From Asparagopsis taxiformis (Eukaryota > Rhodophyta > Florideophyceae > Bonnemaisoniales > Bonnemaisoniaceae), in contig JALQPE010002458.1 in assembly GCA_030407315.1 (NCBI GenBank), forward strand, positions 59,236 to 123,235: a stretch of DNA of 64,000 nucleotides. The letters run 5' to 3'. The notes below the pieces were generated by a model, which was not told the origin of the DNA, made no database searches, and saw nothing but the letters and a program-made list of their open reading frames with translations. Made by a program: the position numbers and the translations under genes. Within the stretch, counting starts at the first letter, position 1. Each line of letters starts with the position of its first letter. Below, piece by piece: positions 1 to 64,000 of the stretch.

Positions 1-6
1 GCTATG

Positions 7-169
7 CATGCTCCACGCTCCTATACCCCTGTACAATCATACACGCCGTATTGCAAAGTGCCGACGACCATACACTGCTCCACTTATTGATTCTCGAACG
101 CCACACACTTATGTGTACAACCATCCGTGTCATACATGCTCCCCACTCCTATACCCCTTTACAGTCATA
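7..169. repeat. 35 bp imperfect direct repeat
   Basis: Positions 7-41 and 135-169 are near-identical (CATGCTCC followed by CTCCTATACCCC), 128 bp apart. A third, shorter CTCC-containing piece lies between them. Nothing else is recognisable up to about 865 except an inverted repeat at 494-514 with arms GTCACAATT/AATTGTGAC. Confidence 0.6.
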
Positions 170-865
170 TGCTCCAGGCATGGACTGCTATAAGATCCTA
201 TTTGCACGTTGAGTGTGTGATGCAGTCCATGCATGGACGTATCACATGCTCCGTCGTGTGCTGATGTCCGCGTCGGCATGCACGCACTGTTGTGCGTGAA
301 TTACAATGAGCACCGCCAAGACATCCACGCCATGGCGTCTCGAGTACACACATGTACACAATCATTGTGCACATTGTGCACATTATGCTCAAAGTATGCA
401 AAAGAAACACTGCTACTTGTTGGCGGGAGGTACAACATGTCACAGAGGGGTGTGCTTGAAATTGAAGCACAACAGGCCGGTACAAAATTTTGAGTCACAA
501 TTTTGAATTGTGACATGTGATCAAATTTGTACCCGCGGCCGGCGGCTTTCTACTGGAAGCACGCCGGCCATTTAACTGCCAGATGCACATGTTCTGTAAG
601 CCGTGCATGCATGACCCATCAAGGCCATGAAATTATTCCCTCTCCCTCCCGCCTCGCACATCCTCCCTCTGCAATGTGTTCCCTTCCGCCCTCAACGTCT
701 TCCATGAGTGATAGTCACACATTTCTCAGGTTTTCGCGCGTCGTAAGTGCTCTCTGCGTATTCCGTGCATTCTTCCCCGCCTGTTCACCGCAAGTTTCCG
801 TCGCCAACTTGGGCGAAATCAATTCTACTCAAGCGGAAACAATTGTTCTGGCGAATTTTTTTATA

Positions 866-3281
866 ATGGCATCACCAGCAACGACCACAACTAACACCAC
901 CAAATTCTACCGCCCATTCGCATGGCTTTCCTCAGCCTTTGTCTGATCAACCAGAGTCACGAGAAAAGCGTTCATATCACTCACAGAAACCATTGCGAAA
1001 AGTGCAACCTCCACCCAAGCCTACTTCGAAGCGCTTTCGCCATACGTCCCATACTTCAGATGTCGTAACCAAAGAAGGTGGCGCTCGAATTCGCCTCTCG
1101 GAAGCGCATAATTCGCCAACGGTGCCCTCATCTTCGTCATTTCCTCCAGTGCACACAGCTAAAACACATCGCCAGCTTCCGTGAAATTTTTCCGAGCGCA
1201 GTTCTCAGGAGTCAACTTCTTCCGATGTTCGTGTTGTTGCTCAGGCCACCACCCGTCGCACCTCTGCAACAGCCACTCCTGCCCTTCCGCCTCGACCACC
1301 ACTATTATCTGCTCAAGTATTGTCGACAGACACACTTAATCTCAATGACAGTCCTCGCATTCGCTCACCCGATCCTCTCCCCACTCCTTGCCAGCCCTTG
1401 CGTCTTCGTAATGCTTCAAGTGCGAGCCCAACTATTCCTCCACCTTCTACTCATCCGCCAGACACTTCTACCCCACACCAGCTCTTTCTTCGCGCATTCC
1501 AACACGTACATCAATTACAACAGATGACTCTGTGGACGATTGGGGCTAGGATGAACTGTCTGATGACTCTGAAATCGCACCAACCAAGTTTCCAGCGAAG
1601 GGAACTGCCGCTAGCCGAAGCGGATCTATTAGTCGTCTTCACGATCGCATATCACCACCGCAGAAAGCAACCTCTTCAAACAGTGTTAGGGATCACGGTC
1701 CACGCGATACAATTACTCTCACTGCATTTGACGAAGAGTTGGACCAGCACGCCAAATTAGGTGCATCAGATCTTCCTCTTGTGAGTAATGTCATTGGTGT
1801 GTATGCAGATCCTGCTGCAGAAACAGACGATTGGGGGGATGATTTTATCTTGGAACAGCGCCATTCTCCTTCTGGTGATTCTAGTGTGTATACGAGTGAA
1901 GCACTTTCACCAACAGTCTTTGACAATGATGCACAGGCTAGCCTAGACGAGGATGATTCTGAACAAGTTTCCACTGAAAAACTCATTTCAGATACAAGCA
2001 GTAAGCGCAATTCCTTGGATAAACAGAAGGAAGCCGTCCGCAGCTCAATCCGCAAGAACGCTGAAACTTCTCCCCCGGTTACTACCTGCCGCTCTGCGAA
2101 AATTGCATCATCCCCCCGCCGCACTGAGCGAGTTGCGAAACGCCTGCAATTGAATGATAATGATGGTTCATCCAATGCCACGAATCGTGACGACGATAGC
2201 AGTCTTACTGATTCTGACGAAGACGTTGATCGAACCAGTGCTGGAATAAAAGGATTAGGCTGCCGATACAACATGGCTAAGAGGGGACACTATGTGAGGC
2301 TATATCATACAAACATAACGTTGGAAGCGATGCCAACCTTTCACAACATCATCAGGAAGAATTGAGCAGATCGCTGCTCAGATTGCCCGAGGAGGTTGGT
2401 CGAAAACGAGACACTGATAGGTCGTGGTATGAGGAAGGGCTCATGCCATTTATCGTTCTGCCAGTCATCTATGTCAAGCGGGCTGATAATTCACCCGAAC
2501 GCCCCATAGATTAGATGGATACTATGTGGATTAACATTGAACGTGTGGCTGCTTCGGTTGGGAGAGGGATGGTGTCCGCTGGGAAAAATTTTGGACGCAA
2601 ACAACTTTCTACTGCTGGATTAACGTTGGAAAATACGTCATTGTCTCATTTCGACTGATGGTTGAGTACGGCGATGGATCAGAGCAATGAAGAACAATTT
2701 CAAGCACTACTTTTTGCAATGGGTAACACTGAGATGCTTGAACGGCAGACATACTTCCCAGCAGATAAAGAGGCGTTACTGCAAATGGCTTATCAAGCAT
2801 TTCAGAGCCCTGATAAAGTGGTGAGGTTGATACCAATCAGTAATTATATGATGAGAGACGAAACTATTTGGAACACTGATGATGAGTGGCTGGGTGAGTT
2901 TGAATGGTGTAGGGAATCAATGCGCTCCAAAGAATCTAACGCTAAGAACCACTCCAAAGATATGCTGGTGCAGTCTGTCGCTGTTGACTGTTAGAGAGCT
3001 TGCTTGATGCTTGCAAAAGGTCGAGCAATTCAGGACTCTACAGCAAGGTTACTATCAGACGGAAGTTCCTCGTATAGTGGAGACGGAAATACGTCTACTG
3101 TCAACCGAAAATGGGCAAGTCAGTAGTACGCATGACAATTTGATCCACGCACCGTCAACATCACAGCTCGCAAGCGACTCATCGATACAGAAAGCGGCGC
3201 AGTTGTCTGCGCTGTCGTCGGTTGGAGACCAAAGTGAATCAATCGCAAACATCCAATTCCAACTTTCAGGATTGAGATAAG
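866..3281 (+). pseudogene. decayed gene for an acidic Ser-rich disordered protein
   Basis: Coding-like sequence runs through several frames. An ATG at 866 opens a short Thr-rich start. The text then moves to frame 3 (about 900-1480; basic and Pro/Ser-rich, with TGA at 1182), then to frame 2 (about 1480-2300; acidic, with clusters such as DDWG, DELSDDSE and DSDEDVD, and TAG at 1547), then to frame 1 (2515-2994; stops at 2512 and 2656). Composition is that of a disordered nuclear protein, with Lys/Arg patches between acidic ones. I recognise no domain. Several of the internal stops could derive from TGG. Introns could explain some frame changes, but in-frame stops at three places favour decay. 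Function is unknown. Confidence 0.45.
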
Positions 3282-3590
3282 CTAGTTGTAGAATTGCGGC
3301 AACTAATGGACTGGCTTAGAAAACTTGATGGATCAATTTACTATTGGCGTTTGGCAAAAGTTGAGGAACAAAGAATGAAGTGAGCCGATTGAACTTTTAC
3401 GTAGATTGTTTATCGTATGTACAATTGTAAACGCACAACAGTTCCGCTCTGAGATGACAAAGTTGCCTCCTCACGGCGGATGTCGCTCCCCACGCGCCGT
3501 GATTTACATAAATTTACTTTGCACACAGACGTCTGTTTTGGACGAGTCAACACGCCACGCCGACAAGCAAAGATGCATCTTTGGACTGAT

Positions 3591-3614
3591 GTTCGAGGAT
3601 CATGATCCTCGAAC
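3591..3614. repeat. 24 bp perfect palindrome
   Basis: A perfect self-complementary stretch starting GTTCGAGGATCA, next to the end of the Ser/Pro-rich gene. It could form a cruciform or be a terminator-like hairpin. Function unknown. Confidence 0.6.
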
Positions 3615-5113
3615 ACTCGTGGGCGACGGCTGGACGCGATTGAGAAACGTCTGCTTCAGTTTCCTCATCCGAAACAGAGGGCAATAGCAATGGAGATGGC
3701 GAAGCAGAAGCAATTCCGGTCGGGCCCAAAATGGAGTGGGCGACACTGAAGCCGAAACATTGTCAGTGGGCGCCGGTGAAATTATAGAGGCAGAAGGCGT
3801 CGCCGATGCTAGTGCCACTGTTATGCCTGCAGATACTGACGGTTGCTGCACGATTGGAGACAAAGTCGGAGACGCGGATACTGTCCGGAATTGACTTGCC
3901 ACGAGAATTGCGCTTTGAGAAGGCTGTGCCAATGGTTTCGCCAGGTATAAAACTTGATGGTGTATCACTCTGCAACGTAATGGTTATACCAGTTGACGGT
4001 GACGGTGGCGGGGTGTTCGACGCTGTTGGTGACGATGATGTACTTGGAAGCGGAGAACTGGTTGGTGCCGCAGAATTTGAAGAACTAGCAGACGGCGTTT
4101 GCGTTGATGATTTACTCGCCTGTGGAGAACTAGTAAGTGTCGCAGAAGAAGAAGAGCTTGCAGATGGCATCGGCGTAGATGATGTAATTGCTCGTGGAGA
4201 GCTAGTGGGCGCCGCAGAGGACGAAGAACTGGCAGATGGCGTCGGCGTTGATGACGTACTCGCTCTTGGAGAACTAGTCGGTTCTGCAGAAGACGAAGAA
4301 CTGGCAGACATAGACGCAGATGGTGTTGTGCTCAGAACTGGAGATGGTGCATCACTCGGTGTGATTTGGCCAGATGACGAGGATGATGGCGTGACAGAAG
4401 TCGAGACGCTCGGATGAGGAGTGGGCGAAACGGGTCGAAGGGGCGTTGGTGTCACAGTCGGTTCAATCGACGCTGCTGACGAGCTCGGAGTCGGTGTCGA
4501 TGTTGGCGTCGGTGCAGTAATTGACTTTGTCGGTGATGCAGAAGCTTGTACAGGCACTGGCATCGGCGTCTTTGTGGGCCCTCGGGGCGATTCGCTTGGC
4601 GATAGCGTCGGCATTGCTGAGGCGCTAGGTGATGCGAGCTCGCTGGTCAAGCTACTCGGACTACCTGTCAATGATGGCGACGGAGAGATACTCGGCTGGA
4701 GAAATGAAATGGTACTAATATGGTCAGTTTGGTGTCTTGCAGGCCGATTGATGTTGGAAAGTTGAACGCGGTGCGGGAATCGAACGTACTGTTACTGACG
4801 CCGAGTCAGAAGGCCTCGGGATATCGTTGAAAAAGTTTTGCACATCCACATCGACTCTGTAATTGCATGTGGATTCGGCTCTGACGGCAATCATATAGCG
4901 AATGTTACCGTCCAAATTGAGGTTGAGAATGACAGGCCTGGTTTCGATAAAGGTGCGAACTACTTGGAGAGATGTACTTTGGGATTCATCCAAGAAGATA
5001 AATGTTTCATCTCTACCGAACGACGTTTGCCCGCAAGAACGAGCAGAATCTGCCACAGAAACCCTGTATTTCTTGCAAGAAAGTTGGGACGACAGTGATT
5101 GGAAGACCGTCAT
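3600..5113 (-). pseudogene. Ser/Thr/Pro-rich repeat protein, frame-broken
   Basis: An ATG at 5113 starts a 129-codon globular-looking segment with several Cys, ending at 4724. After a net one-base frame change near 4700-4760 comes a long Ser/Thr/Pro-rich part (to 3763). It contains four to five imperfect repeats of the type SSTPTPSASSSSSA-TSSPRA (about 4080-4340). A second frame change near 3900 is suggested because Ser/Pro-rich text continues in another frame to about 3720. The composition is like extracellular mucin or cell-wall proteins of algae, but I see no clear signal peptide or anchor. Unrecognised introns are an alternative to frameshifts. A TATA-like element lies about 70 bp upstream. 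Confidence 0.45.
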
Positions 5114-5180
5114 CTTATCAAAGTCATCGCGAATGGAGCTCTGAAACTGGGCGAGACGAATACCTATGAGATTGGAAGAT

Positions 5181-5187
5181 TATATAA
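5181..5187 (-). promoter_or_regulatory. possible TATA box
   Basis: TTATATAA-type sequence on the minus strand, about 70 bp upstream of the ATG at 5113 of the Ser/Thr/Pro-rich gene. The placement suits a core promoter; the evidence is sequence only. Confidence 0.3.
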
Positions 5188-5189
5188 GC

Positions 5190-5625
5190 CTCATTTCACC
5201 GCTATCGGTGCATGGGGTTGCTCAGAATTAGTGTGAAAGTCTACATGGCATGGCTGTACAGTCAATAGAAACACGGAGCATAATTAAATTTTTGTAAAAC
5301 ATTATGTTAACTATGAGCTCGGAAATGATCATATTTTCTTGGTAACTACCAATAGGGTTGCTGCAGCGCTGGACGGTAGAATCACAAGCAGTGGAAACAG
5401 GCTGTCTGTACAAAATAGCAGAAAGGAAGAAACAGGCTGTCAAACAGCGGATCTGAGCAGGGCCGAACCATACATGGATTTTCAGTGGAATTCCAGTCAA
5501 TCATTATTTCACCGTCGTTGTCATTGGCTACAATTCAATCAACATTTTTCTGGGTCAATCAACATCTCAAAATTTGCCGGTTCTGGTTTCGAAAGTACGT
5601 TCTGTTCATATCGAAACCAGTGTTA
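5190..5625. other. intergenic, no gene seen
   Basis: No convincing coding sequence. A short inverted repeat (GGTTTCGA/TCGAAACC, about 5584-5622) sits next to the point where element-derived sequence starts. Confidence 0.5.
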
Positions 5626-6930
5626 ACCTCCATCAGCTCCATGTAAATTTCGATGTAAATATTTTCTCCACTATGCAATCTCAAACATGTACGAGCCTAT
5701 GACTTTCCGCTTTGTCACCCTTGAATATTGGTACTCATGTATTCATAAAATAGGGCCACCCACATCCCTATCCCGTTCTGCAAGCTTTACAAACCACTAG
5801 ACGCATACTCCACAACTATACAACAAACACTACTCGCTATTTCAGACGACGCGGTACACAGGTAGCGTAGTCTCAACCTTCCGTGCAGCCTTCCCTGATG
5901 CGTACAAGTGCGAAACACGTCTAGACTACTACTACTACGATATAGTATATCAGAAGTGACTGCGGGAATTTTTGGCACAGGAGATGCTGGGCCACCAAAT
6001 TGATTTTTCGGAAATTTTAGAATTTCTGGGCTGGCCAGCACTGCAATCGAGCTGGACATCCACCGGACGTCCATTTCAGGTTGGTCGTGAGACAGTGAGG
6101 CGGGACCATGATGGAACAAGGACCAAGACCTGTCCCTGGCGTATTGAGCCTGAAATCGACCCTTCGTGAGACGCCATTTAGCCTCACAGTTGGTGCTTGT
6201 AGAAGCCAGTGATAGCCCCGATCGGGGCGGTGGCCGGTTCCGGCTTACAGTTGGTGCTTACAGACGCCAGTGATAGCCCCGATCGGGGCCGGCGGTCGGT
6301 TCCTGGGGCCGTTGTGGCCAAATTAGACAACCTGATTTGAATTAAAATTTGGGCTATTCTCAAAAACATGCACATGTGAACATGTTTTTGAGATGGGGGT
6401 GTGTCGTACGGCACAATCGACCGCCCAAATCGATGTTTTTTGCAATTTTTTTGTGCCCGAAATTTTAGAATTTCTGGGCTAGCCAGCACTGCAATCGAGC
6501 TGGACATCCACCGGACGTCCATTTCAGGTTGGTCGTGAGACAGTGAGGCGGGACCATGATGGAACAAGGACCAAGACCTGTCCCTGACGTGTTGAGCCTG
6601 AAATCGACCCGTCGTGAGACGAGATTTTGGCTTACAGTTGGTGCTTACAGACGCCAGTGATAGCCCCGATCGGGGCCGGCGGTCGGTTCCTGGGGCCGTT
6701 GTGGCCAAATTAGACACCCTGATTTGAATTAAAATTTGGGCTATTCTCAAAAACATGCACATGTGAACATGTTTTTGAGATGGGGGTGTGCCGTACGGCA
6801 CAATCGACCGCCCAAATCGATGTTTTTTGCAATATTTTTTTGTGCCCTGAATTGTAGAATTTCTGGGCTGGACAGCAATGCAACTGAGCTGGACATCCAC
6901 CGGGCGTCCATTTCAGGTTGATCGTGTATC
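5626..6930 (-). repeat. truncated element end module plus R repeats
   Basis: 5626-6020 is the reverse complement of the start of the element end module at 34490-34880, cut off at 5626 without its terminal repeat. From about 6000 to 6930 follow two full R units with hairpin cores at 6359-6392 and 6746-6779, and truncated R pieces. Each R contains the palindrome GTGCCGTACGGCAC and a 34 nt hairpin with arms CTCAAAAACATG/CATGTTTTTGAG around CACATGTG. It also has GGACGTCC at one edge and a GATCGGGGC-containing tail. These form the 3' flank of the minus-strand ParB-dioxygenase copy. Confidence 0.8.
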
Positions 6931-7194
6931 GTGCACGTCCACCCATTACCGGAAGCAAGTAGGCGATGAAGCACGTACAAACCCAATTGTTCTGCTATTT
7001 CTAGCATAGACCATCGAGTCTAGAGATGAGAGGGAATCGTCCTGGAAATCATGCTCCAACCCACGAGGGAATGGACAATCTAGTTTGAAAGCATGCAACG
7101 GAAGTACATTATAGTAGGTTCATAGATTGAAAGTGATAAAGGAGATGATTATATTCTCGATAATTGTTTACCAAAGTAGTAGTTGTTAAGCTAT

Positions 7195-10100
7195 CTAGCC
7201 GTCGGAAAATTCTTCTTCGTCTTCGTCCTCACTATATTCAGGATCTCCCGGCAGAATAGGCGTTATCGGCAACTGTGGAGTTGATCTGCTCAAGATGAAT
7301 TTTTGACCTGGTGTGAGGGTTCTCTTCTTGGGAGCTTCTGTCGTCTTCATCCGCATGATTCCGAGTTGCCCTGTCTTCGGCCTACGATCTTTCTTGGCCG
7401 GGATGGGAACAACTGTCTTGTGGCGAACATTGACAGGTGCCGGTTGACTTTGCCTGGCAGACCGGCGCGGAGCATTGGCGATTACTTCTTCTTCGAATCC
7501 CAACCGCCTGATGAAACCAAACGAAACATTGTCGGGAATCGGATACGACGCATTCCTGAAATACGTGTGATACCTCGTTGTCGTGTGTGACACAACTCTG
7601 TCGACATGCCCTGCCCCGGCATGTTGTACATGGCCGTGACCGATGAAGACTGAACGTGGCGGAACGATTACCTTCTTCAGCTTCATCGTCTTGGCGTACA
7701 TATCTAATTCCAGCGCTTTGGAAAAGACGTACTTGTGGGACCCTGGACACACCCAGATAGGGAATGGGTCATCTCCGTTGGCAATAACAAAGTAACCCGG
7801 AAGTTGATCTTTGCGGTCGCGAGGAGGAACAGGGAAATCATTGTGTGGGACCTGCCGAGGACACCCCTTTCCCGTTATCAAAAACCGTCCCCCAGATGCC
7901 GGCATGACAAGTTTTTCTCCCGGTAAACCGCACTCCTCCAGCCCTATCAGCCGGACAAGGATTCCCAACCACACATCCAGCAGGGCTCGCCGCGTCACAA
8001 ACTTGAACCGGTCGATATGCGTCTCATCGTTCTCGGCATAGTCAACCAGGCAGTGGCGCGTAGACGTGAATCGAGCCCTCCCCTCATTCCGGTTCTTCTC
8101 ATCTGTTTCATCGTCCCCCGTATTGACAATGGGACTCCACAGCTGCCGGTTCCCAGGGTCCTTGTGCACCTCCTCCCCCTCCCATGTTCCCAAGAAGTAC
8201 CGAAACAATTCCTGGTTAGGAATTTCTTCCATGAGACCAAGTCAAATGGGAACTTGTCCGACGCATCGAGGTAGCTTACATCCGCGAAATTGTGCATCAC
8301 CGTATACCCTCGCTCGTTGATTTCCGTTCGGCAATTGTGGAAGTACGCCATACCAGTGCCGGCCTCATACGAATCCTTCCAGCTTGTAGACATTCGCGCA
8401 ACCTGAGCGAAGTCCAGCCTCGAGGGTAGAAACGTCGATGTAGGGCTCACATATCGCCTTGGCAGCCATCTTCCACGCTGCGAAAAACATCGGATAGATG
8501 GTGTCGATCTCCAAAACAAGATGACGAGCCCGATGTTGTTCCGGAATATGCAGCCCCTCAAACACAGGGTCCATCGCCACTTGCTTCAAATACCTCACCT
8601 GTCTGCCCTCCTCATCGATTTCCACACTCTCCAATAACAACCTGAGCTCAATCGGGGGCAGACAGCCAACCCTCACCGATGCGATGACGTCCGCGGGACG
8701 CTGCGCCAGATGATGCCCTTCAGCTCGGTCTTTGACTTCGAAATCGTCGGGAAGAGATGGCATCCGGTCGTCGAACAGGAGGTCGTGTTCAGAAGGAGAG
8801 TCACGAACGATGTAACCGTCTTCATCGACTTCCACTCCTTCCGGAACAGTGAGTGTAATTGTCACTTCGCGGACCCCCTTGCTTTTGACATGGCCCTCAT
8901 CTGCACTGTTGTTTTCTTCCTCGTCCGAAACGTTATGGACAGATTCTTGGTTGGAGGGAGTCGCACCAGCACGTTGGTTATCTTGGGGGACAATCTCAAC
9001 GGCAGAATCGGGGGAACGGGCGGAGTCTTCGTCACCCTCATCACCGGAAACAGTGGCTTGTTGTTGATCGGTGGGTTTATCAACAACGGCCTGCTCTTCT
9101 TCCCCGGCGGATTGTTGTACCACAACCGGCTCTTCTTCCTCGAGGCGTGTGCTCCCCGTCGAGCGAAGTCGCTGTGAACGGCGGCGGATGCCATGCGAAG
9201 CAGGCTCATGTTCGACATTCCGCTGCTTCTTGTGAGTGAGTCTCACATTGGCAGCAGAAGGGCGGCGTTTGCGTCGAGCCTTAGTCTTCTTCTTCAATGT
9301 CGGATTGAAAAACTCTTTCAAGTTCGTTTCCAAATCCTGTAAACGCGTGCTTCTCCGTCGCATTCGAACCTCACTGCTCCGGTCGTCCCCTCTATACATT
9401 GCAATGGCATTGGTGAGATGCCATTGCAACTCCTTCGGCTGCTTAACCGACCCAATTGCCATCTCTGTGCTCAGAAATGACTTGCGCATAATACTCTTTG
9501 GGCGCCCAAACGCAGCGTACAGAGAATTTGCTATTGCAGTCACGCGACGGACGTATGTATAGAAGTCGTTCACGTCAAAGCGTCCATCCGGACGTCCACC
9601 ATGAGCAGGGTTCAGGTACTCCGAAAGACCACGCAAGACGAAGACAAAGTTTTCTTCCAGCAACTCGCGCACTATCTTGTGGTCCAGGTGCGTTATCCCA
9701 ATCTCGTTGCGGCGCTCGGAATTGTTCAGCTCACGCAACACTTCGTCGAGAACAGGATGCTTCAGCGTTGCTATAGCCAAACGCGTCCACCGCCGGGCCG
9801 TGTTCGTTGAATTCATCATCCCCATGAACTGCGCCTCGAACAATGTTCGGATGAAATCAGACTCACGCAAGTCGCCAGCGTTTTCCACGTTATTTGCAAC
9901 AGCAATCGTACGGATGAACTGCTGGATGGACAACAAGATTCGAACCAGGGAGCGCTCCGTCAGTTGCGTCCCAGTCGTATGGTTCGACTCTGCACTCTTG
10001 TGGATGATCTCATGAGGCTGAAGATCACTGTCGTCTTTGCGGCGAAGGTAGTACACATCCAGAGGCTGAGTAACCCAGCGCAAGCGGTTTGCGTCCTGTG

Positions 10101-11151
10101 GCAGCTTGGTTCTGTGCATACGGGTGAGGCGCGTGAAGTCATCCGCAATGCTATGCATAGCATTGAGACGATGCAGTCCGTCGATCACGGTCACGTTCGC
10201 ATTGGCATGGAATTTGCCATTCTGGAACAGACGCGTGTCGGCGGGCAGATGCGTGTTCTGCGACCTCAGCACCGTCACAGTGATACGCGAAGAGCTCACA
10301 TACCCCACAGCCAACATATTGTTGCGCAGGTCCTCCACGTGGTCTTCTTTCACATCCCGAAGGGTCACGGCCGGTTCCACTAGCTGCCTCACCAACACAG
10401 TCGCTCCTTCTCCGACGTAATCCGACGTCACAAACTTGGGCACCGTAATTTGCGTCCCCTGCTGCTCACGAATGCTTTCCGCCACCTCCGGTTCGTCGTC
10501 CACCTCGGTTACGTCCTGCGTAGTAGCTTCGGTGACGTTGGAGCGAGCAGGGTGCTTCGTGCCTCCACTGGAAGCTCTCGCAGAGCGAGCAGGGCGCTCC
10601 GTGCCTCCCGAAACCGGGACGGAGCGTGCTGGATGCTTCGTACCCCCCGAACCAGTGATTTCGCCTGCTGGACCGGTACTGGGCATCCGTCCCGAGCTGG
10701 CCTGGTTCGTCGCTGCGTTGAAGTTTGACGCTGCAGCAGGGGTACGAATGTCGCTAGGGCCATCCTCCGCAGCGGGGCGCATCATCCGAGTATCCCAAGG
10801 GTAAAACGCCGCGGCGTATGCTCCACCCATCGTCTCCGGCGGTCCCTCGGCGCCATCAAACATGTACGGGAACGGGAGGTCCTTGAACTTGTCCTTAGTC
10901 GCAATGTTGCGCACGACGATATAGTCGGCCTCGTCGGTTTCCGGCAGCTTGTGGTTGTGCAGCGTGCGCGGAAGGCCAACATCGCCACCAGCAGTGCTCA
11001 CCGAAGCCGTCCCAATATGCACAGCCGCACCGTCCACGTCCGCAAACAAATTGACATCGACGCCGCGCTTGAGTCCGCGCGACTCCGCTGACGCGCTCAC
11101 TTGATCGCCGCAAACCGTTGAAAACAAACTGCTGAAATGCGTATCCGCCAT
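7195..11151 (-). pseudogene. ParB-2OG dioxygenase, copy 1, two frameshifts
   Basis: Reverse-strand homologue of the intact genes at 28892 and 47997. The start is the ATG at 11151 (MADTHFSSLF), as in the other copies. Relative to them it has one extra base in the GGG run at 8443-8445 and one missing base near 8236-8238. The frame is lost and then regained, garbling about 70 residues just before the dioxygenase domain. The ParB-like part (motif VIDGLHRLNAM) and the dioxygenase motifs (PHNDF, GHGHVQHAGAGH) are both preserved. The Gly-Thr-Lys-Pro-Ala-Arg repeat near residue 190 is in its short form. Loss looks recent. A sequencing error is possible, but two separate single-base changes make decay the simpler reading. 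Confidence 0.85.
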
Positions 11152-11490
11152 GGTTGTTGAGTTGGAAAGGAAAAGAGATGGTTGACGTTGACGTATTGGA
11201 GTGATGTGGATGGTATGTTTCACGTTGAAGAATGGTCGTGAACGCCAATCGCTGGAAATAATAACACAATAGAAACGAAATTTTGTTAGGTACACACCTA
11301 TCGTGACCGCTGGAATGCAAGAGAGGCAATCGAGATGTGAGTGTCCGTTCGGAACGGGCCCGAGTCAGACTCTCGAAACCTGACGAGGTGGCGTGAAGCA
11401 GGCAGTGTCCTTGATGTGTAATGTGTTAAAATTACAGCTGTCAAGCTAGGCGGCTTTTGGGGCGGCTGTGAGCACCCCTTTATCCTGGGA
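11152..11490 (-). promoter_or_regulatory. 5' leader and promoter of ParB-dioxygenase copy 1
   Basis: About 340 bp conserved upstream of all three copies. It includes the same short intron-like segment described for copies 2 and 3, and runs up to the first R unit. No clear TATA box. Confidence 0.4.
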
Positions 11491-11494
11491 ACAC

Positions 11495-12000
11495 CTTGAT
11501 TTGAATTAAAATTTGGGCTATTCTCAAAAACATGCACATGTGAACATGTTTTTGAGATGGGGGTGTGCCGTACGGCACAATCGACCGCCGAAATCGATGT
11601 TTTCTGCAATATTTTTTTGTGCCCGAAATTGTAGAATTTCTGGGCTGGCCAGCAGTGCAATCGAGCTGGACATCCATCGGACGTCCATAACTTAGGCTTG
11701 AAGCCTGGAATCGACCCATCTTTCGGCGCCATTTAGCCTCACAGTTAGTGCTTACAGAAGCCAGTGATGACCCCGCTCGGGGCGGCGGCTCCGGTTCCTG
11801 GGGCCGTTGTGGCCAAATTGGACACCTTTATTTGAATAAAAATTTGGGCTATTCTCAAAAACATGCACATGTGAACATGTTTTTGAGATGGGGGTGTGCC
11901 GTACGGCACAATCGACCCGCCCAAATCGTTGATTTTTTACTATTTTTTTCTGCCCGAAATTGTAGAATTTCTGGGCTGGCCAGTAATGCAATAGCTATCT
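11495..12000 (-). repeat. two R repeat units
   Basis: Hairpin cores at 11523-11556 and 11854-11887, each followed by GTGCCGTACGGCAC. The two units are separated by the tail segment (TCAAGCC/TTAGTGCTTACAGAAGCC...). They lie between the ParB-dioxygenase copy and the glycine-repeat spacer, as at 46985-47665 in mirror image. Confidence 0.85.
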
Positions 12001-13055
12001 GCTCTAAACCGATTACAACAAGCAGAAAGAATCCTCTCCTTCATGACGATGCTCTCGAATTGAGTGCAATGCAACGTACTCCCTCCAAGAGAACGATAAA
12101 GCATCGTCTTTTCCAAGGCATTTCCGTACGAAAAATAATCGAAAAACATATTTGACTTTAACCTAACAGCTATCGCGAGCACCGTACTCAGCTATATTTC
12201 CTCTGTAATTTCCTTCCTCCAACCAATCAATAGCCGCTTGGTCACAGGCTTAAAAGCCTTCCACTATCTGCCCTATCCATCGAAGACCCTCGGAGGGTTC
12301 GATCCAGGCCTTGATCACCATGATGGGTGTGCAACCCGAGAAAATGAAAATGGAACATATTGCGACAGGGACGAGATATCATTCAATGAAAGAGAAGTTC
12401 TCTTTCGTTTACTTTTTTCTAACAAGATTCTAAACGTCTACAAACCCTATGTCGTCCGTCCGTTTTCATCCCGGAGAGATGTGGATGTGAGGTAAGACGC
12501 AGTGGTGATGTTGTGTTGATTCCCACAGACGGAGGTGGAGGAGGTGGCTACGGAGGAAGCCTGGAGAACTTCTCCGGTACTGACATCTCACATGTTGAGA
12601 ACATGTGAGATGTCAGTACCCATGGATGAGAAGAAACACATGTTCAGGTCCGGTTCGGATATTCTTTCCATTAACGGAGGTGGAGGAGGCTATGGTGGAA
12701 GCCTGGAGAACATGTGAGATGCGGTTCGGATATTCGATCCATTAACGGAGGTGGTGGAGGAGGCTATGGTGGAAGCCTGGAGAAGAATAGAGTAGTCCTA
12801 TACCCATGGATCACAAGAATACGTTGTTGGGCTCCTTTTCGAAGCCCATTCGTCTCTTGAATAAATTTAGCACCCAAATCATATACGATTGCCGAGTTGA
12901 CACCCCGTATGTCTCGTTGGTAGAAATAGCAGGGGTTCCACCACTCAGCTGGCGGGAAGTAGTTACTGATTATATGAGATATGGCTTAGCTCCCGCCAAA
13001 ACCGATAGCTCTGGGCTCAGGTTCTCCAAATGTGGTTATACGAATGTGTTCTGAC
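12001..13055 (+). repeat. element spacer E, copy 1, with minisatellite
   Basis: This spacer occurs three times: here, at 22416-23516, and inverted at 45850-46985. It holds a variable minisatellite (about 12520-12790) of units containing CCATTAACGGAGGTGGAGG and GGAAGCCTGGAGAA, whose plus-strand reading is Gly-rich (INGGGGGYGGSLE). It also holds a 45 nt inverted repeat at 12576-12620 (arms GGTACTGACATCTCACATGT). It ends with a conserved small ORF, listed separately. No RNA gene was recognised. Confidence 0.7.
12806..13054 (+). CDS. conserved 82-codon ORF of spacer E, copy 1
   Basis: Starts MDHKNTLLGSF and ends SKCGYTNVF, directly after the Gly-rich minisatellite. The same reading frame is open in copy 3 at 46118-45870, and from an internal position in copy 2. 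Nucleotide identity between copies is so high that conservation alone does not prove selection. No domain recognised. It may be a small element-encoded protein or simply repeat DNA. Confidence 0.3.
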   Translation: MDHKNTLLGSFSKPIRLLNKFSTQIIYDCRVDTPYVSLVEIAGVPPLSWREVVTDYMRYGLAPAKTDSSGLRFSKCGYTNVF

Positions 13056-13077
13056 AATGCTAGAAGACGAATATCTG

Positions 13078-13262
13078 CATCCTGATTTGAATTAAAATTT
13101 GGGCTATTCTCAAAAACATGCACATGTGAACATGTTTTTGAGATGGGGATGTGCCGTACGGCACAATCGACCGCCCAAATCGATGTTTTTTGCAATATTT
13201 TTTCTGCCCGAAATTGTAGAATTTCTGGTCTGGCCAGCAATGCATCTGAGCTGGACATCCCC
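13078..13262 (-). repeat. R repeat unit
   Basis: Hairpin core 13109-13142, palindrome GTGCCGTACGGCAC and the CTGGCCAG-containing edge. Same orientation and context as the unit at 23517-23695, which lies just upstream of the methyltransferase-SET gene. Confidence 0.85.
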
Positions 13263-13365
13263 ATGTCCAGTGGCCGTCCGGATGTCGCTCACCTGGTAAG
13301 CGTGATGCACCTGTGACAACCTATGTGACTGCAGTCACAGCCGCCATGGCGGCCGTGCAGTACAA
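13263..13365 (+). other. 5' flank of a lost methyltransferase-SET cassette
   Basis: Matches 23697-23784 (CCAGTGGCCGTCCGGATGTC through GCAGTACAA) with small differences. It stops exactly at the terminal repeat at 13366. This indicates that the 13366 end inserted into, or recombined with, another copy of the methyltransferase-SET cassette. Confidence 0.65.
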
Positions 13366-13398
13366 CGTCTGTGTTTTCGGAAGTGGACGCGGACGTCC
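13366..13398 (+). repeat. terminal inverted repeat, left end
   Basis: Begins CGTCTGTGTTTTCGG and ends in GGACGTCC. It is the inverse of 36127-36159 with two mismatches and of 62515-62547 without any visible mismatch. Flanking DNA changes completely at its outer edge in every copy. Confidence 0.85.
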
Positions 13399-13490
13399 AG
13401 TCTCTCTAGTACGGGTCCTAGTCGGCCCCGAGATTTACTAGAACAAATGAACGTCCGCGTCCAAAAAAAAATAAAAATTTTTTGGATGCG

Positions 13491-13748
13491 GACGTCCACT
13501 TTCTCTAGTACATATGGCGGAATACTAGGGCCCGACATCCACTTTCTCTAGTACATATGGCGGAATACTAGGACCCGACATCCACTTTCTCTAGTACATA
13601 TGGCGGAATACTAGGACCCGACATCCACTTTCTCTAGTACATATGGCGGAATACTAGGACCCGACATCCACTTTCTCTAGTACATATGGCGGAATACTAG
13701 GACCCGACATCCACTTTCTCTAGTACATATGGCGGAATACTAGGACCC
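13491..13748. repeat. 43 bp subterminal tandem repeat, six units
   Basis: Units start at 13491, 13534, 13577, 13620, 13663 and 13706 and contain CTTTCTCTAGTACATATGG and CGGAATACTAGG. The inverted copy at 62205-62425 has five units. Subterminal arrays of this kind often bind the transposase; here that is inference. Confidence 0.85.
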
Positions 13749-13881
13749 GACATCCAGTATACAATATATCAGCGAAAACCGGGAGGGAAGAAATTACAGC
13801 GGATGGTAAATTCAGGGCCCATATCGGACCGTATTTTATTCTCTCATTTAGGAAACTGCTCGTATACAATACGTCTCTCTA

Positions 13882-14001
13882 GAATAGGGAATACATATCT
13901 GGTCAGAATAGGAAATAAATACCCGGTTAGAATAGGAAATAAATACCCGGTTAGAATAGGAAATACGTATCCAGCCAGAATACAAAATACCTGTCAGCAT
14001 A
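13882..14001. repeat. 24 bp tandem repeat, five units
   Basis: Units begin GAATAGGAAATA and start at 13882, 13906, 13930, 13954 and 13978, with CCCGGTTA between. The inverted counterpart is at about 61950-62085. Confidence 0.8.
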
Positions 14002-14293
14002 TCGTCGATCACCCATCTCCCTCACTATCGCGTTCTCCCTACCATCCGAACGCCATGCACCACCATCCGCACATACTGCAAGAACCCTCACGACCTAGAT
14101 TACAAAAAATACGCTCCTTCCCAATACCATCCCCGCTTTCCTCGACACCACCCCAGCCCATTAAATCATCAAGACATCAAACACGAACATGGTCAGCAAA
14201 ATCTTACACCACTTGAAACGCACTCTCACTTCTATCGTATGCCCCAAAATATACACATACCAGAAACACCTCACAGCTTCATTCCCCATCTTC

Positions 14294-15990
14294 CTACATC
14301 CCTTCTTCACTCTCCTTCAGTCCTGCCGTTCCTGCTTCACCACTCCTGCATCACATACACAACATCAGAATCAACCACAACAGTCAGACTCAAAAGCAAC
14401 GCTTACCACGACAGATATCCTAGAAACTCCCTTACTTACCTCTCCGAGAGGATGACTGAATCATCCATCCTACACAAAATACAAACCATGATCCAAAAAC
14501 CTTGCAATGAATAATCAAAGTCAGCAGTCCATATCTTCGCAAAACAAGTCTTGGTGCTCAGTAAAACTTACCTTCTGTCATCAACATTCCTGCATCATCT
14601 ACACAACATCGGAATCAACCACAACAGTCAGACTCAAAACCAACCTTCCATCACAGCATACTTTCAAAACTCGCACACTTACCTTCGCTCCACACAATAC
14701 ACACCATGACTCAATAGGCTTCCAATGAAAAATATCGCATCAACGGAAATAGTCAGACTCAAAACCAACCTTCCCTCGCTGCTTACTTTCAAAACTCGCA
14801 CACTTACTTTACCTGTTCCATCCTGCACACAATAAAAACCATAAATCACGTAATCGTGTAGCCAAGAAAAGTAGTCAGCATTCCGCATCTTCGCACAACC
14901 GGTCTGGGCGCCCAATGTGACTTACCTTCCGTCATCACTATTCCTCCATCACCTACGCAACATCGGATTCAACCGCAACAGTCAGATTGAAAACCAACGT
15001 TTCCCTCGCTACATACCCTGAGAACTCGCAAATGTACCTCTCATCCATCCTACACACAATACAAACCATGATCCAAAAACCTTGCAATAACAATAATCAT
15101 AGTCAGCAGTCCATATCTTCGCAAAGCACATCTTGGCACTCAATGAAACTTACCTTCCGTCATCAACATTCCTGCATCATCTACACAACATCGGAATCAA
15201 CCACAACAGTCAGACTCAAAATCAACCTTCCCTCACAGCATACTTTCAAAACTTCACGTACCTCTCTTCCATCCTCCGCTCAATACACACCATCAGTCAA
15301 CAGGCTTCCAATGAAAAATATCGCATCAACGGAAATAGTCAGACTCAAAACCAACCTTCCCTCGCTGCTTACTTTCAAAACTCGCACACTTACTTTACCT
15401 GTTCCATCCTGCACACAATAAAAACCATAAATCACGTAATCGTGTAGCCAAGAAAAGTAGTCAGCATTCCGCATCTTCGCACAACCGGTCTGGGCGCCCA
15501 ATGTGACTTACCTTCCGTCATCACTATTCCTCCATCACCTACGCAACATCGGATTCAATCGCAACAGTCAGATTGAAAACCAACGTTTCCCTCGCTACAT
15601 ACCCTGAGAACTCGCAAATGTACCTCTCATCCATCCTACACACAATACAAACCATGATCCAAAAACCTTGCAACTAACAATAATCATAGTCAGCAGTCCA
15701 TATCTTCGCAAAGCACATCTTGGCACTCAATGAAACTTACCTTCCGTCATCAACATTCCTGCATCATCTACACAACATCGGAATCAACCACAACAGTCAG
15801 ACTCAAAATCAACCTTCCCTCACAGCATACTTTCAAAACTTCACGTACCTCTCTTCCATCCTCCGCTCAATACACACCATCAGTCAACAGGCTTCCCATG
15901 AAAAATATCGCATCAACGGAAATAGTCAGACTCAAAACCCACGCTTCCCTCAACGCATACCCTCGAGGGTAGAGGATGGAACGAAGGTAC
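14294..15990 (-). CDS. putative micro-exon gene, copy B (expanded)
   Basis: Reverse-strand counterpart of the array at 60660-61640. Splice-bounded mini-exons are visible, for example 14572-14589 (18 nt), 14440-14469 (30 nt) and a last exon from 14345 with its stop at 14294-14296. Each is preceded by TGCAG/TGTAG and followed by GTAAGT-like bases. A 586 bp tandem duplication (14727-15312 and 15313-15898) doubles several mini-exons. The first mini-exon appears inverted near 15970. The joined exons would encode short repeats of about ten residues rich in Arg, Asn and Asp. Transcription would diverge from the transposase gene. No RNA evidence is available, so this is a hypothesis. Confidence 0.4.
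14727..15898. repeat. 586 bp tandem duplication
   Basis: Two near-identical units, 14727-15312 and 15313-15898, each starting GAAAAATATCGCATCAACGG. The inverted copy near 60740-61480 appears to have a single unit, so copy number varies between the two loci. Confidence 0.85.
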
Positions 15991-16024
15991 GTGCGCGAAT
16001 CTTGATCAAGATTCGCGCACGTAC
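15987..16024. repeat. 38 bp perfect palindrome at an inversion joint
   Basis: Arms GTACGTGCGCGAATCTTGA and its complement meet with no spacer. In the other copy (60660-60690) only one arm exists, followed by GGGTATGC. A short segment with the first mini-exon has flipped here, leaving a fold-back junction. Confidence 0.75.
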
Positions 16025-16621
16025 AAAGCAAAGTCGGTCAAAGAAGATCAGTCGGTGATGAGGGCGGAGTGGAGCCTGCGGCGTCGACCGGACAGCTTTC
16101 TGCGTCCGCTTAAGTCTTGCTGTGCATACTCGAAATCATCGCCGGCAGTGAGATTGAGTATGGCCCAAGCCATGGTCTCTGATTCCCCGAACAAAGAGAT
16201 CCGGATCGAGAACAACGAATATAAACATATAATCATATATATGAGAATCCATTTGCTTTCCTTACATGATCTGTGGCATATCCGCTGTAAAGCACATTCA
16301 GATTCCACGAAGTTTGGAAATAAAAAAGTTTATTATTACAAATGAATTAATTGAAAATTCATCTCCCAGGGCAGTCGTTCGTCCTTCCATGCACACGTTG
16401 CCAGCACGCAATGTGATGTAACAGTTGGAAATGATTGAACTCTCGGTTAAATTCCACCGTTGGGATGTCAGCTGGAGTGAGCACAAAACTACTACCCAAA
16501 AAACTACGAACACGTTACATTCCAAGTCTCGAAAGCACCACAAAAATAAAATTGGTCGCATCTGGACGGCACAGTCTCCCCTGTTCAGCTCGCAATCCTC
16601 CCTTTTGCGTCAAAACTCGAC
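16025..16621. promoter_or_regulatory. intergenic region upstream of transposase
   Basis: About 600 bp between the micro-exon locus (-) and the transposase (+). It holds AT-rich runs near 16210-16250 and 16315-16350, and a coding-like patch whose frame is not kept. It is conserved in inverse at 60046-60640, so it probably holds the divergent promoters. No clear TATA box assigned. Confidence 0.35.
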
Positions 16622-19600
16622 ATGGAATGCAAGTATGAAGGGTGCTTCTACTACTGCGTAGATGCTTATGCGCTCGCGCTGCATGAGCGAACGTGTCGCT
16701 ACCGTTTCAACCCCTCTCCCCAACATTTCAACAACGCTCGTGTCCCTGCCGTCACCCATGAGCCTGCTCGAAACGGCGACCATGATTCCCCGCAACCCAG
16801 CTCCCCAGACCCAGAATCTGGTCGTGCTTCCTCCAGCGACTCACCCTGTGACGCTTCACTGCCACCAACCTCAACCCCCTCCCGCGCAGACCTCCTCGTG
16901 CAATCCCTCGCCGCCAGTCTCACAACCCTCGAGTACAAGGCCGGCGCTGGCCGCGTGAGCGAAGTCATCACCATCCTACAAGACCCCGCATTCTCCCTAG
17001 AAAAGTTCAACAGCGCCGTTCGCACCGTAGAAGAATGTCGCCACGTTACCGCTTCCATGGTCGAAACACATTTCCGCACCGAAGGTTACAAGAGCCACAT
17101 CATTCCAGACAAAACTGGTAAGTACTCGGCACAGCTGTACCTCCGCGACCCAGTCGACATGCTCCGCAGGCAGTTAGCACTGGCTAACGACCAAAATACT
17201 CTCTTCCACCCCTCCCCACAGACCGCCCCAGACGGCACCGCAATATTTTCTCATCCCCTACACACAGAATTCGCGAAAACGCTGCACCAGGTTACTAGAC
17301 AGCGCGTGCAGCTCTCGGAAGATCCACAGGTCGTATGGGCAGAGGAAAATGATCCCACCGCTTCCTCCTTTGCCGGCCTCCTCCAAGTGTACTCCGACAA
17401 GAGCAGCACAAGCCTCAAGAGCTCCGCAATCGTCGCATACCCCATACACGTCACACTGCTCAACTTCTCCGCCCCCCTCCGTCGCCACTGCATCCGTACC
17501 GGCCTCACCATCGTCGGGTATCTTCCGTACATTGTTAACCCTTCGTCCAACGCCTTGTTCGGTGATGAAATGCCGACAACCTCTAGTTCTGCTAGTCGCG
17601 CTCGCAAAATTGATATTCTTCATAAAGCACTCGAAAAAGTGTTTTCGTCCCTATCCACCGCGTTCTCTTCCGGGTTCCCCTGCACAGACTCCACTGCAAC
17701 TGCCCGCCAATGCTTTCCCATCCTAGCCAATTATTGCTGCGACTTTCCAGAGGCCAAAGAGCTCTCATGCACTCGCAACAGCACTACCACCACACATCCC
17801 TGCCACCGCTGCTACATCCCCGCCACTCAACTTGAATCCAGCGCGCCACACCAGCCCCGCTCCCTCGATGATACACGCTCTGCACGCCAAGAGAGCGCTC
17901 AGGAGCATACAACTGCTCCGCTCGAAGCTCTCTCCCTCCTCGAACAACACTCTGTCCTCGAATCGACCGCTCTTTTACCCACCAACAGTCCCCTAGACCC
18001 CTACAACATTTTCTCCTTCGAGCCTCTGCACAATCTCCACCTCGGCATCTCAAAGCTCATCAAACAGTGCATTGTCCACCGCCTCAGCTCCCCAGACCTC
18101 ACCACCACTGCCTCCCATTCCGGGACACCTCGCACCTTCAAGAAGGTGAAAAAATCCATCCTCGCCGGCTCAAACAGCATTCTGTCCGCTATCGAACGCG
18201 ACTACTACATCACCGGTCTTCATGTCGACTTCTCCAAGGGTGAGAAGGGCACCAATTTGAACGGCCTCTTCACGGAGGACGGCATACGCGGCATGCTCGC
18301 AGCCAAAGACTATCACCATGTCGACATGGTGTTCCCTTTCATCGCAGCATTCATTGACACATGCTGTGACGAAGTAGATACAGCCCCCCTCACTTCCATC
18401 TGCACGCAATACTCTGACCTCGTCGCATGGGTCATGAAACGCGGTCGCATCAAGCACTGGACTGCCGCCGAACTAGAAAGCCTCCAGAACTCCATTTCCT
18501 ATTTCAAACAATCAATGCTCTCCACCCTCGGCCCATTCCACACCACAGGTCTCAAAACTTTCAAGTTCCATCTTCTAGACCATCTTCCCGGTGACTTGCA
18601 GAGATATGGCGCCCTGGAACACATTGATGCAGGCCCCTACGAACACTCGCATCTTCTGTTCAAACAGAGTTATAGGAAAACCTCTCGAAGGCGCTCCACA
18701 GCCATGGAAGAGACTATTCGCCACATGGAATTCTCCTTGGCCACTCCAACTGGTCATACCCCATCGAACACATTGGGAAACGCACGCATGATATCGCCCA
18801 CAGACGGTGCAGTACTCGTTCGCGACGGATTCACCGTTGCACTGCACGACTTTGCCTCCCTGCTGCCCGATGCAACCCTCCTCGTTGCAGATATCGACGG
18901 ACAGCCCGATCCTGCCACTCTTTTGCCGCTGCACAACTCCTCGTTCCCGTCTGGCACCATAACGCTATTCCAGCAACTCGGTGACACAGCTGCACAAGCG
19001 TTCCTCACCCTCGCTAGACTGCGCGCCACGGCAGAAGGCCCTCCAATACATGACATGGACATTTCCGTCACCGTGGTAAAGTCCGCCTACGTCATGGGAG
19101 GGTACGTCCCAGATGCCGACGACTTTGACCCGCACAGTGGCATGCTTCGCCCCACAAACGTGTCGAGGCACAAGCAGCAGCGCGTCTTTGCAACTTCATC
19201 GTTCGGCCCCGCAAAGAGATCGCAGTACTCCTTTGTCGTCATCTCCGGAACTGCCGATGACTACAGAACCATATGGGTAGGGCGCGTCCTGGCACTGGTA
19301 CGCCTGCAGTCTCCAAACCTGTTTCAACCTGTAGAACTCGCTTTCGTTCAGTATATGACCTGCTTTGCCCCAAAAACCGCTGTGGAAAAATCACTTGGGT
19401 GCATTTGTTTAAAGTGGTCCACATGGGACCCGGACAACGGATCCGTTGACAGCAATGACACTGCATCCCACAGTGCAGGTGGTCCTTGGTTTGACCTCAT
19501 TCCTGCATCTACTATATCTGGCACCGTGCACATCGTACGAAGTAACTTTCCAGTCAAGCCATTTACGAAACAAATGCACTGGTCGGACCACCGTTTCTAT

Positions 19601-19660
19601 CTCAACCGCTTCTACACCAACACTGATTACCAATTCACAGATGATAATGAAGAAGAATAA
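16622..19660 (+). CDS. KDZ/Plavaka-like transposase
   Basis: 1012 residues, intact. The start ATG is followed at once by a C2HC finger (C3, C8, H21, C25; MECKYEGC...LHERTC), the typical N-terminal knuckle of KDZ transposases. The core has the family's signature order. There is a TDSTATARQCFPILANY block with D356, then DFPEAKEL and a CHRCYIP knuckle, then FSFEPLHNLHLG around 464-474 where the usual Asp is Glu467. Last comes ALEHIDAGPYEHSHLLFKQSYRKTSRR with E666/E674 as the likely final acidic residue. These would form an RNase H-fold DDE-type active site for cut-and-paste transposition in the nucleus. It is convergent with the coiled-coil gene (77 bp apart). An AATAAA overlaps the stop. The substitution at 467 may reduce activity or be family-specific. 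Confidence 0.8.
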   Translation: MECKYEGCFYYCVDAYALALHERTCRYRFNPSPQHFNNARVPAVTHEPARNGDHDSPQPSSPDPESGRASSSDSPCDASLPPTSTPSRADLLVQSLAASLTTLEYKAGAGRVSEVITILQDPAFSLEKFNSAVRTVEECRHVTASMVETHFRTEGYKSHIIPDKTGKYSAQLYLRDPVDMLRRQLALANDQNTLFHPSPQTAPDGTAIFSHPLHTEFAKTLHQVTRQRVQLSEDPQVVWAEENDPTASSFAGLLQVYSDKSSTSLKSSAIVAYPIHVTLLNFSAPLRRHCIRTGLTIVGYLPYIVNPSSNALFGDEMPTTSSSASRARKIDILHKALEKVFSSLSTAFSSGFPCTDSTATARQCFPILANYCCDFPEAKELSCTRNSTTTTHPCHRCYIPATQLESSAPHQPRSLDDTRSARQESAQEHTTAPLEALSLLEQHSVLESTALLPTNSPLDPYNIFSFEPLHNLHLGISKLIKQCIVHRLSSPDLTTTASHSGTPRTFKKVKKSILAGSNSILSAIERDYYITGLHVDFSKGEKGTNLNGLFTEDGIRGMLAAKDYHHVDMVFPFIAAFIDTCCDEVDTAPLTSICTQYSDLVAWVMKRGRIKHWTAAELESLQNSISYFKQSMLSTLGPFHTTGLKTFKFHLLDHLPGDLQRYGALEHIDAGPYEHSHLLFKQSYRKTSRRRSTAMEETIRHMEFSLATPTGHTPSNTLGNARMISPTDGAVLVRDGFTVALHDFASLLPDATLLVADIDGQPDPATLLPLHNSSFPSGTITLFQQLGDTAAQAFLTLARLRATAEGPPIHDMDISVTVVKSAYVMGGYVPDADDFDPHSGMLRPTNVSRHKQQRVFATSSFGPAKRSQYSFVVISGTADDYRTIWVGRVLALVRLQSPNLFQPVELAFVQYMTCFAPKTAVEKSLGCICLKWSTWDPDNGSVDSNDTASHSAGGPWFDLIPASTISGTVHIVRSNFPVKPFTKQMHWSDHRFYLNRFYTNTDYQFTDDNEEE

Positions 19661-19737
19661 ATCTAAATCGCAGCACTCTATTGATAATGTACTACATGAT
19701 AAACCTTCTAGTCAACGTCACATTTACTGCACTAATT

Positions 19738-22023
19738 TCAACCATCCTCCATTACGCCAAAACCGTTATCAGCAGTGGCTGCATGGCGCCGCTCCATGCC
19801 CCCATACTGTGGGGCATTGATTTCGACATTCAGGTTTGCAGTCAGGTGTCCAGCATATGGGTCAACGACGAAAAGTTCTGCGCCAATTAGTCCTTGCGCA
19901 ATCACACAATCCATTACAGCACCGAGGTTTGACGTAATATGCGATTGAATCCAATCCTCGGACACTAGAACAAGTGATGAGCAGCGGTTTACATCATCAA
20001 CGACATGAACAATTCCAGACCCCTCTCCGCTTTGCCACACTTCAACAGCCTCTCTCGTCACAGTACGGCTTGCAAACACATGCCGTGACTGTGCACTAGT
20101 CCGCTGTTCGCTCTCGACAACGTCCGTTTCTTCCCTTGCTTGCGAGCCTTGGAGACAAGACATGCAGTACACCACCATACCAACTAATTGCTGAAAAGCT
20201 ACCCCCACATATTGACTGTACCGCCTTGTAAACTCCTTCTGCCGTGCACCTCCTTTCCCCTTCGGTTCATCCAAACACTCCACAGTAGTCACTAGCCAAG
20301 CATCCAGGCGCGCCAGCGTTAGTATGCTCGTCTCTATGTCCATTACTTGTTCTGGTCGTATCGAATAACCCCTGAAGATGTCCAGCACATTCACAGCTAC
20401 TCGGTTGTTAAACCATGCATCACCATTCACTTCCATTTCGAAGCTGTCAGGAACCAAGCCTTTGCTGTATCGCAGCTCTGAGAACGGTGCCGTTCGCCAC
20501 CTCCCCATATCCAAATCACCGTTACTTTCCCGTTTCAAAAGCTTCTCAGACGCTTCGCGCTTTTGTTCCTCTCGCTCGTCCATCTCAGCTCGCGTCGTCA
20601 GCATCGTGCATCTAGACATTAATTTCGTGTACCCCAGCGAACCGAACAATCTGTCCCTCGCATTACGCTTCCGTGCACTCATCACGTCGGACAGTTTCTG
20701 CGTCACCTTCACTTTCAATTCCTTGCTCCCCGCCACAGCCTCTTGACAGCACACACGCTGCTCCTCATCGGAAAACACATCACACCACGGACTTTGACGC
20801 AGTACGTGTCGCACCAAGTCATTCAGCAGATCACTCTCGTCCCTGTACGAAGGTGTATACCACTGCAGATTCTTGATGATATAGCCCGGAGGGGTAGCAA
20901 TATATCCTACACCGTTTTCGCTCCAAAGTGCCCCTTCTACCGGCTCTACCTCGATGGTACGTCCAGTCCAACGTCTCTGCGTTTGTTCCGCTATAGGGTC
21001 CAGCTCCATAGTCTCGTTCTTGCACCACTTTGTCAGGTTTTCCTCAACCGCCCTAAGAACTCCAAGGTATTTCACAGGAATGGCTTTCTGTATTTTCGAC
21101 TTACCGCCACCGTGATCACTGATTCTACCTGTTCTCGCAATTGCAGTAAGGCTGGCATTTTCCGCCTGCAGAGTCTTCACCTTAGCCTCCAACGCAACAA
21201 TCTCCGTGGTGAGCGCCTTGTTTGCTATGTCCTGGCTAAACACTTTTTTTTCCAGCTCCGCGATCTTCTTCTTCTGCGCATTGATGCGACTCGCCATTAA
21301 ATCGATGGATTCCGGCGGATGCAACCTCTCTGCCCTCACCGTCCCCCCATCTCCCACGCTATCGGGAATATGATGTCCTCCATCGCCAATAGCCTGACGT
21401 CGCGGGGGCGTTACGCGCATATTTGGCACCAATGACACTCTGTTGTGACGAGGCCCGCACTCCGGCTGCTCTCTCCCCTCAGTACCACCTGACCGCCGAT
21501 GATAGTTGGCATCCTGTGAACGTTGCTCAGAAACAACATCCCTTGCCGCTATCCTCGGGTCCCTGACTGCATTACCTGCTGGGGCTGATGTACTCGGCAT
21601 AGTTGGCGCAGTGGGGGTCACAGCCTCCAGTGTGTCGGAAGCCCCCGGCTGGGACTCCGTCTGCAGCACCTCCGCATCTGCCAACCCGGGAGGAACTACC
21701 TTTGCCATAGCACTCTGCCGCAATTCCAACATGTTTTGAGCCACTATCATGTCATCATCATGATGTTCACTGTCCCTGCGAGCACGCTTGCCTCGGTCAA
21801 GCCCCATCTCTCTCCGCGCCGTTCCTCCTTCCTCACTTTCTCGCTGCGGATCCCCAGTTCTGCGCCGGTCCGTCTTGCGACTACCGGACCGCGGTTCAAT
21901 GCTGCCGGTAGGCCCAGACCGCTTCTTCGCACGGGATTGTCGGGCACTCGATACAGCAGCTGCTGACCGGGTTTTCTGGAGGCCCGGAGGCTTTGGAGCT
22001 TTCTTCGCAATACGCGGCGGCAT
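19738..22023 (-). CDS. element-encoded coiled-coil nuclear protein
   Basis: 761 residues from the ATG at 22023 (MPPRIAKKAPKPP). Residues 1-90 are very basic with several NLS-like runs (RAKKRSG, RKTDRRRTG, RGKRARR). Residues 90-240 are low complexity. About 245-310 form a coiled coil with Leu/Ile heptads (KKKIAELEKK, LEAKVKTLQAENASL). The rest (about 320-761) is a globular domain I do not recognise. The run of eight A residues coding EKK at 21244-21251 keeps the frame; the second copy has seven and is broken. The tail-to-tail pairing with the transposase in both copies suggests a partner in transposition or target binding. That role is inferred from position only. Confidence 0.7.
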   Translation of the reverse strand: MPPRIAKKAPKPPGLQKTRSAAAVSSARQSRAKKRSGPTGSIEPRSGSRKTDRRRTGDPQRESEEGGTARREMGLDRGKRARRDSEHHDDDMIVAQNMLELRQSAMAKVVPPGLADAEVLQTESQPGASDTLEAVTPTAPTMPSTSAPAGNAVRDPRIAARDVVSEQRSQDANYHRRSGGTEGREQPECGPRHNRVSLVPNMRVTPPRRQAIGDGGHHIPDSVGDGGTVRAERLHPPESIDLMASRINAQKKKIAELEKKVFSQDIANKALTTEIVALEAKVKTLQAENASLTAIARTGRISDHGGGKSKIQKAIPVKYLGVLRAVEENLTKWCKNETMELDPIAEQTQRRWTGRTIEVEPVEGALWSENGVGYIATPPGYIIKNLQWYTPSYRDESDLLNDLVRHVLRQSPWCDVFSDEEQRVCCQEAVAGSKELKVKVTQKLSDVMSARKRNARDRLFGSLGYTKLMSRCTMLTTRAEMDEREEQKREASEKLLKRESNGDLDMGRWRTAPFSELRYSKGLVPDSFEMEVNGDAWFNNRVAVNVLDIFRGYSIRPEQVMDIETSILTLARLDAWLVTTVECLDEPKGKGGARQKEFTRRYSQYVGVAFQQLVGMVVYCMSCLQGSQAREETDVVESEQRTSAQSRHVFASRTVTREAVEVWQSGEGSGIVHVVDDVNRCSSLVLVSEDWIQSHITSNLGAVMDCVIAQGLIGAELFVVDPYAGHLTANLNVEINAPQYGGMERRHAATADNGFGVMEDG

Positions 22024-22257
22024 AATGAAGCTTTCCCGGAAGCGATGGAACGATTGAGTTGCACGAGATACAAAAAAGATTGCTGTATAGTGTCGGTAAC
22101 CACAACGGTCTGCGATGAACGTTCAGGTCAGGTCAAGTACCGGATAATACGCCAACAGCCCAGATTGTATACGGTAGGCAGTCATCAACAGTATTTAATG
22201 AGGTACAATTACAGCTGTCGAGCTAGGCCGCGAGCACCCCTATGTCCGGAAGACGTC
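22024..22257 (-). promoter_or_regulatory. upstream region of coiled-coil gene
   Basis: Short spacer between the ATG at 22023 and the next R unit. It should carry the promoter. The inverted copy keeps only about 25 bp of it (54619-54643) before foreign sequence starts. Confidence 0.35.
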
Positions 22258-22415
22258 CTGATTTGAATTAAAATTTGGGCTATTCTCAAAAACATGCACA
22301 TGTGAACATGTTTTTGAAATGGGGGTGTGCCGTACGGCACAATCGGCCGCCCAAATCAAGGTTTTTTACAATATTTTTGCTGCCCGAAATTCTACAATTT
22401 CTGGGCTGGCCAGTA
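22258..22415 (-). repeat. R repeat unit
   Basis: Hairpin core 22285-22318, with the last base of the arm changed from G to A, plus GTGCCGTACGGCAC. It starts spacer E copy 2. Confidence 0.85.
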
Positions 22416-23516
22416 ATGCATTAGCTATGTGCTCTAAACCGATTCTAACAAGCAGAAAGAATCCTCTCCTTCATGACGATGCTCTCGAATTGAGTGCAAT
22501 GCAACGGACTCCCTCCAGGAGAACGACAAAGCATCGTCTTTTGCAAGACATTTTCGTACGAAAAATAATCGAAACACATATTTGACTTTAACCTAACAGC
22601 TATCGCGAGCACCGTACTCAGCTAAATTTCCTCTGTAATTTCCTTCCTCCAACCAATCAATAGCCGCTTGGTCACAGGCTTAAAAGCCTTCCACTATTTG
22701 TCCTATCCATCGAAGAGGGTTCGATCCAGGCCTTGATGGGTGTGGAACCCGAGAACTTGAAAATGGAACATATTGCGACAGAGATGAGATGTCATTCTCT
22801 TTCGTTTACTTTTTTCTAACAAGATTCTAAACGTCTACGCAGCGGAACGAACCCAATGTCGTCCGTCCGTTTTCAGCCCGGTGAGATGTTTTTGCCATTA
22901 ACGGAGGTGGAGGCGGCTATGGAGGAAGCCTGCGGTTCGGGTATTCTTTCCATTAACGGAGGTGGAGGTGGCGGCTTTGGAGGAAGCCTGGAGAACATGT
23001 GAGATGTCAGTACCCATGGATCACAAGAAAAACATGTAGAGGTCCAGTTTGGATATTGTTGCCATTAACGGAGGCGGAGGAGGCGGCTACGGTGGAAGCC
23101 TGGAGAGCATGTGAGATGTCAGTACCCATGGATCACATGAAGAACATGTTGAGGTGCGGTTCGGATATTCTTTCCATTAACGGAGGCGGAGGAGGCGGCT
23201 ACGGTGGAAGCCTGGAGAAGAATAGAATAGTCCTATACCCATGGATCACAAGTAGACGTAGTTGGGCTCCTTTTCGAAGCCCATTCGTCTCTTGAATAAA
23301 TTTAGCACCCAAATCATATACGATTGCCGAGTTGACACCCCGTATGTCTCGTTGGTAGAAATAGCAGGGGTTCCACCACTCAGCTGGCGGGAAGTAGTTA
23401 CTGATTATATGAGATATGGCTTAGCTCCCGCCAAAACCGATAGCTCTGGGCTCAGGTTCTCCAAATGTGGTTATACGAATGTGTTCTGACAATGGTAGAA
23501 GACGAATATCTGCATC
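22416..23516 (+). repeat. element spacer E, copy 2
   Basis: Same order as at 12001-13055: AGCAGAAAGAATCC..., then the Gly-rich minisatellite (about 22895-23220, more units than copy 1), then the small ORF. The ORF's first ATG is followed by stops here, and the frame is open only from about 23262 to 23489. Confidence 0.7.
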
Positions 23517-23784
23517 CTGCTTTGAATTAAAATTTGGGCTATTCTCAAAAACATGCACATGTGAACATGTTTTTGAGATGGGGGTGTGCCGTACGGCACA
23601 ATCGACCGCCGAAATCGATGTTTTTTGCAATATTTTTTCTGCCCGAAATTGTAGAATTTCTGGGCTGGCCAGCAATGCATCTGAGTCGGACATCCCCACG
23701 TCCAGTGGCCGTCCGGATGTCGCTCACCTGGTAAGCGTGAGGCACCTGTGTCAACCTATGTGACTGGCGGCCTTGCAGTACAAC
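23517..23784 (-). repeat. R repeat unit and short flank
   Basis: Hairpin core 23544-23577 and GTGCCGTACGGCAC, then about 90 bp matching 13263-13365. It directly precedes the methyltransferase-SET gene. Confidence 0.8.
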
Positions 23785-24030
23785 ACTCAAAGGCAGGGAA
23801 TCACAATCTTTTTAAAATTTTTTCTCTACCACGTATCCGTCACAACTTATTACCTACACCGGTTACGGGTTTCAAGACCTTTCCAGTGCTGTGTACCCGT
23901 ATACTCTGTTCCGTTCGATATCAACCAGTGTTCCTCACGAAAGAGTGCAAACGTCACGAGATACGTCGTCAAATTTGACTGTCTCGCCGAGCGGTCGCCA
24001 TCCTGTACCGAATTTTCCACTCATTCCATT

Positions 24031-27000
24031 ATGACGAATAAGCGCAGGCGCAACAGCAATCCGATCGTTGACGACGCAACCGTGCCAATTCTGCGCGAAC
24101 CCGCTAGCCCTTGGGAGGATTCTAGTGACATGGGTACACGTCGAAACGTAGGTCGCGCCGCCCGCGAAACTACTCTCGCTGGCAAAGACTTCCTCCGCCT
24201 CTTGCTGGATTTATTCGCCCACTCAAGTTTCGCAGACTTGACGGACAAGCCGGGAGGTTTCACATACGCGGACCTTGGCGCTTGGGTTGCGCAGGGCACG
24301 GAAGAACAATTTGTGGCGCTGCAAGGTCGACTCAGCATGTCCTTCAGCGGTCGTTCGAAGAATGCTGGAGTCGAGGCGGATGTTGCCGAAATCGTCATGG
24401 CAGAGATGAACGTTGAGCGAGCCAAGCAGATTGTTCGTCTGGCATTACCCATTGCCGAGTTTTCAAGACAGGATGAGCGTATCGGGCAATGGGTTGAGCA
24501 CTGCATCCTTTCTGGGATCGTGCCGCAGACCTTCCTTATTGGATGTAACATGCTTCCTTCGCCACTACAGGCGCCGCAGCGCGGGGAACCAAGCGCCTTC
24601 GTTCTTGCTCCACCGGAAACGTTCGAGGTATTGATGTATTTCCAAGCGTTGTCTATCATCCGAAATCACAACAAGAACCTGCCGCGTCGCCGAATAGGAG
24701 ATGCGGCCGAAGAGGGGAACGAAGCCGCACGCGTCCCAGCCCATCGGAAAAGCACTAATCGAGCTTGTTACGTGGTTCAAGTTTTATACCATGCTTGGAC
24801 CGATGTGGCCTACGCCGCAAAGTTTTCCAGCTTCGAAGAGTTGATGGCGCCGTACATCATTTTCGACAGCAGTGAGCATTGGTTTGACGTGCTCGATGAA
24901 GGTCTATTCGCACCGATGGAGCAGAAGCTAGATCTCTACCACAACAAAGCTCCCCTATCTCATCCTGATGGATATGGTGGAAAAGTAGAGACAAGAACCA
25001 GTGCGCAGCACAGTGCATTTAGGGACCTTGTGAGGAAGTTCTTCGACCGGTTGCAGTTTCTTATCGTCAACCCGGACCTGTACACCTGGCCGGAGTCCGA
25101 CCGCTGGGGGGCACTGGAAATATACTTCTCAAGCGGAAATCCGGACAAGCTGCCAGCGTATTTTGACACCCTCGACGAAGACGTTATGGCTGTCCTCCGC
25201 CCGGCACCACAAGCCGCGGACGCAGAAAAGGTCCCCAAGCCGGTTGATGACACTCCCACTCGTCGCAACACAGGAGGGAGAGGTTTGGTTCCGTCGACAA
25301 GACACACAACCAGGCTTCAACTTGGACCTGGGAGGACCAGTCTTACTGCCCAAGGGCCGTCTCCCCCGTCACCGTCACCCCATGCGACAGAAGAGCAGGA
25401 AAGTGAAGGGCAGGCTCTCGCAAAGGACTTTCTTTCGAAAATGAGTCAGTATTGCCGGGTGTACGACGTCCCTTTCGAAGATTTGGTCAGTGCCGACGAG
25501 AGCCGAGAACACGTGCCCATCACGGGCAACGTTCAGCTCATTCTGACTGATCCGCCCTACAATGTTCGTCGTAAGAGGAACGATTCCAACTCTTCGTACG
25601 ACAGGCTAACTGCAGAAGATATGCAGGCTAGCATCGAAGTGTTTGACGAGCTGTTGCGCCCCGGTGGCCACGGCATCGTGTTCTGCTCGGTTTTGCAGTT
25701 CTACGAATGGTTCCATTACTTGGAAACGTACAAAGGACCGCAGTCAGAAGGCCCAACCGATACTGCTGCCAGTGATGACGGGTCGGATGAAGAAGAGGTT
25801 ACGTCCATGAATTCGGACTCCGAAGCATCGCAGCACAGTGGCGAAGAAAGTGCGGATGAGGAGGAGGACGAGGAGGAGGAGGACGTCGTTCGGAATTCAG
25901 TTTTCTTCGTTGACGAGGTACCTCTGTTGTTTGTCCGACTACCTGGGCACCTCTATCAAATGCCGGGGCGGAAGAGGTACCAACGCATGAACATGGCAGA
26001 GGTCGCTATCCACTTCTGGAAGCGAGGTGTTCCGTTCAAGACCGGAAGCGAGATGGTGGCCTATAGGAACCACGGATACATGGACGGCACGTACCCGGCG
26101 TGGTGCAACGTCACCATCAATATGCCCGCCATCGATTCGAATGAGATGGTGTGGCGAACAAGGAGCACAACCGGTGCTACGGTCAGAGTTCGTGCAGAGC
26201 AGAAGAGCGTCGCTCTCATGATGGAGTTGATCAGCCAGCATTCACAGCCTGGTGATATTGTTGTCGATCCATTCTCTGGCACTTTCGCAACGGGAAAAGC
26301 AGCTATGAGCTTGCCTGAGCACCGTGTTTTCGTCGGCAGTGACATGGACAAATTGTGTGTGGTACGATCGCTTCCAAAGCTGTGTGCAGTCATGTCACGT
26401 GTAATTCTTTCAAACAACACTGACATGAGGGTCACGACAGAAGCGAAACAGAGTGCTGAGAAGTTCTTGGCGTCCCCCTCTGTCACGATGCGTACGCAGA
26501 GGGAACGCAGGATCATCGAACCCCCACCTGGCCTTCCCCTGTACCAGAGGTTCCCGAAATATATTCGGCAGTACCTCTGGCAGCTGTGCCCAGAGTCGAT
26601 TGCGTCGCGCGAGCACATGGAGAAACCGGTACATTATTGGCCACCTTCCCTGCGCCGCTGGTTGCAAACTGAAAACCCTCGCGTGATGCGGGCACACGAT
26701 TGTGTTGCGAAAAAATTGAGCGTTCGACCATCGCTGATTAAGCATCCAAATGCAGGAAGAGGGCTCTTCGCTGAACAGACATTTAATGTTGGTGACGAAG
26801 TATGTGCATACTACGGAACTGTTGTGTACTCTGATATGAGCAAGGAGTCGATGAGGTTCGCGTACGGAGAGGGTCACATGGCGATAACGAAGGAAACATT
26901 CTTGATGTATGCTATCAAGCTGTATGCAACAGCGGAGGACGACGAAAACATCGAGCATCCAATTTGGATTGTTCCGGCTCCGTTCTGTTCGGCGCAGTTC

Positions 27001-27228
27001 ATCAACGACCCGCGGTATTTGCGAGGTGAGGACACTCCGGCGGAAGACACCAGGCGGATGGCCAACGTCGAGTTTGTCGAGAACTACAGCAGCGGTTCGA
27101 CGGGGAAGAAGCTCAAGGCGAAGGACCTAGAAAATCCGAAGATCATTGTAGTACGTGCAATCCGCGATATCCGTCCGGGGCAGGAGCTCTACGTTCATTA
27201 TGGGACAGCGTTTAGAGCATGGAATTAG
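24031..27228 (+). CDS. DNA methyltransferase-SET domain fusion
   Basis: 1065 residues. The ATG at 24031 (MTNKRRRNSN) is the first Met in a frame that stays open upstream to about 23773. Residues 1-480 are of unknown fold, with a basic start. A base methyltransferase follows: motif IV DPPY at 507-510 and AdoMet motif I DPFSG at 746-750, so the order is the permuted (beta-class) one used by N6-adenine and N4-cytosine enzymes. An acidic Glu/Asp insert of about 60 residues lies between them. The C-terminal SET domain shows GRGLFA at 909, FIND at 990-993, NVEF at about 1015 and ELYVHYG at 1052-1058, as in lysine methyltransferases. One chain would thus carry a DNA and a protein methylation centre. 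An AATAAA lies at 27260. It is intact, and no second copy is visible in the window. Confidence 0.8.
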   Translation: MTNKRRRNSNPIVDDATVPILREPASPWEDSSDMGTRRNVGRAARETTLAGKDFLRLLLDLFAHSSFADLTDKPGGFTYADLGAWVAQGTEEQFVALQGRLSMSFSGRSKNAGVEADVAEIVMAEMNVERAKQIVRLALPIAEFSRQDERIGQWVEHCILSGIVPQTFLIGCNMLPSPLQAPQRGEPSAFVLAPPETFEVLMYFQALSIIRNHNKNLPRRRIGDAAEEGNEAARVPAHRKSTNRACYVVQVLYHAWTDVAYAAKFSSFEELMAPYIIFDSSEHWFDVLDEGLFAPMEQKLDLYHNKAPLSHPDGYGGKVETRTSAQHSAFRDLVRKFFDRLQFLIVNPDLYTWPESDRWGALEIYFSSGNPDKLPAYFDTLDEDVMAVLRPAPQAADAEKVPKPVDDTPTRRNTGGRGLVPSTRHTTRLQLGPGRTSLTAQGPSPPSPSPHATEEQESEGQALAKDFLSKMSQYCRVYDVPFEDLVSADESREHVPITGNVQLILTDPPYNVRRKRNDSNSSYDRLTAEDMQASIEVFDELLRPGGHGIVFCSVLQFYEWFHYLETYKGPQSEGPTDTAASDDGSDEEEVTSMNSDSEASQHSGEESADEEEDEEEEDVVRNSVFFVDEVPLLFVRLPGHLYQMPGRKRYQRMNMAEVAIHFWKRGVPFKTGSEMVAYRNHGYMDGTYPAWCNVTINMPAIDSNEMVWRTRSTTGATVRVRAEQKSVALMMELISQHSQPGDIVVDPFSGTFATGKAAMSLPEHRVFVGSDMDKLCVVRSLPKLCAVMSRVILSNNTDMRVTTEAKQSAEKFLASPSVTMRTQRERRIIEPPPGLPLYQRFPKYIRQYLWQLCPESIASREHMEKPVHYWPPSLRRWLQTENPRVMRAHDCVAKKLSVRPSLIKHPNAGRGLFAEQTFNVGDEVCAYYGTVVYSDMSKESMRFAYGEGHMAITKETFLMYAIKLYATAEDDENIEHPIWIVPAPFCSAQFINDPRYLRGEDTPAEDTRRMANVEFVENYSSGSTGKKLKAKDLENPKIIVVRAIRDIRPGQELYVHYGTAFRAWN

Positions 27229-27259
27229 GGTCACGAAAGATGTTTTCATTTCGACTACA

Positions 27260-27265
27260 AATAAA
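27260..27265 (+). terminator. candidate poly(A) signal
   Basis: AATAAA, 32 bp after the stop of the methyltransferase-SET gene. Confidence 0.4.
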
Positions 27266-27454
27266 GCTACGTTCCAGAGTTGAAGTATATCATATAATGC
27301 AGAATGTCCAGCCACCATTAGTCCAGGGTGAAACCTATTCGGCAGTACTCGCCTGTCAAAAACCAATCGTTCACACTCTAGGTGCACTTCGTCCGAGCAG
27401 TGAACCTGACTGCTTGGTTGCTGTTATGCGTGCAGATGCAAAATACAAGACCAA

Positions 27455-28555
27455 GTTGAAATGGACGCCCGGTGGATGTCCAGCTCAGTTGCATTGCTGT
27501 CCAGCCCAGAAATTCTACAATTCAGGGCAGAAAAAATATTGCAAAAAACATCGATTTCAGCGGGTCGATTGTGCCGTACGGCACACCCCCATCTCAAAAA
27601 CATGTTCACATGTGCATGTTTTTGAGAATAGCCCAAATTTTAATTCAAATCAGGGTGTCTAATTTGGCCACAACGGCCCCAGGAACCGACCGCCGCCCCG
27701 AGTGGGGTTGTCACTGGCTTCTGTAAGCACTAACTGTAAGGCTAAATGGCGTCTGACAAAGGGTCAATTTCAGGCTCAATACGCCAGGGACAGGTCTTGG
27801 TCCTTGTTCCATCATGGTCCCACCCCACTCTCTCACGACCAACCTGAAATGCACGTCCGGTGGATGTCCAGCTCGATTGCACTGCTGGCCAGCCCGGAAA
27901 TTCTAAAATTTCGGGCACAAAAAAATTGTAAAAAATCAACGATTTCAGCGGGTCGTTTGTGCCGTACGGCACACCCCCATTTCAAAAACATGTTCACATG
28001 TGCATGTTTTTGAGAATAGCCCAAATTTTAATTCAAATCAGGGTGTCTAATTTGGCCACAACGGCCCCAGGAACCGGCCGCCGCCCCGAGCGGGGTCATC
28101 ACTGGCTTCTGTAAGCACTAACTGTGAGGCTAAATGGCGCCGGAAGATGGGCCGATTGCAGGCTTCAAGCCTAAGTTATGCTAGGGAGAAATCTTCTTCC
28201 GTGTTTCATCATGGTCCCGCCTTACTCCCTCAACAGAAACACTACTCACCCATCACGTTACTCATATTCCGTGCACTTTATATTAGTAGTGAACCCGCCT
28301 GCTTAGTTGCTGCAATGCGTGGATGTAGGCAGCACACGACCAACCTGAAATGGACGTCCGGTGGATGTCCATCTCAGATGCACTGCTGGCCAGCCCAGAA
28401 ATTCTAAAATTTCGGGCACAAAAAATCTTGCAAAAATCAACGATTTGGGCGGGTCGATTGTGCCGTACGGCACACCCCCATCTCAAAAACATGTTCACAT
28501 GTGCATGTTTTTGAGAATAGCCCAAATTTTAACTCAAATCAGGGTGTTCCCCGGA
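27455..28555 (+). repeat. three R repeat units
   Basis: Hairpin cores at 27593-27626, about 27981-28014 and 28482-28515, all in the direction opposite to the units before 24000. GTGCCGTACGGCAC is present in each. They separate the methyltransferase-SET and ParB-dioxygenase genes. Confidence 0.85.
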
Positions 28556-28891
28556 TAAAGGGGTGCTCGCAGCCGCCCCAAAAGCCGCCTAGCTTGACAG
28601 CTGTAATTTTAACACATTACACATCAAGGACACTGCCTGCTTCACGCCACCTCGTCAGGTTTCGAGAGCCCGACTCGGGCCCGTTCTGAACGGACACTCA
28701 CATCTCGATTGCCTGTCTTGCATTCCAGCGGTCACGATAGGTGTGTACCTAACAAAATTTCGGTTGTATTGTGTTATTATTTCCAGCGATTGGCGTTCAC
28801 GACCATTCTTCAACTTAACGTGAAACATACCATCCACATCACTCGAATACGTCAACGTCAACCATCTCTTTTCCTTTCCAACTCAACAACC
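28556..28891 (+). promoter_or_regulatory. 5' leader of ParB-dioxygenase copy 2
   Basis: Conserved in all copies. It contains a possible 46 bp 5' leader intron at 28741-28786 (GTGTGTACCTAAC...TTTCCAG). A GC-rich hairpin, CCCGACTCGGG, lies near 28669. Confidence 0.4.
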
Positions 28892-31800
28892 ATGGCGGAT
28901 ACGCATTTCAGCAGTTTGTTTTCAACGGTTTGCGGCGATCAAGTGAGCGCGTCAGCGGAGTCGCGCGGACTCAAGCGCGGCGTCGATGTCGACTTGTTTG
29001 CGGACGTGGACGGTGCGGCTGTGCATATTGGGACGGCTTCGGTGAGCACTGCTGGTGGCGATGTTGGCCTTCCGCGCACGCTGCACAACCACAAGCTGCC
29101 GGAAACCGACGAGGCCGACTATATCGTCGTGCGCAACATTGCGACTAAGGACAAGTTCAAGGACCTCCCGTTCCCGTACATGTTTGATGGCGCCGAGGGA
29201 CCGCCGGAGACGATGGGTGGAGCATACGCCGCGGCGTTTTACCCTTGGGATACTCGGATGATGCGCCCCGCTGCGGAGGATGGCTCTAGCGACATTCGTA
29301 CCCCTGCTGCAGCGTCAAACTTCAACGCAGCGACGAACCAGGCCAGCTCGGGACGGATGCCCAGTACCGGTCCAGCAGGCGAAATCACTGGTTCGGGGGG
29401 TACGAAGCATCCAGCACGCTCCGTCCCGGTTTCGGGAGGCACGAAGCGCCCTGCTCGCTCTGCCAGAGCCTCCAGTGGAGGCACGAAGCACCCTGCTCGC
29501 TCCAACGTCACCGAAGCTACTACGCAGGACGTAACCGAGGTGGACGACGAACCGGAGGTGGCGGAAAGCATTCGTGAGCAGCAGGGGACGCAAATTATGG
29601 TGCCCAAGTTTGTGACGTCGGATTACGTCGGAGAAGGAGCGACTGTGTTGGTGAGGCAGCTAGTGGAACCGGCCGTGACCCTTCGCGATGTCAAAGAAGA
29701 CCACGTGGAGGACCTGCGCAACAATATGTTGGCGGTGGGGTATGTGAGCTCTTCGCGTATCACTGTGACGGTGCTGAGGTCGCAGAACACGCATTTGTCC
29801 GCCGACACGCGTCTGTTCCAGAATGGCAAATTCCATGCCAATGCGAACGTGACCGTGATCGACGGACTGCATCGTCTCAATGCTATGCATAGCATTGCGG
29901 ATGACTTCACGCGCCTCACCCGTATGCACAGAACCAAGCTGCCACAGGAGGCAAACCGCTTGCGCTGGGTTACTCAGCCTCTGGATGTGTACTACCTTCG
30001 CCGCAAGGACGACAGTGATCTCCAGCCTCATGAGATCATCCACAAGAGTGCAGAGTCGAACCATACGACTGGGACGCAACTGACGGAGCGCTCCCTGGTT
30101 CGAATCTTGTCGTCCATCCAGCAGTTCATCCGTACGATTGCTGTTGCAAACAACGTGGAAAACGCTGGCGACTTGCGTGAGTCTGATGTCATCCGAACAT
30201 TGTTCGAGGCGCAGTTCATGGGGATGATGAATTCGACGAACACGGCTCGGCGGTGGACGCGTTTGGCTATAGCAACGCTGAAGCATCCTGTTCTCGACGA
30301 CGTGTTGCGTGAGCTGAACAATTCCGAGCGCCGCAACGAGATTGGGATAACGCACCTGGACCACAAGATAGTGCGCGAGTTGCTGGAAGAAAACTTTGTC
30401 TTCGTCTTGCGTGGTCTTTCGGAGTACTTGAACCCTGCTCATGGCGGACGTCCGGATGGACGCTTTGACGTGAACGACTTTTATACATACGTCCGTCGCG
30501 TGACTGCAATAGCAAATTCTCTGTACGCTGCGTTTGGGCGCCCAAAGAGTATTATGCGCAAGTCATTTCTGAGCACAGAGATGGCAATTGGGTCGGTTAA
30601 GCAGCCGAAGGAGTTGCAATGGCATCTCACCAATGCCATTGCAATGTATAGAGGGGACGACCGGAGCAGTGAGGTTCGAATGCGACGGAGAACCACGCGT
30701 TTACAGGATTTGGAAACGAACTTGAAAGAGTTTTTCAATCCGACATTGAAGAAGAAGACTAAGGCTCGACGCAAACGCCGCCCTTCTGCTGCCAATGTGA
30801 GACTCACTCACAAGAAGCAGCGGAATGTCGAACATGAGCCTGCTTCGCATGGCATCCGCCGCCGTTCACAGCGACTTCGCTCGACGGGGAGCACACGCCT
30901 CGAGGAAGAAGAGCCGGTTGTGGTACAACAATCCGCCGGGGAAGAAGAGCAGGCCGTTGTTGATAAACCCACCGATCAACAACAAGCCACTGCTTCCGGT
31001 GATGAGGTTGACGAAGACTCCGCCCGTTCCCCCGATTCTGCCGTTGAGATTGTCCCCCAAGATAACCAACGTGCTGGTGCGACTCCCTCCAACCAAGAAT
31101 CTGTCCATACCGCTTCGGACGAGGAAGACAAACAGGGTGCAGACGAGGGCCAAGTCGAAAGCAAGGGGGTCCGCGAAGTGACAATTACATTCACTGTTCC
31201 GGAAGGAGTGGAAGTCGATGAAGACGGTTACATCGTTCGTGACTCTCCTTCTGAAGACGACCTCCTCTTCGACGACCGTATGCCGTCTCTTCCTGACGAT
31301 TTCGAAGACCGAGCCGAAGGGCATCATCTGGCGCAGCGTCCCGCGGATGTCATCGCATCGGTGAGGGTTGGCTGTCTGCCCCCGATTGAGCTCAGGTTGT
31401 TATTGGAGAGTGTGGAAATCGATGAGGAGGGCAGAGAGGTGAGGTATTTGAAGCAAGTGGCGATGGACCCTGTGTTTGAGGGGCTGCATATTCCGGAAGA
31501 ACATCGGGCTCGTGTGCTATTCGAAATCGATCACGTCTATCCGATGTTCTTCGCAGCGTGGAAGATGGCTGCCAAGGCGATGTGTGAGCCTACATCGACG
31601 TTTCTACCCTCGAGGCTGGACTTCGCTCAGGTTGCGCGAATGTCTACAAGCTGGAAGGATTCGTATGAGGCCGGCACTGGTATGGCGTACTTCCACAATT
31701 GCCGAACGGAAATCAACGAGCGAGGGTATACGGTGATGCACAATTTCGCGGATGTAAGCTACCTAGATGCGTCGGACAAGTTCCCATTTGACTTGGGTCT

Positions 31801-32824
31801 CATGGAAGAAATTCCTAACCAGGAATTGTTTCGGTACTTTTTGGGAACGTGGGAGGGGGAGCAGGTGCACAAGGACCCTGGGAACCGGCAGCTGTGGAGT
31901 CCCATTGTCAATACGGGGGACGATGAAACAGACGAGAAGAACCGGAATGAGGGGAGGGCTCGCTTCACGTCTACGCGCCACTGCCTGGTTGACTATGCCG
32001 AGAACGATGAGACGCATATCGACCGGTTCAAGTTTGTGACGCGGCGAGCCCTGCTGGATGTGTGGTTGGGAATCCTTGTCCGGCTGACAGGGCTGGAGGA
32101 GTGCGGTTTACCGGGAGAAAAACTTGTCATGCCGGCATCTGGGGGACGGTTTTTGATAACGGGAAAGGGGTGTCCTCGGCAGGTCCCACACAATGATTTC
32201 CCTGTTCCTCCTCGCGACCGCAAAGATCAACTTCCGGGTTACTTTGTTATTGCCAACGGAGATGACCCATTCCCTATCTGGGTGTGTCCAGGGTCCCACA
32301 AGTACGTCTTTTCCAAAGCGCTGGAATTAGATATGTACGCCAAGACGATGAAGCTGAAGAAGGTAATCGTTCCGCCACGTTCAGTCTTCATCGGTCACGG
32401 CCATGTACAACATGCCGGGGCAGGGCATGTCGACAGAGTTGTGTCACACACGACAACGAGGTATCACACGTATTTCAGGAATGCGTCGTATCCGATTCCC
32501 GACAATGTTTCGTTTGGTTTCATCAGGCGGTTGGGATTCGAAGAAGAAGTCATCGCCAATGCTCCGCGCCGGTCTGCAAGGCAAAGTCAACCGGCACCTG
32601 TCAATGTTCGCCACAAGACAGTTGTTCCCATCCCGGTCAAGAAAGATGGTAGGCCGAAGACAGGGCAGCTCCGAATGATGCGGATGAAGACGACAGAACC
32701 TCGCAAGGATGTAATGCACACACCGAGTGTGGCCCCGGTAGTGCCTCTTCTGCCGGGACAACCTGGATATCTAGTTCACTATCATAGTGAGGACGAAGAG
32801 GAAGAACAGTTTTCCGACGGCTAG
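28892..32824 (+). CDS. ParB-2OG dioxygenase fusion, copy 2
   Basis: 1310 residues from ATG 28892 (MADTHFSSLF). A low-complexity N-terminus carries GGTKRPARSARASS-type repeats near 175-215. About 250-330 is a ParB/sulfiredoxin-like domain with VIDGLHRLNAM (near residue 322), followed by a helical region and the ParB-like phrase LQPHEIIHKSAESNH. A basic NLS-like block (KKKTKARRKRR) and acidic stretches come next. The last 350 residues form a 2OG-Fe(II) dioxygenase-like domain: NERGYTVMHNF, metal-binding PHNDF, GHGHVQHAGAGH and RYH. Parts differ from copies 1 and 3: EEHRARVLFEIDHVYP, and the last about 40 residues beginning EPRKDVMHTPS. This suggests mosaic exchange. Nuclear DNA oxidation or demethylation is inferred. 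A protein substrate is possible. Confidence 0.75.
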   Translation: MADTHFSSLFSTVCGDQVSASAESRGLKRGVDVDLFADVDGAAVHIGTASVSTAGGDVGLPRTLHNHKLPETDEADYIVVRNIATKDKFKDLPFPYMFDGAEGPPETMGGAYAAAFYPWDTRMMRPAAEDGSSDIRTPAAASNFNAATNQASSGRMPSTGPAGEITGSGGTKHPARSVPVSGGTKRPARSARASSGGTKHPARSNVTEATTQDVTEVDDEPEVAESIREQQGTQIMVPKFVTSDYVGEGATVLVRQLVEPAVTLRDVKEDHVEDLRNNMLAVGYVSSSRITVTVLRSQNTHLSADTRLFQNGKFHANANVTVIDGLHRLNAMHSIADDFTRLTRMHRTKLPQEANRLRWVTQPLDVYYLRRKDDSDLQPHEIIHKSAESNHTTGTQLTERSLVRILSSIQQFIRTIAVANNVENAGDLRESDVIRTLFEAQFMGMMNSTNTARRWTRLAIATLKHPVLDDVLRELNNSERRNEIGITHLDHKIVRELLEENFVFVLRGLSEYLNPAHGGRPDGRFDVNDFYTYVRRVTAIANSLYAAFGRPKSIMRKSFLSTEMAIGSVKQPKELQWHLTNAIAMYRGDDRSSEVRMRRRTTRLQDLETNLKEFFNPTLKKKTKARRKRRPSAANVRLTHKKQRNVEHEPASHGIRRRSQRLRSTGSTRLEEEEPVVVQQSAGEEEQAVVDKPTDQQQATASGDEVDEDSARSPDSAVEIVPQDNQRAGATPSNQESVHTASDEEDKQGADEGQVESKGVREVTITFTVPEGVEVDEDGYIVRDSPSEDDLLFDDRMPSLPDDFEDRAEGHHLAQRPADVIASVRVGCLPPIELRLLLESVEIDEEGREVRYLKQVAMDPVFEGLHIPEEHRARVLFEIDHVYPMFFAAWKMAAKAMCEPTSTFLPSRLDFAQVARMSTSWKDSYEAGTGMAYFHNCRTEINERGYTVMHNFADVSYLDASDKFPFDLGLMEEIPNQELFRYFLGTWEGEQVHKDPGNRQLWSPIVNTGDDETDEKNRNEGRARFTSTRHCLVDYAENDETHIDRFKFVTRRALLDVWLGILVRLTGLEECGLPGEKLVMPASGGRFLITGKGCPRQVPHNDFPVPPRDRKDQLPGYFVIANGDDPFPIWVCPGSHKYVFSKALELDMYAKTMKLKKVIVPPRSVFIGHGHVQHAGAGHVDRVVSHTTTRYHTYFRNASYPIPDNVSFGFIRRLGFEEEVIANAPRRSARQSQPAPVNVRHKTVVPIPVKKDGRPKTGQLRMMRMKTTEPRKDVMHTPSVAPVVPLLPGQPGYLVHYHSEDEEEEQFSDG

Positions 32825-33079
32825 ATATCTTAACAACAACTACTTTAGCAAACAATTATCGAGAATATAATCATCTCCTTTATCACTTTCAATCTATGAA
32901 CCTACTATAATGCACTTCCGTTCCATGCTTTCAAACTAGATTGTCCATTCCCTAGTGGGTTGGAGCATGATTCCAGGACGATTCCCTCACATCTCTAGAC
33001 TCGATGGTCTATGCTAGAAATAGCAGAACAATTGGGTTTATACGTGCTTCATCGCCAACTTGCTTCTGGTAATGGCTGG

Positions 33080-34520
33080 ACGTGCACGATACACGATCAC
33101 CTGAAATGGACGTCCGGTGGATGTCCAACTCAGATGCATTCCTGGCCGGCCCAGAAATTCTACAATTTCGGGCACAAAAAAATATTGCAAAAAACATCGA
33201 TTTGGGCGGTCGATTGTGCCGTACGGCACACCCCCATCTCAAAAACATGTTCACATGTGCATGTTTTTGAGAATAGCCCAAATTTTAATTCAAATCAGGG
33301 TGTCTAATTTGGCCACAACGGCCCCAGGCACCGGAACCGCCGCCCCGAGCGGGGTCATCACTGGCTTCTGTAAGCACTAACTGTAAGGCTAAATGGCGCC
33401 TAACGATGGGTCGATTCCAGGCTTCAAGCCTAAGTTATGCTAGGGTGACATCGTTTCCCCTGTTCCATCATGGTCCTGCCTTACTCCTCCACGACAAACA
33501 CTACTCACCCATCACGTTACTCGTATTCCGTGCACTTTGTATGAGTAGTGAACTCGCCTGCTTAGTTGCTGCAATGCGTGGATGTAGGCAGCACACGACC
33601 AACCTGAAATGGACGTCCGGTGGATGTCCATCTCAGATGCACTGCTGGCCAGCCCAGAAATTCTACAATTTCGGGCACAAAAAATCTTGCAAAAATCAAC
33701 GATTTGGGCGGGTCGATTGTGCCGTACGGCACACCCCCATCTCAAAAACATGTTCACATGTGCATGTTTTTGAGAATAGCCCAAATTTTAATTCAAATCA
33801 GGGTGTCTAATTTGGCCACAACGGCCCCAGGCACCGGCCACCGGCCCCGATCGGGGCTATCACTGGCTTCTGTAAGCACCAACTGTAAGGCTAAATGGCG
33901 TCTGACGAAGGGTCAATTTCAGGCTCAATACGCCAGGGACAGGTCTTGGTCCTTGTTCCATCATGGTCCCGCCCCGCTCTCTCACGACCAACCTGAAATG
34001 GACGTCCGGTGGATGTCCAGCTCGATTGCATTGCTGGCCAGCCCAGAAATTCTAAAATTTCGGGCACAGAAAAATATTGCAAAAAACATCGATTTGGGCG
34101 GTCGATTGTGCCGTACGGCACACCCCCATCTCAAAAACATGTTCACATGTGCATGTTTTTGAGAATAGCCCAAATTTTAATTCAAATCAGGGTGTCTAAT
34201 TTGGCCACAACGGCCCCAGGAACCGACCGCCGGCCCCGATCGGGGGCTATCACTGGCGTCTGTAAGCACCAACTGTAAGCCGGAGCCGGCTGCCGCCCCG
34301 ATCGGGGCTATCACTGGCTTCTATTAGCACCAACTGTAAGCCAAAATCGCGTCTCACGAAGGGTCGATTTCAGGCTCAACACGTCAGGGAAAGGTCTTGG
34401 TCCTTGTTTCATCATGGTCCCGCCCCACCCTCTCGCGACCAACCTGAAATGGACGTCCGGTGGATGTCCAGCTCGATTGCATTGCTGGCCAGCCCAGAAA
34501 TTCTAAAATTTCCGAAAAAT
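33080..34520 (+). repeat. three R units and a truncated one
   Basis: Hairpin cores 33238-33271, 33741-33774 and 34130-34163. A fourth R begins at about 34448 but is cut after the AGAAATTCTAAAATTTCC segment and continues into the end module. The tails hold GCCCCGATCGGGGC palindromes. Confidence 0.85.
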
Positions 34521-36126
34521 CAATTTGGTGGCCCAGCATCTCCTGTGCCGAAAATTCCCGCACTCAGTTCTGATATACGTCTAGACGTGTTTCCCACTTG
34601 TACGCATCAGGGAAGGCGTCACGGAAGGTTGACACTACGCTACTTGTGTACCGCGTCGTCTGAAATAGCGAGTAGTGTTTGTTGTATAGTTGTGGAGTAT
34701 GCGTCTAGTGGTTTGTAAAGCTTGCAGAACGGGATAGGGATGTGGGTGGCCCTATTTTATGAATACATGAGTACCAATATTCAGGGTTGACAAAGCGGAA
34801 AGGCATAGGCTCATACATGTTTGAGATTGCATAGTAGAGAAAATATTTTCATCGAAATTTACATGGAGCTGATGGAGGTTTTAAGGATGAGGTATGAGAG
34901 GAAGAAAATTCTTCTGTGGTATGAGGATGTGTTCTGTGGGGGGATGGAATCTTGGGATGGTACAGGGGGAGGTGGAAATGTACGGAGTGCGGGTTTAGAA
35001 TGGATTGTGATTCGGAGAGGAGTGCCGACAAGCATATTATGGGGATTGGGGAGACGCTGCGGGGTGTTGGGGTAGTGAGGGCGGAGGAGGTGTTTAGGTG
35101 GGACCGTAGGAGGGTGCGGTTGAAGGCGCCGAGAGGAGGGGTTTTTAGGAAAGTGAGGAGAAAGAAGGGGAGGGGGTGGCGTCTGTTCTGGCTGTGGTGA
35201 GTGGGGATGTGATGGAGAAGAAGGGGGTTATTGTATTTGGGGAGGGAGGGGAGTGGGAGGAAGGGTGCGAAGTGGGGGGTTGATATGTGTTTCAGAGCGG
35301 GGAGGTTTCTGGGGATACGGCGGGGGAGCCACCCCGCAGTGCGGGAGCGTGGGCCGGTGGTGGTGGTGTATACGGTATCGAAGATGCGGATGGCGTGGGG
35401 GCATGGAGCAGCTGAGGGAGGGAGGGGTGGAGCAGGTCGGGTACGGGATGGGGAGTGAGAGGTTTTGGAAGAGTAAGCTGCAGGGGAAGTTTGTGTAGAG
35501 GGCGAAGGAGAGGGGTTGAGGGTAGAGGAGAGAGGGTACTGAAGAACAATACGTTTCAAAGGTGATGGGGGAGAGCATGGTCGAGGAGATAGGGGGTGTT
35601 TTGCCCTATTCTGAGGTAGTATGAGGACTGGTTATACGAAATCTGTACGGTAGAGCAGAAAAGTAGGTATGGAATGGAGGTGTGCACCGTGGAAGCGGGG
35701 ATAGGTATCTGAAAATGCGTGCTAGAGTGGTATTGGGGGTGTTTGAGGTACAGTACGGGGGAGGTGAGCACCAACAGGAAGGGGGTGTGAGCGAGAGGAT
35801 GAAAAAATTAAAGACGAAATTGGAGTCGACCGACAAGGAAAAATAGAGTGGTCGCCGTGATGGATGCGGACATCCATGTCGAGCACGGCGGCAGAAATTT
35901 CTGGGGTCGAAATTTTTGAATTTCTGAACCGGCGCCCGTCCTAGGTGGACATAGACATGGCGGAAGTCCATCCCGAGGGGGACATCCGTGGTACTAGAAA
36001 CAATGAATGTCGCCCTAGTAATACTAGACGTACTAGACCGCATGGACGTCCGGTTCTAGGCGGACATCCAAAAATACTGGAGAACATGGACGTCCGCCTA
36101 GTAATACTAGGTGTACTAGAGGTTGT
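34521..36126. other. element right-end module D, copy 1
   Basis: Shared at high identity with 52731-54341 and truncated in inverse at 5626-6020. The first 350 bp are AT-rich. 34900-35560 is strongly G-rich on the plus strand. 35860-36126 carries subterminal repeats (TAGTAATACTAG, GGACGTCCG). ORFs exist on both strands: minus 35559-34849, Pro/Ser-rich, 236 codons; and a plus-strand frame near 34952-35200 containing CTECG with nearby Cys and His. None keeps its frame in copy 2, so I do not call a gene. Confidence 0.6.
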
Positions 36127-36159
36127 GGACGTCCGCGTCCATTTCCGAGAACACAGACG
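36127..36159 (-). repeat. terminal inverted repeat, right end
   Basis: Ends ...TCCGAGAACACAGACG, the complement of the left end with two mismatches in 33. Sequence after it (TAGGGGGG) differs from that after copy 2 at 54375. Confidence 0.85.
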
Positions 36160-36287
36160 TAGGGGGGACTAGTTTTAGACCTTAACAACCCGTGAGGTTC
36201 GACTATAAGAGACGTTGCTGAGATAACACATGACACAGAATGCTCCTGGAAGCCACTCACAGCCGTACAAACGTTTTGCTGAGCCAT

Positions 36288-36880
36288 GTTCCTGACTTCC
36301 CAATTCCTTGCTCACCCTTCCCTAGGTGGGAGGGGGACGGAACTCTCAGCCCCTTACAGCGGAAGCCGTTTACCGGGGATTCTTACAGCAAAGTCATCGT
36401 TACGATGACTTTGCTGTAAGAAAGCGTTTCCATTACAGTGACCAAGAATTGTTTTACCGGGTAAAAAAATCATGGCAGCTGTAATGATTTATTTTCTTAC
36501 AGCAAAGTCATTGTAACGATGACTTTGCTGTAAGGAAACGTTTCCATTGCAGTGGCCAAAAAAATTTTACCGGGTAAAAATTCAGCAAGAATTTTTACCG
36601 GCTGAAAAATCGTGGCTGCTGTAATGATTTATTTTCTTACAGCAAAGTCATCGTTACGATGACTTTGCTGTAAGAAAGCGTTTCAATTACAGTGGCCAAG
36701 AATTTTTTACCGGGTAAAAAATCATGGCTGCTGTAATGATTTATTTTCTTACAGCAAAGTCATCGTAACGATGACTTTGCTGTAAGCATCCCTGGTAAAT
36801 TGCTTCCGCTGTAAGCGGCAGGGACTTCCGTCCTTTTCCGACCTAGGGAAGGGTGTGGAAGGAATTATGAAGTCAGGAAA
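36288..36880. repeat. hairpin-rich MITE-like element P, copy 1
   Basis: The outer arms are inverted repeats (GACTTCC, CACCCTTCCCTAGGT, TTACAGCGGAAGC). Inside are four near-perfect 39 nt hairpins with arms CTTACAGCAAAGTCATCG, and ACCGGGTAAAAA-type palindromes. No ORF. Non-autonomous foldback element by structure. Confidence 0.7.
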
Positions 36881-37944
36881 CAGGGTATAGGAATGGTATG
36901 GACGGCTGTAGGCGGCATTACGTAACACATTGTGTTGTTTACACCCGGTTTGAGCTGGGTGTTGTGTCTAGTATAGTTGGAGGAGTGTACGAAATTTCTA
37001 CCACGTGGTCGGAAATGGTTCAATTTTCTCATGACAGAGATTCTGACTTTCGAAATTCAAACTCGTTAAAGTGGGCTGGAGTTGGTGTGAACACCTCCAG
37101 GACCTCTGGGAAGGATCTGGTAACACATGTCCTGTGACTGCACGCGGTTATCCTCTCTGAAATCAACCATAGATTATCGGAGGGCAAAATCTACTCTTGG
37201 TGCCGTGTGGCACATTGACTATACAAAACCGTCTGTTTCCAGTTTTTATATACTTTACTCTCGAGTAGATAGGATTTCAGCTGTCCAAGTAAAGAATGGG
37301 CCATATAAATGTTTCATTTCAACACAAGCATTGTGCAATTCAACCTCTTCCAGGTCCAAAAACTTGTCCAGAGTACACTTCCAGGCCATCGCCTGGGAGC
37401 GTACTCTGGACAATTTTTTGGACTAAGTGCACTTTCAAGTGCATGCACTTGGAGGCATCCAGTCCAAATCTACGTCGTTCCGACAAAGTTGAATTTTGGC
37501 CATGGCCGAAATTCATCACATCTGCAGTTGTGAGAATCTGATGACCAAAAATCGATGCATTCTGCCAGCCCTAATGCGCAAGCCAGAAGCTTTACGGACA
37601 GATAAAACACCTTTCTGTACTCCCAGAGCCACTCCAGCCCTTATACACTACGGTGTTGAAAAGAGGGCCTCAGACAGTACGGTGAGACAGTGATTTTTAC
37701 TGCCTCACTGTACAATGATCTCCAGGAAGTAGGATATTCTCTAAGCCTAGCACGGGAGAGAAAGATGGAAGCGTAGGCATGCAGAAGTATAGAGGCAATA
37801 GTATGTGTAGACTATGGCAGTGGTAGAAAAGTATTTCATGCACGAAAAGGACTGGTAGAGTGACACTAGAGAAGTGATGCTTAGCAGGAAGGGAGGTGGA
37901 GATGATGAAGGAGGACAACAGACATGAGATCGAGGGTTGAGACC
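36881..37944. repeat. diverged direct duplication, unit 1
   Basis: 36881-37290 matches 38391-38790 (TTCTCATGACAGAGATTCTG, GAAATTCAAACTCGTT), and 37760-37940 matches 38850-39010. A 37362-37413 inverted repeat has arms TTGTCCAGAGTAC. A solitary satellite-like unit lies at about 37460-37640. No gene seen. Confidence 0.55.
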
Positions 37945-38390
37945 AACGGCTTACAGACGGAGCAGTTTACCAGGGATGTTTACAGCAAAGTCATTGTTAC
38001 GATGGCTTTCCTGTAAGAAAACAATTCATTACAGTAGCCATGATATTTTACCGGGTAAAAAAATTCCTGGCCACTGTAATGAAAACGTTTTCTTACAGCA
38101 AAGTCATCGTAACGATGGCTTTGCAGTAAGGATAAAATTCATTACAGTAGCCATGATTTGTTTACCCGGTAAAAAATTCTTCGGCCACTGTAAGAAAAAA
38201 ATTCATTACAGTGGCCAAGAATTTTTTTACCGGGTAAACAAATCATGGCTACTGTAATGAATTTTATCCTTACTGCAAAGCCATCGTAACGATGACTTTG
38301 CTGTAAGCATCCCTGGTAAACTGCCTCAGCTGTAAGCGGCTGGTAGCTTTGTCCCTCCCTCACCTTGGGAAGGGTGAGATAGGAATTGTG
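37945..38390. repeat. hairpin-rich MITE-like element P, copy 2
   Basis: Same arms as at 36288 (GGCTTACAG...TTTACCAGGGATG, and CTGGTAAACTG on the other side) and the same CAAAGTCATCG hairpins with ACCGGGTAAA palindromes. It is shorter than copy 1. Confidence 0.65.
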
Positions 38391-39201
38391 AAGTCGGGAA
38401 CATTGTGGAAGGATGGTTTCGACGGCTTCGGGCGGCTTTCAAGAGCAATATGTGTCTTGTTCACCCGGTCTGAGGTAACTAAAAAGTTCAGTATTGCGAG
38501 AGGAGCACGCAAAATTTCAACCACGATTTTCTCATGACAGAGATTCTGGCGGTCGAAATTCAAACTCGTTGAAATGGACTAGAGTTGGTGTGAACACCTC
38601 TAGGAACTCTGGAAAGGTACTGCCTGCACATTTTCCGAGGCTACAAGAGGCTGTTCTCTCCAATATCAAGCATAGATTATCGATGCGCAAAATCTACTCC
38701 TGGTACTGTGTAGCACATTGACTATACAAAACTGTCCGTTTACCATTATAATACACCCTACTTTCAATTAGGTAGGAATCTAGATATTCACTTTACATCG
38801 ATGATTATGAAGCAGGTTAGGCTAGGATAGGAGGGTAGGCATGGAGTGAAATGAAGGCAGTGGTATGAGTAGACTATGGCAGTGGAAGACAGGTATTTAA
38901 TTCACAAGAGGGGCGTGTGAAGTGACACCAGAGGCACGGTGTGTCACAGGAAGGGAGATTGGGATGATAAAGGAGGAGTAGAGACTTGAGAGATGGGTTG
39001 TTGAGGAATGATTCTAGCTCCAGTACATAACTACATTGCTCCTCTATAGGCTACGGCAATCGACTCCAGCAGTCCAAGAAAAAATGGACTATACGAATGT
39101 TTCATTTCAATATCAGGATTGTGCAGTTGAGCCTCTTCAAGGTCCGGAAGCTTTCCCAGAGTACGCTTCCAGGCTACTTGAAGGTATCCAGACCACTTGC
39201 A
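38391..39201. repeat. diverged direct duplication, unit 2
   Basis: Second copy of the 36881-37480 type sequence. No gene seen. Confidence 0.5.
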
Positions 39202-39889
39202 CATCGTTCCGACAAATTTCAATTTTGGCCATCACATCTCCAGTTGTGAGAATCTGTTGACCAAAAATTGATACATTCTGGCATTCCTACCACGCAAGCC
39301 AGAAGCTTTGAGTACAATTAGACCATGTCTCAGTGCTCCCTAGAGCCACTCTATCCCTTCTAGACCACTTCCACATCGTTCCGAAAAAGTTCAATTTTTG
39401 CCATCACATCTCCAGTTGTGGGAATCTGGTTGCCAAAAATCGATGCATTCTGTCAGCCCTAACGCGCAAGCCGGAAGCATTGCGAACGCATAGAACACTT
39501 TTCCGCACTCCCCAGAGCCGCTCCATCCCTTCCAGACCGATTCCACATCGTTCCCACAAAGTTCAATTTTGGCCATCATATCTCCAGTTGTGAGAGTCTG
39601 ATGGTCAGAAATCGATGCATTCTGTCAGCCCTAACGCATAATCCAGCAGCTTTACGAACGCATAGAACACTTTTCCGTACTGCCTAGAGCCACTCCAACC
39701 CTTACAGACCACTTCCACATCATTCGGACAAAGTTCAATTTTGGCCATCACATCTCCAGTTGTGAGAATCTGATGGCCAAAAATCGATGAATTCTACCAG
39801 CCCTTCCACGCAAGTCAGAAGCTCCTAGTACAATTAAAACACGTTTTAGTACTCCCTAGAACCACCCCAACCCTTCCAGACCACTTTGC
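39202..39889. repeat. 172 bp satellite-like tandem repeat, four units
   Basis: Units start at 39202, 39374, 39546 and 39718, exactly 172 bp apart, each beginning CATCGTTCC (CATCATTCG in the last). They share TTCAATTTTGGCCATCACATC and GAGCCACTC. A single related unit lies near 37460. Confidence 0.8.
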
Positions 39890-39954
39890 AGCCTTTTTCG
39901 CGGGGTCCGAAATCGTCTCCTTCTTCTTCCCGAGTGAGAAACATCAGTCCCCCT

Positions 39955-40190
39955 CAGATGCTTACAGAGAAGTTGGTTTACCATGGTTTCTTACAGCAAA
40001 GTCATCGTTACGATGACTTTGCTGTAAGCAATCTGGCTAAACTGTCTTTGCTGTAAGAAAACTGAACAGCAGTTCCGACAGGTTGTCCTGAGAAAACAAA
40101 CCCGCCTTAACGATGACTTTGCTGTAAGAAAACAGAGTAATTACAGTTTCGATAGCTTGTCCTGAAAACCCGTCCTCCCGCACAAGTTTA
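39955..40190. repeat. hairpin-rich MITE-like element P, short copy 3
   Basis: Contains TTACAGCAAAGTCATCGTTA and its complement at 39991-40028, and repeated CTGTAAGAAAAC. The second arm is degraded. Confidence 0.55.
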
Positions 40191-40439
40191 TTGTCTGTTA
40201 CCGTCACCTGAAGTCCTGCAACTACTGGAGATCATTCCCCGCAGAGGAATTTGAAAGAAGTGGCATAGGAGCATGTCGTGAATGGCACAAAGATTACTGT
40301 CGGTGGTATGTGTAAGGGATTCGGAATGATTCATCTCAACATGGCAATGATGCTCGCCGTTTTCACCTGTGATGCTGATGTTGAACTGACGTTGTGGCAA
40401 CGTATGCTGAATAGAGCCGTAGAAACGTCTTTCAATTCA

Positions 40440-41776
40440 TGAATTGCAATCACAGTTGATGGAGATACGTCAACGAATGACTTCATATGTGCTCTGGCCA
40501 GTGGTGCCGCTGGATTGCATGTAAACGAAGAATTGTCTCTGCAAGCTAAGGCAGTGGAGGGTTTGCTAACGAAGACTGATTTATTGGCGAAAAGTATCGC
40601 ACGGGACGGTGAAGGGGCAACTGTACAGTTGAGGACGTCCTCATAGAGGCTGCGCAACTCGATGAAGCCACTGTGCAATATGAGCATGCCGATCAGGAAG
40701 CTGAGGAACAACAGGAACTGAGCGGTGGACCAGGGAGCCATGACTAGATTCAAGAGCATCAGCGAAACGCTGAAACTGACGAACAGCATGAAGTACCTTC
40801 GCTCGTCGTTCACGGAGGGGGAATCGCGTTCTCATCTTGACGACACAGTAGTAAGAAATGGAGATGGGCATGTAGTCGCCAACCGGAATGGTAATGATGT
40901 AGAACCGTCGGAAGAGGTTGCGAATATGGGAGATATCGATCAGGCGCCCGTAGAAGACCATGTAGAACCTGATGTTGATGGGGCTGTAGACGCAGCACTC
41001 GAGTGCTGTCAACGATCGTTGATGGGGTTGAATCGAATGCTGAGCGCGTTGAGGAGCATGCATATATGAAAGAAAATGCCGTTGCAAGTGTTGATGGAAA
41101 CGCAGATATTAATGAGAGAGTAGTTGAAATCGGTTTCGCTCAAGCGGAGGTGTTGCCTGAGAGAAGAAAGGTAACAGGAGATGTACATGGTGTTGATGCT
41201 GATCGTGTTCCGGAGGCAAACAGTGTGAATGAAGATGTTGCAATTGTTGATGATGATGTCGATTGTCAAGAAGAAGGAACCATACAAGGTAATGAAATTC
41301 TTGGTGATGAAACTGGGGCAACTAGAAGATCTAATGATGAAGAAGTATATGTAGAATGGGGAGGCGGCGATGAGGAATTAGAATACGAGAATGGTGGTCA
41401 TCACGGAGGTGATGATCCATGCAATAACGATGCGGTTGTAGTGCCGCACGAAGATGTGTCAGTGTTGATGGGGAAGAGTGACAACGATGGGGCAATTGAG
41501 ACTGAATCGTGTTTGCATGGCGACAACGTAGTAGATAAAGATATGAGAGACAGTATGGATGAACAGGAATAAATTGTTGAACAAGACCAGGAGTCACCAA
41601 AAGGCCGGAAGAGGCGACATATGGATATGGAAAATGGGAGTGAAGAAAGGCAGAAAAATGGAAGGAATAGAAGTAGTGGGGATGAAGAAAGGGAGGGTGT
41701 GGAAGATATAGTAGAAGAAGAGGGTTTTGCTAAGGTCATTTGCGCGGCGAAAGCCTCGGCAAGATTTATCGAGTAA
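40440..41776 (+). pseudogene. decayed gene for an acidic disordered protein
   Basis: Acidic coding-like text passes through three frames. About 40620-40840 reads Glu/Gln-rich, 40800-41020 continues in frame 3 (FTEGESRSHLDD, VEDHVEPDVDGAVD), and 41003-41572 is open in frame 2 (189 codons, Asp/Glu/Val-rich). After the TAA at 41570 the same frame continues 67 codons with a basic KGRKRRH stretch. No domain is recognised. It resembles the gene at 866-3281 only in composition. Introns could account for part of the frame changes. Confidence 0.4.
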
Positions 41777-41834
41777 ATTCATGAAACGATGAGCAGAGAT
41801 GATACCTACTACTAATCCGGCGCAGTTAGCGTCC

Positions 41835-41866
41835 GGTGTTTTGTACAAAACACCTCAATATTGAGG
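41835..41866. repeat. two overlapping perfect palindromes
   Basis: GGTGTTTTGTACAAAACACC (41835-41854) overlaps CCTCAATATTGAGG (41853-41866). Possible cruciform or bidirectional terminator between the acidic pseudogene and the minus-strand ORF. Confidence 0.55.
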
Positions 41867-41907
41867 CGACAGGGCAATGAACAGAGCGCAGTAAGATACA
41901 TAAAAAG

Positions 41908-42069
41908 TCACTGCTCTTCATTAATATCTATAAAGGTACTAGTCTTCCTGAAGTCTGAAACACGTTTGTAAAGGCCACGAAAATCATCGGGGCCAATATC
42001 GTCACCGGGGCGGCCAGAAAGCACGGCAAGATCGTTCATGGCGGAGACCTCATCCATGGAGAGGTCCAT
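41908..42069 (-). CDS. possible small ORF or terminal exon
   Basis: 53 codons from ATG 42069 (MDLSMDEVSAMNDLAV) to the stop at 41908. The frame is open 14 codons further upstream. Acidic/hydrophobic alternation and codon use look like real coding sequence, perhaps the last exon of a longer protein. No family recognised. Confidence 0.3.
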   Translation of the reverse strand: MDLSMDEVSAMNDLAVLSGRPGDDIGPDDFRGLYKRVSDFRKTSTFIDINEEQ

Positions 42070-42597
42070 TCCAAGGCCGGCTAGGCATTTATTCAACTCG
42101 AGCGGCGAAATTTATTTCGAGTGGTCTGTGTCGATCGACGACGCTGGAGCGTCTGAATATGTATACTACAAGTTTAGAGTGCGATTAGCGGGTATGTTAT
42201 GTTTTTGAAAGAGTTAGATGTTGTGTTATTCACCAAGCGAATGGGGGGATTGGTGGATTGTGTGGCAATGTTTTATGTTGGAGTGATGTGTTGAGAGTCA
42301 AGGTGGTTTAGTTGAATGCAGGGCAGGAACGGGGCGTGAAGAAGATTGCGAGATGCAACTCTTTGCATGAATGCGGCGAGTTGATATAAATTTCAATTGC
42401 TCTTCGTACAGACCGTAAATCAGCGCTTTGCTGCCACACCAAAGACGATTTAGTGCAGCGCTACACAACAGCAATCAGGCCCCATAGGACTCATCCAACA
42501 AGCGGCCCACAACTCGCAGCACCCAACCACCCGGATCCGCACCAGCGCATCGAGATTCCAATCTCACCGACCGTAGTTTCCAAACATGATATAGCGT

Positions 42598-43411
42598 CTC
42601 CGTCTCTCGCGCCCCCTCCTCTCCAGATTGTCCCTGCGCCAAACGTTCACGCCCGCCCGAAACGCGTCCTCCACCCCAAGCGCCACGACGCCCCCGCCTT
42701 CACCGTTCATCAACGACAGTCTCCCGCGCTTCCCCACCACCACCTCGCTAGGCACGCTGCGCCTGCTCGACTATCTCGGCACAGTATTCTTCGCGCACTC
42801 CGGCGGTATCCTGGCCGCGACCGGTCTGGACATGCTGGGTGCGGTGGTGTTGGGAACGATGACCGCGCTGGGCGGCGGCACGATTCGCGACGGTCTAATC
42901 ATCTGCAAACGTCCGTTCCGGACCTCTGAACCGGAGTATCTCACCCAATCAATCCTGGTATCATTGGCGCCATTCGCGGTCTGGCCGCGCCAATACGATG
43001 CCGACAATACGACGCCGACGCGGCGCCGTTTGTCGCCACCGACGCGCTGGGAGTCGGCGCTTTCTGCGTCATCGGCGTACAGCTGCGCGGTCCTAGGACG
43101 GACTCCGCGCACGCTTCAACCCGCTCATCTGCGTGCTATGCGGTATGGCGACCGCGACATTTGTCGGCGCCGTTCACAATGCGCTTTATAAACGTGATGT
43201 GCATATTCTGCATATTCATTCGGAGATTTAGGCATCAACAGCGGCTGCGGGTGCCTCCACGTATCTCTTCGTGCGCAACCTGTCGCTGCATCCCGCCGCC
43301 CGCGTCGAGGCTGGTGTAGGTGTCGCAGTGCTTGCAAGGGGCGTCGCGTATTCGCGCGCCATTCGATTTCCAGTTTGGGATGACGCTACGAAAGATGCGA
43401 AACAGGAGTAG
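42598..43411 (+). pseudogene. UPF0126 (Gly_transporter/TRIC-like) membrane protein, decayed
   Basis: The first half in frame 1 shows the family signature DYLGTVFFAHSGGILAATGLD followed by LGTMTALGGGTIRDGL. Near 42990-43030 the frame shifts by one to give TDALGVGAFCVIGVQL, the start of the second repeat of this two-repeat family. Near 43110 a further shift gives FNPLICVLCGMATATFVGAV. An in-frame TAG is at 43229, and coding text continues to a stop at 43409. No ATG is visible at the front, where a Pro/Ser-rich stretch could be a transit-peptide remnant. The family are small membrane proteins with paired three-helix repeats. With two shifts, one stop and no start it should be non-functional. Confidence 0.7.
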
Positions 43412-43696
43412 CACGCGGCTCGTTTGTCGTAGAGCGCGTATATTGTTTCTGTTTGTTGGCGGCTGATGCTGCCGGTGCAACATGCGATGGTTGTAGAGTA
43501 TTGGTGGACATTTTGGTGCGCCGTATTTGCTCACGTTGATGCATCAAATCGTCATGACGACCGATAGGATGAGCGGCGGCGTGATGTGTGCACATGCAGC
43601 CGTATGTACCTGTCCTGTGTTGACGGTATCGATAGTCGTCTAGGGGCGCGTTTTTTTGGTTTTTTTGCTGTCATTCGCAATCAACAACTGTAAACA

Positions 43697-43903
43697 ATGA
43701 ATGACGCCAACGATGCGGATACATATCGACATGAGATCAGCGTAGACTATTTCAATTTCTTTGTGTACTCTATTGTTTGTCTGGTGCATTGTGCTGAGTT
43801 GTTTATTGGCCACATATTACCATCCTCGGCGGCGGCGGTTGTAGGCGAAGAGTGCGTAGAGAAAAGGAAACAAGGACGAAAGGCAGCGAACTTCGCTGTT
43901 TGA
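43697..43903 (+). CDS. possible first exon or small membrane ORF
   Basis: 68 codons from an ATG (MNDANDADTYRHEIS), with one hydrophobic helix (NFFVYSIVCLVHCAELFIG) and a basic tail. It could be the 5' part of the membrane fragment at 44541, but no clear splice sites connect them. Confidence 0.25.
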   Translation: MNDANDADTYRHEISVDYFNFFVYSIVCLVHCAELFIGHILPSSAAAVVGEECVEKRKQGRKAANFAV

Positions 43904-44540
43904 AAGGAGCCGACGAAGAACTGCATGATATGTTTTATGGGGTGGTACGGAGGGGTGCTCAGAAAATGTTGAGAAAGTGTGTATGGTGGAGCAGGGAGAG
44001 TTGGGCGCTATGTTGTTTGAATGAGATGTATCTACGGGGGTTGTGGTGCGGCAAACAGCGCGTACCATACTGTTTATACAATATCAGTGAACAATGATAA
44101 CGCGGGTGAATGAAAGAGATGTCGTCGATGTGCGGCATCTTTGAGATGTTTTACAAGGTATTGCGTGATGGAAAAGTCAATTTTTCGCGAGTGGGCAGAT
44201 TCGTGTGACGTAGGTTTCCAGCAGATTGATATTGTTGAAAAAGGCGAAAGGCGCTGCGCACCGGAGATATGGCACACATTCCGGTGGTGTTGAGGGAGCA
44301 CAGTTCGTCGGTTCTGGTGGGAGCTCTGGCTACTGTGATTTTGTGTGCATCGGTTATTGGGCCCATGGGATGATGGTACACGTGGCGGGAAACGCGTAAA
44401 CATGGCACGGTGCGTGCAAAAACTCCGCGGAGTTTTTGAACGTGTGGAAGACGTTATGGAAAGTTTCTTCAAGAGAGGTGGATGAATGGGTGTTTCTTTG
44501 AAACATGTCATGACTGAAATCAGTGGGAATGGACTGTTAA
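43904..44540. other. no gene seen
   Basis: No convincing coding sequence. One 20 bp perfect palindrome, AAAAACTCCGCGGAGTTTTT, lies at 44418-44437. Confidence 0.5.
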
Positions 44541-44732
44541 GCAATTGGCTATTTCTTGATCTCAAGCGGGCTCCTCACCCTAACAAGCGCAGTCGAGTTC
44601 TTCTTCAGCATCTACGTGCTGCTAGCGCTCCAATTTTACAGCTTCGTGGCCTATCCAAGCTGCACCGACGCCAACAACGAGCTCTTGATTGCCGGAATTA
44701 TATTGGATGTCCTCGTGTCAACCGGTGTGTGA
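44541..44732 (+). pseudogene. membrane protein fragment or exon
   Basis: 63 codons without a start Met, reading YFLISSGLLTL, FFFSIYVLLALQFYSFVAY and LLIAGIILDVLVSTGV: two to three transmembrane helices with a CTDANN loop. It ends at TGA 44730. It reads as the last exon or a remnant of a multi-pass membrane protein. Family not recognised. Confidence 0.4.
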
Positions 44733-45419
44733 GGATAGCTAGTTGGTGAGTAATTGGGGTAATGTCACAGAGTTTGTAAAGGACTAGCAGCTCTTCGGGT
44801 GTGCAATGACGAGAATGAGAAGCTCGGAAAAAGGTGATGTTTTGTGGTGCAGGGACAAGAGTTGGTCGGGTGCATCTTCGGCGTAGGTGATTGTAGCGTG
44901 GATACGTACTACTAGCAGATGGTCCAGTGCCTGACAAGAGTCAGAGTGGAGGTCTATGATGGCGGCATGAGATTTTGGAAGATTGCAAAGGAATGAAAGG
45001 GTGGTTTGATAGGATGTTCGTGCCGCATCTCTGTGGGGCTGAGCGGCGAAAGCAGCACAGTGTAGTACTTGTTCATGGCATTCATTGTCTTTATTCTCAT
45101 TGAAAACTTTACTATTAACAGAACTACTACATCAACTTAACTAAATCTCAAACTCGAACTGTCGCTGTCACTGCCAACGTGCATCAAAAGTGATTCATTC
45201 CATATGTTACAAAGATGGTTCTATTTTCCTTATGTGTGATATAAACCATGATTCCCATCCGAATGCGGTCGATACGCTCTCCTATAGAACTTATCTTCCC
45301 TCGTGCTAACTTTGCTACCTACAAATATCTGAAAAGCTCCATCAAAATCACTTTAGTCGTAAACCACATACCATTCCAATATTTACCTTCACACTAACAT
45401 CATGCTCCATACTTCCTCT
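44733..45419. other. no gene seen
   Basis: AT-rich, no coding signal, no clear repeat. Confidence 0.5.
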
Positions 45420-45785
45420 CAAGTCCACTCCACCAGACAGTGTTGTCAACCAATGCACGGTACTACCCGCAGACAATACAATTTGCTATCTACGCTACTG
45501 TCTACAGATTTCCCCAGACAGTGCAGTAATACAATACAATGCACTGCCTCAGACAGTAAAATGTACTGTCTGCACATACTGTCTGGCGGCAACACTTCCG
45601 GACAGTAAAATTTACTGTTCTGGACAGTAAATTTTACTGTGTTTGGTACTGTCCAGATTTCGTGCCAGTTTCTTGCTGCAGCAGTATTCTGAAATTTCCA
45701 GACAGTAAATTTTACTGTCTCCGCGCACTGTCTTGGCCAGACAGTAATTTTTACTGTCTCAGATAGTAAATTTACTGTCTTTTTT
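45420..45785. repeat. ACAGTAAA/TTTACTGT palindrome array
   Basis: About ten short inverted repeats built from GACAGTAAATTTTACTGTC and shorter variants (GACAGTG, CACTGTC). It sits exactly next to the broken left end of the element copy that starts at 45803. Foldback-type repeat, no ORF. Confidence 0.7.
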
Positions 45786-45802
45786 CATTCCCAACACCGT
45801 AG

Positions 45803-45848
45803 TGATGTTTTTGAGAATAGCCCAAATTTTAATTCAAATCAGGATGCA
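45803..45848 (+). repeat. truncated R repeat
   Basis: Only the tail (GATGTTTTTGAGAATAGCCC...CAAATCAGGATGCAG) remains. It marks the truncation point of this element copy. Confidence 0.8.
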
Positions 45849-46984
45849 GATATTCGCCTTCTAGCATTGTCAGAACACATTCGTATAACCACATTTGGAG
45901 AACCTGAGCCCAGAGCTATCGGTTTTGGCGGGAGCTAAGCCATATCTCATATAATCAGTAACTACTTCCCGCCAGCTGAGTGGTGGAACCCCTGCTATTT
46001 CTACCAACGAGACATACGGGGTGTCAACTCGGCAATCGTATATGATTTGGGTGCTAAATTTATTCAAGAGACGAATGGGCTTCGAAAAGGAGCCCAACAA
46101 CGTCTTCTTGTGATCCATGGGTATAGGACTACTCTATTCTTCTCCAGGCTTCCACCATAGCCTCCTCCACCACCTCCGTTAATGGATCGAATATCCGAAC
46201 CGGACCTGAACATGCTTTTCTTCTCATCCAAGGGGTACTGACATCTCCGAGATGTGAGTCACATGTTCTCCAGGCTTGCACCGTAGCCGCCTCCTCCGCC
46301 TCCGTTAATGGCAACAATATCCGAACCGGACCTGAACATGTTTTTCTTCTCATCCATGGGTACTGACATCTCACATGTTCAACATGTGAGATGTCAGTAC
46401 CGGAGAAGTTCTCCAGGCTTCCTCCATAGCCACCTCCTCCACCTCCGTCTGTGGAAATCAACACAACATCACCACTGCGTCTTACCTCACATCCACATCT
46501 CTCCGGGATGAAAACGGACGGACGACATAGGGTTTGTAGACGTTTAAAATCTTGTTAGAAAAAAGTAAACGAAAGAGAACTTCTCTTTCATTGATGGAAT
46601 CTCGTCCCTGTCCCAATATGTTCCATTTTCATTTTCTCGGGTTGCACACCCATCATGGGTGATCAAGGCCTGGATCGAACCCTCCGAGAGTCTTCGATGG
46701 ATAGGACAGATAGTGGAAGGCTTTTAAGCCTGTGACCAAGCGGCTATTGATTGGTTGGAGGAAGGAAATTACAGAGGAAATATAGCTGAGTACGGTGCTC
46801 GCGATAGCTGTTAGGTTAAAGTCAAATATGTTTTTCGATTATTTTTCGTACGGAAATGCCTTGGAAAAGACGATGCTTTGTCGTTCTCTTGGAGGGAGTC
46901 CGTTGCATTGCACTCAATTCGAGAGCATCGTCATGAAGGAGAGGATTCTTTCTGCTTGTTAGAATCGGTTTAGAGCAGATAGCT
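45849..46984 (-). repeat. element spacer E, copy 3 (inverted)
   Basis: Reverse complement of 12001-13077 at high identity: the small ORF, the minisatellite (46135-46450) with its inverted repeat near 46357-46402, and the AGCAGAAAGAATCC segment. Confidence 0.75.
45870..46118 (-). CDS. conserved 82-codon ORF of spacer E, copy 3
   Basis: Full-length match to the ORF at 12806 (MDHKKTLLGSF..., one residue different near the start). See that entry for doubts. Confidence 0.3.
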   Translation of the reverse strand: MDHKKTLLGSFSKPIRLLNKFSTQIIYDCRVDTPYVSLVEIAGVPPLSWREVVTDYMRYGLAPAKTDSSGLRFSKCGYTNVF

Positions 46985-47665
46985 AATGCATTACTGGCCA
47001 GCCCAGAAATTGTAGAATTTCGGGCAGCAAAAATATTGTAAAAAAAACCTTGATTTGGGCGGTCGATTGTGCCGTACGGCACACCCCCATCTCAAAAACA
47101 TGTTCACATGTGCATGTTTTTGAGAATAGCCCAAATTTTAATTCAAACCAGGGTGTCTAATTTGGCCACAACGGCCCCAGGAACCGGCCGCCGCCCCGAG
47201 TGGGGTTGTCACTGGCTTCTGTAAGCACCAACTGTAAGCCAAAATCGCGTCTTACGAGGGTTCGATTCCAGGCTTTAAGCCTAAGTTATGCTAGGGTGAC
47301 ACCTTTTCCCTGTTTCATCATGGTCCCGCCTTACTCCCTCAACACAAACACTACTCACCCATCACGTACTCATATTCCGTGCACTTTATATTAGTAGTGA
47401 ACCCGCCTGCTTAGTTGCTGCAATACGTGGATGTAGGCAGCACACGACCAACCTGAAATGGACGTCCGGTGGATGTCCAGCTCGATTGCACTGCTGGCCA
47501 GCCCAGAAATTCTAAAATTTCGGGCCCAAAAAATCTTGCAAAAATCAACGATTTGGGCGGGTCGATTGTGCCGTACGGCACACACCCCCATCTCAAAAAC
47601 ATGTTCACATGTGCATGTTTTTGAGAATAGCCCAAATTTTAACTCAAAGCAGGGTGTTCCCCGGA
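46985..47665 (+). repeat. two R repeat units
   Basis: Hairpin cores 47091-47124 and 47592-47625. Mirror image of the arrangement at 11495-12000. Confidence 0.85.
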
Positions 47666-47996
47666 TAAAGGGGTGCTCGCAGCCGCCCCAAAAGCCGCCT
47701 AGCTTGACAGCTGTAATTTTAACACATTACACATCAAGGACACTGCCTGCTTCACGCCACCTCGTCAGGTTTCGAGAGCCCGACTCGGGCCCGTTCCGAA
47801 CGGACACTCACATCTCGATTGCCTGTCTTGCATTCCAGCGGTCACGATAGGTGTGTACCTAACAAAATTTCGGTTCTTTGTGTTATTATTTCCAGCGATT
47901 GGCGTTCACGACAATTCTTCAACGTGAAAACATACCATCCACATCACTCGAATACGTCAACGTCAACCATCTCTTTTCCTTTCCAACTCAACAACC
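47666..47996 (+). promoter_or_regulatory. 5' leader of ParB-dioxygenase copy 3
   Basis: Nearly identical to 28556-28891. The intron-like segment is at 47851-47895 (45 bp). Confidence 0.4.
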
Positions 47997-50900
47997 ATGG
48001 CGGATACGCATTTCAGCAGTTTGTTTTCAACGGTTTGCGGCGATCAAGTGAGCGCGTCAACGGAGTCGCGCGGACTCAAGCGCGGCGTCGATGTCGACTT
48101 GTTTGCGGACGTGGACGGTGCGGCTGTGCATATTGGGACGGCTTCGGTGAGCACTGCTGGTGGCGATGTTGGCCTTCCGCGCACGCTGCACAACCACCAG
48201 CTGCCGGAAACCGACGAGGCGGACTATATCGTCGTGCGCAACATTGCGACTAAGGACAACTTCAAGGACCTCCCGTTCCCGTACATGTTTGATGGCGCCG
48301 AGGGACCGCCGGAGACGATGGGTGGAGCATACACCGCGGCGTTTTACCCTTGGGATACTCGGATGATGCGCCCCGCTGCGGAGGATGGCCCTAGCGACAT
48401 TCGTACCCCTGCTGCAGCGTCAAACTTCAACGCAGCGACGAACCAGGCCAGCTCGGGACGGATGCCCAGTACCGGTCCGGCAGGCGAAATCACTGGTTCG
48501 GGGGGTACGAAGCATCCAGCACGCTCCGTCCCGGTTTCGGGAGGCACGAAGCGCCCTGCTCGCTCTGCCAGAGCCTCCAGTGGAGGCACGAAGCGCCCTG
48601 CTCGCTCTGCGAGAGCCTCCAGTGGAGGCACGAAGCACCCTGCTCGCTCCAACGTCACCGAAGCTACTACGCAGGACGTAACCGAGGTGGACGACGAACC
48701 GGAGGTGGCGGAAAGCATTCGTGAGCAGCAAGGGACGCAAATTACGGTGCCCAAGTTTGTGACGTCGGATTACGTCGGAGAAGGGGCGACTGTGTTGGTG
48801 AGGCAGCTAGTGGAACCGGCCGTTACCCTTCGCGATGTGAAAGAAGACCACGTGGAGGACCTGCGCAACAATATGTTGGCTGTGGGGTATGTGAGCTCTT
48901 CGCGTATCACTGTGACGGTGCTGAGGTCGCAGAACACGCATCTGCCCGCCGACACGCGTCTGTTCCAGAATGGCAAATTCCATGCCAATGCGAACGTGAC
49001 CGTGATCGACGGACTGCATCGTCTCAATGCTATGCATAGCATTGCCGATGACTTCACGCGCCTCACCCGTATGCACAGAACCAAGCTGCCACAGGACGCA
49101 AACCGCTTGCGCTGGGTTACTCAGCCTCTGGATGTGTACTACCTTCGCCGCAAGGACGACAGTGATCTTCAGCCTCATGAGATCATCCACAAGAGTGCAG
49201 AGTCGAACCATACGACTGGGACGCAACTGACGGAGCGCTCCCTGGTTCGAATCTTGTCGTCCATCCAGCAGTTCATCCGTACGATGGCTGTTGCAAATAA
49301 CGTGGAAAACGCTGGCGACTTGCGTGAGTCTGATGTCATCCGAACATTGTTCGAGGCGCAGTTCATGGGGATGATGAATTCAACGAACACGGCCCGGCGG
49401 TGGACGCGTTTGGCTATAGCAACGCTGAAGCATCCTGTTCTCGACGAAGTGTTGCGTGAGCTGAACAATTCTGAGCGCCGCAACGAGATTGGGATAACGC
49501 ACCTGGACCACAAGATAGTGCGCGAGTTGCTGGAAGAAAACTTTGTCTTCGTCTTGCGTGGTCTTTCGGAGTACTTGAACCCTGCTCATGGTGGACGTCC
49601 GGATGGACGCTTTGACGTGAACGACTTCTATACATACGTCCGTCGCGTGACTGCAATCGCAAATTCTCTGTACGCTGCGTATGGGCGCCCAAAGAGTACT
49701 ATGCGCAAGTCATTTCTGAGCACAGAGATGGCAATTGGGTCGGTTAAGCAGCCGAAGGAGTTGCAATGGCATCTCACCAATGCCATTGCAATGTATAGAG
49801 GGGACGACCGGAGCAGTGAGGTTCGAATGCGACGGAGAACCACGCGTTTACAGGATTTGGAAACGAACTTGAAAGAGTTTTTCAATCCGACATTGAAGAA
49901 GAAGACTAAGGCTCGACGCAAACGCCGCCCTTCTGCTGCCAATGTGAGACTCACTCACAAGAAGCAGCGGAATGTCGAACATGAGCCTGCTTCGCATGGC
50001 ATCCGCCGCCGTTCACAGCGACTTCGCTCGACGGGGAGCACACGCCTCGAGGAAGAAGAGCCGGTTGTGGTACAACAATCCGCCGGGGAAGAAGAGCAGG
50101 CCGTTGTTGATAAACCCACCGATCAACAACAAGCCACTGTTTCCGGTGATGAGGGTGACGAAGACTCCGCCCGTTCCCCCGATTCTGCCGTTGAGATTGT
50201 CCCCCAAGATAACCAACGTGCTGGTGCGACTCCCTCCAACCAAGAATCTGTCCATACCGCTTCGGACGAGGAAGACAAACAGGGTGCAGACGAGGGCCAA
50301 GTCGAAAGAAAGGGGGTCCGCGAAGTGACAATTACATTCACTGTTCCGGAAGGAGTGGAAGTCGATGAAGACGGTTACATCGTTCGTGACTCTCCTTCTG
50401 AACACGACCTCCTGTTCGACGACCGTATGCCATCTCTTCCTGACGATTTCGAAGTCAAAGACCGAGCCGAAGGGCATCATCTGGCGCAGCGTCCCGCGGA
50501 CGTCATCGCATCGGTGAGGGTTGGCTGTCTGCCCCCGATTGAGCTCAGGTTGTTATTGGAGAGTGTGGAAATCGATGAGGAGGGCAGAGAGGTGAGGTAT
50601 TTGAAGCAAGTGGCGATGGACCCTGTGTTTGAGGGGCTGCATATTCCGGAACAACATCGGTCTCGTCATCTTGTTTTGGAGATCGACACCATCTATCCGA
50701 TGTTTTTCGCAGCGTGGAAGATGGCTGCCAAGGCGATGTGTGAGCCTACATCGACGTTTCTACCCTCGAGGCTGGACTTCGCTCAGGTTGCGCGAATGTC
50801 TACAAGCTGGAAGGATTCGTATGAGGCCGGCACTGGTATGGCGTACTTCCACAATTGCCGAACGGAAATCAACGAGCGAGGGTATACGGTGATGCACAAT

Positions 50901-51995
50901 TTCGCGGATGTAAGCTACCTAGATGCGTCGGACAAGTTCCCATTTGACTTGGGTCTCATGGAAGAAATTCCTAACCAGGAATTGTTTCGGTACTTTTTGG
51001 GAACGTGGGAGGGGGAGCAGGTGCACAAGGACCCTGGGAACCGGCAGCTGTGGAGTCCCATTGTCAATACGGGGGACGATGAAACAGACGAGAAGAACCG
51101 GAATGAGGGGAGGGCTCGCTTCACGTCTACGCGCCACTGCCTGGTTGACTATGCCGAGAACGATGAGACGCATATCGACCGGTTCAAGTTTGTGACGCGG
51201 CGAGCCCTGCTGGATGTGTGGTTGGGAATCCTTGTCCGGCTGACAGGGCTGGAGGAGTGCGGTTTACCGGGAGAAAAACTTGTCATGCCGGCATCTGGGG
51301 GACGGTTTTTGATAACGGGAAAGGGGTGTCCTCGGCAGGTCCCACACAATGATTTCCCTGTTCCTCCTCGCGACCGCAAAGATCAACTTCCGGGTTACTT
51401 TGTTATTGCCAACGGAGATGACCCATTCCCTATCTGGGTGTGTCCAGGGTCCCACAAGTACGTCTTTTCCAAAGCTCTGGAATTAGATATGTACGCCAAG
51501 ACGATGAAGCTGAAGAAGGTAATCGTTCCGCCACGTTCAGTCTTCATCGGTCACGGCCATGTACAACATGCCGGGGCAGGGCATGTCGACAGAGTTGTGT
51601 CACACACGACAACGAGGTATCACACGTATTTCAGGAATGCGTCGTATCCGATTCCCGACAATGTTTCGTTTGGTTTCATCAGGCGGTTGGGATTCGAAGA
51701 AGAAGTAATCGCCAATGCTCCGCGCCGGTCTGCCAGGCAAAGTCAACCGGCACCTGTCAATGTTCGCCACAAGACAGTTGTTCCCATCCCGGTCAAGAAA
51801 GATCGTAGGCCGAAGACAGGGCAGCTCGGAATCATGCGGATGAAGACGACAGAAGCTCCCAAGAAGAGAACCCTCACAGCGGGTGAAGAATTCATCTTGA
51901 GCAGATCAACTCCACGGTTGCCGATAACGCCTATTCTGCCGGGAGATCCTGAATATAGTGAGGACGAAGAGGAAGAACAATTTTCCGACGGCTAG
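47997..51995 (+). CDS. ParB-2OG dioxygenase fusion, copy 3
   Basis: 1332 residues, intact and the reference for the family. About 1-250 is low complexity, with one extra GGTKRPARSARASS unit (14 residues) compared with copies 1 and 2. ParB-like core about 265-345 with VIDGLHRLNAM at 336-346. Helical region to about 560. Basic NLS-like block about 665-720. Acidic linker about 720-880. Dioxygenase about 960-1220. Candidate iron ligands are H1117 and D1119 (PHNDF) with a distal His among H1186-H1196, and R1207 as the possible 2-oxoglutarate-binding Arg. The spacing is normal for Fe(II)/2OG enzymes. It is closer in overall pattern to phytanoyl-hydroxylase or TET/JBP-like domains than to JmjC, but I cannot place it. 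It ends in an acidic tail (EDEEEEQFSDG). Confidence 0.75.
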   Translation: MADTHFSSLFSTVCGDQVSASTESRGLKRGVDVDLFADVDGAAVHIGTASVSTAGGDVGLPRTLHNHQLPETDEADYIVVRNIATKDNFKDLPFPYMFDGAEGPPETMGGAYTAAFYPWDTRMMRPAAEDGPSDIRTPAAASNFNAATNQASSGRMPSTGPAGEITGSGGTKHPARSVPVSGGTKRPARSARASSGGTKRPARSARASSGGTKHPARSNVTEATTQDVTEVDDEPEVAESIREQQGTQITVPKFVTSDYVGEGATVLVRQLVEPAVTLRDVKEDHVEDLRNNMLAVGYVSSSRITVTVLRSQNTHLPADTRLFQNGKFHANANVTVIDGLHRLNAMHSIADDFTRLTRMHRTKLPQDANRLRWVTQPLDVYYLRRKDDSDLQPHEIIHKSAESNHTTGTQLTERSLVRILSSIQQFIRTMAVANNVENAGDLRESDVIRTLFEAQFMGMMNSTNTARRWTRLAIATLKHPVLDEVLRELNNSERRNEIGITHLDHKIVRELLEENFVFVLRGLSEYLNPAHGGRPDGRFDVNDFYTYVRRVTAIANSLYAAYGRPKSTMRKSFLSTEMAIGSVKQPKELQWHLTNAIAMYRGDDRSSEVRMRRRTTRLQDLETNLKEFFNPTLKKKTKARRKRRPSAANVRLTHKKQRNVEHEPASHGIRRRSQRLRSTGSTRLEEEEPVVVQQSAGEEEQAVVDKPTDQQQATVSGDEGDEDSARSPDSAVEIVPQDNQRAGATPSNQESVHTASDEEDKQGADEGQVERKGVREVTITFTVPEGVEVDEDGYIVRDSPSEHDLLFDDRMPSLPDDFEVKDRAEGHHLAQRPADVIASVRVGCLPPIELRLLLESVEIDEEGREVRYLKQVAMDPVFEGLHIPEQHRSRHLVLEIDTIYPMFFAAWKMAAKAMCEPTSTFLPSRLDFAQVARMSTSWKDSYEAGTGMAYFHNCRTEINERGYTVMHNFADVSYLDASDKFPFDLGLMEEIPNQELFRYFLGTWEGEQVHKDPGNRQLWSPIVNTGDDETDEKNRNEGRARFTSTRHCLVDYAENDETHIDRFKFVTRRALLDVWLGILVRLTGLEECGLPGEKLVMPASGGRFLITGKGCPRQVPHNDFPVPPRDRKDQLPGYFVIANGDDPFPIWVCPGSHKYVFSKALELDMYAKTMKLKKVIVPPRSVFIGHGHVQHAGAGHVDRVVSHTTTRYHTYFRNASYPIPDNVSFGFIRRLGFEEEVIANAPRRSARQSQPAPVNVRHKTVVPIPVKKDRRPKTGQLGIMRMKTTEAPKKRTLTAGEEFILSRSTPRLPITPILPGDPEYSEDEEEEQFSDG

Positions 51996-52277
51996 ATAGC
52001 TTAACAACTACTACTTTGGTAAACAATTATCGAGAATATAATCATCTCCTTTATCACTTTCAATCTATGAACCTAGTATAATGTACTTCCGTTCCATGCT
52101 TTCAAACTAGATTGTCCATTCCCTCGTGGGTTGGAGCATGATTTCCAGGACGATTCCCTCACATCTCTAGACTCGATGGTCTATGGTAGAAATAGCAGAA
52201 CAATTGGGTTTGTACGTGCTTCATCGCCTACTTGCTTCCGGTAATGTGTGGACGTGCACGATACACGATCAACCTGA
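51996..52277 (+). other. 3' flank of ParB-dioxygenase copy 3
   Basis: Matches 32825-33110 and, in inverse, 6930-7194. It contains no gene and is part of the conserved cassette. Confidence 0.6.
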
Positions 52278-52730
52278 AATGGACGTCCGGTGGATGTCCA
52301 GCTCAGATGCATTGCTGGCCAGCCCAGAAATTCTACAATTTCGGGCACGAAAAAATATTGCAAAAAACATCGATTTGGGCGGTCCATTGTGCCGTACGGC
52401 ACACCCCCATCTCAAAAACATGTTCACATGTGCATGTTTTTGAGAATAGCCCAAAATTTAATTCAAATCAAGGTGTCTAATTTGGCCACAACGGCCCCAG
52501 GCACCGGCCGCCGCCCCGAGTGGGGTTGTCACTGGCTTCTGTAAGCACCAACTGTAAGGCTAAATGGCGTCTCACGAAGGGTCGATTTCAGGCTCAAAAC
52601 GCCAGGGACAGGTCTTGGTCCTTGTTCCATCATGGTCCCGCCCCACTCTCTCACGACCAACCTGAAATGGACGTCCGGTGGATGTCCAGCTCGATTGCAC
52701 TGCTGGCCAGCCCAGAAATTCTAAAATTTC
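52278..52730 (+). repeat. R repeat unit and truncated unit
   Basis: Hairpin core 52411-52444. The truncated R at about 52665-52730 passes into end module D as at 34448-34520. Confidence 0.85.
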
Positions 52731-54341
52731 CGAAAAATCAATTTGGTGGCCCAGCATCTCCTGTGCCGAAAATTCCCGCAGTCACTTCTGATATACTATA
52801 TCGTAGTAGTAGTAGTAGTCTAGACGTGTTTCGCACTTGTACGCATCAGGGAAGGCTGCACGGAAGGTTGAGACTACGCTACTTGTGTACCGCGTCGTCT
52901 GAAATAGCGAGTAGTGTTTGTTGTATAGTTGTGGAGTATGCGTCTAGTGGTTTGTAAAGCTTGCAGAACGGGATAGGGATATGGGTGGCCCTATTTTATG
53001 AATACATGAGTACCAATATTCAGGGTTGACAAAGCGGAAAGTCATAGGCTCATACATGTTTGAGATTGCATAGTGGAGAAAATATTTACATCGAAATTTA
53101 CATGGAGCTGATGGAGGTTTCAAGGATGAGGTATGAGAGGAAGAAAATTCTTCTGTGGTATGAGGATGTGTTCTCTGGAGGGATGCAATCTTGGGATGGT
53201 ACAGGGGGAGGTGGAAATGTACGGAGTGCGGGTTTAGAATGGAGTGTGATTCGGAGAGGAGTGCCGACAAGCATATTATGGGGATTGGGGAGACGCTGCG
53301 GGGTGTTGGGGTAGTGAGGGCGGAGGAGTGTTTAGGTGGGACCGTAGGAGGGTGCGGTTGAAGGCGCCGAGAGGAGGAGGTTTTAGGAAAGTGAGGAGAA
53401 AGAGGGGGAGGGGGTGGCGTCTGTTCTGGCTGTGGTGAGTGGGGATGTGATGGAGAAGAAGGGGGTTATTGTATTTGGGGAGGGAGGGGAGTGGGAGGAT
53501 GGGTGCGAAGTGGGGGGTTGATATGTGTTTCAGAGCGGGGAGGTTTCTGGGGAGACGGCGGGGGTGCCACCCCGCAGTGCGGGAGCGTGGGCCGGTGGTG
53601 GTGGTGTATACGGTATCGAAGATGCGGATGGCGTGGGAGGCATGGAGCAGGTCGGGTACGGGATGGGGAGTGAGAGGTTTTGGAAGAGTAAGCTGCAGGG
53701 GAAGTTTGTGAAGAGGGCGAAGGAGATGGGTTGAAGGTAGAGGAGAGAGGGTATTGAAGAACAATACGTTTCAAAGGTGATGGGGGAGAGCATGGTCGAG
53801 GAGATAGGGGGTGTTTTTCCCTATTCTGAGGTAGTATGAGGACTGGTTATACGAAATCTGTACGGTAGAGCAGAAAAGTAAGTATGGAATGGAGGTGTGC
53901 ACCGTGGAAGCGGGGATAGGTAGCTGAAAATGCGTGCTAGAGTGGTATTGGGGGTGTTTGAGGTACAGTACGGGGGAGGTGAGCACCAACTGGAAGGGGG
54001 TGTGAGCGAGAGGATGAAAAAATTAAAGACGAAATTGGAGTCGACCGACAAGGAAAAATAGAGTGGTCGCCGTGATGGATGCGGACATCCATGTCGAGCA
54101 CGGCGGCAGAAATTTCTGGGGTCGAAATTTTTGAATTTCTGAACCGGCGCCCGTCCTAGGTGGACATAGACATGGCGGAAGTCCATCCCAAGGGGGACAT
54201 CCGTGGTACTAGAAACAATGAATGTCGCCCTAGTAATACTAGACGTACTAGACCGCATGGACGTCCGGTTCTAGGCGGACATCCAAAAATACTGGAGAAC
54301 ATGGACGTCCGCCTAGTAATACTAGGTGTACTAGAGGTTGT
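52731..54341. other. element right-end module D, copy 2
   Basis: Same structure as 34521-36126. Several small indels, such as one G missing near 53326 and a shorter GGAGGG segment near 53640, break the ORFs that are open in copy 1. Confidence 0.6.
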
Positions 54342-54374
54342 GGACGTCCGCGTCCATTTCCGAGAACACAGACG
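54342..54374 (-). repeat. terminal inverted repeat, right end of copy 2
   Basis: Identical to 36127-36159. Flank changes at 54375. Confidence 0.85.
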
Positions 54375-54615
54375 CAACCTTCTTTTCGAAGAAATGACAC
54401 TTTGTCAACTTCACGGTGACACCTGCTTCCCGTAGGAGGGAGAGTACTCGGTCCACATGGTGGAGATGTTCGGCCTCGTCCCGAGAGAATACGATCACAT
54501 CGTCCAAGTAAATCAGACAGGTCTGCCAGCGAACGCTGCTAAGAATAATGTCGATGGCACGCTGAAACGTTGCCGGTGAATTCTTCAAGCCAAAAGGCAA
54601 TCGTTTGAAACGATA
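54375..54615 (-). pseudogene. Ty3-type reverse transcriptase fragment
   Basis: An 80-residue open piece of a retrotransposon reverse transcriptase core: RLPFGLKNSPATFQRAID, then IYLDDVIVFS with the catalytic YLDD (54499-54510), then HVDRVLSLLREAG and KLTKCHFF. This covers the palm region around the active site of Ty3/gypsy-type enzymes. It is cut off on both sides exactly by KDZ-element ends (54374 and about 54618). It is thus a remnant of the target DNA or of a captured fragment, not a functional gene. Confidence 0.8.
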
Positions 54616-54643
54616 CGTCCATCGCTTCGGGGAAAGCTTCATT

Positions 54644-56928
54644 ATGCCGCCGCGTATTGCGAAGAAAGCTCCAAAGCCTCCGGGCCTCCAGAAAAACCGG
54701 TCAGCAGCTGCTGTATCGAGTGCCCGACAATCCCGTGCGAAGAAGCGGTCTGGGCCTACCGGCAGCATTGAACCGCGGTCCGGTAGTCGCAAGACGGACC
54801 GGCGCAGAACTGGGGATCCGCAGCGAGAAAGTGAGGAAGGAGGAACGGCGCGGAGAGAGATGGGGCTTGACCGAGGCAAGCGTGCTCGCAGGGACAGTGA
54901 ACATCATGATGATGACATGATAGTGGCTCAAAACATGTTGGAATTGCGGCAGAGTGCTATGGCAAAGGTAGTTCCTCCCGGGTTGGCAGATGCGGAGGTG
55001 CTGCAGACGGAGTCCCAGCCGGGGGTTCGCGAGACACTGGAGGCTGTGACCCCCACTGCGCCAACTATGCCGAGTACATCAGCCCCAGCAGGTAATGCAG
55101 TCAGGGACCCGAGGATAGCGGCAAGGGATGTTGTTTCTGAGCAACGTTCACAGGATGCCAACTATCATCGGCGGTCAGGTGGTACTGAGGGGAGAGAGCA
55201 GCCGGAGTGCGGGCCTCGTCACAACAGACTGTCATTGGTGCCAAATATGCGCGTAACGCCCCCGCGACGTCAGGCTATTGCCGATGGAGGACATCATAAT
55301 CCCGATAGCGTGGGAGATGGGGGGACGGTGAGGGCAGAGAGGTTGCATCCGCCGGAATCCATCGATTTAATGGCGAGTCGCATCAATGCGCAGAAGAAGA
55401 AGATCGCGGAGCTGGAAAAAAAGTGTTTAGCCAGGACATAGCAAACAAGGCGCTCACCACGGAGATAGTTGCGTTGGAGGCTAAGGTGAAGACTCTGCAG
55501 GCGGAAAATGCCAGCCTTACTGCAATTGCGAGAACAGGTAGAATCAGTGATCACGGTGGCGGTAAGTCGAAAATACAGAAAGCCATTCCTGTGAAATACC
55601 TTGGAGTTCTTAGGGCGGTTGAGGAAAACCTGACAAAGTGGTGCAAGAACGAGACTATGGAGCTGGACCCTATGGCGGAACAAACGCAGAGACGTTGGAC
55701 TGGACGTACCATCGAGGTAGAGCCGGTAGAAGGGACTCTTTGGAGCGAAAACGGTGTAGGATATATTGCTACCCCTCCGGGCTATATCATCAAGAATCTG
55801 CAGTGGTATACACCTTCGTACAGGGACGAGAGTGATCTGCTGAATGACTTGGTGCGACACGTACTGCGTCAAAGTCCGTGGTGTGATGTGTTTTCCGATG
55901 AGGAGCAGCGTGTGTGCTGTCAAGAGGCTGTGGCGGGGAGCAAGGCATTGAAAGTGAAGGTGACGCAGAAACTGTCCGACGTGATGAGTGCACGGAAGCG
56001 TAATGCGAGGGACAGATTGTTCGGTTCGCTGGGGTACACGAAATTAATGTCTAGATGCACGATGCTGACGACGCGAGCTGAGATGGACGAGCGAGAGGAT
56101 CAAAAGCGCGAAGCGTCTGAGAAGCTTTTGAAACGGGAAAGCAACGGTGATTTGGATATGGGGAGGTGGCGAACGGCACCGTTCTCAGAGCTGCGATACA
56201 GCAAAGGCTTGGTTCCTGACAGCTTCGAAATGGAAGTGAATGGTGATGCATGGTTTAACAACCGAGTAGCTGTGAATGTGCTGGACATCTTCAGGGGTTA
56301 TTCGATACGACCAGAACAAGTAATGGACATAGAGACGAGCATACTAACGCTGGCGCGCCTGGATGCTTGGCTAGTGACTACTGTGGAGTGTTTGGATGAA
56401 CCGAAGGGGAAAGGAGGTGCACGGCAGAAGGAGTTTACAAGGCGGTACAGTCAATATGTGGGGGTAGCTTTTCAGCAATTAGTTGGTATGGTGGTGTACT
56501 GCATGTCTTGTCTCCAAGGCTCGCAAGCAAGGGAAGAAACGGACGTTGTCGAGAGCGAACAGCGGACTAGTGCACAGTCACGGCATGTGTTTGCAAGCCG
56601 TACTGTGACGAGAGAGGCTGTTGAAGTGTGGCAAAGCGGAGAGGGGTCTGGAATTGTTCATGTCGTTGATGATGTAAACCGCTGCTCATCACTTGTTCTA
56701 GTGTCCGAGGATTGGATTCAATCGCATATTACGTCAAACCTCGGTGCTGTAATGGATTGTGTGATTGCGCAAGGACTAATTGGCGCAGAACTTTTCGTCG
56801 TTGACCCATATGCTGGACACCTGAGTGCAAACCTGAATGTAGAAATCAATGCCCCACAGTATGGGGGCATGGAGCGGCGCCATGCAGCCACTGCTGATAA
56901 CGGTTTTGGCGTAATGGAGGATGGTTGA
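54644..56928 (+). pseudogene. coiled-coil element protein, second copy, frameshifted
   Basis: Inverted copy of 19738-22023, with the start MPPRIAKK at 54644. One A is missing from the run at 55416-55422 (seven instead of eight), so the frame changes inside the coiled coil after ELEKK. The rest is open from 55423 to the stop at 56928. Only about 25 bp of its native upstream region remain before the reverse transcriptase fragment, so it also lacks its promoter. If the A run were a slippery site the protein could still be made, but the intact eight-A copy argues against a need for that. Confidence 0.85.
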
Positions 56929-57005
56929 AATTAGTGCAGTAAATGTGACGTTGACTAGAAGGCTTATCATGTAGTACATTATCAATAGAGTGCTGCGATT
57001 TAGAT

Positions 57006-60000
57006 TTATTCTTCTTCATTATCATCTGTGAACTGGTAATCAGTGTTGGTGTAGAAGCGGTTGAGATAGAAACGGTGGTCCGACCAGTGCATTTGTTTCG
57101 TAAATGGCTTGACTGGAAAGTTACTTCGTACGATGTGCACGGTGCCAGATATAGTAGATGCAGGAATGAGGTCAAACCAAGGACCACCTGCACTGTGGGA
57201 TGCAGTGTCATTGCTGTCAACGGATCCGTTGTCCGGGTCCCATGTGGACCACTTTAAACAAATGCACCCAAGTGATTTTTCCACAGCGGTTTTTGGGGCA
57301 AAGCAGGTCATATACTGAACGAAAGCGAGTTCTACAGGTTGAAACAGGTTTGGAGACTGCAGGCGTACCAGTGCCAGGACGCGCCCTACCCATATGGTTC
57401 TGTAGTCATCGGCAGTTCCGGAGATGACGACAAAGGAGTACTGCGATCTCTTTGCGGGGCCGAATGATGAAGTTGCAAAGACGCGCTGCTGCTTGTGCCT
57501 CGACACGTTTGTGGGGCGAAGCATGCCACTGTGCGGGTCAAAGTCGTCGGCATCTGGGACGTACCCTCCCATGACGTAGGCGGACTTTACCGCGGTGACG
57601 GAAATGTCCATGTCATGTATTGGAGGGCCTTCTGCCGTGGCGCGCAGTCTAGCGAGGGTGAGGAACGCTTGTGCAGCTGTGTCACCGAGTTGCTGGAATA
57701 GCGTTATGGTGCCAGACGGGAACGAGGAGTTGTGCAGAGGCAAAAGAGTGGCAGGATCGGGCTGTCCGTCGATATCTGCAACGAGGAGGGTTGCATCGGG
57801 CAGCAGGGAGGCAAAGTCGTGCAGTGCAACGGTGAATCCGTCGCGAACGAGTACTGCACCGTCTGTGGGCGATATCATGCGTGCGTTTCCCAATGTGTTC
57901 GATGGGGTATGACCAGTTGGAGTGGCCAAGGAGAATTCCATGTGGCGAATAGTCTCTTCCATGGCTGTGGAGCGCCTTCGAGAGGTTTTCCTATAACTCT
58001 GTTTGAACAGAAGATGCGAGTGTTCGTAGGGGCCTGCATCAATGTGTTCCAGGGCGCCATATCTCTGCAAGTCACCGGGAAGATGGTCTAGAAGATGGAA
58101 CTTGAAAGTTTTGAGACCTGTGGTGTGGAATGGGCCGAGGGTGGAGAGCATTGATTGTTTGAAATAGGAAATGGAGTTCTGGAGGCTTTCTAGTTCGGCG
58201 GCAGTCCAGTGCTTGATGCGACCGCGTTTCATGACCCATGCGACGAGGTCAGAGTATTGCGTGCAGATGGAAGTGAGGGGGGCTGTCTCTACTTCGTCAC
58301 AGCATGTGTCAATGATTGCTGCGATGAAAGGGAACACCATGTCGACATGGTGATAGTCTTTTTCTGCGAGCATGCCGCGTATGCCGTCCTCCGTGAAGAG
58401 GCCGTTCAAATTGGTGCCCTTCTCACCCTTGGAGAAGTCGACATGAAGACCGGTGATGTAGTAGTCGCGTTCGATAGCGGACAGAATGCTGTTTGAGCCG
58501 GCGAGGATGGATTTTTTCACCTTCTTGAAGGTGCGAGGTGTCCCGGAATGGGAGGCAGTGGTGGTGGTGAGGTCTGGGGAGCTGAGGCGGTGGACAATGC
58601 ACTGTTTGATGAGCTTTGAGATGCCGAGGTGGAGATTGTGCAGAGGCTCGAAGGAGAAAATGTTGTAGGGGTCTATGGGACTGTTACTGGGTAAAAGAGC
58701 GGTCGATTCGAGGACAGAGTGTTGTTCGAGGAGGGAGAGAGCTTCGAGCGGAGCAGTTGTATGCTCCTGAGCGCTCTCTTGGCGTGCAGAGCGTGTATCA
58801 TCGAGGGAGCGGGGCTGGTGTGGCGCGGTGGATTCAAGTTGAGTGGCGGGGATGTAGCAGCGGTGGCAGGGATGTGTGGTGGTAGTGCTGTTGCGAGTGC
58901 ATGACAGCTCTTTGGCCTCTGGAAAGTCGCAGCAATAATTGGCTAGGATGGGAAAGCATTGGCGGGCAGTTGCAGTGGAGTCTGTGCAGGGGAACCCGGA
59001 AGAGAACGCGGTGGATAGGGACGAAAACACTTTTTCGAGTGCTTTATGAAGAATATCAATTTGCGAGCGCGACTAGCAGAACTAGAGGTTGTCGGCATTT
59101 CATCACCGAACAAGGCGTTGGACGAAGGGTTAACAATGTACGGAAGATACCCGACGATGGTGAGGCCGGTACGGATGCAGTGGCGACGGAGGGGGGCGGA
59201 GAAGTTGAGCAGTGTGACGTGTATGGGGTATGCGACGATTGCGGAGCTCTTGAGGCTTGTGCTGCTCTTGTCGGAGTACACTTGGAGGAGGCCGGCAAAG
59301 GAGGAAGGTGTGGGATCAGTTTCCTCTGCCCATACGACCTGTGGATCTTCCGAGAGCTGCACGCGCTGTCTAGTAACCTGGTGCAGCGTTTTCGCGAATT
59401 CTGTGTGTAGGGGATGAGAAAATATTGCGGTGCCGTCTGGGGCGGTCTGTGGGGAGGGGTGGAAGAGAGTATTTTGGTCGTTAGCCAGTGCTAACTGCCT
59501 GCGGAGCATGTCGACTGGGTCGCGGAGGTACAGCTGTGCCGAGTACTTACCAGTTTTGTCTGGAATGATGTGGCTCTTGTAACCTTCGGTGCGGAAATGT
59601 GTTTCGACCATGGAAGCGGTAACGTGGCGACATTCTTCTACGGTGCGAACGGCGCTGTTGAACTTTTCTAGGGAGAATGCGGGGTCTTGTAGGATGGTGA
59701 TGACTTCGCTCACGCGGCCAGCCCGGCCTTGTACTCGAGGGTTGTGAGACTGGCGGCGAGGGATTGCACGAGGAGGTCTGCGCGGGAGGGGGTTGAGGTT
59801 GGTGGCAGTGGAGCGTCACAGGGTGAGTCGCTGGAGGAAGCACGACCAGATTCTGGGTCTGGGGAGCTGGGTTGCGGGGAATCATGATCGCCGTTTCGAG
59901 CAGGCTCATGGGTGACGGCAGGGACACGAGCGTTGTTGAAATGTTGGGGAGAGGGGTTGAAACGGTAGCGACACGTTCGCTCATGCAGCGCGAGCGCATA

Positions 60001-60045
60001 AGCATCTACGCAGTAGTAGAAGCACCCTTCATACTTGCATTCCAT
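57006..60045 (-). pseudogene. KDZ-like transposase, second copy, two frameshifts
   Basis: Inverted copy of 16622-19660, starting at ATG 60045 with the same C2HC finger. One base is missing near 59722 (GGCGCT reads GGGCT), and one A from the run at 59060-59062 (three instead of four). The open pieces are 60045-59710, 59713-58943 and 59030-57006. All core motifs (CTDSTATARQCFPILANY, EPLHNLHLG, YEHSHLLFKQ) remain readable. It should be inactive. Convergent spacing to the coiled-coil copy (77 bp) is kept. Confidence 0.9.
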
Positions 60046-60640
60046 GTCGAGTTTTGACGCAAAAGGGAGGATTGCGAGCTGAACAGGGGAGACTGTGCCG
60101 TCCAGATGCGACCAATTTTATTTTTGTGGTGCTTTCGAGACTTGGAATGTAACGTGTTCGTTCGTAGTTTTGTGGGTAGTAGTTTTGTGCTCACTCCAGC
60201 TGACATCCCAACGGTGGAATTTAACCGAGAGTTCAATCATTTCCAACTGTTACATCACATTGCGTGCTGGCAACGTGTGCATGGAATGACGAACGACTGC
60301 CCTGAGAGATGAATTTTCAATTAATTCATTTGTAATAATAAACTTTTTTATTTCCAAACTTCGTGGAATCTGAATGTGCTTTACAGCGGATATGCCACGG
60401 ATCATGTAAGGAAAGCAAATGGATTCTCATATATATGATTATATGTTTATATTCGTTGTTCTCGATCCGGATCTCATTGTTCGGGGAATCAGAGACCATG
60501 GCTTGGGCCATACTCAATCTCACTGCCGGCGATGATTTCGAGTATGCACAGCAAGACTTAAGCGGACGCTGAAAGCTGTCCGGTCGACGCCGCAGGCTCC
60601 ACTCCGCCCTCATCACCGACTGAGATTCTTTGACCGCCTT
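60046..60640. promoter_or_regulatory. intergenic region between transposase copy and micro-exon locus
   Basis: Inverse of 16025-16621, high identity. Nothing else is seen in it. Confidence 0.35.
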
Positions 60641-60659
60641 TGCTTTGTTTAGTGTAGAG

Positions 60660-61640
60660 GATGGACGAAGGTACGTGCGCGAATCTTGAGGGTATGCATT
60701 GAGGGAAGCGTGGGTTTTGAGTTTGACTGTTTCCGTTGATGCGATATTTTTCATTGGAAGCCTGTTGACTCATGGTGTGTATTGAGCGGAGGATGGAAGA
60801 GAGGTACGTGAAGTTTTGAAAGTGTGCTGCGAGGGAAGGTTGGTTTTGAGTCTGACTGTTGTAGTTGATTCCGATGTTGTGTAGATGATGCAGGAATGTT
60901 GATGACGGAAGGTAAGTTTCATTGAGTGCCAAGATGTGCTTTGCGAAGGTATGGACTGCTGACTATGATTATTATTCATTGCAAGGTTTTTGGATCATGG
61001 TTTGTATTGTGTGTAGGATGGATGAGAGGTACATTTGCGAGTTCTCAGGGTATGTAGCGAGGGAAACGTTGGTTTCCAATCTGACTGTTGCGATTGATTC
61101 CGATGTTGCGTAGGTGATGGAGGAATAGTGATGACGGAAGGTAAGTCACATTGGGCGCCAAGACCGGTTGTGCGAAGATGCGGAATGCTGACTACTTTTC
61201 TTGGCTACACGATTACGTGACTTATGGTTTTTATTGTGTGCAGGATGGAACAGGTAAGGTAAGTGTGCGAGTTTTGAAAGTAAGCAGCGAGGGAAGGTTG
61301 GTTTTGGGTCTGACTGTTGTGGTTGATTCCGATGTTGTGTAGATGGTGCAGGAATGTTGATGACAGAAGGTAAGTTTCACTGAGCACCAAGACTTGTTTT
61401 GCGAAGATATGGACTGCTGACTTTGATTATTCATTGGAAGGTTTTGGATCATGGTTTGTATTTTGTGTAGGATGGATGATTCACTCATCCTCTCGGAGAG
61501 GTAAGTAAGGGAGTTTCTAGGATATCTGTCGTGGTAAGCGTTGCTTTTGAATCTGACTGTTGGGGTTGATGTTTTTTATGTGATGCAGGAGTGGTGAAGC
61601 AGGAACGGCAGGACTGAAGGAGAGTGAAGAAGGGATCTAG
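60660..61640 (+). CDS. putative micro-exon gene, copy B'
   Basis: Nine short segments, each preceded by AG (mostly TGTAG/TGCAG) and followed by GTAAGT, GTACGT or GTACAT: 60660-60670, 60792-60803, 60894-60911, 61017-61028, 61123-61140, 61244-61258, 61352-61369, 61471-61500, and 61589 to the stop at 61638-61640. From the second on, lengths are 12, 18, 12, 18, 15, 18 and 30 nt, all multiples of three. Types GATGGATGAGAG and GAATGTTGATGACGGAAG alternate. Joined, they give one open frame with ten-residue repeats, MEERNVDDGR then MDERNSDDGR, and an end rich in Gly/Glu. Every junction splits an AG|G Arg codon. An alternative 10 nt form of 61244-61253 also stays open with the first ATG at 60661. Unproven without RNA data. 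Confidence 0.45.
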
Positions 61641-61649
61641 GAAGATGGG

Positions 61650-62200
61650 GAATGAAGCTGTGAGGTGTTTCTGGTATGTGTATATTTTCGGGCATACGAT
61701 AGAAGTGAGAGTGGTTTTCAAGTGGTGTAAGATTTTGCTGACCATGTTCGTGTTTGATGTCTTGATGATTTAATGGGCTGGGGTGGTGTCGAGGAAAGCG
61801 GGATGGAATTGGGAAGGAGCGGATTTTTTGTAATCAAGGTCGTGAGGGTTCTTGAAGTATGTGCGGATGGTGGTTCATGGCGTTCGGATGGTAGGGAGAA
61901 CGCGATGGTGAGGGAGATGGGTGATCGACGATATGCTGACAGGTATTTTGTATTCCGGCTGGATACGTATTTCATATTCTGGCTGGATACATATTCCGTA
62001 TTCTGCGTGGATACGTATTTCCTATTCTAACCGGGTATTTATTTCCTATTCTGACCAGATATGTATTTCCTATTCTAGAGAGACGTATTGTATACGAGCA
62101 GTTTCGTAAATGAGAGAATAAAATACGGTCCGATATGGGCCCTGAATTTACCATCCGCTGTAATTTCTTCCCTCCCGGTTTTCGCTGATATATTGTATAC
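61650..62200. repeat. inverse of 13750-14290 with 24 bp tandem repeat
   Basis: Contains the 24 bp repeat (about 61950-62085) and otherwise no gene. Confidence 0.6.
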
Positions 62201-62204
62201 TGGA

Positions 62205-62425
62205 CGTCGGGTCCTAGTATTCCGCCATATGTACTAGAGAAAGTGGATGTCGGGTCCTAGTATTCCGCCAAACGTACTAGAGAAAGTGGATGTCGGGCCC
62301 TAGTATTCCGCCAAACATTCTAGAGAAAGTGGATGTCGGGTCCTAGTATTCCGCCATATGTACTAGAGAAAGTGGATGTCGGGCCCTAGTATTCCGCCAT
62401 ATGTACTAGAGAAAGTGGACGTCCG
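62205..62425. repeat. 43 bp subterminal tandem repeat, five units
   Basis: Inverse of 13491-13748. Units contain CCTAGTATTCCGCC and GTACTAGAGAAAGTGGATG. Two units have AACGTACTAG or AACATTCTAG in place of ATGTACTAG. Confidence 0.85.
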
Positions 62426-62514
62426 CATCCAAAAATTTTTTATTTTTTTTGGACGCGGACGTTCATTTGTTCTAGTAAATCTCGGGGCCGACTAGGACCC
62501 GTACTAGAGAGACT

Positions 62515-62547
62515 GGACGTCCGCGTCCACTTCCGAAAACACAGACG
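62515..62547 (-). repeat. terminal inverted repeat of inverted copy
   Basis: Ends ...CCGAAAACACAGACG, the exact complement of 13366-13398. Host coding sequence starts right after it. Confidence 0.85.
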
Positions 62548-62909
62548 GCCTTGCGCTCTAACGTCGCCTCGCGTCCAGCCGCGTCCTTAAGTGTTTTTTC
62601 AGCCTCGTGCACGAGACTCACCGCTTCGTCGCGCGTTGCGTTCGCTTTGCTAAGGCGCGCCGCAGCGTCGTCGCGCGCTTGCGCAATCGTCGTCACCCGT
62701 GCCACCGCCTCGTCACGGCTCTGCTCGACCGACGCCAGACGCGCCAGCGCTTCGCTGCGGCCCTCCACGGCGGAAGCCATTCGCGCCAAAGCGTCGTCGC
62801 GAGCTCCTTCGAGCAACACCACGCGCGGCAAACGCCTCTTCCCGGCCCTTTTCGGCGGCGGCAAGCTGGCCCGCAACACGTTCGCGTCTGATTCGGCCCA
62901 AAACAGCAC
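62548..62909 (-). pseudogene. Ala-rich coiled-coil host gene, cut by element
   Basis: The reverse frame from about 62909 reads a long Ala/Arg/Glu heptad pattern (ARDDALARMASAVEGRSEALARLA, then SRDEAVARV and ATRDEAVSLVHEAEK). It is cleanly interrupted by the terminal repeat at 62547, and the ORF continues only by chance into the repeat. GC-rich, unlike the elements. Function unknown; a cytoskeletal or membrane-associated coiled coil is possible. The missing C-terminal half is not seen in the window. Confidence 0.5.
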
Positions 62910-64000
62910 CCGCCTCGTTGACAGCAGTCGCCGCGTCCACTTGCCGCCACGTTTATCAGCCGTTGCCTCACCTGCGCCCGTGCGGCTGCCCGCAGCAGCA
63001 CCGTCACCTGCGCCGCTTTTCGCCGCGCTGCTGACGCCGCCCCGCCGTCGCCCGCACTGCTGGGACGCCGCAGCCCGCGTGCCCGGAAGACGCCGCTTTC
63101 AAGGCTGCAACTCGTTGTACACCTTCACGTACTCCCGCGCAGCGCCGCGTCGAGTCGCTCGACGTCGATAGGAGCGCGCGGTGGCTCGGAGAAAAGAGAA
63201 TACCGGCCGTCTCGGAAGCGCCGACGCTCGATCGCCAACAACGCCGCCATGCCCAAGGTACTGCGCATACTCGCGCGAATCGGTCGCGCCGCATAACGTG
63301 CAGTTCGTTAGTTGATAGCGCGGATAACACGGCATCAACGGTAACGACATCGCGCGCTTCTAAATTCGCAAACGCGTCGCGCGACCGGATTGCGCGGCGA
63401 CTTGAGAAGGAGATGTGGAATTTCAGTATGCCGTGAACACCCCAAGCGAAACCATGCGCCCGTCGACGACGCCGTGCTCCGCGCTCCAGGGCAACCATTG
63501 CCCGCCCTCCTTGAAGTCCATGCCAGGCGCGAGATCGAAAACCGGAGTTTCGTCCCACGCGCACGCGCGATGCTCCGTCAGGAGACTCTCGAGGTGCGCC
63601 GCCGTATACGTTCCCCGCCCGCACGATCGCCGAAACGCCGACGCGCTCGATTCCCGCGATCAGTTTTTCGTTTAAGCGCAAGAAGCGGCGCTCGACGTAA
63701 GCGACGTGAAGCCACGCGGCGGCACCATCACCACCCACTCGCTCAGAGCAATAGCCCAGAATACGAACGAGCCTCGACCGGAACGCGGCGCCCGAGCAGT
63801 ACCGACGGCGCGTAATGGAACACGCAGGGAAGCGGCACCGACAACGAGTCGGGCGCTTCCGGCCAATCGCGCGCATCGTAACGCGGGAAGAAAGCGGCGA
63901 CGCGGTCATCAGGAAACTCGCGAAATTCGATATCGCGATACGTAACGAAAGTAGCCCGACGTGCGCCGCAAACGCAACTCGCGCGCGCTTCCGGGCGCAT
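62910..64000 (-). pseudogene. GC-rich decayed coding sequence, unknown product
   Basis: Coding-like text on the minus strand changes frame repeatedly. 64000-63743 reads IEFREFPDDRVAAFFPRYDA. The next frame gives VAYVERRFLRLNEKLIAGIE, then a third gives TPVFDLAPGMDFKEGG and SAEHGVVDGRMVSLGVFTAY (stop near 63415). A further piece (63350-63099) holds NCTLCGATDSREY. A short open start lies at the window edge. I do not recognise the family. The right end may continue outside the window. Confidence 0.35.

Follow-up and report, generated by a model that had tools for sequence, protein, structure and literature searches.

A Plavaka-type transposon of Asparagopsis taxiformis carries a gene joining a putative DNA amino-methyltransferase to a SET domain

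The window analysed here is a stretch of 64,000 nucleotides from the red alga Asparagopsis taxiformis (contig JALQPE010002458.1 of assembly GCA_030407315.1). One of its features is a DNA transposon of the Plavaka type, 22.8 kb long, whose 31-bp terminal inverted repeats enclose a Plavaka transposase, a 794-aa frame, a gene in which a base methyltransferase is fused to a SET domain, and a gene for a ParB/dioxygenase-like protein. The main features, numbered from the first letter of the window, are as follows.

13368..13398, forward strand: left terminal inverted repeat, 31 bp, two mismatches to the right end, CG outside
13491..13756, no strand: 43-bp tandem array just inside the left end, 6.2 copies, 99% matches
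16550..19660, forward strand: Plavaka transposase frame, 1036 aa from stop to stop, PF18759
19738..22122, reverse strand: 794-aa frame (stop to stop), coiled-coil-like, convergent with the transposase
22324..34124, no strand: span of eight copies of a 74-nt module with the palindrome TGTGCCGTACGGCACA, all outside long frames
24031..27228, forward strand: methyltransferase-SET fusion gene, 1065 aa
24031..25530, forward strand: N-terminal region of the fusion protein (aa 1-500), mostly helical in the AlphaFold model
25531..26352, forward strand: N6_N4_Mtase domain (aa 501-774), PF01555
26755..27204, forward strand: SET domain (aa 909-1058), PF00856, the last domain
28892..32824, forward strand: second cargo gene, beside the fusion gene; its product of 1310 aa has a ParB-like core and a dioxygenase-like region
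36127..36157, reverse strand: right terminal inverted repeat, CG outside, with an identical copy at 54342-54372
62201..62423: second 43-bp tandem array, inside the other left end, 5.2 copies, 92%, in opposite orientation

The transposon and its other cargo

The original prediction had placed the fusion gene on a transposon, and this is borne out by the transposase and the terminal inverted repeats: the transposase frame matches PF18759 at E 1.7e-24 (87.1 bits against a cut-off of 26.3), and the repeats enclose both transposase and cargo. The element ends read TCTGTGTT..AACACAGA, and CG lies outside all four ends found, among them a second left end at 62515-62545 on the reverse strand that is identical to the left repeat at 13368-13398. 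These CG flanks can be either a 2-bp target duplication or part of the repeat; reading the ends from the inner TGT..ACA gives TC and GA flanks and no duplication. Plavaka termini are described as TGT..ACA (PlavakaA) or CATCA..TGATG (PlavakaB), with a target duplication of 2-3 bp, in the accessible text of PMC12730594.

The block of transposase and 794-aa frame is present twice (15337-22049 and 61315-54618, 98.4%), with broken frames in the second block, including those of the second 794-aa copy at 54566-56928 on the forward strand. No Pfam family matches the 794-aa frame at 19738-22122 above cut-off, and the dN/dS values of the transposase copies (0.55) and of the 794-aa copies (0.52) rest on too few changes to be informative. 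The opposite orientation of the two 43-bp arrays follows that of their element copies. Neither a copy nor a remnant of the fusion gene was found elsewhere in the window by blastn, two other partial element copies included, and tblastn against the window returned four chance-level fragments (best E 6.1); since these two partial copies are without a remnant, the fusion gene is possibly dispensable for some copies. Seven more of its long frames have no Pfam match up to E 0.1, and neither tRNA nor Rfam matches were found in the window. Further tandem arrays, with periods of 64 to 172 bp, lie outside the element (36443-36786, 37980-38257 and 39187-39886).

For CpG, the ratio of observed to expected counts is 0.96 across the element, 1.09 across the fusion gene and 0.91 over 36201-45700. 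With its value of 0.96, the element bears no heavy 5mC signature; a mild CpG bias is present, 31-39% of the transitions between copies lying in CpG context versus 13-17% of the columns.

The second cargo protein has no Pfam match. Its ParB-like core (about aa 313-400, DGLHR) keeps D324-G325-x-H327-R328 in 4/4 rows, which we take to be the pattern of ParB-like proteins, and its dioxygenase-like region keeps H1100-x-D1102, H1174 and R1190 in 4/4 rows, presumably the pattern of iron/2-oxoglutarate dioxygenases. Three distant database relatives (P0011-P0013) were found. In a profile comparison, the ParB-like region aligned with the ParB part of P0010, a relative of the fusion protein, at E 7.7e-4 and a probability of only 25%. 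The structural model built from four sequences was unusable (mean pLDDT 34.8), a PDB search with the alignment gave 0 hits up to E 1, and a sensitivity-limited scan of viral contigs for this family yielded 61 stretches, 0 of them confirmed. Further copies of the gene lie at 7195-11364 (reverse strand, split by a frame break) and 47994-51995 (forward strand). Two of the three copies have open frames, and the copies show a dN/dS of 0.18-0.50 at a dS of 0.027-0.043; the dN/dS suggests that the gene is under constraint.

The 74-nt module recurs in the non-coding spacers of the element copies. A 24-bp pattern containing TGTGCCGTACGGCACA has 16 sites in the window (6398 to 52405) with at most one mismatch, where 0 are expected, and the palindrome is perfect in 15 of them. 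With gappy columns left out, 68 of the 74 module columns are invariant, as are 37/60 columns just to the left, 14/44 further left and 11/31 to the right. The 24-bp pattern makes up 22 of the 74 columns, and because it was used to pick the sites, these columns are favoured by choice; the remaining ones, free of that selection, include a 34-nt imperfect inverted repeat. The module could be the binding site of an element protein, or alternatively its conservation may come from recent copying.

Two domains in one frame

From stop to stop, the open frame around the fusion gene runs from 23764 to 27228 on the forward strand (1154 codons); translation from the first ATG, at 24031, yields a protein of 1065 aa, and an AATAAA stands at 27260, downstream of the stop. 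Only two Pfam families exceed their curated cut-offs on this protein, N6_N4_Mtase (57 bits against 26.7, E 3.4e-15) and SET (29.5 bits against 22.4, E 1e-6); UPF0020, which alone among the remaining families matches at E 1 or better, stays below its cut-off, and Pfam lists no chromodomain, which sets the protein outside the N4CMT type. The original prediction had read a base methyltransferase and a SET domain in the same uninterrupted frame from the motifs DPPY, DPFSG, GRGLFA, FIND, NVEF and ELYVHYG. All six motifs are found in the protein, neither half failed its profile, and the reading holds for the full 1065 aa. The first 500 residues are common to the relatives that extend that far and have no known domain; model confidence is low there at aa 1-46 and aa 392-451.

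In the methyltransferase half, DPPY (507-510) stands N-terminal to the AdoMet motif DPFxG (DPFSG at 746-750, followed by T751), which is the permuted order of the beta class. Model confidence is low in an acidic insert of the domain (aa 572-620), and residues from about 631 to 720 are also poorly modelled; in the structure search, the AlphaFold model has the fold of permuted (beta-class) DNA amino-methyltransferases, with 6mA and 4mC enzymes both among its matches. All 11 aligned rows, the window protein included, match N6_N4_Mtase in a profile scan (E<=0.01) and keep EQK before motif I as well as the D and G of motif I, and 10 of them have DPPY, with DPPF in P0007. Sequence and model together make this half a putative permuted DNA amino-methyltransferase.

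The SET half contains GRGLFA from residue 909, FIND at 990-993, NVEF at 1012-1015 and ELYVHYG at 1052-1058, and it has no post-SET region, since the protein stops 7 residues past the domain. Its model (pLDDT 50-94 in ten-residue blocks across aa 901-1060) matches chains of SUV420H1, SET7/9 and MLL1 (E 9.5e-6 to 5.3e-5, prob 1.00), as expected of a SET fold, at modest target-normalised TM-scores of 0.32-0.38 for SUV420H1 and SET7/9 and 0.59-0.60 for MLL1. EZH2 matches in two weak pieces, and in the structure comparison the SET region falls outside the coverage of the VIA list. Structure prediction, proposed as a check on the original prediction, therefore came out in favour of both halves, less strongly for SET.

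Canonical SET enzymes carry an NH(S/C)xxPN motif, in place of which the window protein has IND and, later, ANVEF. Asp replaces the canonical His in the window protein and eight other rows; P0010 has NS, and P0009 has neither. GxG is kept in 9/11 rows (P0002, which is missing the first Gly, and P0009 are the exceptions), ND in 9/11 (all but P0009 and P0010), and the C-terminal Tyr of the ELxxxYG motif in 11/11. The SET profile is matched by 10 of the 11 rows, window included (E<=0.01); the exception is P0009, whose SET half has decayed beyond Pfam recognition while its methyltransferase motifs are retained. Because ND stands at the canonical NH(S/C) position, activity of the SET half cannot be assumed; judged from its motifs, it is plausible, not assured.

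Relatives and origin of the fusion

A database search with aa 480-1064 retrieved 10 relatives, and a word-based search with the first 500 residues retrieved one, P0001; how rare the family is can hardly be judged from the latter search. Scoring was confined to the 7,977 candidates with the most words in common, and the family may therefore have further members. P0001, which represents 13 member sequences, has the same length (1065 aa) and is 98% identical to the window protein. P0002-P0008 are only 28-35% identical to it overall, and all seven have both domains, in the same order and in one frame. Identity falls to 25% in P0009, which matches the methyltransferase domain alone, and to 21% in P0010; both Pfam domains are thus found in nine of the ten relatives (P0001-P0008 and P0010), in answer to the search for homologues with the same fusion that the original prediction had proposed. 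A near-copy and seven divergent relatives that keep both domains in the same order show that the fusion is more than chance, and since the homologues carry both halves in a single frame, two separate messages for the two halves are unlikely.

P0010 (995 aa), from another source, combines ParB-like, N6_N4_Mtase and SET parts in one protein, its N-terminal ParB-like region (aa 6-101) matching PHROG 1033 at E 6.2e-7.

Between the window protein and P0001 there are 18 differences. None falls in aa 480-570 or 621-774, regions picked after seeing the data, in which about 4 of the 18 would be expected by a hand estimate; four lie in the acidic insert (578, 611, 613 and 617) and two in SET (949 and 956). 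Among eight members (28 pairs), pairwise identity is 31-47% for the methyltransferase and 28-42% for SET, and the identities of the two halves correlate at r 0.52, the pairs not being independent. Trees of the two halves agree in grouping the window protein with P0002, P0003 and P0006, and they conflict over P0004, which joins P0005 by methyltransferase (95/94) and the window protein by SET (82/88). One old fusion event would be the simplest reading of these sequences; later exchange of one half among members may also have occurred.

On the methyltransferase side, the similarity is to enzymes of phages and bacteria (PHROG 67, E 8.1e-17; PADLOC type II models). The family alignment picked up at least 22 viral loci from 600 candidate stretches of viral contigs. 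With profiles of each half built from the family without P0010 (10 of 11 rows), the methyltransferase profile matches 22/22 viral loci among the matches listed, and the SET profile matches 0 of their 692 frames of at least 80 aa at E<=1. Once 3 identical viral rows had been dropped from 33, a midpoint-rooted methyltransferase tree of the remaining 30 separates the 11 family halves from the 19 viral ones (100/98), with P0010 on a long branch. Sensitivity-limited scans for the SET half gave 21 stretches in viral contigs and 5 in prokaryote genome contigs, with 0 confirmed in either. A tblastn search of phage records gave no match; it is a weak test, having also missed phage-like methyltransferases that are visible to profiles. 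We considered whether the entire fusion came from a giant virus or a phage and rejected this, as the listed viral loci match the methyltransferase half and none matches SET.

Possible function and related systems

Both domains lie in one frame between the terminal inverted repeats of the element, and most of their catalytic-motif residues are conserved. Our preferred reading, tentative at a probability of about 0.45, is that the protein is an element-encoded chromatin modifier, carried as Plavaka cargo, that keeps the transposon expressed by countering silencing. The N-terminal region and the target-recognition part of the methyltransferase would bring the protein to element DNA, where the methyltransferase would methylate an exocyclic amino group, more likely that of adenine N6, to which DPPY points, and the SET domain would methylate a lysine of nearby histones. 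Such a joint mark on DNA and histones could keep the element genes open to transcription in the face of host silencing, and we infer that the fusion protein may in this way couple 6mA or 4mC to histone methylation. By analogy with the TET/JBP genes of fungal Plavaka elements, the neighbouring ParB/dioxygenase-like protein is a possible eraser partner, one that might remove or edit marks. Against this anti-silencing role count the ND in place of NH in SET, the loss of GxG in P0002, the decay of SET in P0009, the modest SET structure matches, the missing fusion gene in two partial copies, and a CpG ratio of 0.96, which betrays no heavy 5mC decay that would call for escape.

The protein might instead act in the opposite direction, placing repressive marks on its own element family so that hosts tolerate it, which amounts to self-silencing or copy control. 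Bdelloid N4CMT, which deposits 4mC on transposons and has been proposed as a silencing partner of SETDB1 variants (PMC8885841), is thought to act so with its partners, and the authors who described DNMTs on retrotransposons suggest self-methylation (PMC5890265). However, where DNA transposons of fungi, Plavaka among them, carry TET/JBP genes, these are read as a means of escape from silencing (PMC12730594), and the match to EZH2 amounts to two weak pieces. With two of three copies open at a dS of 0.027-0.043, moreover, the ParB/dioxygenase family does not seem to have been long silent and decaying, and we regard self-silencing as somewhat unlikely.

One half might also serve for targeting only, the methyltransferase fold binding element DNA with SET as the sole enzyme, or the reverse. 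The decay of SET beside intact methyltransferase motifs in P0009 and the family-wide lack of the canonical SET His would fit such a division of labour. It accords less well with DPP(Y/F) and the D and G of motif I in 11/11 rows, with the retention of GxG, ND and the last Tyr in most or all rows, or with halves that diverge over similar ranges in the 28 pairs; we hold it to be distinctly unlikely.

The substrate of a SET domain is unreadable from sequence, and SET might act on a non-histone protein such as the transposase while DNA methylation marks donor or new DNA, the two together regulating transposition. The viral methyltransferase relatives seem to work without SET, given that 0 of the 22 listed loci match the family SET profile; eukaryotic SET domains, though, act mostly on histones, and this possibility strikes us as quite improbable. 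An artefact, whether read-through across two genes or an error of assembly or annotation, can be dismissed as scarcely credible in view of the same-length, 98% identical P0001 with its 13 members and the seven divergent single-frame relatives.

A bolder extension of the preferred reading, which we regard as doubtful, is a private epigenetic system in which one chain would write DNA amino-methyl and histone lysine marks on its own element copies, the ParB-dioxygenase protein would be their eraser or editor, and the palindromic module would be the address. Since ParB, methyltransferase and SET are fused in P0010, these parts might all go back to a single ancestral module of eukaryotes that arose from a ParB-methyltransferase of phage type.

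Several known systems share one side of this architecture. Bdelloid N4CMT likewise has a bacterial-type N6_N4 methyltransferase, but it is a host gene and reads histone marks through a chromodomain, whereas the fusion described here has SET, a writer, and is transposon cargo (PMC8885841). The fungal TET/JBP elements resemble ours in combining a Plavaka transposase with epigenetic-enzyme cargo, and ours has a dioxygenase-like gene too; their cargo is an oxidase, while here it is a methyltransferase-SET fusion and a ParB/dioxygenase-like protein without a Pfam match (PMC12730594). The HarbingerS and MuDR elements of Phytophthora, mentioned in the same setting, are again DNA transposons that carry SET genes, but with another transposase family, and the accessible text does not mention a DNA methyltransferase in the same chain (PMC12730594). 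DNMT retrotransposons of dinoflagellates and charophytes also encode a DNA methyltransferase, but these are C5-cytosine enzymes on retrotransposons, and the paper has 0 occurrences of the term "SET domain" (PMC5890265). In SETMAR, SET is joined to a transposon-derived, DNA-recognising part; there, however, it is fused to the transposase itself in a host gene of simian primates, and the accessible text describes no DNA methyltransferase (PMC9062482). No description of a DNA amino-methyltransferase and SET in one chain was found in the literature searched, in which subscription papers are thinly covered.

Transposons carrying one epigenetic enzyme are thus already known, and the gene described here adds a new architecture to them: two putative writers, one for DNA bases and one of histone type, share a single chain, have stayed united through deep divergence and are carried by a DNA transposon. 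It would permit a direct test of whether, in eukaryotes, a single enzyme can set both DNA amino-methylation and histone methylation, and it might be turned into a means of placing two marks at selected loci in laboratory cells. It would also permit a test of whether mobile elements use such joint marking to escape silencing or to accept it.
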